A DNA stretch of 64,000 bases from Candidatus Borkfalkia ceftriaxoniphila (lineage in GTDB: Bacteria; Bacillota; Clostridia; Christensenellales; Borkfalkiaceae): contig NZ_SDOZ01000002.1 of assembly GCF_004134775.1 (NCBI RefSeq), forward strand, positions 1,861,356 to 1,925,355. Direction: 5' to 3'. A program made the position numbers and the translations under genes. Every line of letters begins with the position of its first letter. Positions within the stretch are counted from its first letter, which is position 1. Shown piece by piece: positions 1 through 64,000 of the stretch. The notes under the pieces were generated by a model. That model was not told where the DNA came from. It saw only the letters and a program-made list of their open reading frames with translations, and searched no databases.

Positions 1-2
1 CG

Positions 3-485
3 TTGGAAACGCGGTTCAACGTCGCCTGCGGGGGGCTTTTGGGATACGAACTGGACGTGAGAAAACTTTCCGAAAAGGATAAAAAGACGGTCGCTGCGCA
101 AATTTCCTTTTACAAAGAACACAGAAAACTTTTACAATTCGGAAATTTTTATCGCCTCGGCGACAGTTTCGGAGGGGATTACGGCGGGTTTATTTCCGTG
201 TCCCCCGACCGCGGCGCGGCGATTGCCGTAATTGCCGCGGAAAAGCGCACCAACGTTCCGCCGCCCCGCGTCGCGTTCAAGGGGCTCAATCCCGCTTACG
301 TTTACGAAGTGACCGCGCGCAGACAAGAAAATTACGAAAATAATCTTTCCTTTACGGCGGGCGGCGACGTTTTGATGTGCGGCGAACTCTTTTTCCCCGA
401 CTTTTACGACGATGCGTCCGCGCGCGAAAATTCGGGCTGTATGTATACCCGTATGTTCCTCATCAAAAAACAGAAAAATTTATAA
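3..485 (+). CDS. alpha-galactosidase, GH36 family, C-terminal fragment (5' end outside window)
   Basis: The reading frame is open to the window edge and has no start-site context, so this is the last ~160 residues of a longer gene. The sequence resembles the end of the GH36 catalytic barrel and the C-terminal beta domain: RFNVACGGLLGYELD, then KLSEKDKKTVAAQ and FYKEHRKLLQFGNFYRL, followed by a VAFKGLNPAYVYEV stretch. GH36 enzymes remove terminal alpha-1,6-galactose from raffinose-type sugars. The catalytic nucleophile and acid/base residues lie upstream, outside the window, so activity cannot be judged. The next gene has its own promoter, so nothing here shows co-transcription. Confidence 0.8.
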   Translation: METRFNVACGGLLGYELDVRKLSEKDKKTVAAQISFYKEHRKLLQFGNFYRLGDSFGGDYGGFISVSPDRGAAIAVIAAEKRTNVPPPRVAFKGLNPAYVYEVTARRQENYENNLSFTAGGDVLMCGELFFPDFYDDASARENSGCMYTRMFLIKKQKNL

Positions 486-545
486 AACTCAATCGTTGGT
501 TGATAAAAATACAACCGTTCAGATACCTGTTCAACCGATGCTCTC

Positions 546-574
546 TTGTTAAACTGAATAAAGTATAGTACAAT
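546..574 (+). promoter_or_regulatory. sigma-A promoter for the XRE regulator
   Basis: TTGTTA (546-551), a 17-bp spacer, then TACAAT (569-574). It lies just upstream of the strong Shine-Dalgarno AAGGAGGG before the ATG at 601. Confidence 0.55.
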
Positions 575-600
575 GCAGATATAGATTCAAGGAGGGTTTT

Positions 601-1065
601 ATGGATCATTTCGGAGAAAGATTGGCGCGGCTGAGAAAGGATGCGAAACTTACGCAAGAACAGGTCTCAGAACGGTGCGGGGTTTCCGCACAGGCGGTTT
701 CTAAATGGGAAAACGGCAGTACGTATCCCGATATCTTGTTGCTTAAAACTCTTGCCGACCTTTTTCAAATCAGTTGTGACGAACTTCTCGGCAGAGAATC
801 GACCGTCTATCTAAACGATTCCGGACGAAAAATGAAATTGCTGAAAATAAAAGCGCGGGACGATTCGTCGACGACGAATTTGAATATTCCCGTGGAGGCA
901 GTGAAACTGCTTATCTCCGACGGAGGCATTTGGAAGGGAATACAGAATGACATTTTAGAAAAGATAGACTTTTCAAAACTTTTACAGATGGTCGATATCG
1001 GTGTGGCAGGCAAATTGTTGGAATTTGAAGATGGCGAAGATTCTGTCGAAATTTGGGTGGAATGA
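601..1065 (+). CDS. XRE-family helix-turn-helix regulator with SHOCT-like C-terminal domain
   Basis: 154 residues. Residues 3-60 form a Cro/CI-type helix-turn-helix (RLARLRKDAKLTQEQVSE, then CGVSAQAVSKWENG, YPDILLLKTLADLF). Residues ~75-154 (LNIPVEAVKLL... KIDFSKLLQMVD... LLEFEDGEDSVEIWVE) resemble the short domain that follows DUF2089/YvlB-type regulators. The start at 601 has an excellent AAGGAGGG site. The stop codon overlaps the start of a second small ORF, suggesting translational coupling. The ligand and targets cannot be read from the sequence; autoregulation is plausible but no clear operator is seen. Confidence 0.85.
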   Translation: MDHFGERLARLRKDAKLTQEQVSERCGVSAQAVSKWENGSTYPDILLLKTLADLFQISCDELLGRESTVYLNDSGRKMKLLKIKARDDSSTTNLNIPVEAVKLLISDGGIWKGIQNDILEKIDFSKLLQMVDIGVAGKLLEFEDGEDSVEIWVE

Positions 1066-1280
1066 TGTATCTTACAATTTCGGAAAAAACGATTTCGGAC
1101 GTTAAGAAAATTTATATACCTTGTTTTTTAGGAGTTTTCATATTAAAAAAATTGTCAGGTTTCAGATTTATTTCGTGGCGTAAGATCGTGCGCATTTTAA
1201 AAAAATATAAAAAAGAACACGGTTCGTTCGAGGTGTTAAGGGTAGAGGATGGAAATGATTTGTTCATTTTAACAATGTAA
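1062..1280 (+). CDS. small protein, translationally coupled to the XRE regulator
   Basis: 72 residues if the ATG at 1062 is used; it overlaps the upstream TGA as ATGA. A second ATG lies at 1065 and a TTG at 1053. It has a hydrophobic patch (IYIPCFLGVFILKKL) and a C-terminus ending EVLRVEDGNDLFILTM. That end resembles the closing strand of the upstream gene's C-terminal domain (LEFEDGEDSVEIWVE), so it may be a partner or a stand-alone copy of that domain. No family is recognised with confidence. The gene ends directly at a perfect hairpin terminator, which supports a two-gene transcript. Confidence 0.55.
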   Translation: MMYLTISEKTISDVKKIYIPCFLGVFILKKLSGFRFISWRKIVRILKKYKKEHGSFEVLRVEDGNDLFILTM

Positions 1281-1316
1281 AAGAGGCTTGCGCCGTACGG
1301 CGCAAGCCTCTTTTTT
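1281..1316. terminator. bidirectional intrinsic terminator
   Basis: A perfect 32-bp palindrome (1281-1312) with the arm AAGAGGCTTGCGCCG, followed by T6. It separates the XRE pair from the convergent kinase gene and can serve both strands. Confidence 0.9.
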
Positions 1317-2136
1317 AGCGTATCTGGATTCTCGTACAGCGCGCTTTGCCCGAGAGGATCTCTTTGAGCGTGTATTTTGCATTGGCGATAAGCACTTTCG
1401 TGCCCTGCGCCGCGGCCTCTTTCACGTATTCGAGTTTGGCTTTCGCGCCGTTCGCGCCCTTGCGGGAGGCGCCGTCGCAGTACTTTTTATAGTTTTCGAT
1501 GTTTTCCACCAATTCGTAGGCGTTTTTGCCGCCGATCTCTTCGATAATCGTGGAAGGGTCGTGCGGGTCGGTGTAGATGCCGTCGACGCTCGTTAAGATG
1601 AGCAGCGTTTCCGCGTGCACGAGACACGCCACGAGCGACGCGGTTTCGTCGTTGTCCACGCATTCGTACACTTTGGCGTGCGATTTGGATAGTGCGGAAA
1701 GTTCCAGACGGCGGTTTTCCGACTGCGACACCGCGTCGTTATAGTTGATGATGGGCACGGCGTTTTGTTCTTTGCAGCGCAATAGCAACCGTTTGAGATA
1801 TTCTTTCTTCACCTCGTCGTTGAAGTGATGGTGCTCCACGAGGATCTGACGCACGGAATATTTGCTGTCCACGAACTGGCGGTAGGTCTGCATGAGAATG
1901 GTCTGTCCCTGCGAGGAATAGTCCGCTTTGGATTCTTCTGTGTCGGGCAGATCGCAGCCGTTGCGCATGCGGTAATCCAGCCTCCCGATCTCCGTCGCGC
2001 CGCTGGAGATCCAGATATATCCGGGTTTCAGTTCCCGCGAAATACGCGCCACGCGCGTATAATCTATCATATTGTCGGCCTTGTCGATGAGCGCCATCGA
2101 ACCGATCTTTCCCACCAATTCCACGTCGTATTTCAT
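1315..2136 (-). CDS. glutamate 5-kinase-like amino-acid kinase, no PUA domain
   Basis: 273 residues with an amino-acid-kinase fold. N-terminal KIGSMALID corresponds to the KxGSS nucleotide loop, WISSGATEIGR to the VVSSGAxxxG motif, PIINYNDAV to PIINENDTV, and DNDETASLVACLVHAETLLILTSVDG (residues ~160-185) to the GDND...DGLYT motif. The end, GANGAKAKLEYVKEAA then VLIANAK, matches the ProB C-terminal lobe. Glutamate 5-kinase makes gamma-glutamyl phosphate in proline synthesis. The protein stops where the usual C-terminal PUA domain would start, the N-terminal motifs are divergent, and no proA lies nearby. It may be a short-form ProB or a kinase with another substrate. Confidence 0.75.
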   Translation of the reverse strand: MKYDVELVGKIGSMALIDKADNMIDYTRVARISRELKPGYIWISSGATEIGRLDYRMRNGCDLPDTEESKADYSSQGQTILMQTYRQFVDSKYSVRQILVEHHHFNDEVKKEYLKRLLLRCKEQNAVPIINYNDAVSQSENRRLELSALSKSHAKVYECVDNDETASLVACLVHAETLLILTSVDGIYTDPHDPSTIIEEIGGKNAYELVENIENYKKYCDGASRKGANGAKAKLEYVKEAAAQGTKVLIANAKYTLKEILSGKARCTRIQIR

Positions 2137-2189
2137 AATTTTGCCTTTTCAAGAGTATTTTTTCGTGATTTGTACGATACTAATTATAA

Positions 2190-2201
2190 CTGGAATTCCA
2201 G
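2190..2201. repeat. 12-bp perfect palindrome in a divergent intergenic region
   Basis: CTGGAATTCCAG lies between the kinase gene (minus) and the lipoprotein gene (plus). It could be an operator for either; no regulator is assigned. Confidence 0.4.
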
Positions 2202-2234
2202 GAAAAAGCAAGTTATTTTAAAGGAAGGAACAGG

Positions 2235-2666
2235 GTGAAACGGAAAATCAAAAAGATAGGATGCCTCATTTTAATTTTGCTGTGCTTTTTTGGCACGACG
2301 GCGTTTACGGGCTGTAAAACGAGCGAACTTTCTTCGCTGTATTCTCTGACGAAGCCTTACATCGGCGTTTACGAATGCGAGAGCGCAACGCTCGAAGGAA
2401 AAGACATTTTGTCCCGATTCAAGATCGTCACGCTGGAACTCAAAGAGGGCGGTACGTTCCTCGTGATCGCAAAACCGAAATTCGGCTTTACCGTGCGGCA
2501 GGAGGGCAACTACTCTTTCGACGAAAAAGCGAAGACCATCACAATGACGGCGACGCGCGGCAAAAAGAAATACGAAAAGACTTTCCCCGCGGACGGCGGC
2601 GTCTTTGCCGTCTCGACCTCGCTCGGCGGGCGGGAACTTGTTTTAAAATTTTCGGTAAAAACGTAA
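2235..2666 (+). CDS. small secreted lipoprotein, unknown function
   Basis: 143 residues starting at GTG, with AAGGAAGGAACAGG just upstream. A basic N-terminus (MKRKIKK) and a hydrophobic core lead to a lipobox ending at Cys27 (AFTGC), so the mature protein is probably anchored to the outer face of the membrane. The mature part is beta-rich (GVYECESATLEGKD, VTLELKEGGTFLV, GNYSFDEKAKTITMTAT), resembling small lipocalin-like surface proteins of Clostridia. No catalytic motif is visible. It is a single gene ending at a strong hairpin. Confidence 0.75.
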   Translation: MKRKIKKIGCLILILLCFFGTTAFTGCKTSELSSLYSLTKPYIGVYECESATLEGKDILSRFKIVTLELKEGGTFLVIAKPKFGFTVRQEGNYSFDEKAKTITMTATRGKKKYEKTFPADGGVFAVSTSLGGRELVLKFSVKT

Positions 2667-2678
2667 GCCGAACTTTTG

Positions 2679-2724
2679 TATAGTAAAAATCTCCGCAAAT
2701 CCTGCGGAGATTTTTACTATAAAA
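2679..2724. terminator. bidirectional intrinsic terminator
   Basis: A 19-bp inverted repeat (TATAGTAAAAATCTCCGCA, 2679-2697, with its complement at 2703-2721) and a 5-nt loop. It serves the lipoprotein gene (plus) and the nitroreductase operon (minus). Confidence 0.9.
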
Positions 2725-3238
2725 TTTCGAAAACTTCTTCAAGCGGTTTTCGCCGTTTCTGGCGGAGCGGATCGTCCTCGGCGGGATAGCCGAGCGCGAT
2801 GACGAGGGGAATACACTGCTTATCTTTGAGCCCTAAAACGCGTTGCAGCGTCTTTTCGTTGCGCCAGCCGATGATGCACGAGCCGACGCCCAGCGACTGC
2901 GCCGCGAGGACGATATGAGCCGCGAATATGCCCACGTCGTAAGGCACGAGATGCGACGCGCCGCCGACCTTGCCGATAAAACTCGTCTTGCCCTCGGCAA
3001 TGGCAAAGAAAGCGGGGCACTTTTCCGTAAACTTGTTCATGCCCATACCTTGCAGGGCGTGCGCCACTTCTTTCGCTTTGGCGCCCGTCGCCGCATAAAT
3101 TTTCCAGGGCTGCGCGTTGCACGCCGAGGGCGCGAGATGCGCGAGTTCCGCGATTTTTCGCAGCGTTTCCTCGTCAACGGGCTTTTCCTGATAGTTGCGG
3201 CAACTCTGCCGCGTCAAAAGCAGTTGTTCGATATCCAT
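2717..3238 (-). CDS. nitroreductase-family flavoprotein
   Basis: 173 residues, the usual size for a compact FMN nitroreductase. The N-terminus has the family's FMN-contact motif (LLTRQSCRNYQEKPVD) and LAPSACNAQPWKIY. The middle has VPYDVGIFAAHIVLAAQSLGVGSCIIGW, and the end LVIALGYP. These enzymes reduce nitroaromatics or quinones with NAD(P)H; the true substrate cannot be told. It is the last gene of a minus-strand operon (phosphohexomutase, transketolase, unknown, nitroreductase), 18 nt after the preceding stop, and runs into the bidirectional terminator. Confidence 0.9.
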   Translation of the reverse strand: MDIEQLLLTRQSCRNYQEKPVDEETLRKIAELAHLAPSACNAQPWKIYAATGAKAKEVAHALQGMGMNKFTEKCPAFFAIAEGKTSFIGKVGGASHLVPYDVGIFAAHIVLAAQSLGVGSCIIGWRNEKTLQRVLGLKDKQCIPLVIALGYPAEDDPLRQKRRKPLEEVFEIL

Positions 3239-3256
3239 AAAGAAGTTCTCCTTAAA

Positions 3257-3613
3257 TTACCATTCGCGCCATTCTTCGGTCACGTCTCCGTCCGTATCCC
3301 GAAGACCGCAGGCGACGGCGCTGTTTTGAAAGATTTCCCACAGGGCTTCTCTTTCATCCGTTTCCAAAAGACAATAATCGGTGCGCTCGTTCAGTTTGTT
3401 CAGGGCAAGCACCGTTTTCTTGACTTGCTTTAAGATTTTTTCATCTGTAACTGCGGTGATTTTTTTCAACTTGCCGAGATACGAGAACATGAGGTTTTTG
3501 CATTTTTTTATATCGCGTTTGGAAAACCCACATTCGGGTTCCTCTTGCAGATAAGCATACAGGGGTGCCTCCACGGTTTCAACGACAAGTTTTTGAAAAG
3601 ACCGGATATCCAT
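3257..3613 (-). CDS. conserved hypothetical protein in the transketolase operon
   Basis: 118 residues, largely helical and charged, with no signal peptide or membrane segment. Motifs such as ILKQVKKTVLALNKLNERTDYCLLETDEREALWE and IFQNSAVACGL suggest a small helical bundle. I do not recognise a named family. The gene sits tightly between transketolase (27 nt upstream) and nitroreductase (18 nt downstream) on the same strand, so it is expressed with them. The name DUF-type hypothetical is the honest limit. Confidence 0.75.
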   Translation of the reverse strand: MDIRSFQKLVVETVEAPLYAYLQEEPECGFSKRDIKKCKNLMFSYLGKLKKITAVTDEKILKQVKKTVLALNKLNERTDYCLLETDEREALWEIFQNSAVACGLRDTDGDVTEEWREW

Positions 3614-3640
3614 AAAAATACCTCATGTCCATATACGGAT

Positions 3641-5617
3641 CTACTGCTTATTGATGGTGCGGAAAGCCTTTTCCACAACGTTTTCGGCGGTAAAGCCGTA
3701 CATTTCGAACAGTTTGCCCGCAGGCGCCGAGGCGCCGAATGTATTCATTGCGATGATCTCGCCGAGATCCCCCGCGTATTTATACCAGGAATAGGGGGAA
3801 CCCGCCTCCACGCAGACGCGCGCGCGGACGTGCGGCGGCAGCACCACGTCCTGATAGGATCTGGACTGTTTTTCGAATTCTTCGATGCAGGGCATGGATA
3901 CGACGCGGGCGTCCACGCCTTTTTCTTTCAACAGAACTTTCGCCTGCATGCACTGTTCGACTTCCGAACCCGAGGCGATGAGCAGAACGTCAGGCGTCTT
4001 TTTGTCGCTGTCGGCGAGGATATAGCCGCCTTTGAGCGCATCAAGCCCCGATTTTTCGTACTGCGGCAGATTCTGCCTTGTGAGAACGAGGCAGGTGGGC
4101 GCGTTGCCCGACAGCGCGGAGATCCACGCCGCCGCCGTTTCTTTGCCGTCCGCGGGACGGTACACTTTCATGTTGGGAATGGAGCGCAGCCCGATGAGTT
4201 GTTCCACGGGCTGATGCGTCGGGCCGTCCTCGCCCACGCCGATGGAATCGTGCGTGAGGATATAGGTGACGGGCAGGTGCATCAGTGCGGAAAGGCGCAT
4301 GGCGTTTTTCATGTAGTCGGTGAACACGAAGAAAGTCGCGCAGTAGGCTTTCAGTCCGCCGTGCAACTGCATTCCGTTTGTGATCGCTGCCATCGCGTGC
4401 TCGCGGATACCGAAATGAATATTGGACCCCGCTTTATCCGCCGCCGTGAAATCGGCGCGTTTTTTCATATTGGATTTATTGGAGGGCGCGAGGTCGGCCG
4501 AACCGCCGATGAGGTTGGGCAGAAGATCCGCCAGTTTGTTGAGAACCGCAAAACTGGTATTTCTCGTCGCGTCGGGCTTTTCGAATTTGAACAGGTCTTC
4601 GTTGTTTTTGAGATCGGGGAGTTCGCCGCTCTGGAACTTTTTGTACGTTGCCGCAAGTTCGGGATACGCTTTGGCGTATTCTTTGAACATTCTCTTCCAT
4701 TTTCCCTGGCGGGAGGCGCCGCGGCGGGCGATCTGCGCGCAGTGCTCGGCGACTTCTGCTGGAATTTCGAAAGGCTCTTCCGACCATCCCAGATTTTCCT
4801 TCATTTTTTGCAGATTTTCTGCACCGAGCGGGGAGCCGTGGCAACTTTCGGAGCCTGCGAGAGGGGAACCGAACCCGATGACCGTCTTGCAGACGATGAG
4901 CGAAGGTTTATCTTTTTCGGCTTTCGCCTTTTTTACGGCGCGTTTGAGCGCGTCCATATCGTTGGCGTCGTCCACTTTGAGCACCTGCCAGCCCTGCGCC
5001 TTGAATCGCGCGGGCACGTCCTCGGTAAAGGTGCAGTCGGTATTTCCCTCGATGGTGATATCGTTGTCGTCGTAAAAGAGAATGAGTTTTCCCAGTTTAT
5101 GGGAACCCGCGAACGAGCAAGCCTCATAGGAAATGCCCTCTTCCAGACAGCCGTCGCCGCACAGCGCGTAGGTGTAGTGGTCCACGACGGGGAAATTTTC
5201 GCGGTTGAAGATTGCCGCAAGGTGCGCTTCGGCAAGCGCCATGCCCACCGCGTTCGCGATGCCCTGACCGAGCGGGCCCGTCGTCGTTTCCACGCCGGGG
5301 GTATGGCCGTATTCGGGATGGCCCGGCGTCTTGTAACCGAGTTGGCGGAAGTTCTTTAAATCTTCCTTGGAGATATCGTAGCCGAACAGGTACAAAAGGG
5401 AGTAGTTGAGCATGGAACCGTGTCCCGCGGACAGGACGAAACGGTCGCGGTCGTCCCATTTCGGGTCTTTCGGGTTGAATTTGAGAAAATCGGCGAACAG
5501 GGTATAGCCGATGGGCGCGCTGCCCAAGGGGAGTCCGGGGTGTCCCGAATTGGCCTTCTGGATCGCCTCCGCGGAAAGGACGCGGATGGCGTTTACCGTT
5601 TGCTCACGAACGTTCAT
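3641..5617 (-). CDS. tkt: transketolase
   Basis: 658 residues, full-length single-chain transketolase. The N-terminal thiamine diphosphate domain shows GHPGLPLGSAPIGYTL, LSAGHGSMLNYSLLYLFGYD and the ThDP/Mg motif GDGCLEEGISYEA...DDN (residues ~150-185). The pyrimidine-binding domain has HFGIREHAMAAITNGM, and THDSIGVGEDGPTHQPVEQL carries substrate-binding His residues. It moves two-carbon ketol units between sugar phosphates in the non-oxidative pentose phosphate pathway. It follows the phosphohexomutase gene by 15 nt in the same operon, linking hexose-phosphate interconversion and pentose supply. Confidence 0.97.
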   Translation of the reverse strand: MNVREQTVNAIRVLSAEAIQKANSGHPGLPLGSAPIGYTLFADFLKFNPKDPKWDDRDRFVLSAGHGSMLNYSLLYLFGYDISKEDLKNFRQLGYKTPGHPEYGHTPGVETTTGPLGQGIANAVGMALAEAHLAAIFNRENFPVVDHYTYALCGDGCLEEGISYEACSFAGSHKLGKLILFYDDNDITIEGNTDCTFTEDVPARFKAQGWQVLKVDDANDMDALKRAVKKAKAEKDKPSLIVCKTVIGFGSPLAGSESCHGSPLGAENLQKMKENLGWSEEPFEIPAEVAEHCAQIARRGASRQGKWKRMFKEYAKAYPELAATYKKFQSGELPDLKNNEDLFKFEKPDATRNTSFAVLNKLADLLPNLIGGSADLAPSNKSNMKKRADFTAADKAGSNIHFGIREHAMAAITNGMQLHGGLKAYCATFFVFTDYMKNAMRLSALMHLPVTYILTHDSIGVGEDGPTHQPVEQLIGLRSIPNMKVYRPADGKETAAAWISALSGNAPTCLVLTRQNLPQYEKSGLDALKGGYILADSDKKTPDVLLIASGSEVEQCMQAKVLLKEKGVDARVVSMPCIEEFEKQSRSYQDVVLPPHVRARVCVEAGSPYSWYKYAGDLGEIIAMNTFGASAPAGKLFEMYGFTAENVVEKAFRTINKQ

Positions 5618-5632
5618 TATATGTGTTTCTCC

Positions 5633-7114
5633 TTAAAAAAATTTTTTCAGTGGATCTGCTTTCAGAAAATCATACTTCCCGAGCAGGGAATACAGCGTTT
5701 TTGCGATGACCGCCATGCCGCCTTTTACGTTGCTTTCGAAATTGACGGGCATGATCGGCTCGTGCAGGCTCATGCGCACCAGCGCCCAGCCGTCGCCGCG
5801 CCCCTTGCCGAAGAGGAGGCGCACGCCCTCGTAATTCTTTTCGGCGAGCGAAAGCCCTTCGCCTGCCGCGGCGGACTTTAAATCCTGTAAAACGGTTTCA
5901 CCCAGCGTTTTGAAATCCGCGCCGTCCGAGAACGGCAGGCGGACTTCTCCTTCCTCGGCGGGCGTTTTTAAGCCCGAGATCAGATCCCGCACGTTTTCGC
6001 CCTTGGCGACGGATATGAGGATGCGCGTCACGAGATACGCGCCGTCGTCGAGGAAGTAGTTTTCTTTGAGCGCGGCGTGCCCGCTCGTTTCGATGGCGAG
6101 AGGGGAATAAACGCCCTCGTCGTTCAGCCGTTTCGCCTCGTCGATGACGTTTTTATATCCGCGTTTGAAGCGGTGGTGCCGCCCGCCATACTTTTCGATG
6201 AATTCGGTCAGATGTTCGCTCGTCACCGAATCGGTGACGATGGTGCCGCCCGCCTGTTCGGATAACAATATGGCGGAAACGAGCGCGATGAGCCGGTTTC
6301 GGTTGATCTCCGCACCCGTATCGTCTACCGCACCCGCGCGGTCCACGTCGGTATCGAAGATGATGCCGAGATCCGCGCCCGTTTTTTTCACCTGTTCGCA
6401 GATCGCGTTCATCGCCCGTTCGTTTTCGGGATTGGGTATGTGATTAGGGAAATTGCCGTCAGGCTCTAAAAAACGGCTGCCTTCGGTGTCCGCTCCCAGA
6501 GGAACGAGCACTTTGTCCACATAAAAACCGCCCGCGCCGTTTCCCGCGTCCACGATGATCTTCTTGCCCGCGAGCGGCTTGTCTTTACCCGTCGCCGCGC
6601 GCACTTTTTCAACGAGCGCCGCCGCGTAGCGGGGCATATAGTCGAGCGTTTGTACGCGCCCCGCGCCCGAAAGCGTCGTGCCCTTCGCCGCGAGTTTTAA
6701 AATTTCCGTCACGTCGCGGCTTTCCAGCCCGCCGTCCGGCAAAAAGAATTTCAGTCCGTTTTTATCGCTGGGCATATGGCTCGCCGTGATCATGATCGAG
6801 GCATCGGCGCAAAATTCTTTTTCCTGCAGCAGCATGAACATCGAGGGCGTGGAGGACAGCCCGCAAAAGAGCACGTTCGCGCCGCTTGCCTGCGCCGCGG
6901 AAACTGCCGTTTTGCAAATGCGCTCCGCGGAAAGACGCGAGTCGTGCCCGACGGCGATGATCTTCGCGCGGTTTCCCGTCTTTTCTTCTATCCAGTACAA
7001 AAACGCGCGCACGATTGCGTCTACCGCTTCGTCCGTCAGATCGGTCTTTTCGCCGAGCGCGGTGCCGCGCACGTCCGTGCCGCTCTTCAATTTCAGAAAA
7101 TCTTCTTCGCGCAT
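5633..7114 (-). CDS. phosphomannomutase/phosphoglucomutase-family alpha-D-phosphohexomutase
   Basis: 493 residues from the ATG at 7114, chosen because GGGAGG lies just upstream; a longer frame to 7171 would start inside the promoter. The four-domain order is clear: phosphoserine loop TASHMPSDKNG (residues ~116-126), metal loop DTDVDR (canonical DGDGDR), sugar-binding loop ETSGH (canonical GExSGH), and the phosphate-binding C-terminal domain near the end. It interconverts hexose 1- and 6-phosphates for cell-envelope precursors or storage. It is the first gene of the four-gene minus-strand operon. The metal loop variant is seen in some distant members, so sugar preference is uncertain. Confidence 0.9.
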   Translation of the reverse strand: MREEDFLKLKSGTDVRGTALGEKTDLTDEAVDAIVRAFLYWIEEKTGNRAKIIAVGHDSRLSAERICKTAVSAAQASGANVLFCGLSSTPSMFMLLQEKEFCADASIMITASHMPSDKNGLKFFLPDGGLESRDVTEILKLAAKGTTLSGAGRVQTLDYMPRYAAALVEKVRAATGKDKPLAGKKIIVDAGNGAGGFYVDKVLVPLGADTEGSRFLEPDGNFPNHIPNPENERAMNAICEQVKKTGADLGIIFDTDVDRAGAVDDTGAEINRNRLIALVSAILLSEQAGGTIVTDSVTSEHLTEFIEKYGGRHHRFKRGYKNVIDEAKRLNDEGVYSPLAIETSGHAALKENYFLDDGAYLVTRILISVAKGENVRDLISGLKTPAEEGEVRLPFSDGADFKTLGETVLQDLKSAAAGEGLSLAEKNYEGVRLLFGKGRGDGWALVRMSLHEPIMPVNFESNVKGGMAVIAKTLYSLLGKYDFLKADPLKKFF

Positions 7115-7142
7115 GATTGCCTCCCGTTCACGTTTCCCTATC

Positions 7143-7171
7143 ATTATACATAAAAAGGCGGATTTATACAA
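7143..7171 (-). promoter_or_regulatory. promoter of the phosphohexomutase-transketolase operon
   Basis: On the minus strand: TTGTAT (complement of 7166-7171), a 17-bp spacer, TATAAT (complement of 7143-7148). The leader then carries GGGAGG before the ATG at 7114. Confidence 0.7.
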
Positions 7172-7226
7172 GTGATTTCGTTACATTTGTCTGCATTTTG
7201 CGGAAACAGAAAACTGTTTAAAATCG

Positions 7227-7256
7227 TTTACATTCTTGCGCAAGGTATGATATAAT
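7227..7256 (+). promoter_or_regulatory. promoter of degV (first copy)
   Basis: TTTACA (7227-7232), an 18-bp spacer, TATAAT (7251-7256). It is divergent from the phosphohexomutase promoter. Confidence 0.65.
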
Positions 7257-7307
7257 ACATTCGAAAGGGGGCGGCTCATCGCTTATGCTTTCAAAGTGAG
7301 GATTATC

Positions 7308-8201
7308 ATGGTTAAATTTACGGTTTCCACCGATTCTACCTGCGACCTTTATAGGCAATACGTCGACGAGAACGACGTCAAATTCGTCAGTCTGACTTTT
7401 ACGGTCGAAGAAAAGGGGACGCTGACAGACGGACTGGACGCCTTTACTTCTTATCAGCAATACGTCGACTTTTACGCCAAACTGCGCGCGGGCGGCTTTT
7501 CGAAAACGTCGATGCTCAATCTGGAAAGCCACTACGAGCATTTTCTGAAACTCGCAAAAGAGGGATGCCGCGACGTGCTGCACTTTACCATTTCCAGCGG
7601 ACTTGCCACCACCTATACCGTGGCGGAAAAGGCGTTCCAGATGGTCAAAAAAGATTATCCCGAATTGAATATCACCGTTATCGACCCCTTGACGGCGACG
7701 ATCGGACAGGGCGAACTCGTCAAAGCGGCGGTGCGCCTGCGCGACGAGGGGAAAAGCGCGAAAGAGGCGGCCGATTACGTCAACGAAATGAAACACCATA
7801 TCCAGCACGTGATCATCGCGAACGATCTGTATTATCTGAAACGCGGCGGCAGGGTCTCCGCGGCGGCGGCCGTCGCGGGCACGCTTTTAAAAGTCAAACC
7901 CGTACTCACGTTCGACCGCGAAGGGAAACTTTCCGTCGTCGAAAAGTGCAAGGGCATGAAAAAGGCGTTTGCCTACGCATTGGATAAAATGAGCGCCATG
8001 CCGCCCGTAGAGCGCGACCGCATGATCAGCATCGTACATACCGACGCCGAACAGGACGCGGAAGAACTCAAAAAAATGGTGGAAGAGAGATACGGTTACA
8101 CGCCGCCCGTCACCATCATGGGGCCCGTCATCGGTTCGCACGTGGGCCCCGGTTCGGTTTCCGTGATCTGGACGAGCAAAGAACTTCGCAACGAAAAATA
8201 A
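7308..8201 (+). CDS. DegV-family fatty-acid-binding protein
   Basis: 297 residues from the ATG at 7308, preceded by GTGAGGAT; an in-frame GTG at 7296 is less likely. The N-terminus FTVSTDSTCDLYRQYVDEN and the central TISSGLATTY are DegV hallmarks, and LYYLKRGGRVSAAAAVAGTLLKVKPVLTF is the lid region. DegV/FakB proteins bind a single fatty acid and present it to the FakA kinase in Firmicutes. No fakA is next to it, so its role as FakB is inferred from family. A second DegV gene lies at 60713. Confidence 0.92.
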   Translation: MVKFTVSTDSTCDLYRQYVDENDVKFVSLTFTVEEKGTLTDGLDAFTSYQQYVDFYAKLRAGGFSKTSMLNLESHYEHFLKLAKEGCRDVLHFTISSGLATTYTVAEKAFQMVKKDYPELNITVIDPLTATIGQGELVKAAVRLRDEGKSAKEAADYVNEMKHHIQHVIIANDLYYLKRGGRVSAAAAVAGTLLKVKPVLTFDREGKLSVVEKCKGMKKAFAYALDKMSAMPPVERDRMISIVHTDAEQDAEELKKMVEERYGYTPPVTIMGPVIGSHVGPGSVSVIWTSKELRNEK

Positions 8202-8228
8202 TTTCTCCGTGAAAAATAATTTCTCCGT
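8193..8228 (+). repeat. 18-bp perfect tandem duplication over the degV stop codon
   Basis: GAAAAATAATTTCTCCGT occurs twice with no gap (8193-8210, 8211-8228). The first copy holds the last two codons and TAA of degV; the second extends the spacer before the proS promoter. Confidence 0.9.
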
Positions 8229-8237
8229 TAAAATGGA

Positions 8238-8266
8238 TTTACGGACGCGGAATTTTGTGGTAAAAT
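8238..8266 (+). promoter_or_regulatory. promoter of proS
   Basis: TTTACG (8238-8243), a 17-bp spacer, TAAAAT (8261-8266), followed by CGGAGG before the ATG at 8298. Confidence 0.55.
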
Positions 8267-8297
8267 AAAAAAAGTACAGTTTTTTTCGGAGGATCTT

Positions 8298-9728
8298 ATG
8301 GCTAAGGACAATCAATTCGTAAAGGACATCGCGGATATCGAAACCGACTTTCCGCAGTGGTATACCGACGTGGTGTTAAAGACCAAACTGGTGGATTACG
8401 GTCCCGTCAAGGGCACCATGGTCATTCGCCCGTACGGTTACGCGATCTGGGAAAATATTCAGAGAGAACTCGACAAGCGTTTCCGCGCGACGGGGCACCA
8501 AAACGCGTATTTCCCCATGCTGATCCCCGAAAGTTATTTAAAGAAAGAGGCGGAGCACGTGGAGGGCTTTGCGCCCGAAGTCGCCGTCGTCACGCACGCG
8601 GGCGGCGAAAAACTCGCGGAGCCGCTCGTGATCCGTCCGACCAGCGAGACCATCATCGGCGAAATGTATTCCAAGTGGCTGCAATCCTACCGCGATCTGC
8701 CCATTCTCGTCAACCAGTGGGCGAACGTCGTGCGCTGGGAAAAGACCACCCGCCCGTTCCTCCGTACCAGCGAGTTTTTGTGGCAGGAAGGGCACACCGT
8801 CCACGCTACCGAGGAAGAGGCGATGGAAGAGACCATGAAAATGCTGGGCGTCTATAAAGAATTTGCCGAATCCTGCCTCGCCATACCCGTATTCACGGGC
8901 CGCAAGACGGAAAAAGAAAAATTCGCGGGCGCGGTCGCGACCTTCGGTATGGAAGCGATGATGCACGACGGCAAGAGCCTGCAGGCGGGCACTTCGCACT
9001 ATCTCGGACAGAATTTCGCCAAGGCGTTCGACATTCAGTTTCTGGATAAGGACGGCACGCATAAATACGGATATACCACGTCGTGGGGCGTATCCACGCG
9101 GCTCATCGGCGCGCTCATCATGGCGCACGGCGACCAGAGAGGTCTTGTATTGCCGCCCGTCGTCGCGCCCGTGCAGGCGATCCTCATTCCCATCGCCGCC
9201 AAAAAAGAGGGCGTTCTGGAAGCGGTGGCAGCGCTCAAAGAGCGGCTCGCGGCTGCGGATATCCGTGTGGACAGCGACGTTTCCGACAACAGCCCCGGCT
9301 GGAAGTTCAACGAGTGGGAAATGAAGGGCGTGCCCCTTCGCATCGAACTCGGACCGCGCGACATCGAGGCGGGCAAAATGGTGCTCGTCCGCCGCGACAC
9401 GCACGAAAAGATCGAGGCGGACCTCTGCAACGCCGAAACCGTGGTCAAAGAACTTTTGGCAAAGATTCAGAAAAATCTTTACGAACTTGCGAAACAGAAC
9501 AAGGAGCGCCGCGTCGTCACCGCAACGAACATGGACGAGATCCTTGCGGGCGTGGAAAACGGCAACTTCGTAAAGGCGGGCTGGTGCGGCTGCCGCGAAT
9601 GCGAGGATAAAATCAAAGAAAAGACCGCCGCGAGTTCGCGCGTCATCGCCGAGGGCGAAACCGCCGAAACCTGCGCCTGCTGCGGCAAAAAAGCGGAAAA
9701 AGTCGTCTATTTCGCGAGAGCGTATTAA
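8298..9728 (+). CDS. proS: proline--tRNA ligase, archaeal/eukaryote-type (class II)
   Basis: 476 residues, the short form without the editing insertion. Class II motifs are visible: VIRPYGYAIWENIQRELD near residue 40 (motif 1), RPTSETIIGEMYSKWLQSYRDLP then RPFLRTSEFLWQEGHT (motif 2), and HGDQRGLVLPPVVAPVQ (motif 3 and anticodon domain start). The C-terminal zinc-type extension ends with GWCGCRECEDKIKEK and CACCGKKAEKVVYFARAY. It charges tRNA-Pro. This type is common in Clostridia and replaces the bacterial-type ProRS. It is a monocistronic gene with its own promoter and terminator. Confidence 0.97.
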   Translation: MAKDNQFVKDIADIETDFPQWYTDVVLKTKLVDYGPVKGTMVIRPYGYAIWENIQRELDKRFRATGHQNAYFPMLIPESYLKKEAEHVEGFAPEVAVVTHAGGEKLAEPLVIRPTSETIIGEMYSKWLQSYRDLPILVNQWANVVRWEKTTRPFLRTSEFLWQEGHTVHATEEEAMEETMKMLGVYKEFAESCLAIPVFTGRKTEKEKFAGAVATFGMEAMMHDGKSLQAGTSHYLGQNFAKAFDIQFLDKDGTHKYGYTTSWGVSTRLIGALIMAHGDQRGLVLPPVVAPVQAILIPIAAKKEGVLEAVAALKERLAAADIRVDSDVSDNSPGWKFNEWEMKGVPLRIELGPRDIEAGKMVLVRRDTHEKIEADLCNAETVVKELLAKIQKNLYELAKQNKERRVVTATNMDEILAGVENGNFVKAGWCGCRECEDKIKEKTAASSRVIAEGETAETCACCGKKAEKVVYFARAY

Positions 9729-9740
9729 ATTTTAAAAAAA

Positions 9741-9766
9741 AGAGAGGCTAATGCCTCTCTTTTTTT
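9741..9766 (+). terminator. intrinsic terminator after proS
   Basis: AGAGAGGC, loop TAAT, GCCTCTCT, then a run of T residues. Confidence 0.9.
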
Positions 9767-9777
9767 GTGCCGAATGC

Positions 9778-9814
9778 TTGACAAATGATTATAGTGTATA
9801 TATACTATATATAC
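9778..9814 (+). promoter_or_regulatory. promoter and overlapping palindromic operator of the GntR-ABC operon
   Basis: TTGACA (9778-9783), a 17-bp spacer, TATACT (9801-9806). A 19-bp near-perfect palindrome (9796-9814; arms GTATATATA and TATATATAC around one central base) covers the -10 element. Such AT-rich palindromes are typical operators of YtrA-type GntR repressors, so the adjacent regulator very probably represses its own operon here. Confidence 0.8.
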
Positions 9815-9839
9815 AGTTAACTGAAAAAGACGGAGAACC

Positions 9840-10214
9840 ATGGATATCATCATCAGCAATGCGAGCGAAAAGCCCATTTACGATCAGATCTACAGTCAGG
9901 TCAAGTCGGCTATTATGAAAGGCGTGTTGAAGGAAGGGGACGCCCTTCCTTCCATCCGCGCGCTCGCAAGGGATTTAAAGATCAGCGTGATCACGACCAA
10001 GCGCGCGTTCGACGATCTCGAACGGGACGGATTTATTCATTCCGTGCAGGGGAAGGGCAGTTTTGTGGCGCCTTCCAATCCGCAGATGCTCAAAGAAGAG
10101 ATTTTGCGCGAGATCGAAGCGGCGCTTTCGAAAGCGTATGAACTTTCCCGCGCGTGCGGCGTTTCGAAAGCCGAACTCGCGGAGATGCTCCGCGTCGTTG
10201 CGGAAGAGGTTTAG
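9840..10214 (+). CDS. GntR-family regulator, YtrA subfamily
   Basis: 124 residues: an N-terminal winged helix (PIYDQIYSQVKSAIMKG, LPSIRALARDLKISVITTKRAFDDLERDGFI, GKGSFV) and only a short helical tail of ~45 residues, as in YtrA. It is the first gene of a three-gene operon with an ABC ATPase and an ABC-2 permease, the standard context for this subfamily. A 19-bp palindrome over the promoter fits autorepression. In relatives the inducer is often a cell-wall-active antibiotic; that is inference here. Confidence 0.92.
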   Translation: MDIIISNASEKPIYDQIYSQVKSAIMKGVLKEGDALPSIRALARDLKISVITTKRAFDDLERDGFIHSVQGKGSFVAPSNPQMLKEEILREIEAALSKAYELSRACGVSKAELAEMLRVVAEEV

Positions 10215-10217
10215 AAT

Positions 10218-11066
10218 ATGGAGAACAACATAGAAATTCGCAAACTGGCGAAACGTTACAAGGATTTTGCCCTCAAAAACGTATCTTTCGATATTCCCAA
10301 AGGCGCCGTCGTCGGATTTATCGGCGAGAACGGCGCGGGTAAAAGCACGACCGTCAACTGTATACTGGGTTCCGCGAATCCCGACGGCGGCAGTATCCGC
10401 ATTTTCGGCAAGGACGCGTCGCGGCTTACCGCTGCCGAGCGGAGCGAGATCGGCGTGGTGCTCGGAGAAGAGTGCCTGCCGAAAAATCTCAACTTAAAGC
10501 AGATCGGCAATATCATGCGCAATCTGTTTGCAAACTGGCAGGAGAGCGCGTACGAAAAATATCTGAAAGATTTTTCTCTCCCTCTCGATAAAAAATATAA
10601 GGATCTCTCCAAGGGCATGAAACAGAAAGCCGCCGTCGCGGCTGCGCTGTCGCACGACGCGCGCGTACTCGTGCTCGACGAGGCGACCGTGGGACTCGAC
10701 CCCGTAGCGCGCAACGAGATCCTGGATATTTTATACGAATTTATGCAGAACGAGGAGCATTCCATTCTCATTTCCTCCCATATCGTCAGCGATCTGGAAA
10801 AAATCTGCGATTATATCTGCTTTATCCATCATGGCGAAGTGGTATTTTTCGAGGAAAAGGACGCGCTGCGGGAAAAATTCGGCGTGCTCAAATGCGGCGT
10901 TTCGGATTTTTCAAATCTCGATAAAGGCGCGGTGGTCGGCTATACGCGTTCGGAATACGGCGTATGGGCGCTCGTTTACCGCGATAAAATTCCCGCGGGA
11001 TATCTCGTCGAGCGCGCGGAAATCGAGGATATTATGCTCTACTTTATTCGGGGCGAGCGCCCGTAA
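10218..11066 (+). CDS. ABC transporter ATP-binding protein (YtrB/BcrA-like)
   Basis: 282 residues. Walker A GENGAGKST (~residue 36), signature LSKGMKQKAAVAAAL (the SKGMKQ form typical of ABC-2 exporters), Walker B VLVLDEATVGLDP and the switch His in SILISSHIVSDLEKI. A C-terminal ~60-residue extension follows. It starts 3 nt after the GntR gene and 11 nt before the permease, so the three form one operon. It powers export of an unknown substrate, possibly a cell-wall-active compound. Confidence 0.92.
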   Translation: MENNIEIRKLAKRYKDFALKNVSFDIPKGAVVGFIGENGAGKSTTVNCILGSANPDGGSIRIFGKDASRLTAAERSEIGVVLGEECLPKNLNLKQIGNIMRNLFANWQESAYEKYLKDFSLPLDKKYKDLSKGMKQKAAVAAALSHDARVLVLDEATVGLDPVARNEILDILYEFMQNEEHSILISSHIVSDLEKICDYICFIHHGEVVFFEEKDALREKFGVLKCGVSDFSNLDKGAVVGYTRSEYGVWALVYRDKIPAGYLVERAEIEDIMLYFIRGERP

Positions 11067-11077
11067 GGAGGGGAATC

Positions 11078-11689
11078 ATGAAAGGTTTGCTTTTAAAAGA
11101 TTTTTACAACGTGAAAAACCTGATCTCATATTACGCATTGGTCGCGGCCGTCTTTGCCGTCGTGTCCGTCGTCAGTTCCAATATTTATTTTTTCTGCGGC
11201 TTTATGATTTTTATTTCCGTGGGATTGGTTTCTTCGACCATTTCCTACGACGCGCAGGATAAATGGGACCGCTATGCCCTCTCTTCGGGCGTTTCCCGAC
11301 GCACGGCGGTCTTGTCGAAGTATGTTTTTACAGTCGTAACCATACTCTGTTCGCTGGCGCTCGGCTTGATTTTGGCGTTGGCGCTCGGGTATCGGCAGGC
11401 GGTGGATTTTCTGCCTGTCGTCGCCTATTCCTTTGCGGGCGTGTTAAGCGTCGGCATCGTCCTGCCCTGTTTTTTCCGTTTCGGCGTGGAAAAGGCGCGC
11501 GTCATTTACATGATCGTCATTGTTTTCACCGTTGCGTTGATGGTCGGCGGCATTTCTTTATTCGAACGGCTGAATTTTGCCGCGCAGGCGCCCTGGATGC
11601 TCGTGCTGCTCGCCGTGCTCTCCGTTGCGATCCTCGCGATTTCTTATTTCGTGTCCCTTCGCATCTACCGCAACAAAGAATTCAACTGA
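11078..11689 (+). CDS. ABC-2-type permease (six membrane segments)
   Basis: 203 residues with about six hydrophobic segments: two near residues 17-60, one near 80-105, one at 115-130, one at 140-160 and one at 165-190. The sequence MKGLLLKDFYNVKNLISYY and SSTISYDAQDKWDRYALSSGVSRR matches the ABC2_membrane_5 type found with YtrA/GntR operons. It is the membrane partner of the ATPase 11 nt upstream. The substrate is unknown. Confidence 0.88.
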   Translation: MKGLLLKDFYNVKNLISYYALVAAVFAVVSVVSSNIYFFCGFMIFISVGLVSSTISYDAQDKWDRYALSSGVSRRTAVLSKYVFTVVTILCSLALGLILALALGYRQAVDFLPVVAYSFAGVLSVGIVLPCFFRFGVEKARVIYMIVIVFTVALMVGGISLFERLNFAAQAPWMLVLLAVLSVAILAISYFVSLRIYRNKEFN

Positions 11690-11699
11690 GCGAACTTTC

Positions 11700-11728
11700 T
11701 TGACCGTAGTATGAAAAAATGATATAAT
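11700..11728 (+). promoter_or_regulatory. promoter upstream of the flavodoxin remnant and alarmone synthetase
   Basis: TTGACC (11700-11705), a 17-bp spacer, TATAAT (11723-11728). It is the only strong promoter seen upstream of the alarmone synthetase. Confidence 0.75.
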
Positions 11729-11749
11729 ACGCCCTGAGAGGGATAAACC

Positions 11750-12079
11750 ATGCGGATACGAAACGTTTTTTTCAGTCCTACGGGGGGAAGCAAAAAGATA
11801 GCCGACTCCTTCTGCGCTCGCTTGCGGAAGGAACTCGGTTTCGAAGTCGTACATACCGATATCACGCCCGTCAAGGCGCGCGGGCAAAGTTTCGATGGCG
11901 AGGGCATACTCGTTTTTTCTTTTCCCGTATACGGGGGTAGGGTGCCCGTTCAGATCTCGGACCGCGATTATGACGACGCGCTCCTCGAGTGCGCCGATAT
12001 TCTGCGTTCGCGCGGATACCGTTTGGCGGGGTCGGGCGCGTTCGTTGCCGAGCACAGTTATGCCGAATATTTCGTTTGA
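11750..12079 (+). pseudogene. flavodoxin/EFR1-type protein remnant, internally deleted and 3'-truncated
   Basis: 109 codons. It starts like an intact flavodoxin-ferredoxin (EFR1) protein: NVFFSPTGGSKKIAD is the FMN phosphate loop and LVFSFPVYGGRVP the next conserved loop. After GGRVP the frame jumps to DRDYDDALLECADILRSRGY, so the loop and strand that normally lie between them (roughly 25-30 residues) are missing. It ends after FVAEHSYAEYFV, where relatives continue into two 4Fe-4S motifs. The stop is immediately followed by the Shine-Dalgarno and ATG of the alarmone synthetase. It may be translated, but a working FMN protein is unlikely. Confidence 0.65.
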
Positions 12080-12087
12080 GGAACACT

Positions 12088-12771
12088 ATGGATACGCAAG
12101 AAAAGACGAATTACGATAAACAGGCCATCATACGCGAACTGATGGGCGACGACGAGTATAAACTGTTCGAAACGCTGGAAAATTTCAGCGAAATGCTCAT
12201 GCGCTACAATTCCGCGATCCGCGAGATCCGCACAAAATTCGAGGTGCTCAACGACGATCTGTCGCTCAGAAACAGCCGCAATCCCATCGAGAGCATTTCC
12301 TCCCGCGTAAAAAAGCCCATCAGCATCGCCAAAAAACTCAAAAGAATAGGATACCCCGTCACGGTGGGATCCATCCGCGACAATCTGAACGACGTGGCGG
12401 GCGTGCGGGTCATCTGCTCGTTCGTGGACGACATCTACTCGGTCGCGGAAATGCTCGCAAAGCAGGACGATATCGAAGTCGTGTGCGTCAAGGATTACAT
12501 CAAAGATCCCAAGCCTAACGGATATCGGAGTTATCACATGATCGTGGAAGTGCCCGTGTTTTTTTCCGACCGCAAGGAGAATATGCGCGTGGAAATACAG
12601 ATCCGAACCGTGGCAATGGATTTCTGGGCGAGTCTGGAACACCAGATGCGCTATAAAAACGACAACGCCGCCGCCAAAAAGATCTCCGACGAACTCAAAA
12701 CGTGCGCTGAGACCATCGCCGCCACCGACTTAAAGATGATGGAACTCCGTAAAAGAATCGAAAACCAATAA
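12088..12771 (+). CDS. small alarmone synthetase, RelA/SpoT synthetase domain (RelQ/RelP type)
   Basis: 227 residues from the ATG at 12088 (TTTGAGGAACACT just upstream). It contains only the (p)ppGpp synthetase domain: SISSRVKKPISIAKKLKR, VAGVRVICSFVDDIYSVA, KDYIKDPKPNGYRSYHMIV (G-loop) and VEIQIRTVAMDFWASLEHQMRYK. There is no hydrolase or TGS domain. It makes pppGpp/ppGpp from ATP and GTP/GDP under envelope or other stress. It is probably transcribed from the promoter at 11700 through the flavodoxin remnant. RelQ versus RelP cannot be decided by eye. Confidence 0.93.
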   Translation: MDTQEKTNYDKQAIIRELMGDDEYKLFETLENFSEMLMRYNSAIREIRTKFEVLNDDLSLRNSRNPIESISSRVKKPISIAKKLKRIGYPVTVGSIRDNLNDVAGVRVICSFVDDIYSVAEMLAKQDDIEVVCVKDYIKDPKPNGYRSYHMIVEVPVFFSDRKENMRVEIQIRTVAMDFWASLEHQMRYKNDNAAAKKISDELKTCAETIAATDLKMMELRKRIENQ

Positions 12772-12781
12772 ATTTATTTGT

Positions 12782-12815
12782 AAAAGAGCGTTCGGCATTT
12801 GCCGAACGCTCTTTT
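12782..12815. terminator. bidirectional intrinsic terminator
   Basis: 16-bp arms (AAAAGAGCGTTCGGCA and its complement) with a 2-nt loop. It separates the alarmone synthetase from the convergent ABC gene. Confidence 0.9.
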
Positions 12816-12822
12816 CTGGTAA

Positions 12823-15789
12823 TTATAAGGCGCGTATGCTTTCCACGGGGCGTTTTTTTGCAATGGAATAAACGGGCAGGAACGTGGAAACGACGGAAGT
12901 GAAAACGGCAATTCCCGCCAAGAGCGCGGCGCACAGCGGACTGAACACGAATAGCGTCAGAGGGAGAGCGAGTTTTTGCAGTATGATATTGTTGATGATC
13001 GAACAAAGAACGATGCTCGCGATGATTGACAGAACCAAACTGATCGCCGTAATGATGGCGGATTCCGCGTAAAAGATCTTAAAGACGTCCGTCCCGCGCG
13101 CGCCGACCGCGCGCAGAATGCCGATCTCCTTCTTCTTGTAGGTGATGGAAACGGAAATAAAATTGAACAGCATCAGCATGGCAAACAGCGCCAGGGCAAG
13201 CCCTATGTATAAAAAAACTTTGGAAAATATACTCACCGTTTCGACGATGCCGCCGATCGTTTCTTTGGTTTCGCTGTTCACGTCGAAGAAAGAATCGTCC
13301 TCTTTCACGTGATACAGTTTATCGAGCGTCTTGTCGATCGCTGCGTCCGATTTTTCTACGAAAACAGCCGCATATTTGCCGCCCGCCGCATCGTACTTGG
13401 TTTCGTATTCGGTCCAGGTGTTGGAGGGATCGTGCAAAACGAAATCGTACAGCGAATCGCCGAGATACGCCGCTTCGTACCAGCTATCGTTGACCCCGCA
13501 TGGTTCTATATAAAATCCTGCGACGCTTGCCGTCGTCGAGAGTTGCGTGTATCCGTTTGCAAATTCATATTCGGTTTTGGGCAAAGGTACGTTGTACGCG
13601 TCGATGATACCCTTTTTGATATCCCGATAAAATTCTACGCTTTTTTCTTCGTCTAAGTAGACTCTGTTGTTATCGTCGTCATCATAATAGCCGTACTGCA
13701 ATGCTTGCAATTTGTCGTAATAGGATATTCCGTGTTCGTCCTCGTCAGAGAGATGCCAATACCCGTCGGAATTTTGAATCGCATTATAAAGCCATTCCGC
13801 CCAGACTTCCCGTGATACCGCGATCTCGTCGGGCCGCAGGGAAGCGAGGGGCGTTCCTTCAAATCCGTATAGGGGAAGTCCGTTTTCCGTATGTTTGGAA
13901 AAATAATTCAGGCTTATTGTATTGTTGTTTTCGTCTGTCAGGTCGTAATCATATGTATAGTCTTTGAAATACGTCGATACGCCTATGATCTCTTCCGGTT
14001 GATAAGAATGCGTAAAATATTTTTCGTTCGCCGCGTAGAAATCATCGGAAACGAGCAGGTAATTATAAAAACCCGTGCGGATTTCGGTTTCCCATTGCTC
14101 TTTGAGCCGCGACTGACCGATTCCTCCCGTTTTTAAATCGTCGAATTTATCGGGAACGGTCTGCGCCTTATAGACGCCGCAAACCGTATAATAACGATTA
14201 TTCCATAAACTGATTTTTACGTTTTTCAAATCCCCGAAACTATTTATTTCTGTTTCCGTTCCGTCGGGGGATATGATCGAACCCGCCGCTTTGAGGCACT
14301 CGAAGGTATAGTCGGAGATCATGACTTCGTCCGTCCCTGCGGGATATTTTCCCCAAAGTATCTTGTCGGAGCGGTAGGAACTGCCCTGGCCAGTTATGCC
14401 GAAACCGAATATTTGATTTTCGTAGAGCGGGGGCGCGTCTTGGGAGGATATGTTCTCGATGGAAAAGACTATGCTGTAATCTGAGTATGTAAAGGCAATG
14501 ACTGCCTCGTTGCCGTAAGCAGTGCGGATCTCGTCCACGTCGCTTTCCTTGAATTGGGTCAAGGTGGGGTTCTCGTACGTGCCTGTCAAGCCGTTCGCGT
14601 TAAATTCTTTTATGGTGACTTGATATTTCTTGACGATTTGCAGATATTCGTCGTTCGAAACTTTCAAACTCTCGCCCAGGACCTGTTTTTCGTTGAACAG
14701 CATCAGCGTGGAAAAAAGTCCGAACATGACGAAAGAAATAAAGGTCAGAAAGATGGTAAAGAACAAGCGCAAAGGTTTTACTTTCATGCTGCTCGCGCCG
14801 ATCTTTGCCGCGTGGCGCATGGGAAGTCTGGACTTGATAAATTCGCTCTCGTCCTGCCGATAGTGCCTGATACGGATATCTTCGGGTTTCGTTTCACAAA
14901 ATTCTTCGCGCGAGCCGTTTTCGTCCACGTGCGCCTGCCGATAAAATTTTTCGATATCGGCGTTTCCGTTGGCGATCAGAACCTGTTTTTCGGACGATGC
15001 GATGAACGCGCGGATATTTTGCAGATCCGTGTCCGTAAGAGCCGCGCCGCTCTTGACGCTGATCAGGTCCGTGCCGATAAAGGACACGTTTTCGCTCGCC
15101 TTTTTCGCCGCGATCTTGTTCTTTTTCACGTCGGAGATCACTTTCCCGTCTTTGAGTTCGATGATGCGGTCGGCGTACAATTCAGCGAATTCCCGATCGT
15201 GCGAAACGACGAGGACGAGTTTATCTTCGGAAAGTTTTTTCAGCGTATCGAAAACCTGCCGCCCCGTTGCCGAATCGAGCGCGCCCGTCGGTTCGTCCGC
15301 CATGATGATCTCGGGTTCCTTGACGAGCGCGCGGGCGATCGCGACGCGCTGTTTTTGTCCGCCCGAAAGGGTATTCGGCTTGCGCTTTGCAAAGTTTTCC
15401 AACTCCACCGCGCGCAGAATTTCCTGGATTTTTTCCCTGTCTTTCGCCTTGCCCTGCAATTCGAGGGCGAGCGCGACGTTCGCTTCCACCGTAAATTCGT
15501 CTAAAATGTTGTATTCCTGAAAGATAAAACCTATGTAGGTATTGCGGTAACTGTCGAAGTCGCCCGCCGTGAAAGTTTCGCTGCCCCGCCCTTTTACGAT
15601 GATCTCTCCCGAATCGGGCCTGTCCAGGCCGCCGCATAAGTTTAATAGGGTGGATTTGCCGCTTCCCGATTTTCCGAGAAGAAAAACCATGCCCGTATCT
15701 TCGAAGGTGAGGGACACCCCGTCGAGCGCGCGCACGCTAACCCCGCCTTTGGCGGTATAAATTTTGGTAAGATTGCGAATTTCTAACAT
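12823..15789 (-). CDS. fused ABC transporter, MacB/FtsX type (ATPase plus permease)
   Basis: 988 residues from the ATG at 15789 (CAGGAGAAAAA upstream); the longer frame would begin in the promoter. Residues 1-~230 are the ATPase: Walker A LLGKSGSGKSTL, signature LSGGQKQRVAIARAL, Walker [14 protein letters not shown] membrane segment (~residues 345-370, LFFTIFLTFISFVMFGLFSTL) is followed by ~480 extracytoplasmic residues. Three membrane segments in the last ~130 residues carry the FtsX domain (KKKEIGILRAVGARGTDVFKIF). Such proteins usually resist or export peptides or drive envelope mechanics. It stands alone with no two-component system next to it. Confidence 0.9.
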   Translation of the reverse strand: MLEIRNLTKIYTAKGGVSVRALDGVSLTFEDTGMVFLLGKSGSGKSTLLNLCGGLDRPDSGEIIVKGRGSETFTAGDFDSYRNTYIGFIFQEYNILDEFTVEANVALALELQGKAKDREKIQEILRAVELENFAKRKPNTLSGGQKQRVAIARALVKEPEIIMADEPTGALDSATGRQVFDTLKKLSEDKLVLVVSHDREFAELYADRIIELKDGKVISDVKKNKIAAKKASENVSFIGTDLISVKSGAALTDTDLQNIRAFIASSEKQVLIANGNADIEKFYRQAHVDENGSREEFCETKPEDIRIRHYRQDESEFIKSRLPMRHAAKIGASSMKVKPLRLFFTIFLTFISFVMFGLFSTLMLFNEKQVLGESLKVSNDEYLQIVKKYQVTIKEFNANGLTGTYENPTLTQFKESDVDEIRTAYGNEAVIAFTYSDYSIVFSIENISSQDAPPLYENQIFGFGITGQGSSYRSDKILWGKYPAGTDEVMISDYTFECLKAAGSIISPDGTETEINSFGDLKNVKISLWNNRYYTVCGVYKAQTVPDKFDDLKTGGIGQSRLKEQWETEIRTGFYNYLLVSDDFYAANEKYFTHSYQPEEIIGVSTYFKDYTYDYDLTDENNNTISLNYFSKHTENGLPLYGFEGTPLASLRPDEIAVSREVWAEWLYNAIQNSDGYWHLSDEDEHGISYYDKLQALQYGYYDDDDNNRVYLDEEKSVEFYRDIKKGIIDAYNVPLPKTEYEFANGYTQLSTTASVAGFYIEPCGVNDSWYEAAYLGDSLYDFVLHDPSNTWTEYETKYDAAGGKYAAVFVEKSDAAIDKTLDKLYHVKEDDSFFDVNSETKETIGGIVETVSIFSKVFLYIGLALALFAMLMLFNFISVSITYKKKEIGILRAVGARGTDVFKIFYAESAIITAISLVLSIIASIVLCSIINNIILQKLALPLTLFVFSPLCAALLAGIAVFTSVVSTFLPVYSIAKKRPVESIRAL

Positions 15790-15823
15790 TTTTTCTCCTG
15801 TTGCCGTAAAGGCCGATAGATGA

Positions 15824-15852
15824 AGTATAGCATAAACATATACAAAATGCAA
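15824..15852 (-). promoter_or_regulatory. promoter of the fused ABC gene
   Basis: On the minus strand: TTGCAT (complement of 15847-15852), a 17-bp spacer, TATACT (complement of 15824-15829), with an extended TG two bases before the -10. Confidence 0.65.
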
Positions 15853-15882
15853 TGCTTATACAAAATGAATAGGGCAAATATA

Positions 15883-15911
15883 TTGCAAAATTCGGGAAAG
15901 CGTGATAAAAT
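15883..15911 (+). promoter_or_regulatory. promoter of the paaK-iorAB-paaK-ACT operon
   Basis: TTGCAA (15883-15888), a 17-bp spacer, TAAAAT (15906-15911). No other strong promoter is seen before the end of the cluster at 21332. Confidence 0.6.
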
Positions 15912-15947
15912 AGATTTTATAATAATTTGCACGGAAGGTGAAGATCC

Positions 15948-17246
15948 ATGGTCATGTTCAGTCCCGAATTCGAAACAGCCGACAGAAAAGCGATCGAGGC
16001 GCTGCAACTCGAACGCTTAAAATATATCGTCGGCTACGCATATGATAACGTGCCCATGTATCGGCGTAAATTCGACGCGATCGGGCTCAAACCCTCGCAT
16101 ATCAAGACGTTTAAAGACGTTTCGCTCATTCCCTATACCACGAAGGACGACCTGCGCGAAAATTATCCGTTCGGGCTGTTCGCCGTCCCCATGAAAAAGA
16201 TCATCCGCCTGCACGCGTCCAGCGGCACCACGGGCAAACCCGTCGTGGGCGGCTATACCCGCAAAGATCTGGACGACTGGGCGACTTGCATCGCCCGCGT
16301 TCTGGCGATGGCGGGCGCGACCGACGAGGACATCATACAGGTGTCTTTCGGCTACGGACTGTTCACGGGCGGGTTCGGTTTGCATTACGGCATCGAAAAA
16401 CTGGGCGCCACCGTTGTTCCCATGTCCTCGGGAAATACCGAGCGCCAACTGATGCTTTTAAAAGATTTCGGCGCGACGGGGCTGGTCGCAACGCCCAGTT
16501 ACGCCATGTATCTGATGGAAACGGCAAGGCGGAACGGCATGCTCAAAGATCTCAAACTGCGCCTCGCCATTCTCGGCGCCGAGGCTTCGACCGCGGAAAT
16601 GCACGCGTCTTTGCGGGAAATTTCGGGCGTGTTCCCCACGGAAAACTACGGACTGACGGAAGTGGGCGGCCCCGGCGTTTCGGGTGAATGCCGCGAAAAG
16701 GCTGGCATGCACATCAACGAAGATTATTTTTATCCCGAGATCGTCGATATCGAAAAGAACGAGGTGCTTAAAGAGGGCGAGAGCGGCGAACTTCTGATCA
16801 CGACGCTCGCGAAAGAGGGAATGCCTGTTCTCCGTTACCGCACCAAGGACATCACTTCACTCACCTATGCGCCGTGTAAGTGCGGCCGCACGACGGCGCG
16901 TATGTCCCGCGTGGTGGGAAGAACGGACGATATGCTCATCATCCGCGGCGTCAACGTGTTTCCTTCGCAGATCGAAAGCGTGCTCATGGGCATGCGCGAA
17001 CTGGGCAAGAATTACGAGATCATCGTGGACAGGGCAAATTACATGGATTCTCTGGAAGTGCGCGTGGAGGTGGACGACGCCAACCTTTTGACCGATTACG
17101 GAAAGCTGGAAGAGTTGGTCGCGCGTATCCGCCACAATTTGCGTGTGGTCGTGCAGTTGGACGTGAAAGTCAAACTGGTTGAGCCCATGTCCATCCGCCG
17201 CGGCGAAGGAAAAGTCAAGCGCGTGATCGATCTGCGCAGCAAATAA
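15948..17246 (+). CDS. paaK: phenylacetate--CoA ligase (first copy)
   Basis: 432 residues. ANL adenylate-forming family: P-loop ASSGTTGKPVVGGYT (~residues 88-102), FGYGLFTGGFGLHYG, ENYGLTEVGGPGVSGEC, YRTKDITSL and the C-terminal catalytic region VVGRTDDMLIIRGVNVFPSQIE. It makes aryl-CoA from aryl acid, CoA and ATP. In this operon it can also run towards ATP formation from the aryl-acyl-CoA released by IorAB. The start at 15948 has GGAAGGTGA upstream; ATG at 15954 is an alternative. It begins a five-gene operon. Confidence 0.95.
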   Translation: MVMFSPEFETADRKAIEALQLERLKYIVGYAYDNVPMYRRKFDAIGLKPSHIKTFKDVSLIPYTTKDDLRENYPFGLFAVPMKKIIRLHASSGTTGKPVVGGYTRKDLDDWATCIARVLAMAGATDEDIIQVSFGYGLFTGGFGLHYGIEKLGATVVPMSSGNTERQLMLLKDFGATGLVATPSYAMYLMETARRNGMLKDLKLRLAILGAEASTAEMHASLREISGVFPTENYGLTEVGGPGVSGECREKAGMHINEDYFYPEIVDIEKNEVLKEGESGELLITTLAKEGMPVLRYRTKDITSLTYAPCKCGRTTARMSRVVGRTDDMLIIRGVNVFPSQIESVLMGMRELGKNYEIIVDRANYMDSLEVRVEVDDANLLTDYGKLEELVARIRHNLRVVVQLDVKVKLVEPMSIRRGEGKVKRVIDLRSK

Positions 17247-17275
17247 CAGCGAAAAACTTTGTGAGGTATGTATAG

Positions 17276-18994
17276 ATGAAGAAATTATTGTTAGGCGATT
17301 TCGCCGTCGCGCGCGGCGCGTACGAGGCGGGCGTGAAAGTGGCGACCGCCTATCCGGGAACGCCTTCCACGGAGATCACCGAGGAGATCTCGCGCTACGA
17401 CGAAGTGTACAGCGAATGGTCCCCCAACGAAAAGGTGGCGCTGGAAGTGGGCATAGGCGCCGCGATCCGCGGCGCGCGCACGCTCGTTTCCATGAAGCAC
17501 GTGGGGCTCAACGTGGCGTGCGATCCGCTGTTTACGTCTGTATATACGGGCGTCAACGCGGGGCTGGTCATCGCCGTGGCGGACGATCCGTCCGTGTTCA
17601 GTTCGCAGAACGAACAGGATACCCGCCTGACTGCGGTCAGCGCGAGGATCCCCGTGATTGAGCCTTCCGACAGCCGTGAGGCGAAGGACTTTACCAAGGC
17701 GGCGTTTGAAATTTCGGAAAAATACGATACGCCCGTCATTTTGCGCATCACCACGCGCGTCGCCCACTCCCAGAGCCAGGTGGAGTTGTGCGAACGGGAA
17801 GAGCGCCCCGTCAAAGAATACAAAAAAGACATTGCCAAATACGTGATGATGCCCGCCAACGCCAAGCGCAAGCACGTGGTGGTGGAGGAGCGCCTCGAAA
17901 AACTTTCCGAGGATGCGAACGGATTTTCATTCAATCAAATCGAAGAGGGCGACGGCGAGATCGGCATCATCTGCGCGGGCGGCGTCTACCAGTTCGTCAA
18001 AGAGGCGCTGCCGAACGCGAGCGTTTTAAAACTCGGCATGAGTTATCCGCTCCCGTATAAACTGATCGAAAAATTCGCTAAGAGCGTCAAACGCTGTATC
18101 GTTGCGGAAGAACTTGCGCCGCACATCGAAACGCTCGTCAAGGCGCACGGGATCAAAGTGGAGGGCAAGAACCTTTTCCCGCTCAACGGCGAATTTTCCG
18201 CGTCGCTCATCCGCGAGCGCGTGCTCGGGGAAAAGATCGGACACAAGGCGGCGGAAGTGCCCGCGCGCCCGCCCGTGCTCTGTTCGGGCTGCCCGCACCG
18301 CGGCGTGTTCTACGTTTTGTCCAAACTCAAACTCAACGTGCTCGGCGATATCGGCTGCTATACGCTCGGCGCGGTGGCGCCGCTTTCCGCCATGGACGCG
18401 GTCGTGTGCATGGGCGCGAGTATCGGCATGGCGATCGGGTTCGACAAAGCCGACCCCGAAGCGCATAAACATTCGGTCGCGGTCATCGGCGATTCCACCT
18501 TCTGCCACAGCGGCGTGACGGGGCTAATGGACGCGGTGTATAACCGTTCCAACGTGACGGTCATCATTCTGGATAACCGCACCACGGGCATGACGGGGCA
18601 TCAGAACCACCCCGCCACGGGCAAGACCATCAAAAACGAGCCGACGTACGAACTCGACCTGGAACAGGTCTGCCGCGCGGTCGGCGTGAAGAGCGTGAAC
18701 ACCGTCGATCCCAACGATATCGGAACGTTTGAAAAAGTTTTGAAAGAGGAACTTTTGAAAGAGGAAGTTTCCGTCATCATCGCAAAGCGTCCGTGCGTTC
18801 TTCTCACCAAAAAATTGTATGAAAGTTTCGTCATTACGGACAAATGCAAGAACTGCAAAATGTGTCTGAAACTCGGATGTCCCGCCATCGTGAACGGCAA
18901 AAACGGCGTGACCATCGACGTTTCGCTGTGCACGGAATGCGGTCTTTGCCAGAACGTCTGCAAATTCGGCGCTATTCAGGGGAGGAACAAATAA
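17276..18994 (+). CDS. iorA: indolepyruvate ferredoxin oxidoreductase, alpha subunit
   Basis: 572 residues. N-terminal pyruvate-oxidoreductase-like domain (LLLGDFAVARGAYEAGV, AYPGTPSTEITEEI, EWSPNEKVALEVGIGAA), then a thiamine-diphosphate domain (CSGCPHRGVF, GDIGCYTLG, GASIGMAIG, IGDSTFCHSGVTGL). Two 4Fe-4S clusters sit at the C-terminus (CKNCKMCLKLGCPAI from ~residue 524, and CTECGLCQNVCKFGAI). It decarboxylates indolepyruvate, phenylpyruvate and hydroxyphenylpyruvate to acyl-CoA while reducing ferredoxin. The stop overlaps the iorB start by one base. Confidence 0.97.
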   Translation: MKKLLLGDFAVARGAYEAGVKVATAYPGTPSTEITEEISRYDEVYSEWSPNEKVALEVGIGAAIRGARTLVSMKHVGLNVACDPLFTSVYTGVNAGLVIAVADDPSVFSSQNEQDTRLTAVSARIPVIEPSDSREAKDFTKAAFEISEKYDTPVILRITTRVAHSQSQVELCEREERPVKEYKKDIAKYVMMPANAKRKHVVVEERLEKLSEDANGFSFNQIEEGDGEIGIICAGGVYQFVKEALPNASVLKLGMSYPLPYKLIEKFAKSVKRCIVAEELAPHIETLVKAHGIKVEGKNLFPLNGEFSASLIRERVLGEKIGHKAAEVPARPPVLCSGCPHRGVFYVLSKLKLNVLGDIGCYTLGAVAPLSAMDAVVCMGASIGMAIGFDKADPEAHKHSVAVIGDSTFCHSGVTGLMDAVYNRSNVTVIILDNRTTGMTGHQNHPATGKTIKNEPTYELDLEQVCRAVGVKSVNTVDPNDIGTFEKVLKEELLKEEVSVIIAKRPCVLLTKKLYESFVITDKCKNCKMCLKLGCPAIVNGKNGVTIDVSLCTECGLCQNVCKFGAIQGRNK

Positions 18995-19545
18995 TGGATA
19001 TTTTGATCGTAGGCGTAGGCGGGCAGGGAACGCTGCTCGCGAGCCGCGTTTTGGGCAAATACGCGCTGAAACAGGGACAGGACGTCAAACTGAGCGAGGT
19101 GCACGGCATGGCGCAGCGCGGCGGCAGCGTCATGACGTACGTCCGCATGGGCGACGCCGTGCGTTCGCCCATCATCGACGAGGGCGGCGCAGACGTGATC
19201 CTCGCGTTCGAAAAACTGGAAGCGCTGCGCTATCTTCATTATCTGAAAGAGGGGGGCGTCGTGCTGTATTCGACGCAGGAGATCATGCCCATGCCCGTCG
19301 TTACGGGCGCGGCGGAATATCCGCAGGGCATCGAAAGCGTCTTGAACGGCTGCGCCGTGAACGCTTTGGATCTCGCCTTGGAGGCGGGCAACTCCAAAGC
19401 CGCAAACTCGGTCATGCTCGGCGCGCTCTGCAAAAAACTCGGATTCGATAAAGAGGCGTTTTTACGGGCGCTCATATCCTCCATTCCGCAGAAACTGGCG
19501 GAAATGAACGAAAAGGCGTTCGGACTGGGCTTTGCCGCCGTATAA
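18994..19545 (+). CDS. iorB: indolepyruvate ferredoxin oxidoreductase, beta subunit
   Basis: 183 residues from the ATG at 18994 (GGGGAGGAACAAATA upstream, overlapping the iorA TAA). The gamma-type 2-oxoacid oxidoreductase fold is clear: ILIVGVGGQGTLLASRVLG at the start, then EVHGMAQRGGSVMTYVRMG. It pairs with IorA to form the (alpha-beta)2 enzyme; the tight overlap fits 1:1 synthesis. The next gene starts 23 nt after the stop. Confidence 0.97.
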   Translation: MDILIVGVGGQGTLLASRVLGKYALKQGQDVKLSEVHGMAQRGGSVMTYVRMGDAVRSPIIDEGGADVILAFEKLEALRYLHYLKEGGVVLYSTQEIMPMPVVTGAAEYPQGIESVLNGCAVNALDLALEAGNSKAANSVMLGALCKKLGFDKEAFLRALISSIPQKLAEMNEKAFGLGFAAV

Positions 19546-19568
19546 AAATTCTTTACAGAGGCGAAAAG

Positions 19569-20888
19569 ATGCAGAAAACAAAGATACAAGATCATATCTT
19601 CAATCCCGCATACGAGTGTTTGTCCCGTTCGGAAATGCAGAATCTGCAGAGCGAACGGCTGAGAAAGACGGTGGAACGCGTCTACAACAACTGCGCGCCT
19701 TACCGCAAAAAGATGGACGAACTCAAACTGAAACCTTCCGACGTCAAGTCGGTTTCCGACCTTTATAAACTGCCGTTCACCGTCAAGCACGATTTAAGAG
19801 AGGCGTACCCGTTCGGCTTTTATTCTTCGCCCGCAGAGGATATCGTGGAAGTGCACGCGTCCAGCGGCACCACGGGCAAACTCACGGTGGTGGGATATAG
19901 CCGCAACGATCTGGAAGTATGGAGCGAGATCGTCGCGCGCGGGCTTTCCATGGCGGGCGTGACCAAGGATTCCATGGTGCACGTCGCTTACGGCTACGGC
20001 CTGTTTACGGGCGGGCTGGGCGCGCACTACGGCGCGCAGAAGATCGGCGCTTCCACCGTTCCCGCGTCCGCGGGCAACACCATCCGCCAGTTGACGCTTT
20101 TAAGGGATTTCGGCGCGACGCACCTTTGCTGTACGCCTTCCTACGCCATCTTTCTGGGAACGGAGATCGAAAAGGCGGGCATGAAAATAGAAGATTTCTC
20201 CCTGGTGGGCGGCGCGTTCGGCGCCGAACCCTGGACGGACAATATGCGCCGCGAGATCGAACGCACCCTGCATATCGACGCTCTGGATATCTACGGCCTT
20301 TCGGAGATCTGCGGGCCTGGCGTTGCGATGGAGTGCCTGCAAAAGAGCGGTTCGCACGTGCAGGAAGACCATTTCATTCCCGAGATCATCGATCCCGAAA
20401 CGCTGGAACCGCTGCCGTTCGGCAGCGAAGGGGAACTCGTGTTCACCACGATCACCAAGACGGGACAGCCGCTCATACGCTACCGCACGCGCGATCTTTG
20501 CACCCTCTCAAACGAGAAGTGCGCCTGCGGCCGCACCACGGTCAAGATGGGGCGCGTCAAGGGGCGTTCGGACGATATGCTCATCGTGCGCGGCGTCAAC
20601 GTGTTCCCTTCGCAGATCGAGGCGGCAATCATGAACGTTGCGGGCGTGTCGCCGCATTATATGATCTACGTGGACCGCGTGAACAATCTCGATACCATGG
20701 AGATCCATATCGAACTTGCGGGCAATATCGCGCCCGACATGGTGAGCGATCTGGAATCCATCAAAAAGAAAGTGGAAACGGAAGTCAATTCCTATATCGG
20801 CGTGGGCGCGCGCATCAAACTTTGCGAATCGGGCTCCATTCAGCGGAGCGAAGGCAAAGCGCAGCGCGTCGTCGACCGCAGAAAATAA
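19569..20888 (+). CDS. paaK: phenylacetate--CoA ligase (second copy)
   Basis: 439 residues. It has the same ANL motifs as the first copy (ASSGTTGKLTVVGYS, YGYGLFTGGLGAHYG, IYGLSEICGPGVAMEC, VKGRSDDMLIVRGVNVFPSQIE) but is clearly divergent, not a recent duplicate. Two ligases on one transcript suggest different acyl specificities, for example phenylacetate against indoleacetate or a branched acid. GAGGCGAAAAG precedes the ATG. It is followed after 21 nt by the ACT gene. Confidence 0.94.
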   Translation: MQKTKIQDHIFNPAYECLSRSEMQNLQSERLRKTVERVYNNCAPYRKKMDELKLKPSDVKSVSDLYKLPFTVKHDLREAYPFGFYSSPAEDIVEVHASSGTTGKLTVVGYSRNDLEVWSEIVARGLSMAGVTKDSMVHVAYGYGLFTGGLGAHYGAQKIGASTVPASAGNTIRQLTLLRDFGATHLCCTPSYAIFLGTEIEKAGMKIEDFSLVGGAFGAEPWTDNMRREIERTLHIDALDIYGLSEICGPGVAMECLQKSGSHVQEDHFIPEIIDPETLEPLPFGSEGELVFTTITKTGQPLIRYRTRDLCTLSNEKCACGRTTVKMGRVKGRSDDMLIVRGVNVFPSQIEAAIMNVAGVSPHYMIYVDRVNNLDTMEIHIELAGNIAPDMVSDLESIKKKVETEVNSYIGVGARIKLCESGSIQRSEGKAQRVVDRRK

Positions 20889-20909
20889 CATTGAAAGGAG
20901 GAAAATAAG

Positions 20910-21332
20910 ATGTTGGTAAAACAACTCTCCGTATTTATGGAAAACAGGCCCGGAAGATTGTACAAACTGACGCACGCGCTGGGGCAGGAGGGCATCGATT
21001 TCGTCACCCTGTCCATCGCGGACACCAAGGATTACGGCATCGTGCGTTTCATCGCGCGCGACAACGACCGCGCATACGAAATTCTGAAACAGGCGGGCTT
21101 TACCGTGGGGCAGACGGAGTTGATCGGCGTGGAAGTGGAAGATAAGCCCAACGCCTTGGCGGAAGTCATCGCGCTGCTCGAAGAAGAGAATATAAATATC
21201 GAATATCTATACTCCTTCGTGCTCACCAATCACAATTCCGCAAAGATCCTGATGCGCGTGGAGGATACCGAACGCGCTGTGAAATTGCTCGGTGAAAGAG
21301 GCATCAAACTGCTTTCCGAAAAGATTTTATAA
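20910..21332 (+). CDS. tandem ACT-domain protein
   Basis: 140 residues made of two ACT domains (~1-70, LSVFMENRPGRLYKLTHAL...; ~72-140, GVEVEDKPNALAEVIALL...). Proteins of this type accompany paaK/ior genes in anaerobes and bind amino acids. By family it is a sensor or regulator of the pathway, perhaps binding an aromatic or branched amino acid, but it has no DNA-binding or catalytic part. GAAAGGAGGAAAATAAG is a very strong ribosome site. Last gene of the operon. Confidence 0.92.
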   Translation: MLVKQLSVFMENRPGRLYKLTHALGQEGIDFVTLSIADTKDYGIVRFIARDNDRAYEILKQAGFTVGQTELIGVEVEDKPNALAEVIALLEEENINIEYLYSFVLTNHNSAKILMRVEDTERAVKLLGERGIKLLSEKIL

Positions 21333-21340
21333 ACAAAAAA

Positions 21341-21367
21341 ACGGCGGGAAATCCCCGCCGTTTTTTT
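21341..21367 (+). terminator. intrinsic terminator of the paaK-ior operon
   Basis: ACGGCGGG, a 5-nt loop, CCCGCCGT and T7. Confidence 0.92.
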
Positions 21368-21391
21368 ATGAAAAAAGTTGCCTCAAATCAA

Positions 21392-21420
21392 TAGACATTT
21401 GCCCGCAATTGCTGTATCAT
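21392..21420 (+). promoter_or_regulatory. promoter of the first MATE gene
   Basis: TAGACA (21392-21397), a 17-bp spacer, TATCAT (21415-21420). Confidence 0.5.
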
Positions 21421-21447
21421 TGTTGCGCGAAATAAGGAGCGCGCCAT

Positions 21448-22842
21448 ATGAAAGGCTATAAAGACCTGACGACGGGAAGTCCGTTTAAAAATATTTTGTT
21501 TTTTTGTATTCCCATTTTTATCGGGAATATTTTTCAGCAACTTTACAGCATGGTCGACACCATCATCGTGGGGCAGACCATCTCGCTCGACGCGCTCGCC
21601 GCGGTCGGCTGTACGGGTTCGGTCAATTTTCTCATACTCGGCTTCATATCGGGCGTATGCAGCGGATTCGGCGTTCTCATCGCGCAGTTTTACGGCGCGG
21701 GGGACGAAGAAAACGTCAGGCGTTCGGTCGGCACTTCCTATGTGCTCTGCATTGCCGTCACCGCCGTCGTCACTGCCGTTGCGGTCGCGACCGCCATGCC
21801 CCTTTTAAAACTGATGCGCACCGATTCCGCCATTATCGGCGACGCTTATGATTACATAATCGTCATTTTCTGGGGCATCGGCGCGACTACCTTATATAAT
21901 ATGGCGTCGTGTATGCTCCGCGCCATCGGGGACAGCCGCGCGCCGCTGTATTTTCTCATCTTCGCCTCCGTTCTCAATATCGGGCTGGATTATCTGTGCA
22001 TTCTCGTATTTCGCATGGGCGTGGCGGGCGCGGGCGTCGCCACCGTCTTGTCCCAACTCGTATCGGGCGTATTATGCCTTTTGTACGCACTGAAAAAATA
22101 TAAGATCCTGCGCACGCGGCGCCGCCATTTCTGGACGAACGCGCTCTTTGGCTGGAAACATTTGAAAGTGGGGCTTCCGATGGCGCTGCAATTCTCCATT
22201 ACGGCCATCGGGGTCATGGTCGTGCAGTCGGTGCTCAACACCATGGGTACGGACACCGTCGCCGCCTATACCGCGGCCTCCAAAATAGACAGCATCGCGC
22301 AGCAGCCCTTCGTCGCTATCGGCGCGGCCATTGCCACCTACTGCGCGCAGAATTACGGCGCAAAGCAGTACGGGCGCATCAAAAAGGGCATGAATATCGG
22401 ACTGCTGCTCACCGTTATTTTCAGCGCCGCGGGGTTTTTACTCATTCTGCTCTTGAAAAAACCGCTCATTCTCCTATTTGCGGGGGAGGATTACGAGAGG
22501 ATCTACGACAATGCCGCCATGTACCTGTATATCAACGCGGGCACGTATCTGCTTCTGGGGCTTATCTTTCTCTATCGGAACGGGATCCAGGGCATGGGCT
22601 TTTCCGCCGTCACCATGCTTGCGGGCGGCGCGGAACTCGTCATGCGTATCGTCGCCGCGCTCATATTCGCGCGTTATTGGGGATATATCGGCGTGTGTTC
22701 CGCCAATCCCGCCGCATGGTTCGGGGCGGACGTCATTCTCGTCATCGTATACGCGGTGCTCGCCAAAAAATCCATTCCCACCGCCAAAACGCCAAAACGA
22801 AAACATCATTCTCCCTTCGAAGATCGTGAGATCGCCCGTTAA
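21448..22842 (+). CDS. MATE-family efflux transporter (first)
   Basis: 464 residues with about twelve membrane segments in two homologous halves. Typical motifs: FCIPIFIGNIFQQLYSMVDTIIVGQ at the start, AAVGCTGSVNFLILGFISGVCSGFG, and AAYTAASKIDSIAQQPFVAIGAAIATYCAQNYGA in the second half. It exports drugs or metabolites in exchange for sodium or protons. It is a single gene with its own promoter and terminator and no dedicated regulator nearby. The substrate is unknown. Confidence 0.93.
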   Translation: MKGYKDLTTGSPFKNILFFCIPIFIGNIFQQLYSMVDTIIVGQTISLDALAAVGCTGSVNFLILGFISGVCSGFGVLIAQFYGAGDEENVRRSVGTSYVLCIAVTAVVTAVAVATAMPLLKLMRTDSAIIGDAYDYIIVIFWGIGATTLYNMASCMLRAIGDSRAPLYFLIFASVLNIGLDYLCILVFRMGVAGAGVATVLSQLVSGVLCLLYALKKYKILRTRRRHFWTNALFGWKHLKVGLPMALQFSITAIGVMVVQSVLNTMGTDTVAAYTAASKIDSIAQQPFVAIGAAIATYCAQNYGAKQYGRIKKGMNIGLLLTVIFSAAGFLLILLLKKPLILLFAGEDYERIYDNAAMYLYINAGTYLLLGLIFLYRNGIQGMGFSAVTMLAGGAELVMRIVAALIFARYWGYIGVCSANPAAWFGADVILVIVYAVLAKKSIPTAKTPKRKHHSPFEDREIAR

Positions 22843-22851
22843 CTCAGAAAG

Positions 22852-22880
22852 AAAGCAGTCGAATTTCGACTGCTTTTGTA
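22852..22880 (+). terminator. intrinsic terminator after the first MATE gene
   Basis: AAAGCAGTCGA, 3-nt loop, TCGACTGCTTT, followed by a T-rich stretch. Confidence 0.8.
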
Positions 22881-22908
22881 ATTTTTGTCATGAATTTTTG
22901 TGATATAT

Positions 22909-22937
22909 TTGACAAATCGGCATAGAAATAATATAAT
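22909..22937 (+). promoter_or_regulatory. perfect consensus promoter of the giant lipoprotein
   Basis: TTGACA (22909-22914), a 17-bp spacer, TATAAT (22932-22937), both elements exact consensus. The -35 region is preceded by TTGTCA, giving a widely spaced inverted repeat with TGACAA. Confidence 0.85.
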
Positions 22938-22985
22938 AGAAAATGTAATAGTTAATCATGACATTTATTACGGAAAGTTAAGAGA

Positions 22986-25900
22986 ATGAAACATTTATCG
23001 AAAAAAGTGCTGATCATAATCGTCGTCATCGCGATCATCGCCACGGCTACCGTGGTCTTTTTCGCTTGTCAGCCCAAACCGGCCGCCACGCCGCCGCCCA
23101 AAAACGGGCATACGGTCAGCATGGCGCCGCCCGAGGACGGAACTTCTCCCGAAGATTACGATGGGCTGGAAAATCTCGCTTATATGGCGGGCAGGCTTTC
23201 CGCGCGTACGTATTTTCACAGCGAGAATACGGGACTGGTGGACACCATCGCAAAACAGAACGTAGTGGGGACCAAGGATTATTATAACGGCATTCTCATC
23301 ACGCAATCGGTGAGCACCAGCGCCTTTGCGAGCGTCGCGCAGCAGAAATTTTACGGCGACGGCAAAGTGGTCGTCCGCGGACCCAGATATGACAAGGGCA
23401 AGTGGAACGGAATACATACCGAGTGGTCGAACGATAAGCCCGTTTCCGTGCTCGACGAGGCGCAATATCTGGAAGCGTACGGGCTTTGGGCGGACGAGTT
23501 TTCCGATTACGTGCTCAATGCCGAAACCGTGAGCGACGTTTCCGACCTTGCCCGCGACGAGAACGGAAATTTCGTGCAGACTTTCACGCTCGATCCCTCG
23601 GGCTCGACCTATTATTATAAGCGTCAGATGCGCACTATGGGGAATCTCGGGGATTATCCCTCTTTCTCGTCGGTGCAGATCACGTTTACGTTCGACGACA
23701 CATGGTCGGTTTTGCGTGCGGATATCGAGGAAGAATACAAAGTTTCCGTTTCGGTGCTCAACGTATCCTGCAAGGCGACTTCATCTATCGTGTACACATA
23801 CGAAGAGAGCGCCGTGGACGTTTCCGCGTACGAATCGTATTTCAAAAACTATGCCGATGCTCCCGTTACGGGCGGCGGCGAAACGCCGCTTACCGTCGTA
23901 GATTATCTCCAACAGGGTTTTGCGGGGTATCTCGCCGAGCCTTCCACGTTCGATCTGAAGATCGCGGTCAACGGCGATACCGTTGCGGGGCGCGTGACGC
24001 TCGATCTCGCCAACGGTCTGGAGATCCGCGCGTCTTTGGGCGATCTTCTCCTCAATGTCGAAAGCGATTCGCTCTACGTACAATATAAAGAGTTGACGGG
24101 CAAATTGGCGCTTTCCGACCTGATTTCACTGGCGGGAGGCGGTTTTGCAGGCGTCGATCCCGATAAACTGATGGAACAACTCGCTTCGGGCAGCATTTCC
24201 AAGGATGGGGAAAACGTCACCATCGAATGCGCTCTTGATTTGGCGGGACTGCATCTGCCGTTGACCTTCCGTTTTCTCGAAACGGAAAGCGGCGTTTCGT
24301 TCGTCGACGTTTCGGCTGCCTTGCGGTTCGAGCCGATCGATATCGGAGCGTCCTTCGCGCCCGCTAAAGGCGCCGACGCCGTCGCAAAGATCGATGCCTC
24401 GAAAGCGGTCGATCTCAAACCTTACGTCGATAGTATTTTCGAGATCGTAAATTCCAAGAGTTTCACGCTCGCGCTCGGCTATGATAACGCCGACCTCGGA
24501 CTTTCGGTTTCGGGCGAATTGTATATCGACGCCTTGCGTCCCGCGCTTCGCGGCGAGATTTTCATCGCCTATGCGGGATTGGATATTCCCGTACGATTTA
24601 CGTTTATAGACGAAACCGTCTATCTGCAGGTCTTTGAAATCAAACTGAAAACTTCGCAGGAATATCTCGTTGAGGCGCTCGAAGCGGCGCTGCGCGCTGC
24701 GGACGTAACTTTACCCGATCTCGGCGCGCTGGATCTGAAAGCGGCGATTTCCGCCGTTATCACCGCGGATTACGACTCGATCATTCAAAAACTCCGACTG
24801 ACAGACGAGAAACTTTCGCTCGTCGTCGATCTGGACGCGTTCATAGCGGATATGAACCTCGGCGAACTCTCTGCAAACTTCATGCCCGCGGAAAACGCGT
24901 TCGGTTTGTCCGTATACGGCGTAACGGCGAAAATGCAGGGCGTGGCTATCCGCGAAGTGGGCGCGCCCGCAGACGCGGAAAGTTTTATGGAACTGAGTCT
25001 GTTCGAAAATTTCGTGCAGCCTGTCCTGGAACTTGCGAACGCAAAGGATATCGCGTTCCGTTTCGCCGTGGAAACGACGGTGGAAAATATCGCGTTGACC
25101 GGCGAGATCGTCGGCGAAATCAAGTTCGAAAACGCTCTTGAAATATATCTTCAGATCACGCTCAACGGCAAGACCGTCGAAGTGTTGTACCGAAATAATA
25201 ACGTGTATCTCGGGTTTGCGGGGCAAAAAGTAAAACTCGCGGAAAGCGAACTGACGGTGCTCGCCGAAAAACTGAGCGGATTGTTCCGAAACACGGAAGG
25301 TGAAAAAGATCTTCTCGCGTTCTTCTCCGCGGAAGGTCTGGATTTGCAGGCGCTGCTGGAAAGTATCCGTCTTACGGGAGTGGAAGAAAACGGCGCGGCT
25401 ATCCTGAATCTGTTCGTGGACTTGGGAATCCTCAACGAAAATCTTTCCGACATCGGTGCGAAAATCACGACGGACGGACATAAACTGTTCGTTTCCGCGA
25501 TCCAACCCGTAGATCTGTTCGGGATCTCGCTTGGCAAACTGGAAGCGTCGGTCTGCGCGGCGGAAAATGAATACGCCTACGATTTTGCAAATTCCGTAGA
25601 TTTAAAACCGTATCTCGACAGCATTTATAAACTCGCGGAAGAGCAGAGTTTCGAGATCACTGCGGCGTATAAGAATAACGGCCTCGGGCTGTCCGTCAAC
25701 GGCATGATCTACGCGAACGTAAAAAATGCAGCAGTGTCGGGCGAACTGACCGTAAGTTACGCGGGACTGACGATACCCGTAAACTTTACTTACATAAATA
25801 AAAATATTTATCTGCAAGTTTACAACGTAAAAATACAGACGACCGCGGAATACGCCGCATATGCCATCGAAAGCGCACTGAAATATTTCAACGTCAGTTT

Positions 25901-28900
25901 GCCGAGCGTTGGCGGCGTGGACGTGACGGAGATTCTGGGCGCGGTCATTACTGCGGACTATACAAAATTCATAAAACAGTTTACGATCTCCGACGAAAGT
26001 CTTTCGCTTACCGTTGACATGGACGCGCTCATAGCGGATATGAACCTCGGCGAACTCTCTGCAAACTTCATGCCCGCGGAAAACGCGTTCGGTTTGTCCG
26101 TGTACGGCGTAACGGCGAAAATGCAGGGCGTGGCTATCCGCGAAGTGGGCGCGCCCGCGGACGCGGAAAGTTTTATGGAACTGAGTCTGTTCGAAAATTT
26201 CGTGCAGCCTGTCCTGGAACTTGCGAACGCAAAGGATATCGCGTTCCGTTTCGCCGTGGAAACGACGGTGGAAAATATCGCGTTGACCGGCGAGATCCTC
26301 GGCGAAATCAAGTTCGAAAACGCTCTTGAAATATATCTTCAGATCACGCTCAACGGCAAGACCGTCGAAGTGTTGTACCGAAACAATAACGTGTATCTCG
26401 GGTTTGCGGGTCAAAAAGTAAAACTCGCGGAAAGCGAACTGACGGTGCTCGCCGAAAAACTGAGCGTATTGTTCCGAAACACGGAAGGTGAAAAAGATCT
26501 TCTCGCGTTCTTCTCCGCGGAAGGACTGGATTTGCAGGCGCTGCTGGAAAGTATCCGTCTTACGGGCGTGGAAGAAAACGGCGCGGCTATCCTGAATCTG
26601 TTCGTGGACTTGGGAATCCTCAACGAAAATCTTACCGACATCGGTGCGAAAATCACGACGGACGGACATAAACTGTTCGTTTCCGCGATCCAACCCGTAG
26701 ATCTGTTCGGGATCTCGCTTGGCAAACTGGAAGCGTCGGTCTGCGCGGCGGAAAATGAATACGCCTACGATTTTGCAAATTCCGTAGATTTAAAACCGTA
26801 TCTCGACAGCATTTATAAACTCGCGGAAGAGCAGAGTTTCGAGATCACTGCGGCGTATGAGAATAACGGCCTCGGGCTGTCCGTCAACGGCATGATCTAC
26901 GCAAACGTGAAAAATGCAGCAGTGTCGGGCGAACTGACCGTAAGTTACGCGGGACTGACGATACCCGTAAACTTTACTTACATAAATAAAAATATTTATC
27001 TGCAAGTTTACAACGTAAAAATACAGACGACCGCGGAATACGCCGCATATGCCATCGAAAGCGCACTGAAATATTTCAACGTCAGTTTGCCGAGCGTTGG
27101 CGGCGTGGACGTGACGGAGATTCTGGGCGCGGTCATTACTGCGGACTATACAAAATTCATAAAACAGTTTACGATCTCCGACGAAAGTCTTTCGCTTACC
27201 GTTGACATGGACGCGCTCATAGCGGATATGAACCTCGGCGAACTCTCTGCAAACTTCATGCCCGCGGAAAACGCTTTCGGTTTGTCCGTATACGGCGTAA
27301 CGGCGAAAATGCAGGGCGTGACCGCCCGCGAAGCGGGCGCGCCCGCGGACGCGGACGATTACGTTTCGCTTGAACTTTTTGAAAAGTTTATCGAGCCTGT
27401 CCAGAATCTTGTAAAGAGCGACGATATCGCGATTGCTCTGGAATTCGGCGCAAAAATTCACGACGTCGAAATGACGGTCGCGCTTTCGGTCGAGATCAAA
27501 CATATCGGACAGGATATGCAGGCGTATCTGAAAGCGGAGATCTTTGTGGACGGATTTGCGGATGAAGTGATAGAGTTGACTTATCGCGACGACTACGTAA
27601 CGCTGGTCTATGAAGGCAAGATGATGCGCGTGCCCGTATCGCAATTGCAACAGATCGCGCAAAAACTCGGCGGATTGTTTGCCTCGAAGGGTGAAACCGC
27701 AGATCAAGGTTTGCAGGCGGCGATCCTGTTATTCAGCGAAGACGGCATCGATTTGCAGGCGTTTCTGGAGAGCCTGTGCCTTTCGGGACGTACGGAAGAA
27801 GGGAAAACCATTCTCGGCTTGTTTGCGGATCTGAGACTTCTTGACGAGCGGCTTTCGGAAACACGAATAGAGATATCGACGGACGGACAGAAATTGTCCG
27901 CAGGCCTTGTCGGCGGCACGGTTGTTTTCGGCTTGCCCGTGAATATGCTCGAAGTATCGCTCTGGCCTGCCGCCGACGAATTCCCGTACGATTTTTCGGG
28001 CGCGGAAGAATGCGGCAACGTATTCGAATTTGCGCTCAACGCTTACGTTGCGCTCTTCGATACGAAATACCTCAACGTTTCGGCGCAATACGATTCCGAA
28101 CTTTTGCAGGCGAACGTGAGCGGATTGTTCGAATTTGTGCCCGCGTCCGATACGGGAACAGAACTTTCTATCAATTTCGATCTTCGCGCCGAGATCCATA
28201 CCTTCGCGTTGAACGATGCGGCGGAGAAAATCGATGCAGGCTCCCATTACCTCAATATGACGGCGGTGGGCGAAACGGCTTATGTTTCCTATTCGTTGAG
28301 TGGCTACAATGCCGATACCGCGCTGTACGTCAGTATTCCCGTAGAGCAGTTGTATAAGATCGGAAATATGCTTCTGCCCATCATGGGACTGGACGCGAAC
28401 GCTCCGTATTACGATCTGATCGATCATCTCCTTTCCGCGGGCGAAACGCAGTTTACGACGGGTATTTTCAGTGCGATCCAGTTTGCGGATCTTCTAAAAT
28501 TGCTTGACGGCATACCGCAGGCGCAGGGCGTATCGGCTGACGGCGTGGCGGCGCTGTCGGAAAATCTGTCGTTGTTTGCGTTCGGCGCAAACGAAAACGG
28601 CGATATTTCTTTCACGCTGAGCGGGCTGTCTGTCGGAAACGGCGAAACGCTTTCGCTTTCGATCACGGCGCAAAGAGCGGGTGAAATAGCGGTCGATACG
28701 AGCAAAACGTATATCGATATCTCTTCGGTTTCGCTGTTGTTCGAAGATCTGCTCAACGCCTATCAATATACCGATACGGGCTATGAACTCAAAGGTTCGC
28801 TCGGATTGAGCCTTTTGGGGATAGACCTCGACCTTACGGTGAACATCGAACTGAAAGTCGGCGTAGAGACGGACGGAACGCCGTATCTGAACGTAAATCT

Positions 28901-29519
28901 GAAAACGAACGGTTATAATAATATCTTGGTTCTCGCTATTTTCGGTACGCAGGTCGTAACAAACGGCGATACGGAAACGGACATTACGTTCAAAGACGGA
29001 TCGATTTACATGACGCGCGTGCAGTCTACCTCCTGGCAGAAGAAAAATTGGATCTCATACGCTTTCTTACCGATCACGCCCGAATATCAGTACCGCAAAA
29101 TGTCGCTGGAAGAATTTGCGGGCGACGCGATGGATCAGATCTTTTTCGCGATCAATCTGAGCGACGGCGCGAAAAGTTATATTTCCAAACAGATAAATTC
29201 CTCGGACGGCGGCTCGGGCACGACGAAGGACGCGGGCGAAATGGTGAAGGGCTATTCTTTCGCAAACGACGTGCATACGCTGAAACTCGACGTGGGCGCG
29301 ATCGCGGGCGATTCCGCCTTGGGCGAACTGACGCTGAATATTACCCGCGCCCGTCTCGAAGGCAAAGATTATTACGATCTCGTCAAACTCGACGGCACGA
29401 TGATACTCGTATCGGTCATCACGATGAAATTCGATCTGACGCATCAAAGTTGCGGCAATGCCGTGGATTTCACCGTGATCGACGAAAATATCTCGCGCGT
29501 AAACGCAAACGTCGCCTGA
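22986..29519 (+). CDS. giant repeat-containing surface lipoprotein, unknown function
   Basis: 2177 residues. A basic start, a hydrophobic core and a lipobox ending at Cys28 (VVFFAC) predict a membrane-anchored extracellular lipoprotein; a Pro-rich linker follows. Residues ~55-290 form a unique N-terminal region. From residue ~475 two modules alternate: module A (VDLKPYxDSI... IADMNLGELSANFMPAEN...) and module B (MELSLFENFVQPVLELA... LFGISLGKLEASV). Residues 620-1015 and 1016-1411 are two almost identical 396-residue units (4 changes noticed) and 1412-1445 begins a third. Diverged module copies flank them, and residues ~1667-2177 are a unique C-terminal half. The pattern is beta-rich and recalls LolA/LppX-like lipid-binding folds, but I recognise no family. 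There is no LPXTG or other wall anchor. Confidence 0.85.
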   Translation: MKHLSKKVLIIIVVIAIIATATVVFFACQPKPAATPPPKNGHTVSMAPPEDGTSPEDYDGLENLAYMAGRLSARTYFHSENTGLVDTIAKQNVVGTKDYYNGILITQSVSTSAFASVAQQKFYGDGKVVVRGPRYDKGKWNGIHTEWSNDKPVSVLDEAQYLEAYGLWADEFSDYVLNAETVSDVSDLARDENGNFVQTFTLDPSGSTYYYKRQMRTMGNLGDYPSFSSVQITFTFDDTWSVLRADIEEEYKVSVSVLNVSCKATSSIVYTYEESAVDVSAYESYFKNYADAPVTGGGETPLTVVDYLQQGFAGYLAEPSTFDLKIAVNGDTVAGRVTLDLANGLEIRASLGDLLLNVESDSLYVQYKELTGKLALSDLISLAGGGFAGVDPDKLMEQLASGSISKDGENVTIECALDLAGLHLPLTFRFLETESGVSFVDVSAALRFEPIDIGASFAPAKGADAVAKIDASKAVDLKPYVDSIFEIVNSKSFTLALGYDNADLGLSVSGELYIDALRPALRGEIFIAYAGLDIPVRFTFIDETVYLQVFEIKLKTSQEYLVEALEAALRAADVTLPDLGALDLKAAISAVITADYDSIIQKLRLTDEKLSLVVDLDAFIADMNLGELSANFMPAENAFGLSVYGVTAKMQGVAIREVGAPADAESFMELSLFENFVQPVLELANAKDIAFRFAVETTVENIALTGEIVGEIKFENALEIYLQITLNGKTVEVLYRNNNVYLGFAGQKVKLAESELTVLAEKLSGLFRNTEGEKDLLAFFSAEGLDLQALLESIRLTGVEENGAAILNLFVDLGILNENLSDIGAKITTDGHKLFVSAIQPVDLFGISLGKLEASVCAAENEYAYDFANSVDLKPYLDSIYKLAEEQSFEITAAYKNNGLGLSVNGMIYANVKNAAVSGELTVSYAGLTIPVNFTYINKNIYLQVYNVKIQTTAEYAAYAIESALKYFNVSLPSVGGVDVTEILGAVITADYTKFIKQFTISDESLSLTVDMDALIADMNLGELSANFMPAENAFGLSVYGVTAKMQGVAIREVGAPADAESFMELSLFENFVQPVLELANAKDIAFRFAVETTVENIALTGEILGEIKFENALEIYLQITLNGKTVEVLYRNNNVYLGFAGQKVKLAESELTVLAEKLSVLFRNTEGEKDLLAFFSAEGLDLQALLESIRLTGVEENGAAILNLFVDLGILNENLTDIGAKITTDGHKLFVSAIQPVDLFGISLGKLEASVCAAENEYAYDFANSVDLKPYLDSIYKLAEEQSFEITAAYENNGLGLSVNGMIYANVKNAAVSGELTVSYAGLTIPVNFTYINKNIYLQVYNVKIQTTAEYAAYAIESALKYFNVSLPSVGGVDVTEILGAVITADYTKFIKQFTISDESLSLTVDMDALIADMNLGELSANFMPAENAFGLSVYGVTAKMQGVTAREAGAPADADDYVSLELFEKFIEPVQNLVKSDDIAIALEFGAKIHDVEMTVALSVEIKHIGQDMQAYLKAEIFVDGFADEVIELTYRDDYVTLVYEGKMMRVPVSQLQQIAQKLGGLFASKGETADQGLQAAILLFSEDGIDLQAFLESLCLSGRTEEGKTILGLFADLRLLDERLSETRIEISTDGQKLSAGLVGGTVVFGLPVNMLEVSLWPAADEFPYDFSGAEECGNVFEFALNAYVALFDTKYLNVSAQYDSELLQANVSGLFEFVPASDTGTELSINFDLRAEIHTFALNDAAEKIDAGSHYLNMTAVGETAYVSYSLSGYNADTALYVSIPVEQLYKIGNMLLPIMGLDANAPYYDLIDHLLSAGETQFTTGIFSAIQFADLLKLLDGIPQAQGVSADGVAALSENLSLFAFGANENGDISFTLSGLSVGNGETLSLSITAQRAGEIAVDTSKTYIDISSVSLLFEDLLNAYQYTDTGYELKGSLGLSLLGIDLDLTVNIELKVGVETDGTPYLNVNLKTNGYNNILVLAIFGTQVVTNGDTETDITFKDGSIYMTRVQSTSWQKKNWISYAFLPITPEYQYRKMSLEEFAGDAMDQIFFAINLSDGAKSYISKQINSSDGGSGTTKDAGEMVKGYSFANDVHTLKLDVGAIAGDSALGELTLNITRARLEGKDYYDLVKLDGTMILVSVITMKFDLTHQSCGNAVDFTVIDENISRVNANVA
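24843..27320 (+). repeat. 1188-bp in-frame tandem duplication inside the giant lipoprotein gene
   Basis: Unit 1 (24843-26030) and unit 2 (26031-27218) match almost base for base over 1188 bp (396 codons). A third partial copy of ~102 bp (27219-27320) ends where the sequence turns to ACCGCCCGCG. The identity begins sharply at the IADMNLGELS codons and the same ~102 bp recurs at every junction, as expected from unequal crossing-over within that conserved segment. Protein differences noticed between units: Val/Leu, Gly/Val, Ser/Thr and Lys/Glu. Confidence 0.93.
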
Positions 29520-29557
29520 CAAAAATAGAAATTTTTTAAAAATCTTCAACAAAACGG

Positions 29558-29586
29558 TTGCCAAATCGGGCGGGATATGCTATTAT
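29558..29586 (+). promoter_or_regulatory. promoter of the leuA T-box leader
   Basis: TTGCCA (29558-29563), a 17-bp spacer, TATTAT (29581-29586). Transcription would start near 29593, giving a ~320-nt leader. Confidence 0.7.
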
Positions 29587-29592
29587 GTTATC

Positions 29593-29890
29593 AACATATA
29601 GTTTTATATGGAAACGCTGTGAAGCGGAACAGTATCTCAAAAACGGGTTGCAGAAAACCGTCGGATGATGCGAGACGGTCAATGGTTTTGGGAGAACTCC
29701 CCGCCGAGCGGTTTGCTCGAAAGGAAACGAGTAGAAGCAAAACGGTATCTCACCGTTACAAGAGAGGGATATGCGTCGGAAAAGACAAGTATTCTTTGTA
29801 AGAGCGCGCGAAGGAAATCGCGTGAAATGAAGTGGTACCGCGGAACCTGTTTTCGTCTTCAAAAAAGACGAAAACAGGTTTATTTTTTTA
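29593..29890 (+). promoter_or_regulatory. T-box riboswitch leader of leuA
   Basis: The leader contains the T-box core GAAGTGGTACCGCGG (29829-29843), directly followed by a strong terminator hairpin (29844-29880, 16-bp arms) and a T tract. In this family an uncharged tRNA pairs with a specifier codon in Stem I and its free CCA end with the T-box, forming the antiterminator. Uncharged tRNA-Leu is expected, given the downstream 2-isopropylmalate synthase. CTC triplets occur in the early leader (near 29635 and 29748), but I could not fold Stem I well enough to choose the specifier. Confidence 0.92.
29844..29888 (+). terminator. T-box-controlled transcription terminator
   Basis: AACCTGTTTTCGTCTT (29844-29859), a 5-nt loop, the complementary arm (29865-29880), then TATTTTTTT. 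The left side of the antiterminator would be the preceding T-box segment. Confidence 0.92.
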
Positions 29891-29917
29891 TTCTGAACAA
29901 GAAAAGGAGTGATTATA

Positions 29918-31591
29918 ATGAAAAATTATCAGAGATATACCAAAATGTTCTCCATGCCGCCCGTGCGCAGCATGGATTGGGCTGAAAAAACGTGCGTGGA
30001 GAAAGCGCCCGTCTGGTGCAGCGTGGATCTTCGCGACGGCAACCAGGCGCTCATCGAACCGATGAGCCTCGGTCAGAAAGTCGAATTTTTCAAACTCCTT
30101 TTAAAGATCGGCTTTAAGGAGATCGAAGTGGGCTTTCCCGCCGCGAGCGAAACGGAATACGAGTTTTTGCGCACCCTCATCGAAAACGATCTCATTCCCG
30201 ACGACGTTACCGTGCAGGTTCTGACGCAGGCGCGCGAACACATCATCCGCAAGACGTTCGAGGCGATCAAAGGCGCGAAAAACGCGATCGTGCACGTGTA
30301 TAATTCCACGTCGGTCGCCCAGCGCGAGCAGGTGTTTAAAAAGAGCCGCGAAGAAATTTTGAAGATCGCGGTGGACGGCGCGAAATTATTGAAAAAACTA
30401 GCGGACGAAGCGGGGGAAAACTACCGTTTCGAATACAGTCCCGAAAGTTTTACGGGCACAGAACCCGAATACGCGCTGGAAGTCTGCAACGCCGTTTTAG
30501 ACGTATGGCAGCCGACGAAAGACCGCAAGGCGATCATCAACATACCCGCGACCGTGGAAAACGCCATGCCGCACGTGTTCGCCCAACAGGTGGAATATAT
30601 CTCGAAAAATCTCAAATTCCGCGGGAACGTGGTGCTCAGCCTGCACCCGCACAATGACCGCGGATGCGGCGTCGCCGCATCGGAAATGGGGCTTTTGGCG
30701 GGCGCCGACCGCGTGGAAGGCACGCTGTTCGGCAACGGCGAACGCACGGGCAACGCCGATATCGTCACCGTCGCCATGAACCTCTTTTCGCAGGGCGTCG
30801 ATCCCGAACTGGATTTTTCCTTTATGCCCGAGATCTGCGAAAAATACAGGGAATTCACGCAGATGGAAATATCACCCCGTCAGCCGTACGCGGGCGCGCT
30901 CGTGTTCGCGGCTTTTTCCGGCTCCCATCAGGACGCCATCGCCAAGGGCATGCAGTGGCGGCGCGACAAAAAATGCGAATTCTGGACAGTGCCGTATCTT
31001 CCCATCGATCCCGCGGACGTGGGCCGCGAATATCAGACGGACGTCATCCGTATCAACAGCCAGTCGGGAAAGGGCGGCGTGGGCTTTATATTACAGGAAA
31101 ACTTCGGCGTGAACCTTCCTCCCAAATTCAAAGAGGCGATGGGCTACGCCGCCAAAGACGTATCGGATAAGACGCACAAAGAGTTGAAACCCGACGAGGT
31201 ATACCGCGTATTTTTGGAGCGTTTCGTGGAAAACCGTCCCTTGTTCGACGTGAGCGAATGTCATTTTAAACAACTTGCGGGCGGTATCGAGGCGACGGTC
31301 ACCGTCGCGGAACAGGGAAAAAAGAGCGTCGTGCAGGCGGTCGGAAACGGGCGGCTGGACGCGGTTTCCAACGCGCTTAAAAAACATTTCGGCGCAGCGT
31401 ACACGCTCACGACCTACGAACAACATTCGCTGGGCGAGCAGTCGACTTCCAAAGCGCTCTCCTTCGTGGGCGTGGAAGGGGACGGAAAAACAGGCTGGGG
31501 CGCCGGCATCGACGAGGATATCATACAATCCTCCTTCGAGGCGCTGTGCGCCGCATTGAACAATCTGTTCGTTTCCCGCGGGAAAGATTGA
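29918..31591 (+). CDS. leuA: 2-isopropylmalate synthase (LeuA type 2, with regulatory domain)
   Basis: 557 residues from the ATG at 29918; AAAAGGAGTGATT lies upstream, so the in-frame GTG at 29909 is within the ribosome site. Catalytic barrel: SVDLRDGNQALIEPMS, EIEVGFPAASETEYEF, LSLHPHNDRGCGVAASEM and GTLFGNGERTGNADIVTVAMNL. The C-terminal third (from ~residue 430) is the leucine-sensing regulatory domain. It condenses acetyl-CoA with 2-oxoisovalerate, the first step of leucine synthesis. No leuBCD or ilv genes follow, so it is an isolated pathway gene under a T-box. Confidence 0.96.
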   Translation: MKNYQRYTKMFSMPPVRSMDWAEKTCVEKAPVWCSVDLRDGNQALIEPMSLGQKVEFFKLLLKIGFKEIEVGFPAASETEYEFLRTLIENDLIPDDVTVQVLTQAREHIIRKTFEAIKGAKNAIVHVYNSTSVAQREQVFKKSREEILKIAVDGAKLLKKLADEAGENYRFEYSPESFTGTEPEYALEVCNAVLDVWQPTKDRKAIINIPATVENAMPHVFAQQVEYISKNLKFRGNVVLSLHPHNDRGCGVAASEMGLLAGADRVEGTLFGNGERTGNADIVTVAMNLFSQGVDPELDFSFMPEICEKYREFTQMEISPRQPYAGALVFAAFSGSHQDAIAKGMQWRRDKKCEFWTVPYLPIDPADVGREYQTDVIRINSQSGKGGVGFILQENFGVNLPPKFKEAMGYAAKDVSDKTHKELKPDEVYRVFLERFVENRPLFDVSECHFKQLAGGIEATVTVAEQGKKSVVQAVGNGRLDAVSNALKKHFGAAYTLTTYEQHSLGEQSTSKALSFVGVEGDGKTGWGAGIDEDIIQSSFEALCAALNNLFVSRGKD

Positions 31592-31616
31592 CAGAACGGG
31601 CAAATTTTAGTATAAT
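31588..31616 (+). promoter_or_regulatory. consensus promoter of the sodium symporter, overlapping the leuA stop
   Basis: TTGACA (31588-31593), a 17-bp spacer, TATAAT (31611-31616). The -35 element contains the leuA TGA. The leader holds a 7-bp hairpin (CGCCGCG/CGCGGCG, 31627-31654). Confidence 0.85.
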
Positions 31617-31701
31617 GAACGCCAAGCGCCGCGTGTCGGTCTATGTCCGCGGCGTATAAATTCCACGCATAACGAGAAAATTAAAAAACAGAGAGGTTCG
31701 T

Positions 31702-33105
31702 ATGAGCGAGAACGAAAACCAGGAACAAGCCGCAGTGCAGGAAGAAAAGGGCGCTGCGCACGAAAAGAAACATCACGGTTTTTCGAGCAAACTCGGCTTT
31801 GTGCTCGCGGCGGCGGGTTCCGCCGTGGGACTTGGAAATTTGTGGCGCTTTCCCTACCTTGCCGCAAGGCACGGCGGGATCTTTATCCTTTTCTACATTG
31901 CGTTTGCCGTCACGTTCGGATTCGCGCTGCTGATTCTGGAGATCGCGATCGGACGCAAGACGGGGAAAGACGTCGTGGGCGCGTTCGGCGAACTCAACAA
32001 AAAGACCAAATGGTTCGGCTTTTTCTCCCTGGTGGTGCCCGTCATCATCGTGCCGTACTATTGCGTGATCGGCGGCTGGGTTCTCAAATACCTCGTTTCC
32101 TATATGAACGGAATGGGTGCGACGGGCGCATTGACGGGCGACTTTTTCGCCACGTTTATTTCGGGCAGTTGGGAACCGCTTATTTATTTTCTCATCTTCG
32201 CGGCGATGGCTTTCGTCGTAGTCGTGTTAGGCGTGCAGAAAGGCATCGAAAAGGTCAGTAAGATCCTCATGCCCATTCTCGCAATCCTCGCCGTCGTTCT
32301 GGCGGTGTTTGTCCTCTGTCAGCCCAACGCCTGGAAAGGGTTAAGTTACATTTTCGTGCCCGATTTCGGCAAATTTTCGGGGGAGATGCTGCTGGACGCG
32401 CTCGGACAACTGTTCTATTCCATGTCGCTTGCCATGTGTATCATGATCACGTACGGCTCGTACATGAAAAAGGACGCGAATATCCAAAAGAGCGGACGGC
32501 AGATCAGCGTGTGCGATACGTCGTTCGCGATCGTGGCAAGTCTCATCATCATTCCCGCCATCTTCGCCTTTTCCGCCAATCCCGACGGAGATCTGGCAAG
32601 TTCGGGCCCCTCGCTCATGTTTGTGGTTTTGCCCAACGTATTCGGCGCTTTTTCCTCGTTCGGAAATCTCATAGGAATGCTCTTTTTCCTTTTGGTGCTG
32701 TTTGCCGCGCTCACGTCCGCCATATCGCTCTTCGAGGCGATCGTCGCGGTATTGTGCCGACATTTCAAACTCAAACGATTGGTTTCCTGTTTTATCGTTT
32801 TCGGCGTGATCGTGGTGCTGGGCACTTTGTCTTCGCTCGGGTTCGGCGTCTTGAACGGCATACAACTGAACGGTAAGACGATCTTAGATATGTTCGACTT
32901 TATCAGCAACAGCGTTTTGATGCCGCTCGTCGCCATCGGAACGTGCGTCATCGTCGGATATTTTACCAACGTGCGCCTCATTACCGAAGAGATCGGACTG
33001 AAAGAAAAGTCCGCGCGCGAAAAGTATTTTAAGATCATGATACGATTCGTCGCGCCCGTCTGCCTCATCGCCATTCTCGTTTCGGGTCTGATGTCTGCAT
33101 TTTAA
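31702..33105 (+). CDS. sodium-dependent transporter, neurotransmitter:sodium symporter family
   Basis: 467 residues with about eleven membrane segments after a charged ~30-residue N-terminal tail. The family hallmark AAAGSAVGLGNLWRFPYLAARHGG (residues ~35-58) covers the Na+ and substrate site of TM1. FFSLVVPVIIVPYYCVIGGW follows. It imports an amino acid or small amine with sodium, like LeuT, MhsT or TnaT. Next to leuA it may serve branched-chain or aromatic amino acids, but that is inference. CAGAGAGG precedes the ATG. It has its own promoter and terminator. Confidence 0.92.
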   Translation: MSENENQEQAAVQEEKGAAHEKKHHGFSSKLGFVLAAAGSAVGLGNLWRFPYLAARHGGIFILFYIAFAVTFGFALLILEIAIGRKTGKDVVGAFGELNKKTKWFGFFSLVVPVIIVPYYCVIGGWVLKYLVSYMNGMGATGALTGDFFATFISGSWEPLIYFLIFAAMAFVVVVLGVQKGIEKVSKILMPILAILAVVLAVFVLCQPNAWKGLSYIFVPDFGKFSGEMLLDALGQLFYSMSLAMCIMITYGSYMKKDANIQKSGRQISVCDTSFAIVASLIIIPAIFAFSANPDGDLASSGPSLMFVVLPNVFGAFSSFGNLIGMLFFLLVLFAALTSAISLFEAIVAVLCRHFKLKRLVSCFIVFGVIVVLGTLSSLGFGVLNGIQLNGKTILDMFDFISNSVLMPLVAIGTCVIVGYFTNVRLITEEIGLKEKSAREKYFKIMIRFVAPVCLIAILVSGLMSAF

Positions 33106-33111
33106 TCATTT

Positions 33112-33140
33112 CCCCGCGGAAAATTTCCGCGGGGTTTTTT
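33112..33140 (+). terminator. intrinsic terminator after the sodium symporter
   Basis: CCCCGCGGAAA, 1-nt loop, TTTCCGCGGGG, then T6. Confidence 0.9.
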
Positions 33141-33150
33141 CACGGATACG

Positions 33151-33179
33151 TTGCAATCGGCGGCGGGGTGTGTTATACT
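33151..33179 (+). promoter_or_regulatory. promoter of the ABC pair
   Basis: TTGCAA (33151-33156), a 17-bp spacer, TATACT (33174-33179). It rules out the upstream in-frame start codons of the ATPase gene. Confidence 0.7.
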
Positions 33180-33209
33180 GTATCCAAGCATTTTATTGGG
33201 AGGAGAGAT

Positions 33210-33938
33210 TTGAAAAAAGAACAATTACAGATCCGTACCGACGGAAACATTCTCGAATGTTCCGCATTATGCAAGGCGTACGCATCTACGCTCGCGCTGG
33301 ATAACGTGGATTTGAATATCGGAAGAGGGGGGATCGTGGGGCTTTTAGGCCCCAACGGCAGCGGCAAATCCACGCTCATCAAACTTGCGATGGGGATGCT
33401 GCAGCCTACGTCGGGCGAAGTGCGCATCGGCGGCTTAAAACCCTGTCCCGCGACCAAATCTGTCACTGCCTATCTTCCCGACACGAATTTTTTGTCGAAC
33501 TGGATGCGCGTGGAGCAGGCGCTCGCCTATTCCATGGACTTTTTCGCCGACTTTAGGCGGGAAAAGGCGGAAGCCATGCTGGATAGGCTGGGAATCGGGC
33601 TGAAACAGCCTATCCGCACGCTTTCCAAGGGCAATAAGGAAAAGTTGGGGCTGATCCTCACCATGGCGCGGGAAGCGGAACTTTTCATTCTCGACGAGCC
33701 GATCGCGGGCGTCGATCCCGCCGCGCGCGATTTCATTCTCGAAACCGTGCTTGCCAATAAGCCCGCGCATGCGACCATCTTTTTGTGCACGCACCTGATC
33801 GCGGACGTGGAACCCATTTTGACGCACGCGATCTTTTTGAACCGCGGGCGCGTCGTGCTCGATGAGGACGCGGAGATCGTGCGCAGCGAAAAAGGGAAAA
33901 GTCTGGACGAAATATTCAGGGAGGTGTTCCGATGGTAA
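33210..33938 (+). CDS. ABC transporter ATP-binding protein
   Basis: 242 residues from a TTG at 33210, chosen because GGGAGGAGAGAT abuts it and the longer frame overlaps the promoter. Walker A LLGPNGSGKSTLIKL, a truncated signature TLSKGNKEKLGLILTM, Walker B AELFILDEPIAGVDP, switch His in TIFLCTHLI. The TLSKGN form is usual in ABC-2 exporters. Its last codons overlap the permease start by 7 nt, so the two are coupled. The substrate is unknown. Confidence 0.88.
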   Translation: MKKEQLQIRTDGNILECSALCKAYASTLALDNVDLNIGRGGIVGLLGPNGSGKSTLIKLAMGMLQPTSGEVRIGGLKPCPATKSVTAYLPDTNFLSNWMRVEQALAYSMDFFADFRREKAEAMLDRLGIGLKQPIRTLSKGNKEKLGLILTMAREAELFILDEPIAGVDPAARDFILETVLANKPAHATIFLCTHLIADVEPILTHAIFLNRGRVVLDEDAEIVRSEKGKSLDEIFREVFRW

Positions 33939-34690
33939 AAAAATTGATCAAACACGAATTGTATGCCTATTTCCGCTCGGTCTGGCCCGTGACCATCGTG
34001 GTACTGGGGTTGACCGTTCTTTCCTGGATCATGTCGTTTGCGCAAAATTCGCTCTTTTATTGGATGCTGTCGCTCATCATGCTCGTCGTTTTGATCTACG
34101 GCGTGATCGCCATGCTTTTAGGCCCCATTGCCAAACGGTTCCGAAAAACGATGTTTTCGGGCGAGGGTTATATGACTTTTTCCATTCCCGCCACGCCCGT
34201 ACAATTAATCGTCGCGAAACTCGTTTCCGCTATGATTTTATGGATATATACGCTGCTGCTCTTCTTTGTTTTCTCTTTATTGTTTTCGCTCTCGCTCCGA
34301 TCTTTCGATATTGAGAACTCGCTCAGTCAATGGTCGACGTTCTTCAACGAATTTTTCCATGATGTCGCGAAAGATCCGCTGCTCTTTGCTGAACAACTTG
34401 TCCTGGCGCTCGTCGCATCCGTAAGCGGTATCCTGTTTATTTTTACGGGGATCTGCGTGGGGCAACTTTCCAAATCGCGCAAGAGCATGGTGACCGTTTT
34501 ATTTTATGTGGTTATATTTTTTATCGTTCTCTTTCTGCAACCGTTTTTGTCGGATCTGTACACGTGGCTGTATCAACTCAATCAATATGTAAGTACCTTG
34601 CTGTCGATCTTATTTTTCGCGGCGATAGCGGCCGTTTGTTTCCTTTCCACGAAATATATCGTCACGCACAAACTCAATCTGGTGGCATAA
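33932..34690 (+). CDS. ABC-2-type permease
   Basis: 252 residues with about six membrane segments (near residues 20-40, 45-70, 95-125, 145-175, 185-205 and 220-240). It starts inside the ATPase gene (7-nt overlap). A central soluble loop (SLRSFDIENSLSQWSTFFNEF) separates the segments. The pair resembles ABC-2 exporters found singly in Clostridia. The motif MTFSIPATPVQLIVAKL (residues ~75-95) is typical of this permease type. The substrate is unknown. Confidence 0.85.
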   Translation: MVKKLIKHELYAYFRSVWPVTIVVLGLTVLSWIMSFAQNSLFYWMLSLIMLVVLIYGVIAMLLGPIAKRFRKTMFSGEGYMTFSIPATPVQLIVAKLVSAMILWIYTLLLFFVFSLLFSLSLRSFDIENSLSQWSTFFNEFFHDVAKDPLLFAEQLVLALVASVSGILFIFTGICVGQLSKSRKSMVTVLFYVVIFFIVLFLQPFLSDLYTWLYQLNQYVSTLLSILFFAAIAAVCFLSTKYIVTHKLNLVA

Positions 34691-34691
34691 G

Positions 34692-34726
34692 AAAAAAGCC
34701 TTTCCCGCATGAGGAAAGGCTTTTTT
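34692..34726 (+). terminator. intrinsic terminator after the ABC pair
   Basis: AAAAAAGCCTTTCC, a 7-nt loop, GGAAAGGCTTTTTT. Confidence 0.9.
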
Positions 34727-34727
34727 G

Positions 34728-34756
34728 TTGTAAAATTTTTCGGAAAGGTTTATAAT
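34728..34756 (+). promoter_or_regulatory. promoter giving a leaderless transcript
   Basis: TTGTAA (34728-34733), a 17-bp spacer, TATAAT (34751-34756). The expected transcription start, ~7 nt downstream, coincides with the ATG at 34764, and no Shine-Dalgarno lies between. Confidence 0.6.
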
Positions 34757-34763
34757 AAAAGAT

Positions 34764-35216
34764 ATGGAATACAAATTGAATTTCGAACTGGTGCCCGACA
34801 GTTGTTGGTACAGCAATCTGCGCTCCATTCTTACGCCCGCCCAATGGGACGTGGTGCGGAAAGACGCGTACGCGCGTGCGGAAGGGAGATGCATGATCTG
34901 CGGCTGTCCCGCCAAGCGCTTGGAAGCGCACGAGCGTTGGGAATACGACGAAAGCACGCAGACGCAGAAACTTGCCGACGTGGTGGCGGTTTGCCGCCGG
35001 TGCCACGAGGTGATCCATATCGGGCGCACGCAGTTGATGGGAAGAGAGCGCGAGGCGGAGGCATGGTTTCAAAAGGTGAACGGTTGTACATATGCGCAGT
35101 ACCGCGCGGCGCTCGGCAAGGCCAACGAAGACCATCGCCGCCGCAACCTCGTGCCCGCATGGAAACTGGACGTGCGTTATCTCGAAAAATTCTGTAAGGG
35201 CGGGAAGGAATCATGA
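34764..35216 (+). CDS. HNH-type zinc-binding protein, putative nuclease
   Basis: 150 residues. The centre holds an HNH-like zinc motif: CMICGCP (residues ~44-50), then RLEAHERWEYD, then CRRCHEVIHIGR. The paired CxxC sites and the AHE/HEVIH histidines fit the beta-beta-alpha-metal fold of HNH nucleases, but the family also includes non-cleaving proteins. The TATAAT box is only 7 nt upstream of the ATG and there is no ribosome site, so the mRNA may be leaderless. The stop overlaps the NUDIX start as ATGA. Confidence 0.7.
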   Translation: MEYKLNFELVPDSCWYSNLRSILTPAQWDVVRKDAYARAEGRCMICGCPAKRLEAHERWEYDESTQTQKLADVVAVCRRCHEVIHIGRTQLMGREREAEAWFQKVNGCTYAQYRAALGKANEDHRRRNLVPAWKLDVRYLEKFCKGGKES

Positions 35217-35629
35217 AAAAGCATATAGAGGTCGTCGGCGGGATCTTTATCCGAAAAGGGAAAGTGCTCGCTTCCATGCGCGGCGAAAGCAAATACGCGT
35301 ACGTCGCGCACAAATACGAGTTCGTCGGCGGCAAGATCGAGGCGGGCGAAACGCCCGAACAGGCGCTTACGCGCGAACTTTGCGAGGAGATGGGCGCAAA
35401 AATAGAAGTGATTTCCCATTACATGACGGTGACGCACGAATATCCCGATTTTATCGTGACGCTGCAAACCTATCTTTGCCGCTTCCTTTCGGACTTTCAG
35501 GTTTTGGAACACGAACGTGCGGACTTTTTACGCGGGGACGAGTTGGATGAAAATAACTGGGCGCCCGCCGACGCGCCGATCGTGCGTAAATTGAAGTCGG
35601 AACTTGCCGATTCCAAGGATATGAGATAA
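35213..35629 (+). CDS. NUDIX hydrolase (MutT-like)
   Basis: 138 residues. A complete Nudix box GGKIEAGETPEQALTREL followed by CEEMGA (residues ~42-65) fits GX5EX7REUXEEXGU. The N-terminus VVGGIFIRKGKVLASMRGE is the usual first strands. It hydrolyses nucleoside diphosphate derivatives; 8-oxo-dGTP cleansing is the common annotation, but the substrate is not determined by the motif. It is translationally coupled (4-nt overlap) to the HNH gene. Confidence 0.93.
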   Translation: MKKHIEVVGGIFIRKGKVLASMRGESKYAYVAHKYEFVGGKIEAGETPEQALTRELCEEMGAKIEVISHYMTVTHEYPDFIVTLQTYLCRFLSDFQVLEHERADFLRGDELDENNWAPADAPIVRKLKSELADSKDMR

Positions 35630-35704
35630 ATTCCGACTCTCTCGTGTTGTTTTTTCTCTCCGTAGGCGTTAGACTTTTAAGAAAACACGGAAAAGGAGAA
35701 TTTT

Positions 35705-37045
35705 ATGTCAAAATTGCCGATGGGAGAATTTTTGTCCGTTCTGCGAAAATCCAAGGGGTATACCCAACAGGAGGTCGCGGATATTCTGGGCGTTTCAAAC
35801 AAGACGGTGAGCAGTTGGGAATGCGGCGGCTCGTGCCCCGATATCTCCATGCTGCCCGCCATCGCCGAATTATACGGCGTGACTTGCGACGAACTCTTGC
35901 GCGGGGAACGCATACACGCGGGCGAGCCCGAAAAGATTTCGTGGGAACGTCTGGAAAAATCTCTCGCCCTGCGGCTGGAACGGTGCCGCGGCACGGCGAA
36001 CGCGGCGTCGTGGATCTGCGGCGGGCTTGCCGTCTTTGCAATGATTTTAACGCTCGTTCTCGCCGCCGTGGCGTATCAGAGCCTGTTGGGCTTTCTTCTC
36101 GGTACCGTCGTGCTCATCGCCTCCGCCGTATGTATCGTCGTCGTGTATAAGCGCCTGCTTTTTAACGTGTCGTCGGACGAAATAGAGGGCGATAAACTAA
36201 AAGATTTTCGGAAATACCTGTTCCGTACGGCGGCGCGCGTCCTTCTGATAGACGCGGCGGCTTTCGGATTTATCCTGCCCAATGCTTTTATCCCGCCGCA
36301 TTTCGGATTCGAATTTCCCTATGCGCTCGGGTTCGGGCTCGTCGGCGCCGTGCTGTTCTTGCTGATCGGTTATCCCGTCTGCCTTGCGGCAGCGGGCAAA
36401 AATAAGTGCTTTGATGCGTCCGAGCACGGCTATGCCCGCTTCCGCGCCAAAAGTTTTACGCTCCTTTGCGGTATCGTCGTGCTCGCGGCGGCCGTCGGCG
36501 CCGTCGTGCTGCAACAGATGGATATGCGAAGGGAAGCGGCCGTCGTCCGTACGGAGATATTCGGTTCGGAAGAGGAATTCGTCGCCTTTGCCGAGGACGC
36601 GCCGCTGTTCAAAGCATACCCGTGGGAGATCGTTTCGGAAGAGATGCCCGCAACCGAAGAAGAAGTCGGAAAGTACGCGGTTAAGGTCTTATTCCGCGGC
36701 GACGTCGAAGAGGCGGACTTATACGGTTATTCGCATCGCAAAACGGAGGAGGGCATTGTCGTATCCCTCTTTAAATATCGCCTGCGTATCGATGAAAATT
36801 CCGACCGCGTCGTGGAATTTTTCGCTATGGCGCGGGAAATGCAAAAGGACGGATTCACGGTGGAGGCCATGGGGGATACCGTTCTGCTCACGCTCGGCGT
36901 CGAAAATCTGTCTGCCGACGACGTATTCGGCTGGACGCTGGCGGCTGTCGTCGCCGTCGTCGCCGCGCTTGCCGCGACCGCCGCGGCGATCTATATCAAA
37001 CGCAATAAAAAATACAGGGAGAAACATAAAAACGATCTATGCTGA
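35705..37045 (+). CDS. XRE-family regulator fused to a membrane domain
   Basis: 446 residues. Residues 5-65 are a Cro/CI helix-turn-helix (FLSVLRKSKGYTQQEVADILGVSNKTVSSWECG, YPD-type tail CPDISMLPAIAELYG). Membrane segments follow near residues 100-120, 125-145, 180-200, 210-230 and 255-275. An extracytoplasmic region (~280-405) and a final segment (~410-435) follow. Such proteins sense something at the membrane and act on DNA from there. GGAAAAGGAG precedes the ATG. The 3' end overlaps the next gene by 7 nt. Confidence 0.85.
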   Translation: MSKLPMGEFLSVLRKSKGYTQQEVADILGVSNKTVSSWECGGSCPDISMLPAIAELYGVTCDELLRGERIHAGEPEKISWERLEKSLALRLERCRGTANAASWICGGLAVFAMILTLVLAAVAYQSLLGFLLGTVVLIASAVCIVVVYKRLLFNVSSDEIEGDKLKDFRKYLFRTAARVLLIDAAAFGFILPNAFIPPHFGFEFPYALGFGLVGAVLFLLIGYPVCLAAAGKNKCFDASEHGYARFRAKSFTLLCGIVVLAAAVGAVVLQQMDMRREAAVVRTEIFGSEEEFVAFAEDAPLFKAYPWEIVSEEMPATEEEVGKYAVKVLFRGDVEEADLYGYSHRKTEEGIVVSLFKYRLRIDENSDRVVEFFAMAREMQKDGFTVEAMGDTVLLTLGVENLSADDVFGWTLAAVVAVVAALAATAAAIYIKRNKKYREKHKNDLC

Positions 37046-37830
37046 TTGACTTTCATACGCATATCTATCCCGAAAAACTGGCGTCGCGCACGGTGGAAAC
37101 GCTGGGCGCAAAGGCGCATATCCCGCACTATACCGACGGCACGCTCGGCTCTCTTACGGCGCTGATGGACAGGGAGGGCGTGGATCGGTTCGTTCTTTTG
37201 CACATCGCCACGTCGCCGAAAAACGAGGGCAACGTGAACGCGTTCGCGCGGCAGACGAACAGCGCCCGCCATCCCTCGTTCGGCTCGGTGCATCCCGATT
37301 CCGCCCGCTGGAAAGAGGAACTTCTCGCATTGAAAGAGGCTGGCGTCAAGGGCGTAAAATTCCATAACGAATATCAGAATTTTTTTGCGGACGACGAAAA
37401 GGCTTTTCCCGTTTACGCGGAATGCGGGCGGCTGGGGCTTGCCATGCTCTTCCACGGCGGCGCCGATCTGGCGTTTTCGCCGCCCGAAAAGTGTTCGCCC
37501 GCGCGCATGGCGCGCGCCGCAAAAGCGTTTCCCTCGGCAAATTTTATTTTCGCGCATCTGGGCGGAATGCGCTCGGCGAAGGAGAGCGTCGAATTTCTGG
37601 CGCCCCTTGCCAACGTATTTACGGACACCGCGTTTTCCTCGCAGTACGTTCCGCTATCGGCGGGGCGCGAAGTGATAGAAGCGTTCGGCGCGGAGCGCGT
37701 TCTGTTCGGAACCGACTGCCCGTGGGATACCCCCGCGCGTACGCTCGCTTATCTCAAAGCCATGCGGTTGCCCCCTTTATGGGAAGAAAAAATTTTTTAC
37801 GGCAACGCGTTGCAAATATTGGAAGATTAA
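37039..37830 (+). CDS. amidohydrolase-family protein (amidohydrolase 2)
   Basis: 263 residues. It opens with the metal motif DFHTHIYP. HGGADLAF, FAHLGGMRS and LFGTDCPWDTP are the later metal and catalytic motifs of the amidohydrolase-2 superfamily (TIM barrel). These enzymes hydrolyse or decarboxylate ring and acyl compounds. The ATG lies within the last codons of the XRE-membrane gene, so it is coupled, and its regulation may be tied to that protein. The substrate is unknown. Confidence 0.88.
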   Translation: MLIDFHTHIYPEKLASRTVETLGAKAHIPHYTDGTLGSLTALMDREGVDRFVLLHIATSPKNEGNVNAFARQTNSARHPSFGSVHPDSARWKEELLALKEAGVKGVKFHNEYQNFFADDEKAFPVYAECGRLGLAMLFHGGADLAFSPPEKCSPARMARAAKAFPSANFIFAHLGGMRSAKESVEFLAPLANVFTDTAFSSQYVPLSAGREVIEAFGAERVLFGTDCPWDTPARTLAYLKAMRLPPLWEEKIFYGNALQILED

Positions 37831-37863
37831 AAAGAACGGCTGTTATGCAGCCGTTCTTTTTTT
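37829..37863. terminator. bidirectional intrinsic terminator
   Basis: AAAAGAACGGCTG, a 5-nt loop, CAGCCGTTCTTTT. It lies between the amidohydrolase and the convergent WYL regulator. Confidence 0.9.
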
Positions 37864-38792
37864 TAGTTGCCTTCATATAAAGAAACAAGTTCCCGCGCGT
37901 ATGATCGCACTTTTTCGATGAGCGAAGAAGGGGACTCGATGCGGATACCGCTGCCGAAGGAGGCGAGTTTGGAGATCAGCGCGGGGCTGTCGGGCAGAGT
38001 CACGTCCGCGACGAGGGCGCCGCCCTCGCGGCGGATATTGTCTGTGCCCAGCCATTCTTCTACGTCGGGCAGGGCGGCGTTTTCGATGCGCAGGCGCACG
38101 GGAATGAGTTCGTACGATTCGAAATTGAATTTCAAGGGGATCTTTTCCCGCTCGAAGGGGCGCTTTTCGAAGATCTCGCCCGTCCGCCGCGCCGCCTTAA
38201 CGCGCCCGATCTTGAATAAGCGGAATTCTTCCCTGAGACGGCACCAGGCGTACACGTACCACACGTTCTGTTTATACACGAGAATGTGCGGCTCGATGAC
38301 GCGCCTGCTCTCCTCGCCGCCGCGGTTGATGTAGGAAACGTCCAGGCAGAGATTTTTTTCCACCGCCTCTTCCAGTACTTTCAGTTTTTCCGAAAAATTG
38401 TAGGCGTCGCCCCAGGTGCCGCTGTCCACTAAAATATTTCCCGAAAGGGACAGGTTTCGGCTGTGGTCTTTCTGCTGCGCGCTCATTTTTTCCAGCGCGG
38501 CATGCAGGCTCTCGTCCCGCGTCTGCGCGTAAAAAACTTCCATCGCGCCAACCGCCGCGGCGTATTCCTCCTTGGATAAAAAATTTTCAGGCAATTTATA
38601 TGTATCGGGAAGGAATATTCCGCCGTTGCGCCCCCGTATAATATTTATCGGGACACCCGATACGATAAGTTCTTCCACATAACGATAAATACTGCGCTGC
38701 GAAACGCCGTAAAGATCCGCCAATTCCGCCGCGCTCGCTTTCGTTCTGCGCAGCAATCGGAACAAAATGCCCAGCATCACTTCGAATTTCAT
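37863..38792 (-). CDS. WYL-domain transcriptional regulator (YafY type)
   Basis: 309 residues. The N-terminal HTH_11 winged helix (LFRLLRRTKASAAELADLYGVSQRSIYRYVEELI) is followed by ~70 linker residues. The WYL domain (residues ~140-225, with IEPHILVYKQNVWYVYAWCRLREEFRLFKIGRV) and a C-terminal WCX domain (DVTLPDSPALISKLASFG) complete it. It is divergent from a small unknown gene, with a palindromic site between them overlapping its -35 element. That fits autoregulation. The ligand is unknown. Confidence 0.92.
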   Translation of the reverse strand: MKFEVMLGILFRLLRRTKASAAELADLYGVSQRSIYRYVEELIVSGVPINIIRGRNGGIFLPDTYKLPENFLSKEEYAAAVGAMEVFYAQTRDESLHAALEKMSAQQKDHSRNLSLSGNILVDSGTWGDAYNFSEKLKVLEEAVEKNLCLDVSYINRGGEESRRVIEPHILVYKQNVWYVYAWCRLREEFRLFKIGRVKAARRTGEIFEKRPFEREKIPLKFNFESYELIPVRLRIENAALPDVEEWLGTDNIRREGGALVADVTLPDSPALISKLASFGSGIRIESPSSLIEKVRSYARELVSLYEGN

Positions 38793-38828
38793 GAGATTTC
38801 CGCCTTTTATTGAAAACTTTTTAGAATT

Positions 38829-38874
38829 ATTTTAGAATATATGACAATATCTGTCAAGTATTATTTGTTATAAT
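38829..38874. promoter_or_regulatory. divergent promoters sharing the operator TGACA-N5-TGTCA
   Basis: The minus-strand promoter for the WYL gene is TTGACA (complement of 38852-38857), 17 bp, TAAAAT (complement of 38829-38834). The plus-strand promoter for the 109-residue gene is an extended -10 TGTTATAAT (38866-38874) with a weak -35. The inverted repeat TGACA (38842-38846) / TGTCA (38852-38856) lies in both spacers. Confidence 0.75.
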
Positions 38875-38899
38875 AGGCGCGTAAACAGGAGGACAAGTT

Positions 38900-39229
38900 A
38901 TGAAAATTTTATCTTCGCTCGTAAAACGGATGAAAAGAGAGAAAAGCGCGTGCTATGTGCCCGCTCTGTCGTTTGGGGAACACAGAGTCACGCGGGGCGA
39001 AAGACACGCGGAAATCGCGCGTCTTGACGACGATTTTGCGCAAGCGTACCTTTCGCGCGTTCGGCGCGTGCTCGGTGCGGAAAGTGCTGTGCCCGCCCGC
39101 CGCGCGATGGTATTCGGATCGTTTGCGGGCTCGGGCGACGAGTTGGACGAAATGATCGAAAGCCTCAGCCTTCTTGCGGGGCTGAACGTGAGCGAACGCG
39201 CGTTTTATGCCCGTCCGCGCAGAAAATGA
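38900..39229 (+). CDS. unknown 109-residue protein divergent from the WYL regulator
   Basis: Charged, mostly helical protein with an N-terminal basic stretch (MKILSSLVKRMKREK), a middle part containing ALSFGEHRVTRGERH and a region AMVFGSFAGSGDELDEMIESLSLL. There is no membrane segment and no metal motif. AGGAGGACAAGTT is a strong ribosome site. Its promoter shares the palindrome with the WYL regulator gene, so it is probably the main target of that regulator. I do not recognise a family. Confidence 0.7.
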   Translation: MKILSSLVKRMKREKSACYVPALSFGEHRVTRGERHAEIARLDDDFAQAYLSRVRRVLGAESAVPARRAMVFGSFAGSGDELDEMIESLSLLAGLNVSERAFYARPRRK

Positions 39230-39259
39230 TTACACATTCTCCGATATATTATTCTACTG

Positions 39260-39292
39260 CAAAACGCCGTGAAATTTTTTCACGGCGTTTTG
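39260..39292. terminator. bidirectional intrinsic terminator
   Basis: Arms CAAAACGCCGTGAAA and TTTCACGGCGTTTTG. The right arm is inside the last codons of the AraC-family gene. Confidence 0.85.
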
Positions 39293-40053
39293 TTGCGGTT
39301 TCGGAACTGCGCGGGCGTGAAACCCGTTTTCTGCTTGAATTGCTGGCTGAAAAAACAGGGGGAGGAATACCCGAGCGCCTGCGAGATCTCTTCCGCGCTC
39401 ATATCGGTAAAGCACAGAAATTTCTGCGCCTCTTTGATCTTTTGCCGGATCGCGTATTCTTTCGGCGTCACGCCCGCCGCCTCTTTCACAAGCCGATTGA
39501 TGGTGTTTTTGTGATAGTGGAAGTTTTCGGAAAGTTCCGCGTACGTCACCTTTTTCGCCGCGTTCTGCGAAAGATACCGCATGATTTCGCGGGCGGGGCG
39601 TTTTGGGGGCGCCGCGCTTCGCGTCTGCGCGCGGAACAGTTCCAGCAAAAGCGCGCTTAAAAGGTGCGAACAGATCTCGCCCGCGCCCGTCTTGTCGTAC
39701 AGGTATTCGTCGATCATTTTTAAAATGCAACTCGCCGCGAACGGATCGTCGTTCAGGTTCGCCCGCCGCGGCATATTCTCGTTCAGAAAGTGCACGTCGG
39801 AAACGGTAAATTCCAGCCCCGAGAGAATAAACGGCTCGTATTCGTCCGCAAAAATGACGTTTTCCTCGAACGGCGGGCAATAAAAAAGATCGCCCCGTTC
39901 GCATTCGTAGCGGCGGCCGTTCACTTTATACGCGCCCCTGCCGCCGTGCACGTACAAAAGATAGGGGTAATCGAACACGCGCGGCGGCGTGGAAAATCCC
40001 TTTTCGCAGGGGAAATGATTGATCACTCTGAATTGTGCGGTAAATGATTCCAT
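39280..40053 (-). CDS. AraC-family transcriptional regulator
   Basis: 257 residues. The N-terminal cupin sensor (~1-140; YVHGGRGAYKVNGRRYECERGDLFYCPP) is followed by a tandem helix-turn-helix. The latter has KKVTYAELSENFHYHKNTINRLVKEAAGVTPKEYAIRQKI and the signature EISQALGYSSPCFFSQQFKQKTGFTPAQFR at the end. It lies divergently 103 bp from the URO-D gene, its likely target. Sugar or small-aromatic sensing is common in this class; the inducer is unknown. Confidence 0.92.
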   Translation of the reverse strand: MESFTAQFRVINHFPCEKGFSTPPRVFDYPYLLYVHGGRGAYKVNGRRYECERGDLFYCPPFEENVIFADEYEPFILSGLEFTVSDVHFLNENMPRRANLNDDPFAASCILKMIDEYLYDKTGAGEICSHLLSALLLELFRAQTRSAAPPKRPAREIMRYLSQNAAKKVTYAELSENFHYHKNTINRLVKEAAGVTPKEYAIRQKIKEAQKFLCFTDMSAEEISQALGYSSPCFFSQQFKQKTGFTPAQFRNRNKTP

Positions 40054-40091
40054 AATTGTGCGAAACTATAATTTTTAGGTTGTTTAGTGCA

Positions 40092-40120
40092 TTGTTTACA
40101 GTTCGATTTTATTATATAAT
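40092..40120 (+). promoter_or_regulatory. promoter of the URO-D-family gene
   Basis: TTGTTT (40092-40097), a 17-bp spacer, TATAAT (40115-40120). It lies within the region shared with the divergent AraC-family gene. Confidence 0.55.
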
Positions 40121-40156
40121 AAAGAGAGATAAAAGTAAAGCGAGAGAGGATCGTTT

Positions 40157-41254
40157 ATGGAAATTCTGAAAGCACCCGAGCGCATGAGCGCGAAAGAGCG
40201 CGTGCGCCGCACGTTCGAATACGAAAAGACCGACCGCGTGACCATCGGTTACGACACTAACCCCGTCATTCACCGCAACCTTTGCCGCGCGCTGGGCGTG
40301 CGGGAGGACGACTACGAAACGCTGCTGCAAAAACTGGGCGTCGATTACCGCGGCATTGCCGCGCCCTATATCGGAAAGCCGCTGTACCGCGCGCCCGAGA
40401 ACAGGCGGGTAGACCCGCTCGAAGGGTGCGTGATGCGCTGGGTGGAACACGAAACGGGCGGATATTGGGATTTCTGCGATTTTCCCTTGAAAGACGCGAC
40501 GGACGAAATGTTCGACGATTTCCCCGTTCCCGACCCCGACGATTTCGATTACGACGCGGCGCTCGCGCAGTGCAAGGCGTACGGAAAAGATATGGGGTTG
40601 TACGTCGGCAGCGCCGGCGTGCCCGACGTTCTCAACTCCAACGGCCGCATCATGGGCGTGGAGGACGTATTGTGCCACGTCATGCTGGACGACGAGGCAG
40701 CCATGCGCTTTATCCGCCGCAGGGCGGCGTTTCAGTTGGGCATGATGGAACGGCTCGTGGAAAAATGCAAAGATCATCTCGATTTCATCTGGCTGGGAGA
40801 GGATCTCGGCACACAGATCGCGCCCATGATCAGCCTGGAACTATACCGCGCGCAGATCAAACCCATTCACAAAACTTTCGTCGACCTTGCAAAGCATTAC
40901 CGTCTTCCCGCTATCGTGCATACCTGCGGCAGCAGCAGTTGGGCTTACGAAGATTTCATCGAAATGGGCGTGCGCGGCGTGGATACCTTGCAGCCCGAGG
41001 CTGTGAACATGAGCCCCGCGTATCTTGCAAAGACTTTCGGCGGCAGGCTGAATTTCCGCGGTTGTATTTCCACGGCGGGTCCGCTCGCCTACGGCACCGC
41101 CGCGCAGACCGAGCAGGTATGCAAAGACACGCTGGAAATCATGATGCAAGTGCGCGGCTATCACTTCGCGCCCACGCATCAGATCCAGGATAATACGCCC
41201 GTGGAAAACGTGGTCGCCATGTACAACGCGGCGCATAAGTACGGACGTTATTGA
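40157..41254 (+). CDS. uroporphyrinogen decarboxylase-family protein
   Basis: 365 residues with a URO-D/MtaA-type barrel: MSAKERVRRTFEYEKTDRV at the start, DFIWLGEDLGTQ, HTCGSSSWAYEDFIEMGVRGVDTLQP and FRGCISTAGPL. HTCGS is the zinc-type His/Cys motif seen in methylcobamide:CoM methyltransferase relatives rather than true heme enzymes. It is not near heme genes, and is paired with a divergent AraC regulator. A methyl transfer or O-demethylation role is likely, but no corrinoid protein lies nearby. Confidence 0.85.
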   Translation: MEILKAPERMSAKERVRRTFEYEKTDRVTIGYDTNPVIHRNLCRALGVREDDYETLLQKLGVDYRGIAAPYIGKPLYRAPENRRVDPLEGCVMRWVEHETGGYWDFCDFPLKDATDEMFDDFPVPDPDDFDYDAALAQCKAYGKDMGLYVGSAGVPDVLNSNGRIMGVEDVLCHVMLDDEAAMRFIRRRAAFQLGMMERLVEKCKDHLDFIWLGEDLGTQIAPMISLELYRAQIKPIHKTFVDLAKHYRLPAIVHTCGSSSWAYEDFIEMGVRGVDTLQPEAVNMSPAYLAKTFGGRLNFRGCISTAGPLAYGTAAQTEQVCKDTLEIMMQVRGYHFAPTHQIQDNTPVENVVAMYNAAHKYGRY

Positions 41255-41317
41255 AGTCGTTAACGCAAAGTTATAAGAGATATAATAATTTCGAATAGAT
41301 ATTGTGCGCGGCAACGA

Positions 41318-42714
<1,397 letters not shown>

Positions 42715-42725
42715 ATCCAAAGGAA

Positions 42726-42762
42726 AAAGCTCCGTACGGTTCCCGTGCGGGGCTTTCTGTAT
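42726..42762 (+). terminator. hairpin terminator after gdhA
   Basis: A 13-14-bp arm pair around CCGTACGG/CCGTGCGG with wobble, and AAAGC/GCTTT at the base. The T tract is short, so it may only attenuate read-through to the ECF gene. Confidence 0.6.
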
Positions 42763-42779
42763 TATAAGGAGAATTTGTT

Positions 42780-43277
42780 ATGCGAACGAAATCGCTGGCG
42801 GTCGCCGCCCTGTTCATGGCGCTCGTCATGGTCACGACGGCATTCGTCAAGATCCCGCTGCCGCTCACGGGATATATCCATCTGGGCGACACGTTTATCT
42901 TTCTTGCCTGTTTTTTCTTAAAAAAACCGTATGCGATCGCCGCGTCTGCAATGGGCAGCGCGCTGGCCGACGTCATCGCCTTTCCCGTATACGCGCCCGC
43001 CACGCTGATCATCAAGGCGGTCATGGCGCTCATTTTCTGTTTGATCGCGGGAGAAGAGCCTACATTTTGGCGCTGCGTACTCGGCGCGGTCGCCGCGTCG
43101 GTATGGATGCTCGCAGGCTATTACGTGTTCAACTCCGTATTTCTTGTGGGGTGGAGCGCGGCGCTTTTAAACCTCGCGCTGGACAGCATCCAGCCGCTGT
43201 GCTGCTCAATTTTAGGCATTCTCGCCATCCAGACCTGCCGCAGAGTACCTTTTTTGATGTCTAAACGAATCCGTTGA
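42780..43277 (+). CDS. ECF transporter S component
   Basis: 165 residues with five to six membrane segments. N-terminal AALFMALVMVTTAFVKIPLPLTGYIHLGDTFIFLACFFL matches the vitamin-binding S subunit family, with PLTGYIHLGD as the substrate loop region. It captures a vitamin or cofactor and docks to a shared EcfAAT module encoded elsewhere. AAGGAGAATTTGTT precedes the ATG. The vitamin is not clear; no riboswitch is visible in the 65 bp after gdhA. Confidence 0.88.
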   Translation: MRTKSLAVAALFMALVMVTTAFVKIPLPLTGYIHLGDTFIFLACFFLKKPYAIAASAMGSALADVIAFPVYAPATLIIKAVMALIFCLIAGEEPTFWRCVLGAVAASVWMLAGYYVFNSVFLVGWSAALLNLALDSIQPLCCSILGILAIQTCRRVPFLMSKRIR

Positions 43278-43367
43278 AAAATTTTCTCCCGACAGCCTGT
43301 AAAGATTATGCGCGTATGGAAACGTACGCGCGCTTTTATTTTACCAAAAAGAAAGCGGCAAAAGCCC

Positions 43368-43396
43368 TTGCTTTTAACATAAAATTAGTGTAAAAT
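43368..43396 (+). promoter_or_regulatory. promoter of the GGDEF gene
   Basis: TTGCTT (43368-43373), a 17-bp spacer, TAAAAT (43391-43396). It overlaps the in-frame ATG at 43395, which is therefore not the start. Confidence 0.65.
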
Positions 43397-43424
43397 GATA
43401 GTATCAATCGGGAGAATAACATAC

Positions 43425-44786
43425 ATGAAACGCGAAAAACTCAATACTTTTATCATCGACCATCTCTCCATGGTTTGTTATATCTCCGATATGGAAACAT
43501 ACGAAATGCTGTTTCTGTCCGATCCCGGATTGCGTATGTTCGGCTTGCAGTCGGAAAAGGACTATCTCGGCCGCAAATGTTATGAGATATTGCAGGGAAG
43601 AAACTCGCCTTGTCCTTACTGCACGAACGCGAAACTCGTGCGAGGGGAAAAATATTGCTGGGAACATTTCAACGAAACGCTTAAACGCAGCGCCTCGATC
43701 GAGGACAGCATCATAGAGATCGACGGAAGGGAGTATCGGCTGGAAGTCGTGCACGACTTTTTTCTGCAAAAAGACGAGATCATGCGTCTGTCGAAAAAAC
43801 TGACGAGCGAACAGGCGCTGTTGGAATGCGTCAGCGCTCTGTCTGAGGGGACGGAAATTTCCCAGGCGGTCAATCGATTTCTGGAAGTCGTGGGGCGTTT
43901 TTACCAGGCTGCGCGCTCCTATATCTTCGAATTCGATACGGATAAAAAGGTGGCTGACAACACCTTCGAATGGTGCTCGGAAGGCGTCACTTCGCAAATC
44001 GATAATCTGAAGGGGCTTTCGCTCGATCTGCTTTCCGACTGGATCGATAAATTCGAAAAGACGGGAGAGTTTTTCATATCTTCGCTATATGACGAAATGG
44101 ATCCGAAAGGCGAAGATTTCCGCATTCTGGAAGCGCAGAATATCCGCAGTTTGATGGCGGTACCTTTTTTCAAAGAAGGAAAAGTGACGGGGTTTTTCGG
44201 GGTGGACGATCCGTCTTCCAATCTCGAAAACCGCACGCTCATGCACTCGGCGTCGAAATTTATCTGGCAGGAAATGGAAAAGCGCCGCCTTATCGAGCAA
44301 CTCGCTTACGCCAGTTATACGGATATGCTCACGGGGCTTAAAAATCGGAACTGTTTCAAGGATACGGTCATGCGCCTGCGCAAAGAAAAATTTGCCAATA
44401 TGGGCGTCGTCTATCTCGATCTCGATAATTTAAAAGAGACCAACGATACGCTGGGGCACGATCTGGGAGATAAATATCTCATCGAAACCGCGAAAGTTTT
44501 GACCGACGTCTTTCCGAATATTGATATTTTCCGCACGGGCGGCGACGAATTCGTACTGTTCCTGCCCGATTTGGGCAAAGAAAAGACGGAAGGAAAAATG
44601 CGGCAGTTGAGCGAACATATTCAAACGCAGAATCTTCCTTGTTCCGTCGGCTCTTGTTACGACGACAAGGGCGTTCGGCTCGAAACGCTGATGGTGCGCG
44701 CGGAAAAGGAAATGTATCGGCAAAAAGAGGAGCACCACTCTAAAAACGGATTTTTCTGCCGCTACGGCTCGGGTATCAAAGAATAA
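43425..44786 (+). CDS. diguanylate cyclase with PAS and GAF sensor domains
   Basis: 453 residues from the ATG at 43425 (GGGAG upstream). An N-terminal PAS-like domain (residues ~1-105) contains a CPYC pair (GRNSPCPYCTNAKL), possibly a redox or metal site. A GAF-like domain spans ~125-280. The GGDEF domain (residues ~300-445) has LTGLKNRNCF, DLDNLKETND and an intact GGDEF active site at 372-376. It makes cyclic di-GMP from GTP. No EAL or phosphodiesterase gene lies in the window. It ends at a hairpin. Confidence 0.93.
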   Translation: MKREKLNTFIIDHLSMVCYISDMETYEMLFLSDPGLRMFGLQSEKDYLGRKCYEILQGRNSPCPYCTNAKLVRGEKYCWEHFNETLKRSASIEDSIIEIDGREYRLEVVHDFFLQKDEIMRLSKKLTSEQALLECVSALSEGTEISQAVNRFLEVVGRFYQAARSYIFEFDTDKKVADNTFEWCSEGVTSQIDNLKGLSLDLLSDWIDKFEKTGEFFISSLYDEMDPKGEDFRILEAQNIRSLMAVPFFKEGKVTGFFGVDDPSSNLENRTLMHSASKFIWQEMEKRRLIEQLAYASYTDMLTGLKNRNCFKDTVMRLRKEKFANMGVVYLDLDNLKETNDTLGHDLGDKYLIETAKVLTDVFPNIDIFRTGGDEFVLFLPDLGKEKTEGKMRQLSEHIQTQNLPCSVGSCYDDKGVRLETLMVRAEKEMYRQKEEHHSKNGFFCRYGSGIKE

Positions 44787-44790
44787 TACA

Positions 44791-44826
44791 TAAAAAGGAT
44801 TTGCGAAACGCATATCCTTTTTTTTC
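44791..44826 (+). terminator. intrinsic terminator after the GGDEF gene
   Basis: Inverted repeat around AAAAAGGAT / ATCCTTTTT with a TGCG-AAA-CGCA tip. Confidence 0.85.
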
Positions 44827-44837
44827 TTGCAAAACGT

Positions 44838-44892
44838 TTGACATTTCCTTGGAAAGCACATATAATGTTTATAGACCGACGGTCGGTCTATA
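44838..44892 (+). promoter_or_regulatory. consensus promoter and palindromic TetR operator
   Basis: TTGACA (44838-44843), a 17-bp spacer, TATAAT (44861-44866). Immediately downstream is a 23-bp palindrome (44870-44892; arms TATAGACCGAC and GTCGGTCTATA around one central base). Its place over the transcription start fits repression by the adjacent TetR. Confidence 0.88.
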
Positions 44893-44915
44893 ACAATTGA
44901 AAGGGAGCCACATCT

Positions 44916-45554
44916 ATGAGGATTGTCAAAGAAGCGGACGAACGGCGCGAAGAGATCGTAAACGAAGCCGTGCGGTTATTCGCGGAAAAGGGATTTCGGA
45001 ACACGTCGGTCAACGATATTTTAGCGGCCGTGAATATCGCAAAGGGGACTTTTTACTATTATTTCAAATCAAAGGAAGAACTTTTGGACGAGGCGATCGA
45101 AATGTACACCCGCGACCTTACGGCGAAACTGAACGGAATCGGGCGTGAAAGCGATCTGAACGCGGTCGAAAAGTTTATCAAAGTCATCGTCGAGGCGAGT
45201 TGTTCCGACAGTTTGTTCAAACAGCGCATCGTCGCGGCGATCCATCAGGAGGGCAACGAACTTTTGCATCTCAAAAGTCTTGTCGTGTCCGTACTATGTC
45301 TGGTGCCCGTTCTGACGGATATCGTAGAGGAGGGCAACGAACAGGGGCTGTGCCGCGTGCAGTTTCCGAAAACGACTGTGGAAACGCTGCTCATCGCCGC
45401 GCAGTTTATGTTTAACGACAGATTTTTTACGGAGGAAGAGTCGTCTTCCGTTCTTCGTCTGCAAGAATTTTTGACCGTCGTCGAAAATATGCTTAATATG
45501 GAAAAGGGCGCTCTGGCTCCTTTGGCGGTCGCGCTTGCGGAGGCGGTCGAATGA
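44916..45554 (+). CDS. TetR-family transcriptional regulator
   Basis: 212 residues. The N-terminal DNA-binding domain is classic (RREEIVNEAVRLFAEKGFRNTSVNDILAAVNIAKGTFYYYFKSKEEL), with a helical ligand domain behind. It is probably the repressor of its own operon, through the 23-bp palindrome upstream. The stop overlaps the ABC gene start (ATGA), so both are expressed together. The inducer, possibly the transporter substrate, is unknown. Confidence 0.95.
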   Translation: MRIVKEADERREEIVNEAVRLFAEKGFRNTSVNDILAAVNIAKGTFYYYFKSKEELLDEAIEMYTRDLTAKLNGIGRESDLNAVEKFIKVIVEASCSDSLFKQRIVAAIHQEGNELLHLKSLVVSVLCLVPVLTDIVEEGNEQGLCRVQFPKTTVETLLIAAQFMFNDRFFTEEESSSVLRLQEFLTVVENMLNMEKGALAPLAVALAEAVE

Positions 45555-47230
45555 AACGGTACATCGTTTACAGTAAAATCAAGTTTATCGCGCTCGTCCT
45601 GTTCAAAGCGCTGTACGCCGCCGCGTTCGTAGGTTTCGCGCTCATTTTGCAATGGCTGGTCAACACGATCACTGCCGACGGGGCGACGGCCGATCAGTTA
45701 TTCTTTTGCGTGGGCATAGCGATCGGGTACGTCGCGGTATTCACCGCGATCCTGCTTTTAAAAGATAAAGCGAGCACGGCATATATCAACAAGGCGGTCA
45801 TGCTGCTTCGCAATGATCTGACGCACAGCCTTCTGCACGAACGCTACGAAGATTTCGCCTCGAACGACACGGCGAAATACCTTTCCCATCTCACAAACGA
45901 TATCAAAACCGTTGCCGTAAGCGGTTTTAATTCCGTGATCACACTTCCCGAAGAAATATTTACATTTGTTTTCGCGGTTGCCGCGGCGTTTTTCATCAAT
46001 TACGTGGTCGCTTTGACCATGCTCGGGCTCACGCTGCTCATCTTCATCGTGCCCGTCGTTTTCAATAAGCCGCTCAACCGCGCGAACGTGCGGTTGTCCG
46101 ACGCCGTCAAGCAATATACCGCCGCGCTCAAACAGACCTTTCTCGGGATCGACGTCGTGAAAAATTTCGGCAGCGAAGAGCGGACGGAGCGCGAGATCGC
46201 GCGTATCAACGAAACGCTTTGCAAAAAGAACACGGTGCTCGACAAACTGAATTTGTATGCGGGGGACGTCGGAATTTTTATCGTGGTGCTCCTGCAACTG
46301 GGCAGTATCGCGATCGCGGGCTATATGATGCTGCAATCGGTCATTCTCATCGGCGCCGTCATCGCGGTGGTGCAACTCAGCGGCAATATGTATTCGCCGC
46401 TCATGCAGATCGCGGGCAAAGCCGCGCTCATTTCGGGGATAAGGGAACTCGATGAAACTTTGCTCGCGATGGCGCAGCCGCCCGAAGCGCAGGGTGAAAA
46501 ACTTTTCGGTTTCGAGAGAGGGATCAGAGTCGAAAACGTCGGTTTCAGCTATCCCGATCATGAAGATCTCACTTTAAAAAACGTGAGCGCCGCATTCGAA
46601 AAGGGAAAAAAATATCTTATTGTCGGAAAGTCGGGGAGCGGAAAGTCCACGCTGTTGAAACTGATCGGCAAGACTTTCAACGGATACGTCGGGAAAATCG
46701 AGATAGACGGCGTCGATTACAAAAATATTTCCGAGCGCGAACTCTACAAAAACATCGCGTTTGCCCAGCAGAAAAGTTATCTGTTCGATCTTACGGTGCG
46801 TGAAAATATCGATTTCAACGGGACGGGCGACGCGCAACTTTTGGAACACGCCGTCGAAATTGCGGAACTCCGCGATTTCGTGCTCGCGCAGAAAAACGGT
46901 TTGGACGAACAGATCAGCGAGGAGATCAACCAGATTTCGGGCGGGGAAAAGCAGCGCGTCGGGCTTGCCCGCGCGATTTACAAGGACACGGATATTCTGT
47001 TGCTAGACGAAGTGACTTCGTCGCTCGATAAGGAAACCGCCTACCGCGTCGAAAAAAATATTTTGGCGCTGCGGGATAAGACCGTTCTCAACGTATCGCA
47101 TAAACTGCACGCAGACCTATTGGAAAAATACGATTATATCTGCGTCATGGACGGGGGCAAAATCGTCGATTTCGCCCCGCCCGCGGCGTTATTGAAAAAT
47201 AACGCGCTCTCGCAATATATGGACGCATGA
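45551..47230 (+). CDS. ABC transporter, fused permease and ATPase
   Basis: 559 residues: six membrane segments in the first ~290 residues, then the ATPase. Walker A VGKSGSGKSTLLKLI, signature QISGGEKQRVGLARAI, Walker B DILLLDEVTSSLD. It is a half-transporter of the exporter type (MsbA/LmrA family) and would work as a homodimer. The TetR gene overlaps its start by 4 nt. The substrate could be a drug, lipid or peptide. Confidence 0.93.
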   Translation: MKRYIVYSKIKFIALVLFKALYAAAFVGFALILQWLVNTITADGATADQLFFCVGIAIGYVAVFTAILLLKDKASTAYINKAVMLLRNDLTHSLLHERYEDFASNDTAKYLSHLTNDIKTVAVSGFNSVITLPEEIFTFVFAVAAAFFINYVVALTMLGLTLLIFIVPVVFNKPLNRANVRLSDAVKQYTAALKQTFLGIDVVKNFGSEERTEREIARINETLCKKNTVLDKLNLYAGDVGIFIVVLLQLGSIAIAGYMMLQSVILIGAVIAVVQLSGNMYSPLMQIAGKAALISGIRELDETLLAMAQPPEAQGEKLFGFERGIRVENVGFSYPDHEDLTLKNVSAAFEKGKKYLIVGKSGSGKSTLLKLIGKTFNGYVGKIEIDGVDYKNISERELYKNIAFAQQKSYLFDLTVRENIDFNGTGDAQLLEHAVEIAELRDFVLAQKNGLDEQISEEINQISGGEKQRVGLARAIYKDTDILLLDEVTSSLDKETAYRVEKNILALRDKTVLNVSHKLHADLLEKYDYICVMDGGKIVDFAPPAALLKNNALSQYMDA

Positions 47231-47231
47231 A

Positions 47232-47263
47232 AAAGGCGCGGAAGGGATCCCTTCCGCGCCTTT
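47232..47263. terminator. perfect palindrome between the ABC gene and tRNA-Leu
   Basis: A 32-bp perfect palindrome (AAAGGCGCGGAAGG and complement). It ends at the CCA end of the tRNA gene and can stop transcripts from both sides; T tracts are short. Confidence 0.75.
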
Positions 47264-47345
47264 GGTGCGAGTGACAGGATTTGAACCTGCACGCCGAAGC
47301 AATAGATTCTAAGTCTATCTTGTCTGCCAGTTCCAACACACTCGC
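47263..47345 (-). tRNA. tRNA-Leu (anticodon UAG)
   Basis: On the minus strand: acceptor GCGAGTG pairs with CACTCGC, discriminator A, and an encoded CCA (complement of 47263-47265). The anticodon arm is ATAGA-CTTAGAA-TCTAT, giving UAG. The long variable arm (TGCTTCGGCG) is typical of a type II tRNA-Leu, and the T arm contains GGTTCAAATCC. Length is 83 nt with CCA. It reads CUA/CUG-type leucine codons. Confidence 0.95.
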
Positions 47346-47442
47346 GTATTATATATTTTACACGAAATGCGCGCAAAAAGCAAGAGATTTCGCGGCGTAT
47401 AGAATAGGGATTGTTGCGCAAACTGTTATTCGGAGGTGGAAA

Positions 47443-47667
47443 ATGTTTATTGCAAATTTAGTTTCTTACATCCTCGTGCTTTTAGGAGCAGTTAACTGGG
47501 GATTGTACGGGGCCTTTAATTTCAATCTCGTTTCGGCCGTGTTTATGGGAGATAGAAGTATCGGTGCGATCATTACCTATGTCATCATCGCGCTCGCCGC
47601 AATCTGGCTGATTATTTCGACCGTATTCGCCCGCGGATACCTGAGATTCACCAAATACGATTATTAA
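47443..47667 (+). CDS. DUF378-family small membrane protein
   Basis: 74 residues with two membrane segments (residues ~3-25 and ~42-62). The start MFIANLVSYILVLLGAVNWGLYGAFNFNLV is typical of DUF378 proteins. Function is unknown in the family. The ATG at 47443 has CGGAGGTGG upstream; the longer frame runs into the tRNA gene. Single gene followed by a hairpin. Confidence 0.88.
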   Translation: MFIANLVSYILVLLGAVNWGLYGAFNFNLVSAVFMGDRSIGAIITYVIIALAAIWLIISTVFARGYLRFTKYDY

Positions 47668-47675
47668 TCTTTGGG

Positions 47676-47704
47676 AAAAAAGCGCTTTCACGGCGCTTTT
47701 TTTT
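47676..47704 (+). terminator. intrinsic terminator after DUF378
   Basis: AAAAAAGCGC, a 7-nt loop, GCGCTTTTTT. Confidence 0.88.
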
Positions 47705-47728
47705 CACATAATTTTAACCGCGGAGGGG

Positions 47729-47757
47729 TTGACTTTTTCACATCTTTAGAATATAAT
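47729..47757 (+). promoter_or_regulatory. promoter of the ABC-MarR-DtxR operon
   Basis: TTGACT (47729-47734), a 17-bp spacer, TATAAT (47752-47757). The transcription start would be about 47764, giving a ~105-nt leader. Confidence 0.75.
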
Positions 47758-47797
47758 AAAAATGAAATTGATTAGCAGTAAAAACAATTAGTGATAT

Positions 47798-47848
47798 TGT
47801 AACAGACTGCGCTGACTTTGTCAAAAAGGACGTTACATAGGGTGACAA
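47798..47848 (+). promoter_or_regulatory. leader with two overlapping inverted repeats
   Basis: TGTAAC (47798-47803) pairs with GTTACA (47832-47837), and TTGTCA (47818-47823) with TGACAA (47843-47848). The two pairs interlock, so they cannot form nested hairpins together. They may be alternative hairpins, a pseudoknot, or dyad sites for the MarR-type regulator encoded downstream. Confidence 0.35.
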
Positions 47849-47867
47849 CATCTTCGGAGGGAACAAT

Positions 47868-48569
47868 ATGAACTTTGTGGAATTCAAAAACGTGAGCAAG
47901 CACTACATAATGGGCAGCAACGTGATCAAGGCGGCGGACGACGTCAATTTCAGCATCGGGCAGGGCGAATTCTGCGTGGTGGTGGGGCCGAGCGGCGCGG
48001 GCAAGACGACCGTTCTGAATATGCTCGGCGGCATGGATCAGGTCACGGGCGGAGAGATTTTCGTGGACGGCGTGAAGATCAGCGACTTCAACGAGCGGAA
48101 ACTCACCGACTATCGCCGCTACGACGTCGGGTTCGTATTCCAGTTTTACAATCTGATACAGAATCTGACTGCGCTCGAAAACGTGGAGATCGCCTCGGAG
48201 ATCTGCAAAAATCCGCTGGACGCCAGAAAAACGCTGGAAGAAGTGGGGCTGTCCGAGCGCATGAGCAATTTCCCCGCGCAACTTTCGGGCGGCGAACAGC
48301 AGCGTGTTTCCATCGCGCGTGCCATTGCGAAAAATCCCAAACTTTTACTTTGCGACGAGCCGACGGGCGCGCTCGACTACGAAACGGGAAAAAATATCCT
48401 CAAACTTCTGCAAAAGATCTGCCGCGAAAATCATAAAACGGTCATCGTCATTACGCACAACCAGGCGATCACCCGCATGGCCGACCGCGTCATTCACGTC
48501 AAAAACGGCAAAGTCAGCGGCGAAGAACTCAATGCGCATCCCGCCGACGTGGATGTCATCGAATGGTAA
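47868..48569 (+). CDS. ABC transporter ATP-binding protein (MacB/LolD type)
   Basis: 233 residues. Walker [16 protein letters not shown], signature [15 protein letters not shown], Walker [14 protein letters not shown]. It is the standard partner of FtsX-type permeases. It starts with CGGAGGGAACAAT and is followed after 27 nt by an 868-residue permease, then MarR and DtxR regulators. Resistance to peptides or export of a lipid-like compound is possible; the substrate is unknown. Confidence 0.94.
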
Positions 48570-48596
48570 AAATAATTCCTTACGGGCGGTGTTAGT

Positions 48597-51203
48597 ATGA
48601 AAAGATTTACCAAAACAATCGCAAAGGAATTCACGTCGGGGTTCGGGCGTTTTATCGCCATCATGGCGATCATCGCGCTCGGCGTCGGTTTCATGATCGG
48701 CGTGATGCAGGCCACGCCCGACATGAAAAATTCCATGGACAAATATTACGAGGAAAACGCCGCGTTCGATCTGGGACTCAAATCGGTCTACGCTTTTTCC
48801 GAGGACGACGTCGCCGAAGTACTCGCTTTACAGGACGAGAACGGAAAAGCGCTCACCGAGCGCGCTTTTGCCTACACTTCCGCAGACGCGCCCGTAACGA
48901 TCACGCGCGGCGGGGAGGCGGACGTCGAAACCATCGCGCGCGTCAACGCGGTCGATTTCGCGGCGTTGCAGGGCGACGGCGGCGTCAACCGCCTGACGTT
49001 GGTCGAAGGGCGTTTCCCCGAAAAACCGGACGAAGTCGTCGTTCAGCGAAAGACGAATTATATTCTCGACGTGAAGGTGGGCGACGTGATTACGGTGACG
49101 GGCGATACGACGCTCGATTTCGACGTGCCTCTGAGCAAATCCGTGCTTACGGAATCGACGTTCGAAGTCGTCGGCGTGGTTTCCTCGCCCGATTATTATT
49201 ATTTCGACGCGCGGGAAGTGACCACGCTCGGCACGGGCGTTCTCGGCACGATCTTTTACGCGCAGGAAAGCGTTTTCGACCTGACGAACAATATGCTCTT
49301 CAAATACCTGTATAACAATCTGTTTTACGAAGAGGAAGGGCATTCCATGTACACGGATATATCCGTGCTTTTAAAAGGTTCGGACGAACGGATGGCGTTT
49401 ACGCCCGCTTTCGAAGATTTCGTCAAGGGGCGCATCGAAGATTACAAGGAACTCGGCGCAAAGCAGTGCGTCGCGCTCAATGCCGAACTGGAAAAATTCG
49501 CCTCGCTCGCGGGAGATCTGCCCGCCGCGGAATGGTACGTGCTGGATATCGTTACCACGAATTTAAGTTATATCGGGTTCGGAATGAACGCGGAAAAAGT
49601 AGCGGACATCGCGGGTATTTTTCCCGTATTCTTTATCGTGGTCGCGGCGCTGGTCGCGCTCACGTCCATGACGCGCATGGTCGAAGAGGACCGCATGCAG
49701 ATCGGCACGTTCAAGGCGCTCGGCTACACGAACGGGCGCATCATGTCTAAATATATGATCTACTGCTGTATCGCGAGCATCGTGGGCTGCGTGGTCGGCG
49801 TGCTGTTCGGATTCAGCCTTTTGCCCACCATCTTCTGGCAGGCATATAAGATCATGTACTATCTGCCGCCGCTCTCGCTCGCGTTTTCCCCTTGGTTCGC
49901 CGTCATCACGCTCGCCGTGGCGCTGGCGGGCACCATGCTGGTCACTTACTTTGCGGCACGCTCGTCGCTCAAAGAAAAGCCTTCCCAACTCATGCAGCCC
50001 AAGGCGCCCAAAGCGGGCAAACGCATCGTTCTCGAACGCGTCGGATTCGTGTGGAATCATTTGAAATTCAAGTATAAAGCGACGCTGCGCAATATATTCC
50101 GCTATAAACGGAATATGTTTATGACAATTCTCTCGGTCATGGGCTGTACCGCGCTCATGCTCGTAGGGTTCGGGCTGAACGATTCGGTAACGGCTGCCAT
50201 CGACACGCAGTTCAACGAGATCGTTCAATACGAGGCGCTCGTGGAGTACAGCGCCATCGACGAGGGAGGCGCGCTCGAATCTTTTCTCCAAGGAACGGAT
50301 TGCGAAGATTACGTTTCGCTGTACGGTGAAGACGGGCACGTGGAACTGCAAAAAGACGGGGAAAAATTCACCGAATCGGTAGAACTTTACGCCGTAAAAG
50401 CGGACGATCAAAAATTTAACTCGTTTTTAGCCTTGCGTAATTCCAAAAAGTCTGCTATAATAGATTTGAGTAAAAACGGGGTGGCGATTTCGGAAAATAT
50501 AGCGGACGGCTATGGGGTAGCCGTCGGCGATTCCATTGTTTACAGGCGTTCCGACGGAACGAAGGAAACCTTGACCGTTACGGCGATCGCGGAAAATTAT
50601 ATGGGTAATTATCTGTACGTCGACAGCGCGTATTACGCCGAACTGTTCGGAGAAAAGAAAGACAACACGCTCTTCGTCAAGACGGGGATCTCCCCCGAAG
50701 ATTACGACGACCTTGCGAAAACGCTCCTTTCCGACAGCGGGGTAAACGGGGTCACCTTCACGGCTAACAACAGAAAGACTTACGAGGGATTGGAACAGAC
50801 CATGGGCTTTGTGATCGCGGTCCTTGTCGTCTGCGCGGGAGCGCTGGCGGCGATCGTGCTCTACAATCTGACGAATATAAATATCGACGAAAGGCGGCGG
50901 GAGATCGCGACGCTGCGCGTTCTGGGCTACCGCAAGCGGGAGGTCGCAGGTTATATTTACCGCGAAAGCGCGGTTCTGACCGTCATCGGCGCGCTTTTGG
51001 GCCTGGGACTTGGCGTACTTCTGCATATGTTTCTGGTCACGCGTATCAACGGCGTCGCCATGATGTTTGCGAGCGTCATCGGCGTCGGAAGTTATTTTTA
51101 TTCGTTGGGACTTACGGTACTGTTCGCGGGAATCGTCTATGCTTTCATGCTGATCAAACTCAATAAGATCAATATGGCGGATTCCTTAAAGTCCAACGAA
51201 TAA
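48597..51203 (+). CDS. ABC transporter permease with two FtsX domains
   Basis: 868 residues. A membrane segment near residues 17-40 and an extracytoplasmic domain (~45-330) precede a first FtsX domain with three segments (~335-460, TSMTRMVEEDRMQIGTFKALGYTNGRIM). After another membrane segment (~500) and a second extracytoplasmic part comes a final FtsX domain (~740-860, NIDERRREIATLRVLGYRKREVAGYIY). It pairs with the ATPase upstream. The topology fits large MacB-like exporters without an outer membrane. Confidence 0.92.
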   Translation: MKRFTKTIAKEFTSGFGRFIAIMAIIALGVGFMIGVMQATPDMKNSMDKYYEENAAFDLGLKSVYAFSEDDVAEVLALQDENGKALTERAFAYTSADAPVTITRGGEADVETIARVNAVDFAALQGDGGVNRLTLVEGRFPEKPDEVVVQRKTNYILDVKVGDVITVTGDTTLDFDVPLSKSVLTESTFEVVGVVSSPDYYYFDAREVTTLGTGVLGTIFYAQESVFDLTNNMLFKYLYNNLFYEEEGHSMYTDISVLLKGSDERMAFTPAFEDFVKGRIEDYKELGAKQCVALNAELEKFASLAGDLPAAEWYVLDIVTTNLSYIGFGMNAEKVADIAGIFPVFFIVVAALVALTSMTRMVEEDRMQIGTFKALGYTNGRIMSKYMIYCCIASIVGCVVGVLFGFSLLPTIFWQAYKIMYYLPPLSLAFSPWFAVITLAVALAGTMLVTYFAARSSLKEKPSQLMQPKAPKAGKRIVLERVGFVWNHLKFKYKATLRNIFRYKRNMFMTILSVMGCTALMLVGFGLNDSVTAAIDTQFNEIVQYEALVEYSAIDEGGALESFLQGTDCEDYVSLYGEDGHVELQKDGEKFTESVELYAVKADDQKFNSFLALRNSKKSAIIDLSKNGVAISENIADGYGVAVGDSIVYRRSDGTKETLTVTAIAENYMGNYLYVDSAYYAELFGEKKDNTLFVKTGISPEDYDDLAKTLLSDSGVNGVTFTANNRKTYEGLEQTMGFVIAVLVVCAGALAAIVLYNLTNINIDERRREIATLRVLGYRKREVAGYIYRESAVLTVIGALLGLGLGVLLHMFLVTRINGVAMMFASVIGVGSYFYSLGLTVLFAGIVYAFMLIKLNKINMADSLKSNE

Positions 51204-51224
51204 ACACAGGAGAGGAACTGTCTG

Positions 51225-51698
51225 ATGGAAGATGAAAAATTGCGCGACGCGCTGATCCAGCAACTTTGGCGCATGAATAAAATGGATATCGTCACGCACC
51301 TGCGCGAATTTATCGAGGGAGAACTCGCCACGTTGTGGTTTTTAAACGTCAGCGGAGATACGACAATTATCCCTTCCATGATCAGCGACAATCTGCGTAT
51401 CAGCCGCGCGCGCACCGCCATCATTTTGCGCACATTGCGCGAAAAGGGCTATGTGACGATGGATATTTCCGAGGAAGACCGCCGTAAGATGACGGTGCTG
51501 CTCACGGAATCGGGAAAGAGTTACCTCGACGAAAAGTATGATTTTCTGCTCGCATATTTCGATAAATATATCGAAGTGTTGGGCGCGGACAATATAGAGG
51601 AACTTACCGAACTTTTAAAACTGACTGCAGATAAAGAGGCTTGCCTCGCTTCCTGGATAGAAGAAGAAAAACGCAAGAAGGAGGGAAAGGACGCATGA
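51225..51698 (+). CDS. MarR-family transcriptional regulator
   Basis: 157 residues. Winged helix in the middle (IIPSMISDNLRISRARTAIILRTLREKGYVTM with wing SEEDRRKMTVLLTESGKSYLD). It lies 21 nt behind the permease gene and overlaps the DtxR gene by 4 nt, so it is the third gene of the operon. Such regulators often repress their own transporter; two dyads lie in the operon leader. The ligand is unknown. Confidence 0.9.
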   Translation: MEDEKLRDALIQQLWRMNKMDIVTHLREFIEGELATLWFLNVSGDTTIIPSMISDNLRISRARTAIILRTLREKGYVTMDISEEDRRKMTVLLTESGKSYLDEKYDFLLAYFDKYIEVLGADNIEELTELLKLTADKEACLASWIEEEKRKKEGKDA

Positions 51699-52057
51699 TC
51701 GATAACGAATCGGGAGAAGACTATCTCGAAGCGGTATTGCAACTTGCCTCGTCCGAAAGGGAAGTGCATTCGGTGGACGTCGCCCGCAAACTGGGCGTAT
51801 CCAAGCCCGCCGTTACAAAGGCGATGAAGATCCTGCGCGCCAAAGGCTATGTGGAAGTGGAAAACAACCATATCGTTCTTACGGACGAAGGACGGGAATA
51901 CGCGCAAGCCGTGTACGAAAAGCACAAAAATATCGCGGCGTTTCTATGCGCGCTGGGCGTAAATGAGGAGACCGCGGAGGCGGACGCCTGCCGTTTCGAG
52001 CATATGATCAGCGGCGAAACGTACGAGGCGATGCTCCGCTATTTGAAAAAAGCGTGA
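51695..52057 (+). CDS. DtxR/MntR-family metal-dependent regulator
   Basis: 120 residues from the ATG at 51695 (overlaps the MarR stop). The helix-turn-helix (SGEDYLEAVLQLASSEREVHSVDVARKLGVSKPAVTKAMKILRAKGYVEV) and the metal/dimer domain (EKHKNIAAFLCALGV... ACRFEHMIS) fit MntR. Candidate metal ligands are Asp and Glu of the GEDYLE helix, the EKH His, and the FEH Glu/His. It may sense Mn or Fe. That a metal regulator shares an operon with a MarR and an FtsX-type ABC exporter is unusual. Confidence 0.88.
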   Translation: MIDNESGEDYLEAVLQLASSEREVHSVDVARKLGVSKPAVTKAMKILRAKGYVEVENNHIVLTDEGREYAQAVYEKHKNIAAFLCALGVNEETAEADACRFEHMISGETYEAMLRYLKKA

Positions 52058-52075
52058 ATTTCGGGCGGCATTCGC

Positions 52076-52104
52076 TTGCCAAATTTCCGTAAAAATGGTA
52101 ACAT
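52076..52104 (+). promoter_or_regulatory. promoter of the second MATE gene
   Basis: TTGCCA (52076-52081), a 17-bp spacer, TAACAT (52099-52104). Transcription would start near 52111, ~115 nt before the start codon. Confidence 0.65.
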
Positions 52105-52110
52105 GATAAA

Positions 52111-52218
52111 AAAACAAAAGCGGGCGGGGATCGCCGGATCTCCCTTCCGCTGCACGTTCGATGCCCTTTCCGTAGGCCGAAGAAGGAGAGGGATGATCGG
52201 ACGTTTTTTTTATGGAGG
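52111..52218 (+). promoter_or_regulatory. structured leader with terminator before MATE, candidate guanidine-IV (mepA) riboswitch
   Basis: The leader folds into a 5' GC-rich part (GCGGGCGGGGATCGCCGGATCTCCC) and a long hairpin whose arms are ACGTTCGAT-G-CCCTTTCC and GGAGAGGG-ATG-ATCGGACGT. A run of T residues follows at once (~52199-52207). That is an intrinsic terminator placed ~15 nt before the Shine-Dalgarno of a MATE gene. The 5' CGGATCTCCCTTCC could pair alternatively with AAGGAGAGGG and free the terminator. Guanidine-IV (mepA motif) RNAs in Clostridia control MATE pumps by such antitermination. The fit is by context and architecture; I have not verified the consensus. Confidence 0.4.
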
Positions 52219-52224
52219 TTAGGG

Positions 52225-53550
52225 GTGCAAACGGCAAGCGTCGGCAAAACGTTCTTAAGGTATACTTTTTTCAGCGTGCTGGGCATGGTGGGCATTTCCT
52301 GCTATATCCTGGCGGATACTTTTTTCATCGCGCGCGGCGTGGGGCGGGACGGACTGACCGCGCTCAATCTCGCGCTGCCCGCGTACAGCGTCCTGCACGG
52401 TACGGGGCTGATGATCGGCATGGGCGCCGCCACCCGCTTTTCTCTCTTGCAAGGGCGGGGCGAAACGGAAAAAGGAAACCGCGTATTTACGAGCGCCCTC
52501 TGTTTCGCGCTGGCGTTCGGCGTTTTATACCTGCTGTGCGGGCTGTTTCTCGCACGTCCGATTTCCTACGCGCTCGGCGCGCGCGGCGAAGTTCTGGACA
52601 TGACCGCCGACTATCTGGGCACTTTTCTCAAATTTTCGCCCGCGTTCATGGTCAATAACGTGATGCTGTGTTTTATCCGCAACGACAAAAATCCCAATCT
52701 CGCCATGATCTCCATGCTCAGCGGCAGTTTTTTGAATATCGCGCTCGATTACGTGTTCGTGTTTCCATGCAATATGGGGATGTTCGGCGCGGCGCTCGCG
52801 ACGGGATTCGCACCCATGCTCGGCGTACTGCTCTCGTCCGTGCATTTTTTGCAGCGAAAAAATACTTTCCGCCTTGTATGCGCGCTTCCGTCTTTCCGTC
52901 ATTTGGGGGATATGTGCTCGCTGGGCGTGTCGTCTTTCATCACGGAACTTTCCTCGGGGCTGGTCATTCTCGTGTTCAACGTGATTATTTTAAGACTGAA
53001 CGGGGACGTCGGCGTTGCGGCGTACGGCGTGATCGCCAATATTTCGCTCGTCGTGCTGTCCGTATTTACGGGCATCGCGCAGGGCTTGCAGCCCGTGGTC
53101 AGCCGCTATCTGGGGCAGGGAGAGGAGAAAAACGCCGCCAAGGCGATGAAACTCGCCCTCTTGACGGCGGCGGGATTCGCGCTTTCGGCGTATCTTTTCG
53201 GCGCGCTGTTCGCAAACCCCATCGTGAATATCTTCAACCGCGACAACGACGCGCAACTGACGCAGATCGCCGTCCACGGACTGTATCTGTATTTTGCGGG
53301 CTTTGTATTCGCGGGCGTCAATATCGTAACGGCGGTGTACTTCGGCGGCATAGATCTGCCGCGCGAATCTTTTGCCATCTCGCTTATGCGCGGCTTTATA
53401 TTCATCATTCCCGCCGCCTTCGCGCTCTCTGCGCTCTTTGACATGACGGGCGTCTGGCTCTCCTTTCCCGTGGCGGAGATACTCACCGCGTGTGCCGCAG
53501 TCTTCCTGCTCCGTCGCCATCGCAAAAAAAACAGGCTCCGCCTGTCCTAA
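52225..53550 (+). CDS. MATE-family efflux transporter (second, MepA-like)
   Basis: 441 residues, twelve membrane segments in two halves (LRYTFFSVLGMVGISCYILADTFFIARGVG at the start; VGVAAYGVIANISLVVLSVFTGIAQGLQPVVSRYLGQG in the second half). The start is a GTG at 52225 with TGGAGGTTAGGG upstream, in a leader that can terminate before the gene. It differs clearly from the MATE pump at 21448. MepA-like pumps export cationic drugs, and in some Clostridia guanidine or related compounds. Confidence 0.93.
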   Translation: MQTASVGKTFLRYTFFSVLGMVGISCYILADTFFIARGVGRDGLTALNLALPAYSVLHGTGLMIGMGAATRFSLLQGRGETEKGNRVFTSALCFALAFGVLYLLCGLFLARPISYALGARGEVLDMTADYLGTFLKFSPAFMVNNVMLCFIRNDKNPNLAMISMLSGSFLNIALDYVFVFPCNMGMFGAALATGFAPMLGVLLSSVHFLQRKNTFRLVCALPSFRHLGDMCSLGVSSFITELSSGLVILVFNVIILRLNGDVGVAAYGVIANISLVVLSVFTGIAQGLQPVVSRYLGQGEEKNAAKAMKLALLTAAGFALSAYLFGALFANPIVNIFNRDNDAQLTQIAVHGLYLYFAGFVFAGVNIVTAVYFGGIDLPRESFAISLMRGFIFIIPAAFALSALFDMTGVWLSFPVAEILTACAAVFLLRRHRKKNRLRLS

Positions 53551-53563
53551 ATTGCCCGCGGCG

Positions 53564-53593
53564 TAATAGTACAAGCAGAGAAAAACATACATT
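53564..53593 (+). promoter_or_regulatory. candidate sigma-E promoter of sigK
   Basis: TAATAGT (53564-53570), a 15-bp spacer, CATACATT (53586-53593), compared with sigma-E consensus KMATATT-N14-15-CATACAMT. Two mismatches are seen. Sigma-E control of sigK in the mother cell is the known rule in Bacilli and many Clostridia. Confidence 0.6.
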
Positions 53594-53614
53594 AAACCTA
53601 CAATGAGGTGACGT

Positions 53615-54319
53615 ATGTTTTTTGAATTTCTGTATGCCGTTTTAGGCAAGTTGGTCTTTTTCACTTCCGCCATCGGCGGAAAAAGTTCTTTTCCCAAACC
53701 TCTCTCTCCCGAGGACGAGGCGAAGTACCTGCGCCTCGCGCGCGAAGGCGACAAAAATGCCAAGGATACACTCGTGCGTCACAATATGCGCCTGGTCGCG
53801 CACATCGTCAAAAAATACAACGGCGCGGCGGAAACCGACGATCTGATTTCCGTGGGCAGCATCGGGCTCATCAAGGCGATCAACACCTACGAGCCGGGGC
53901 GGGGTACCCAACTTGCGACCTATACCGCCCGCTGCATCGAAAACGAGATGCTTATGCTGATACGCAGCAACAAAAAGCACAAGAACAACGTATCGCTTTC
54001 CGATCCCGTGGGCGTGGATAAGGACGGGAACGAACTGACGCTGATGGACCTTCTCTTCGAAAAGGAGGAGGGCGTTTTCAAGACGGTGGAATCCAAACTG
54101 CTCAAAGAAAAGTTCATGAAAGTGTTGGAACAGGTCCTGACCGAGCGCGAATACACCATTTTGTGTCTTCGCTACGGGCTGAAAGGGGGCGCGCCGCTGC
54201 CGCAGCGCGAAGTCGCCAAGTTTTTGAAAATTTCCCGCTCGTACATATCGCGTATCGAAAAGCGCGCCGTGGAAAAGGTGCGCGAAGAGTTGAAGCGCTG
54301 CGATTTTTTTATGGATTGA
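53615..54319 (+). CDS. sigK: sporulation sigma factor SigK, uninterrupted
   Basis: 234 residues. Region 2 (LVRHNMRLVAHIVKKYNGAAETDDLISVGSIGLIKAINTYEPGRGTQLATYTARCIENEMLM) and region 4 (LTEREYTILCLRYGLKGGAPLPQREVAKFLKISRSYISRIEKRAVEKV) are intact. The first ~20 hydrophobic residues (MFFEFLYAVLGKLVFFTS) look like the SpoIVFB-cleaved pro-sequence. No skin element splits the gene. It directs late mother-cell genes for coat formation and lysis. A candidate sigma-E promoter lies 30 bp upstream. TGAGGTGACGT precedes the ATG. Confidence 0.96.
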   Translation: MFFEFLYAVLGKLVFFTSAIGGKSSFPKPLSPEDEAKYLRLAREGDKNAKDTLVRHNMRLVAHIVKKYNGAAETDDLISVGSIGLIKAINTYEPGRGTQLATYTARCIENEMLMLIRSNKKHKNNVSLSDPVGVDKDGNELTLMDLLFEKEEGVFKTVESKLLKEKFMKVLEQVLTEREYTILCLRYGLKGGAPLPQREVAKFLKISRSYISRIEKRAVEKVREELKRCDFFMD

Positions 54320-54327
54320 ACAAAATT

Positions 54328-54360
54328 CCGCCGCCGCGAAAGTGTTTTCGCGGCGGCTTT
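54328..54360 (+). terminator. hairpin after sigK
   Basis: CCGCCGCGAAA / TTTCGCGGCGG, short T-rich tail. Confidence 0.75.
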
Positions 54361-54391
54361 AAAAATTTTATCACAAATTTTCCGAAAATCG

Positions 54392-54446
54392 TTTACAGAA
54401 GGGCGGCTCGGTGCTATAATATAGTCAAAGGTCAAAGAAAGTCTAT
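54392..54446 (+). promoter_or_regulatory. promoter and CtsR operator of the ctsR-clpC operon
   Basis: TTTACA (54392-54397), a 17-bp spacer, TATAAT (54415-54420). Directly downstream are AGTCAAA (54423-54429), GGTCAAA (54430-54436), GAA, then AGTCTAT (54440-54446). The pair GGTCAAA-GAA-AGTCTAT fits the CtsR heptad direct repeat RGTCAAA-NAN-RGTCAAA with two changes in the second heptad. Confidence 0.85.
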
Positions 54447-54461
54447 AAAGGAGGGCGGCAT

Positions 54462-54923
54462 ATGAATATCTGCGACGCGATAGAACAATTTTTGCTCGAC
54501 GCGTTTTCCGAAGACGGCGTTGTGCTCATTTCGCGCAACAATCTGGCGCAGCATTTCGACTGCGCGCCCAGCCAGATCAATTACGTGCTCACCACCCGCT
54601 TTACCGCCGACAGGGGCTATCTCACCGCGAGCCGCCGCGGCGGGGGCGGATACATCGAAATACGCAAGATCGACGTCAGCAAGGACGGTTATTTAAACGA
54701 AATATTGTGCCGCGAGATCGGGGAAGAGATCTCCTGCCGCAGGGCGCAGAGCATTCTGGAAACACTCGCCGAGCGAAACGTCGTCACGCGGCGCGAAAGC
54801 GCGCTTTTAAACCTGGCGATGTCCGACAGTTCCCTGTCTTCGCCCATCGTCATCAAAGACCGCCTGCGGGCGCAGATCCTCAAAAATATCATTCTCGAAC
54901 TCATACAGGAGAGACAAGACTGA
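54462..54923 (+). CDS. ctsR: heat-shock repressor CtsR
   Basis: 153 residues with the CtsR pattern: MNICDAIEQFLLDAF, ISRNNLAQHFDCAPSQINYVLTTRFTADRGYLTASRRGGGGYI (winged helix with the Arg-rich, Gly-tipped wing), then a helical dimer domain (CREIGEEISCRRAQSILETLAERNVVTRRE). The Gly-rich wing tip is the heat-sensing loop in relatives. It represses this operon at the heptad repeats upstream. The stop overlaps the mcsA start. Confidence 0.97.
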   Translation: MNICDAIEQFLLDAFSEDGVVLISRNNLAQHFDCAPSQINYVLTTRFTADRGYLTASRRGGGGYIEIRKIDVSKDGYLNEILCREIGEEISCRRAQSILETLAERNVVTRRESALLNLAMSDSSLSSPIVIKDRLRAQILKNIILELIQERQD

Positions 54924-55420
54924 TGCTCTGTAATCAATGCAAACAAAGGCAGGCGGCGCACTGCATCAAAAAAGATACCGAGGCGGGCGTGGAAGAAATG
55001 TTCCTCTGCGAGGAATGCTATGCGCGGGCGCAAGAGGATCCCGTGTTCGGGCCCGACCTTTTCGCCTCCTTTTTCACGAAGGATATTTCCGAGGAAAGCC
55101 GCTGCTGCGAAAATTGCGGCACGACGCTCGCGGAATATTCCAAAACGGGCATTTTAGGCTGTGAAAAGTGTTACGAGGCGTTCCGCGAGGAACTGATGCC
55201 CGCCATCCGCAAGATCCACGGCAAGACGACGCATAAGGGCAAGCACCCCTCGGGCGAGAGCACCTATTACGAACTTCTGGAAGAACAGCGCCTGCTGCGC
55301 GCGGAACTGGAACGCGCGCTCAAAGAAAAGCGGATGAAGGACGCCGACCGCATCAACAAAGATATCCGCGCCATCAACAAAATAATATACAGAGGCGATT
55401 TCGGAGGGAGCGATGATTAA
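54923..55420 (+). CDS. mcsA: McsA, activator of McsB
   Basis: 165 residues from the ATG at 54923, which overlaps the ctsR TGA. Four CxxC motifs in two zinc sites (CNQCKQ near the start, CEECYA, CENCGT, CEKCYE). A UVR-like coiled C-terminus (LLEEQRLLRAELERALKEKRMKDADRINKDI) follows. McsA stimulates the McsB kinase. It overlaps mcsB by 8 nt, fitting coupled synthesis. Confidence 0.95.
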   Translation: MLCNQCKQRQAAHCIKKDTEAGVEEMFLCEECYARAQEDPVFGPDLFASFFTKDISEESRCCENCGTTLAEYSKTGILGCEKCYEAFREELMPAIRKIHGKTTHKGKHPSGESTYYELLEEQRLLRAELERALKEKRMKDADRINKDIRAINKIIYRGDFGGSDD

Positions 55421-56426
55421 CAACCGAGATCTGGAAAGCACCATCGTTTCCACCCGCGTGCGTCTCGCGCGCAATATCGCGGGCTATCCTTTTCCCTCGA
55501 AACTGAAAAATACCGAACAGGCGAAAGAGATCATCCGACTCGTCAATACCGAGGCGAGCCGCGTGGGCGTGTTCAATCTCTATTTTATGGATGCAGTTTC
55601 CGATATCGTGGCGCGCTGTCTGATGGAAGATCATCTCATCAGCGCGGACCTCATTGCCAACAAAAAATACGGCGCGGCGCTCATCGACGAGGAAGAGAAG
55701 TTCTCCATCATGATCAACGAGGAGGACCACCTGCGCGAACAGTATCTTTTGCGCGGCTTTCGTCTGAACCGCGCCTACGAAAAAATTTCCGCAATGGACG
55801 ATATGCTGTCCAAATCCATACGCTTTGCGTACGACAAACAGTTGGGCTATCTGACCGCCTGTCCCACCAATCTGGGCACGGGCTTACGCGCCTCGGTCAT
55901 GCTCTTTCTGCCGGGACTCACGCGCCTCAATAAGATGAACAATCTCATTCACCACATTTCCCGCCTGGGGCTCACGGTGCGCGGCGTGTACGGAGAGGGG
56001 AGCGTTGCGGAAGGGTATATGTATCAGATCAGCAACGAAGTGACTTTGGGCGTGGAGGAGGAAACCATACTTTCCGAAGTGGAAAACGCCGTATTGGAAG
56101 TCGTCGGGCTGGAAGCCCGCGCGAGGGAACAACTCGTCAAAAACGATCTCATCGGCGTCAAGGACGACTGCCGCCGCTCGTTCGGCATTCTCACCAACTG
56201 CGAAAAAGTTTCTTTTAAGGAATTCCTGCAGTTGATCTCCAACGTAAAACTGGGCGCGGCGCTGGGCTATGTGCCCATCGGCGATATATCCAAGATCGAC
56301 GACCTGATCGTCGCCGTGCGCCCCGCCAATATCAATTTATTCAGCGACCGCGAAGTGAGCGAACTGGAACAGAACGTCTGCCGCGCGGCTAAATGTACGT
56401 CCGCACTCCTTGAAGCGGCAAAATAA
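55413..56426 (+). CDS. mcsB: McsB, protein-arginine kinase
   Basis: 337 residues of the ATP:guanido phosphotransferase family. STRVRLARNIAGYPFP near the start, the active-site loop TACPTNLGTGLRASV (~residue 150), and GVYGEGSVAEGYMYQISNEVTLG with conserved kinase residues. It phosphorylates arginines and so tags proteins for ClpCP. The C-terminus (phosphoarginine-binding allosteric part) is complete. The next gene, clpC, begins 20 nt after. Confidence 0.96.
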   Translation: MINNRDLESTIVSTRVRLARNIAGYPFPSKLKNTEQAKEIIRLVNTEASRVGVFNLYFMDAVSDIVARCLMEDHLISADLIANKKYGAALIDEEEKFSIMINEEDHLREQYLLRGFRLNRAYEKISAMDDMLSKSIRFAYDKQLGYLTACPTNLGTGLRASVMLFLPGLTRLNKMNNLIHHISRLGLTVRGVYGEGSVAEGYMYQISNEVTLGVEEETILSEVENAVLEVVGLEARAREQLVKNDLIGVKDDCRRSFGILTNCEKVSFKEFLQLISNVKLGAALGYVPIGDISKIDDLIVAVRPANINLFSDREVSELEQNVCRAAKCTSALLEAAK

Positions 56427-56446
56427 GGATAACGGAGGCTTCTTTT

Positions 56447-58948
<2,502 letters not shown>

Positions 58949-58970
58949 ACAAGCGTAAGGAGGAATCACT

Positions 58971-59501
58971 ATGCGCATCGAAATTACGGCAAAAAGTTTT
59001 ACCGTCGGCGACAAACTCAAAGATCTGGTGGAAAAAAAGATTTCCAAACTCGATAAATATTTCGAGTCGGACGCGGTTTGTAAAGTAGCGCTCAAAGAAG
59101 AGGGCAAACTGAGCAAGATGGAAGTTTCCATTCAATATAAAGGGAGCCTCGTGCGCGCGGAAGTTTCGGGCGATAATTTCTACGACGATATCGACGCCGT
59201 TCTCCCCAAAATAGAAAGGCAGATCTATAAACAGAAGAGCAAGATTTCTTCCAAACTCAAAAAGGACGCCTTTTTCGACAAGCAGATCTTTTTCCAGGAT
59301 GCGGCCGTGCCCGAAAGCAAACTGGTAAAGACCAAGACGTTCGAACTTACGCCCATGAACGTCGACGAGGCGATCACCCAACTCGATCTTTTGGGGCACT
59401 CGTTCCATATCTTTCAGGACGCCGAAACCAACGAAGTGCGCGTGGTGTATCTGCGCGAAAGCGGCGACGTCGGACTGATCATTCCCAAAAAGCATAAATA
59501 A
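58971..59501 (+). CDS. hpf: ribosome hibernation promoting factor, long form
   Basis: 176 residues. N-terminal HPF/YfiA domain (~1-105, MRIEITAKSFTVGDKLKDLVEKKISKLDKYFE), then a flexible link and the C-terminal dimer domain (~120-176, FELTPMNVDEAITQLDLLGHSFHIFQDAETNEVRVVYLR). The long form joins two 70S ribosomes into inactive 100S particles. It follows clpC by 22 nt with GTAAGGAGGAATCACT and ends at a hairpin, so it may share the CtsR transcript. Confidence 0.96.
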   Translation: MRIEITAKSFTVGDKLKDLVEKKISKLDKYFESDAVCKVALKEEGKLSKMEVSIQYKGSLVRAEVSGDNFYDDIDAVLPKIERQIYKQKSKISSKLKKDAFFDKQIFFQDAAVPESKLVKTKTFELTPMNVDEAITQLDLLGHSFHIFQDAETNEVRVVYLRESGDVGLIIPKKHK

Positions 59502-59510
59502 ATTTTGAGA

Positions 59511-59542
59511 AAGACCCCGAAGGAAGAATCCTTCGGGGTCTT
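59511..59542 (+). terminator. hairpin after hpf
   Basis: AAGACCCCGAAGGA, a 4-nt loop, TCCTTCGGGGTCTT; short T tail. Confidence 0.75.
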
Positions 59543-59592
59543 CACGCGCGGGGCGCGGATCGCATATTATGGAGTAAAAGGTAGGGCTACAT

Positions 59593-59796
59593 ATGAAAAA
59601 ATTCTACTTGAAAATGATCGTCGTCTTTCTCCTGTTCGTTGCGATTGCGTCTATCTTCCTGTTGCTTTTATATCTGGAAGGGGAGCGTCGGCGGGATGAC
59701 GCGCAATATCAGATCCTCGAATACGAAGGCGACGTACAGTCGCCTTTTTTAATTTGCCCGAATATTTATTTTCCCGCAAAAAACTGCATACAATAA
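59593..59796 (+). CDS. small membrane protein, unknown
   Basis: 67 residues with one N-terminal membrane segment (residues ~6-28, KMIVVFLLFVAIASIFLLLLY) and a charged tail. AAGGTAGGGCTACAT lies ahead of the ATG, so translation is plausible. It ends 4 nt before the BrkB-family gene. No family recognised; it could also be a leader of that gene. Confidence 0.45.
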   Translation: MKKFYLKMIVVFLLFVAIASIFLLLLYLEGERRRDDAQYQILEYEGDVQSPFLICPNIYFPAKNCIQ

Positions 59797-59800
59797 GAGT

Positions 59801-60613
59801 ATGGGTTTCGTGCGAAAAGTCTACAATAAGGCAAAGAATACGCTGGCGTATCTTTCCTCAAAAAAATATACTACGATCGCGGGCACGCTGGCGTTTTTTC
59901 TTATTCTGTCCATCGTTCCCTTTATCTTCTGGCTCACGCTGCTGTTCGGCAATCTGAATCTGGATTACGACCAGATTTTTTCGCTGTCTATCTTCGCGGG
60001 GATCCGCGACGTGCTTTCCTATTTTCTCGAAGCAGCGCAGAGCGCCACCGCGGGCGCGTCCGTCATTCTCGCTCTGACGACGCTCTATTCTTCCACCACG
60101 CTTTTTTACCATATGCGCCGCAGCGGGGAGATCATTTACGATTATCGCCGCCGCAAGAGCGGTATTCTCCTTCGCATCAGCGCGCTCATTCTTCTGTTCG
60201 TTATCATGCTTTTACTGTTTGCCGAAGTGGGCGTGTTCCTCTTTCTCGGCGGGTTTATCCGCCGCCTCTTTCATACCGTGTTCGCGCAGATCGCCGTCTA
60301 TATCATTTTGGCGGGGCTGGCGTTCCTGCTCGTTCTCATCCTCAATCTGCACGTGTGCCCGTACCGCGTCAATCTGAAAAACGTGGTGTGGGGCAGCCTT
60401 CTCACCGTACTGATGGGCGGCGTCGCCTCCTTCGGGTTTTCCCTGTATCTGAGTTTAAGTTCCATGGAAAAACTGTACGGCGCCATCACATTGCTCATCG
60501 TGTTTTTGCTTTGGGTATACATTCTGATGATCTGTTTCGTGACGGGCGTCATCGTCAACTGCCACGGATTGGAAAAAGAGGGCAAAAGCGGCGTAGCGGT
60601 CAAAAAATTCTGA
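59801..60613 (+). CDS. YihY/BrkB-family inner membrane protein
   Basis: 270 residues with six membrane segments; the first part KKYTTIAGTLAFFLILSIVPFIFWL and RRRKSGILLRISALILLFVIMLL fit the YihY/virulence factor BrkB family. The function is not established (the RNase BN name is obsolete). The ATG follows weak AATAAGAG, 4 nt after the small ORF, so it may be translationally coupled to it. Confidence 0.88.
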   Translation: MGFVRKVYNKAKNTLAYLSSKKYTTIAGTLAFFLILSIVPFIFWLTLLFGNLNLDYDQIFSLSIFAGIRDVLSYFLEAAQSATAGASVILALTTLYSSTTLFYHMRRSGEIIYDYRRRKSGILLRISALILLFVIMLLLFAEVGVFLFLGGFIRRLFHTVFAQIAVYIILAGLAFLLVLILNLHVCPYRVNLKNVVWGSLLTVLMGGVASFGFSLYLSLSSMEKLYGAITLLIVFLLWVYILMICFVTGVIVNCHGLEKEGKSGVAVKKF

Positions 60614-60650
60614 AAATTGTACCCCGATTTTAATTTTTAAGAAAAATCAT

Positions 60651-60679
60651 TTGCACATCGGGCGATTGTGTTGTATAAT
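60651..60679 (+). promoter_or_regulatory. promoter of the second degV
   Basis: TTGCAC (60651-60656), a 17-bp spacer, TATAAT (60674-60679). Confidence 0.7.
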
Positions 60680-60712
60680 GAAGGAAACAAACCAAAGAAC
60701 GGAGTAAAATCA

Positions 60713-61579
60713 ATGTATCAATTATTTTGCGATTCCAACTGCGAATTGTGGCATACTACGATAAAAGAACTCGGGCTCAACGTCATCCGCATGCCGTACG
60801 TGCTCGACGGGCAAGAATATTTTTACGACATGGGCGAAGCGACGGATTTCGATCATTTTTATAAAAGAATGCGCGAGGGCGCCGTTCCCACGACGTCCGC
60901 CATCAACGAGCAGGATTATATAGACTATTTCGAGCCGATCTTAAAAGCAGGGGACGATATTTTTTACATCACTTTTTCACACAAACTTTCCGCTACTTTC
61001 GAGAGTATGGACCGCGCGATCGCAACCTTGAAAGAACGCTATCCCGAGCGCACCGTGCGCACGTTCGATACCAAGAGCATCAGTCTCGGCGCGGGATTTC
61101 AGGTCTATTATGCCGCAAAGAAATATAAGGAAGGCGCCACGATGGACGAGTTGGAAGCCTACCTTGCGGATATTTCGGCGCATACCGTCGTCTATTTCAT
61201 CGTCGACGATCTGGTCTATCTGAAACGCGGCGGACGTATTTCCGCGCTCACCGCGGCGTTCGGCTCTCTCTTAAATATTAAACCCATCATCTCCATCATG
61301 CCCGACGGCAGTTTGAAGAGCGTGGGCAAAGTCAAAGGTGCCAAGCGCGTATTCAGCGAATTTATCCGCATCATGCGCCATAAAAAGTGCGACGTGCAGA
61401 ATTACCGCGTCGAAGTTTTGCAGGCGGACTGCAAGGACACGGGCGACGCGTTCGTGGACGCGCTCAAAGCGGAATTCGGAGAAAATATTCAAATCGATTA
61501 TCAGATCGTCGGTCCCGTCATCGCCTCTCACTGCGGCCCCGGAACGCTCGGCGTGATCTTCCACGGGGAATCCCGCTGA
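60713..61579 (+). CDS. DegV-family fatty-acid-binding protein (second)
   Basis: 288 residues from the ATG at 60713 (ACGGAG upstream); the longer frame starts inside the promoter. LFCDSNCELWHTTIKELGLNVIRMPYVLDGQEYFYD and TFSHKLSATFESMDRA are the fatty-acid head-group and lid motifs, VDDLVYLKRGGRISALTAAFGSLLNIKPI the lower part, and GPVIASHCGPGTLGVIF the end. It is clearly different from the DegV at 7308, so the cell has at least two fatty-acid carriers. Confidence 0.92.
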   Translation: MYQLFCDSNCELWHTTIKELGLNVIRMPYVLDGQEYFYDMGEATDFDHFYKRMREGAVPTTSAINEQDYIDYFEPILKAGDDIFYITFSHKLSATFESMDRAIATLKERYPERTVRTFDTKSISLGAGFQVYYAAKKYKEGATMDELEAYLADISAHTVVYFIVDDLVYLKRGGRISALTAAFGSLLNIKPIISIMPDGSLKSVGKVKGAKRVFSEFIRIMRHKKCDVQNYRVEVLQADCKDTGDAFVDALKAEFGENIQIDYQIVGPVIASHCGPGTLGVIFHGESR

Positions 61580-61592
61580 ATCATAAATTGCG

Positions 61593-61619
61593 GCGCAAGG
61601 CGAAAGCCTTGCGCTTTTT
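61593..61619 (+). terminator. intrinsic terminator between degV and apbE
   Basis: GCGCAAGGC, GAAA loop, GCCTTGCGC, T5. The apbE start codon follows 13 nt after, so it may limit read-through into apbE. Confidence 0.9.
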
Positions 61620-61631
61620 AAGAGGAAACTT

Positions 61632-62846
61632 TTGAAAACAAGAAAAATTCGCCTTTTTGCGCTCGCGGCGGCGCTCATGCTCGTTTTTTTCTCCTTTACC
61701 GCCTGTCAAAGCGCCGACAGCGGGCAAAAGGGGTATTTTGTGGAGTATGAGATAAACGCCGCGCAACTGTATATCGATGGGAAGAAGATTTCCGATGCCG
61801 AATACCGCGCGCTAAACGCCGTTGCGGGCGAACTGATCCGCTCGATCGAGCGCGAGATCAGCGTCGAATTTCCCGACAGCGATCTCTCCGAAATCAACGC
61901 GGCAGGGGCGTACGAGCCTGTCGCCGTGGGGGAGCATACCTATCGGATGCTCGAACTTTGCGGCGAACTGCACTCGCTCACGGCGGGGAAATTTTCTCCC
62001 GCGCTCTATAATCTTTCCGAGATCTGGGGCTTTTCGCCCGACTGCGAAGGGAAATACAATGTTTCGCGCTCCGAGCCTTCTCTCATGCAGATCGAAATCG
62101 CGCTTGCAGGCAGCGATTTTTCCGATCTGGAATTGTTGGACGGGCAGCGGGTGCAGAAAAAGAACGCTGCGCTCAAACTCGATCTGGGCGGCATTGCCAA
62201 AGGATACATGAGCGACTGTCTGCGCGCGCTTCTGGAAGAGCGTTTCCGAGGGAAAAAGGTGGAAGGCTCGGTTTCCGTCATGTCCAACACGATTTTGCTC
62301 GGGAATTATCACGAGAGCGCGCAGAGCACGAGACCGTGGAAAGTGAGCGTGGACAACCCCCGCGCCCGCGTTACGCCCTATATGCAGTGCATGATGCTGC
62401 CCGAAGTGTCTTCCGCGGCGATCACGACCAGTTCGGATATGTACCGCTTTTACTCCTACGGCGGCAAGATATACTGCCATATTCTCGATCCCGAAACGGG
62501 GCGGCCCGCGGATCGCGGGATCATCAGCATTACGGTCGTCGTCCCGAATACAGTCCCCGATTGCGGCGCGCTGGCGGACGCGCTGTCCACGGCGGGATTT
62601 TGCATGGATCTGACCGATTCGCTCAACTTTTACGGGCGGTTATCCGAATCTTTAGGCGTTTCCGCCGTCGTCATCTGTTCGGATTTTCAGTTTTATACCA
62701 TCGGGGATCTTTCCGTTCTGAATATGAGCGAAGTTTCCGAATCCTATACCGACGTCTTTACGCGCGGCGCCGTTTCCGAAGCGACCGATCGGGTAATACC
62801 CTGCGAAAAAGAAAAGGAATACATTTCGAAGTGTGAGCGGACATGA
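61632..62846 (+). CDS. apbE: FAD:protein FMN transferase (ApbE), lipoprotein
   Basis: 404 residues from a TTG at 61632 with AAGAGGAAACT upstream. Signal with lipobox ending at Cys25 (FSFTAC). ApbE motifs: KLDLGGIAKGYMSDCL (~residue 180-195), TTSSDMYRFYSYGGK and HILDPETGRPA. DALST near residue 317 supplies a metal Asp. It attaches FMN covalently to Thr/Ser of flavoproteins such as RnfD/RnfG or extracellular reductases. It overlaps the next gene by 4 nt. Confidence 0.95.
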   Translation: MKTRKIRLFALAAALMLVFFSFTACQSADSGQKGYFVEYEINAAQLYIDGKKISDAEYRALNAVAGELIRSIEREISVEFPDSDLSEINAAGAYEPVAVGEHTYRMLELCGELHSLTAGKFSPALYNLSEIWGFSPDCEGKYNVSRSEPSLMQIEIALAGSDFSDLELLDGQRVQKKNAALKLDLGGIAKGYMSDCLRALLEERFRGKKVEGSVSVMSNTILLGNYHESAQSTRPWKVSVDNPRARVTPYMQCMMLPEVSSAAITTSSDMYRFYSYGGKIYCHILDPETGRPADRGIISITVVVPNTVPDCGALADALSTAGFCMDLTDSLNFYGRLSESLGVSAVVICSDFQFYTIGDLSVLNMSEVSESYTDVFTRGAVSEATDRVIPCEKEKEYISKCERT

Positions 62847-63259
62847 GTGAACCTCTTAAAATCTGCCGCGGCAGGCACAATTCATTTTTTGCGTTCGGCG
62901 ATCTCGCCGTGTACGCGGTTCTGCTCGCGCTTGTTCTGCTGTTTACTTTTTTTTCCTTTTCGGGCAGGAAAGAGGAGGGGACGCGGCTGGAAATTTCCTA
63001 TCGCGGCGAAGTCATCTTTATGGCGGGATTGGAAAAGGACGCGCTGTATGTGTTTTATATCGACGGAGGAAAAGGCAAAGTGATTGCGGGCGGAGACGCG
63101 GACGGGCTTTCCGATTATAATGTCATAGAGGTCAAGGACGGCAAAGCGTCTGTCGTCGCGTCCGACTGTGCGGACAAAGTTTGTTTCGGCAACGGAGTCT
63201 GCCTGCCGCACCGCATGACGCTCAGGATCGTCTCCGACGATTGGGAGACGGATCTGTGA
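62843..63259 (+). CDS. NusG domain II-containing membrane protein
   Basis: 138 residues: a membrane segment at ~residues 19-41 and an extracytoplasmic NusG-II-like domain (LEISYRGEVIFMAGLEKD... VIEVKDGKASVVASDC... HRMTLRIVSDD). CADKVC-N-GVCLPHR holds the Cys pattern usual in this family. It is not NusG itself. It overlaps apbE and the following Gx gene, a trio common in anaerobic Firmicutes and linked to flavin-based electron transport. Confidence 0.92.
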   Translation: MSEPLKICRGRHNSFFAFGDLAVYAVLLALVLLFTFFSFSGRKEEGTRLEISYRGEVIFMAGLEKDALYVFYIDGGKGKVIAGGDADGLSDYNVIEVKDGKASVVASDCADKVCFGNGVCLPHRMTLRIVSDDWETDL

Positions 63260-63771
63260 GGCGCACGGCAAGGCGGCTCGCCGCGCTTGCGGTTCTGCTC
63301 GCCGCGGCGCTCGTATTGTTTCTGGTGGAAAGCCTGATCCCCCCGTTGCTGCCGATGGCGCCCTATGTGAAGATCGGACTGGCGAACAGCATCGTCCTTT
63401 TGGTTATCGTCCTGTTCGGCGCAAGGGATGCTTTTTTGTTTGTGCTGGCGAAAAATCTTCTGGGCGCGCTGTTCGGTTCCTTGTTCGCGCTCGCGTTCAA
63501 TCTCGCGGGCAGTTTGGCGGCGTACGCGGTCATGGTGCTCTTGTATCGATTTGTCTTTCCGAAAGTCAGCCTTGTCGCAATCAGCGTCGCAGGCGCGGTC
63601 CTGAGCAACGTTGCGCGTACGGCGGTCGGCGTCTGGCTGATGGATGCGCCGTCGCTGTTTATACAACTTCCCGCCGTCTGTATTTTCAGCGTCTGCGCGG
63701 GGATCGTCATCGGCGTTTTGGCCGTATTCTTGATAAAATATCTGCCCGAAAGATTGACAAAGCAAGAATAA
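63256..63771 (+). CDS. Gx transporter family protein (heptaprenyl diphosphate synthase component I-like)
   Basis: 171 residues from a GTG at 63256 overlapping the previous stop (GTGA). Five or six membrane segments. The stretch VKIGLANSIVLLVIVLFGARDAFLFVLAKNLLGALFGSLFALAFNLAGSLAAY fits the Hpre_diP_synt_I/Gx family, which is like the S components of ECF transporters rather than a prenyl synthase. Genetic linkage to apbE suggests supply of a flavin or quinone-like substrate. Not proven here. Confidence 0.88.
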   Translation: MRRTARRLAALAVLLAAALVLFLVESLIPPLLPMAPYVKIGLANSIVLLVIVLFGARDAFLFVLAKNLLGALFGSLFALAFNLAGSLAAYAVMVLLYRFVFPKVSLVAISVAGAVLSNVARTAVGVWLMDAPSLFIQLPAVCIFSVCAGIVIGVLAVFLIKYLPERLTKQE

Positions 63772-63794
63772 AGTGGTAAAATATCAAAAGTAAC

Positions 63795-63883
63795 GCAGAG
63801 ATGGCGGAGCGGTCGAACGCGCACGACTCGAAATCGTGTTTACCCCACGGGTAACAAGGGTTCAAATCCCTTTCTCTGCGCCA
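63795..63883 (+). tRNA. tRNA-Ser (anticodon CGA)
   Basis: Acceptor GCAGAGA pairs with TCTCTGC, discriminator G and encoded CCA. Anticodon arm CACGA-CTCGAAA-TCGTG gives CGA. Long variable arm TTACCCCACGGGTAA, typical of type II tRNA-Ser, and T arm GGGTTCAAATCCC. It reads UCG codons. Confidence 0.95.
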
Positions 63884-63956
63884 ATGCCTGTTTTTTGCAC
63901 GGTTTTGTGCAATTTCATTGAAAAAAGTCCTGTATTTGGTTGGTTTCTTGTGGGAG

Positions 63957-63982
63957 AAAAGCCGAATACGGGGCTTTTTTTG
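63957..63982 (+). terminator. weak intrinsic terminator after tRNA-Ser
   Basis: AAAAGCC, an 8-nt loop, GGCTTTT and a T tract. A small TTGCAC/GTGCAA hairpin lies nearer the tRNA at 63894-63911. No gene is seen from 63884 to the window end. Confidence 0.6.
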
Positions 63983-64000
63983 CCTTATTTTGGGTACGAT

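Follow-up and report, generated by a model that had tools for sequence, protein, structure and literature searches.

The window (the whole 64,000-nucleotide stretch of DNA that was analysed) encodes a 2177-residue repeat protein which we think fairly likely to be a strain-variable, Periscope-like surface chain of LolA/LppX-fold modules, changed in length by recombination at a module junction. Its architecture can be written N-(A0B0)-(A1B1)n-(A2B2)-C, where n would be 2 in the window and 0 or 1 in sister strains. The protein would be displayed at the surface and anchored in the cell membrane at its N-terminal end, in a gut host that probably lacks an outer membrane. A whole AB pair would be gained or lost in frame when homologous recombination takes place at, or close to, the junction between B and A, while the first pair, the last pair and the terminal domains would be retained (the direction of each change being our interpretation), and the alleles of 1385, 1781 and 2177 aa in close strains would be the outcome. 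The most likely effect, by analogy with Periscope Proteins, would be to set the C-terminal end nearer to or further from the membrane. At the level of sequence, this reading draws on the division of the protein into modules, the ladder of lengths, tracts at the junction in some of the proteins, the grouping of first pairs and of last pairs according to position, and events seen in lineages other than that of the window.

The first-pass annotation had described one frame running through the gene, and this is correct, as 2177 codons are unbroken from 22986 to 29519 (+). Searches of the 2177-aa product gave no family above its cut-off in Pfam and no family in NCBIfam. The features of the gene are as follows, in coordinates of the window.

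22909..22937, + strand: sigma-70-type promoter-like site TTGACA-17-TATAAT, 12/12, from a consensus scan of 22700-30100
22986..29519, + strand: repeat gene, 2177 aa, single ORF, probably an N-terminally membrane-tethered repeat protein
22986..23069, + strand: signal peptide, lipobox-like ...VVFFA-C28, from sequence; same motif in P0015-P0017
23067..23885, + strand: N domain, the most conserved part; predicted fold LppX/LprG-like
23913..24368, + strand: module A0 (first pair), predicted to be LolA-like
24393..24941, + strand: module B0 (first pair)
25017..25565, + strand: module A1 (middle pair)
25581..26129, + strand: module B1 (middle pair)
26205..26753, + strand: module A1' (second middle pair)
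26769..27317, + strand: module B1' (second middle pair)
27396..27971, + strand: module A2 (last pair); A vs A2 hhalign probability 99.6
28002..28589, + strand: module B2 (last pair, weak match); E 1.1e-8, B vs B2 hhalign probability 96.8
28596..29516, + strand: C-terminal domain; hhalign probability to A2 94.9

The promoter scan of 22700-30100 returned 12 sites against a shuffle mean of 5.8, and the 12/12 score occurs only at 22909..22937, 5' of the repeat gene. The gene downstream is leuA, with a T-box leader, and the nearest loci to this leuA (about 79-82%) are in Candidatus Borkfalkia and other Clostridia genomes. In L001, L003-L008, L017 and L018, a homologue of the repeat protein is encoded 5' of leuA and in the same orientation.

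Within the gene, self-comparison defines a tandem duplication and three copies of a short tract.

24843..26030, + strand: duplicated unit, copy 1 (396 codons)
26031..27218, + strand: duplicated unit, copy 2
24843..24944, + strand: junction tract, copy 1 (codons 620-653)
26031..26132, + strand: junction tract, copy 2 (codons 1016-1049)
27219..27320, + strand: junction tract, copy 3 (codons 1412-1445)

Two near-identical 396-codon units followed by about 102 bp of a third, diverged module copies on both sides, and breakpoints in the IADMNLGELS-to-MQGV segment had all been noted at the first pass, and all are confirmed. Over their 1188 bases, the units 24843-26030 and 26031-27218 show 12 differences, of which 8 are synonymous; a 1.2-kb direct repeat of 99% identity needs no chance test. 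The third copy is 102 bp long and ends at 27320, with two further mismatches between 26031-26132 and 27219-27320. At an offset of 1188, identity in 50-base windows is 40-60% over 24401-24800, 96-100% over 24851-26100 and at most 88% beyond that. In codons, it starts between 619 and 620 (IADMN...) and stops after 1445 (...MQGV) in the third tract, the limits noted at the first pass, and the diverged copies are A0/B0 before and A2/B2 after. Between the unit copies (codons 620-1015 vs 1016-1411) dS is 0.030 and dN 0.0044. Because dN is far below dS, both copies have been under constraint since their separation or last homogenisation.

A structure prediction of one 396-residue unit had been proposed as a way to reveal its fold. 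This did return a LolA/LppX-like fold, but the unit consists of two homologous modules of about 190 aa, A and B, and is not one fold. AlphaFold2 models of the A+B pair and the N domain have pLDDT values of 86.2 and 89.5, and for N, A0, A1 and B1 the top VIA rows are mostly LppX, LprG, LprF and LolA. The predicted LolA/LppX/LprG fold (a half beta-barrel with helices) is clear for N, A0 and A1 and less clear for module B, which porin and autotransporter barrels match too. Despite the alike predicted folds, profile comparison gave no link of the N domain to A or B. The window unit matches no Pfam family at E <= 0.01, PF07161 (LppX_LprAFG) included, and this family is matched weakly by 2/56 relatives (best E 0.0022). 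LppX, LprG and LprF are single-domain proteins. Those of mycobacteria resemble the predicted fold of the N, A and B modules and share a likely N-terminal lipid anchor, and the window protein differs from them in having eight A/B modules in a row.

The repeat protein is likely, but not certain, to be a lipoprotein. Similar lipobox-like motifs occur in several genus members, and lspA was found in 8/8 relatives tested, 3 of these over the cut-off. Phe at -3 and -2, as in VFFA-C28 of the window, is atypical of the lipobox consensus. The lipobox pattern occurs in 32/75 family ORFs, though it is loose and some of these matches are surely spurious. The uncertainty arises because some relatives are without a lipobox (there is no match in L117-L120 and L124) and appear to carry a plain N-terminal membrane anchor.

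The host is probably a single-membraned, Borkfalkia-like member of the Clostridia, since Omp85 was matched in 0/40 genomes of the genus-level set, by a search whose control rings in 7/14 known genomes. A LolA-type shuttle to the outer membrane is therefore not expected. LolA and LolB carry lipoproteins to that membrane (PMC8496864), and differ from the window protein in this respect.

In 6/6 comparisons, conservation is higher in the N and C domains than in any A or B module. In the four closer comparisons, identity is 69-76% for N, 53-63% for C and 32-61% for the modules, and in two comparisons the C-terminal domain stands at 35-43%. As judged from these alignments, the variable part sits between more conserved N and C-terminal domains, which is in keeping with two functional ends and a variable spacer between them, the C-terminal domain presumably being the membrane-distal end. 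It is plausible, by the Periscope analogy, that pair number alters reach from the membrane.

The modules may instead each hold a lipid or hydrophobic gut compound, which the array would pass or store between the wall surface and the membrane, with copy number setting capacity or span. We regard this as a tentative possibility. The structural matches listed above favour it, as the LprG matches of the modelled domains include PIM- and TAG-bound entries, and LprG is described as binding TAG in a hydrophobic cleft, moving it between membranes and working with a membrane transporter (PMC4709180). Family arrays with up to 17 B modules and the immediate upstream neighbour of the repeat gene, a MATE efflux gene, also agree with it. 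Among the first 20 leuA loci, L001 and L003 have a MATE homologue 5' of the repeat gene, none was found there in L004, L017 and L018, and the remaining leuA loci may carry too little upstream DNA. In the window, moreover, a terminator-like hairpin and the repeat gene's own promoter split the two genes, and the modules vary faster than the ends. Nor is the fold proof of binding. GerS of Clostridioides difficile, a LolA-like lipoprotein of the Clostridia as the window protein is likely to be, activates the amidase CwlD in spore formation, and differs in being an amidase activator for which the available text mentions no tandem array (PMC8496864). As GerS activates an enzyme and LprG moves a lipid, the LolA-like fold alone does not settle function. 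A spacer role seems somewhat more likely than a ligand chain, and the two are compatible.

For the strain-variable surface chain, the evidence from close relatives is a ladder formed by the window protein and database proteins, in which lengths of 2177, 1781 and 1385 aa (two, one and no middle pairs) are separated by steps of exactly 396 aa. The one-unit form of 1781 aa is represented by 11 clusters, the largest count given for one being 104 members on 34 contigs. In their flanks, 11/11 of these clusters are 98.7-99.5% identical to the window; the value is 99.5% for P0013 (1385 aa, no middle pair) and 94.0% for P0014 (1385 aa). The suggestion that repeat number may vary between strains is therefore borne out, with zero, one or two middle pairs at 98.7-99.5% flank identity. 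The comparison among relatives that had been recommended also extends to a second lineage with one or no pair, in which the termini of P0025 (1772 aa, one middle pair) and of P0030 (1374 aa, no middle pair) are 99% identical. On this sequence record, copy number differs between close strains. That the listed alleles are in frame says little on selection, as broken ones would not be listed as long proteins.

Duplication of the middle pair is also found in P0016 (2213 aa, 51% identical to the window protein; 5 members, 4 contigs). Its own duplicated middle pair is 98.1% identical over 370 aa, against 98.9% over 371 aa in the window, and has other breakpoints, starting about 70 aa further on. On a tree of the N- plus C-terminal parts (19 rows, 19/26 proteins; P0003, P0004, P0007-P0009, P0012 and P0033 left out), pair number needs at least 8 changes against a shuffled mean of 7.1; for the two-pair and the three-pair label alike, well-supported branches force 6 changes. 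On this tree, proteins of like pair number do not cluster.

When 34 AB pairs taken from 12 proteins are placed on a tree, they separate by position. All 12 first pairs fall in one clade and all 12 last pairs in a second (100/100), and the 10 middle pairs lie outside both, with no supported clade of their own. The window duplicates group with the single middle pair of P0006, and those of P0016 with each other. On this phylogeny, the first and last pairs are stable. As the middle pairs fall outside their clades, the middle pair is an old part and the one lost or amplified, and pair-free forms are best read as losses.

The junction itself carries a footprint. In 5/8 proteins (P0005, P0015, P0025, P0026, P0027) the B-to-A junction is near-identical between the first and the middle pair; the best 30-aa junction window is 87-100% identical, and the first 140 aa of B 30-44%. 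Against the first copies of six other species, the same window is 20-83% identical, with the highest values within the close trio P0025-P0027, and for P0027 the contrast is slight (87% vs 83%). Among the eight, a clear tract was not seen in P0017 and P0031, and the identical stretch of P0016 is the start of its own duplicated unit, so that it stands outside the five. In the window, the tract is the IADMNLGELS...MQGV segment. Lineage-specific sameness of the junction within a protein fits crossing-over or gene conversion at this point. Unequal crossing-over at the segment, as put forward in the first-pass annotation, thus gains support from the lineage-specific, near-identical tracts found there in five of the eight proteins.

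Identical junctions could also let pairs come and go as neutral recombination noise, with length unselected. The unclustered pair number on the termini tree and the strains without any middle pair (P0013, P0030) are in line with this, but dN is far below dS between the copies, and as neither the first-pair nor the last-pair clade contains middle pairs from either species group, a middle pair is old and many lineages have kept it. We therefore consider neutral noise somewhat doubtful. Unlikely is an assembly artefact, in which the assembler placed two strain versions of the unit in tandem or otherwise miscounted the copies: the 102-bp flanking tracts would allow an assembly-graph loop, site 709 (V/L) differs between the window copies and is polymorphic among one-copy alleles too, and no second 2177-aa, two-copy allele of the species is among the public proteins listed, but residue 899 is G in both window copies and D in 11/11 one-copy alleles, suggesting one lineage, 3/4 residue differences within the unit (V765, T821, K896) are private to the window, a duplicated middle pair recurs in P0016, and the usual short-read assembly error is collapse of repeats, not expansion. 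The shared G899 and the private differences particularly disfavour two strains joined by the assembler.

Beyond the species, a family search gave a match in 237/398 genomes, and among the matches listed open frames reach at least 5888 codons. In the nine long relatives that were annotated, nearly all modules after A0 are of type B, with as many as 17 in L135, and L138 carries five copies of a 382-aa B+B unit that are 95-100% identical. A survey of 80 loci (L115-L194) yielded 77 with an ORF of at least 800 aa passing the module profile (L148, L176 and L183 failed). A 150-bp window at >=90% repeat identity occurs in 22/77 of these ORFs, and repeats of >=95% over >=450 bp in 8/77 (L135, L136, L137, L138, L141, L165, L168, L192); L135-L154 were picked for length, so these counts are not rates. 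At the latter threshold, 0/19 genus-level ORFs (L115-L133, two of them cut) have such a repeat. Hidden repeats breaking genus contigs were also considered and rejected. Taking a match that starts within 60 bases of a contig start, which covers low-coordinate ends, there were 12 matches in 9/37 matching genomes against 8 in 6/38 for rpoB, and this is no clear excess because the repeat gene is longer.

Periscope Proteins such as SasG, Rib/alpha C, Sgo_0707 and CdrA are surface proteins built of folded domains in tandem that are highly identical to each other and vary in number among closely related strains, and changes in repeat number are proposed to arise via recombination between near-identical repeats (PMC8201768, PMC9704523). 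The screen used for this class takes tandem repeats of >50 aa at >=80% identity (PMC8201768). The 396-aa units of the window, with middle pairs 98.9% identical over 371 aa, fall within it, and zero, one or two middle pairs at 98.7-99.5% flank identity match the strain variability of the class. Periscope domains are about 50-165 aa, with Ig-like, beta-grasp and three-helix folds among others (PMC9704523), whereas the window modules are LolA/LppX-like and about 190 aa. The repeat is also a heterogeneous A+B pair, and the probable tether is at the N-terminus, in place of a C-terminal sortase motif. No description of tandem LolA-like arrays was found in the literature searched, which was mostly non-subscription. 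The best reading is thus of a known kind, the variable-length surface protein, with a fold that the available Periscope text does not name for the class. The novel elements are the fold of the modules, the ladder of AB pairs among strains and lineages, and the footprint at the junction.

The finding brings little-studied Clostridia of the gut, and a lipid-carrier fold unnamed in the available text of the Periscope papers, into the range of strain-variable surface 'stalk' proteins, and ties copy-number change to a recombination tract visible in sequence at a domain junction. It is rather unlikely, though worth stating, that these proteins form an unnamed class of giant tethered chains of lipid-carrier fold in single-membrane gut Clostridia, acting as a strain-variable conduit or store for hydrophobic ligands through the wall with a span tuned by recombination. 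If the modules bind hydrophobic ligands, this would suggest new handling of lipids or bile compounds in a single-membrane bacterium. Alleles with zero, one and two middle pairs are already present in sequence collections, making both the spacer and the ligand ideas testable.

The repeat gene stands among the following features of the window:

8193-8233, short tandem array made of 2.3 copies of an 18-bp unit
12823-15852, minus strand, opposite to the repeat gene; 1009-aa protein with an N-terminal MacB/LolD-like ABC ATPase domain
15948-17246, first phenylacetate-CoA-ligase-like gene, scoring below the PaaK cut-off
17276-18994, indolepyruvate:ferredoxin oxidoreductase alpha gene
19569-20888, second phenylacetate-CoA-ligase-like gene, also below the PaaK cut-off
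21448-22842, efflux gene of the MATE family, the immediate upstream neighbour of the repeat gene
29610-29863, T-box leader (Rfam RF00230, 117 bits)
29843-29881, terminator-like hairpin overlapping the end of the T-box leader
29909-31591, leuA, 2-isopropylmalate synthase (PRK03739-type model)

Downstream of the repeat gene, leuA comes after the T-box leader. When leuA loci of related genomes were compared, L001 and L003 proved to carry a MATE homologue on the upstream side of the repeat gene, and none was found there in L004, L017 or L018. The pair of ligase-like genes brackets the oxidoreductase gene, which suggests that the group at 15948-20888 encodes an aromatic 2-oxoacid pathway. The ABC ATPase protein is a possible lipid or lipoprotein handler.

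Long, highly similar repeats also occur in the wider family, for example in the 4917-aa protein of L138 (genome G229), where a 382-aa unit of two B modules is present five times (95-100% identity), and in L135 and L136, with repeated units of 603/612 aa (~98% identity). Pfam PF09479 is additionally present in 17 of the 25 more distant public relatives (P0034-P0058, about 1750-2520 aa). Judged from sequence with a loose pattern, the N-termini of the family loci L115-L194 seem to interchange a lipobox cysteine and an uncleaved N-terminal membrane anchor, with the architecture otherwise unchanged.
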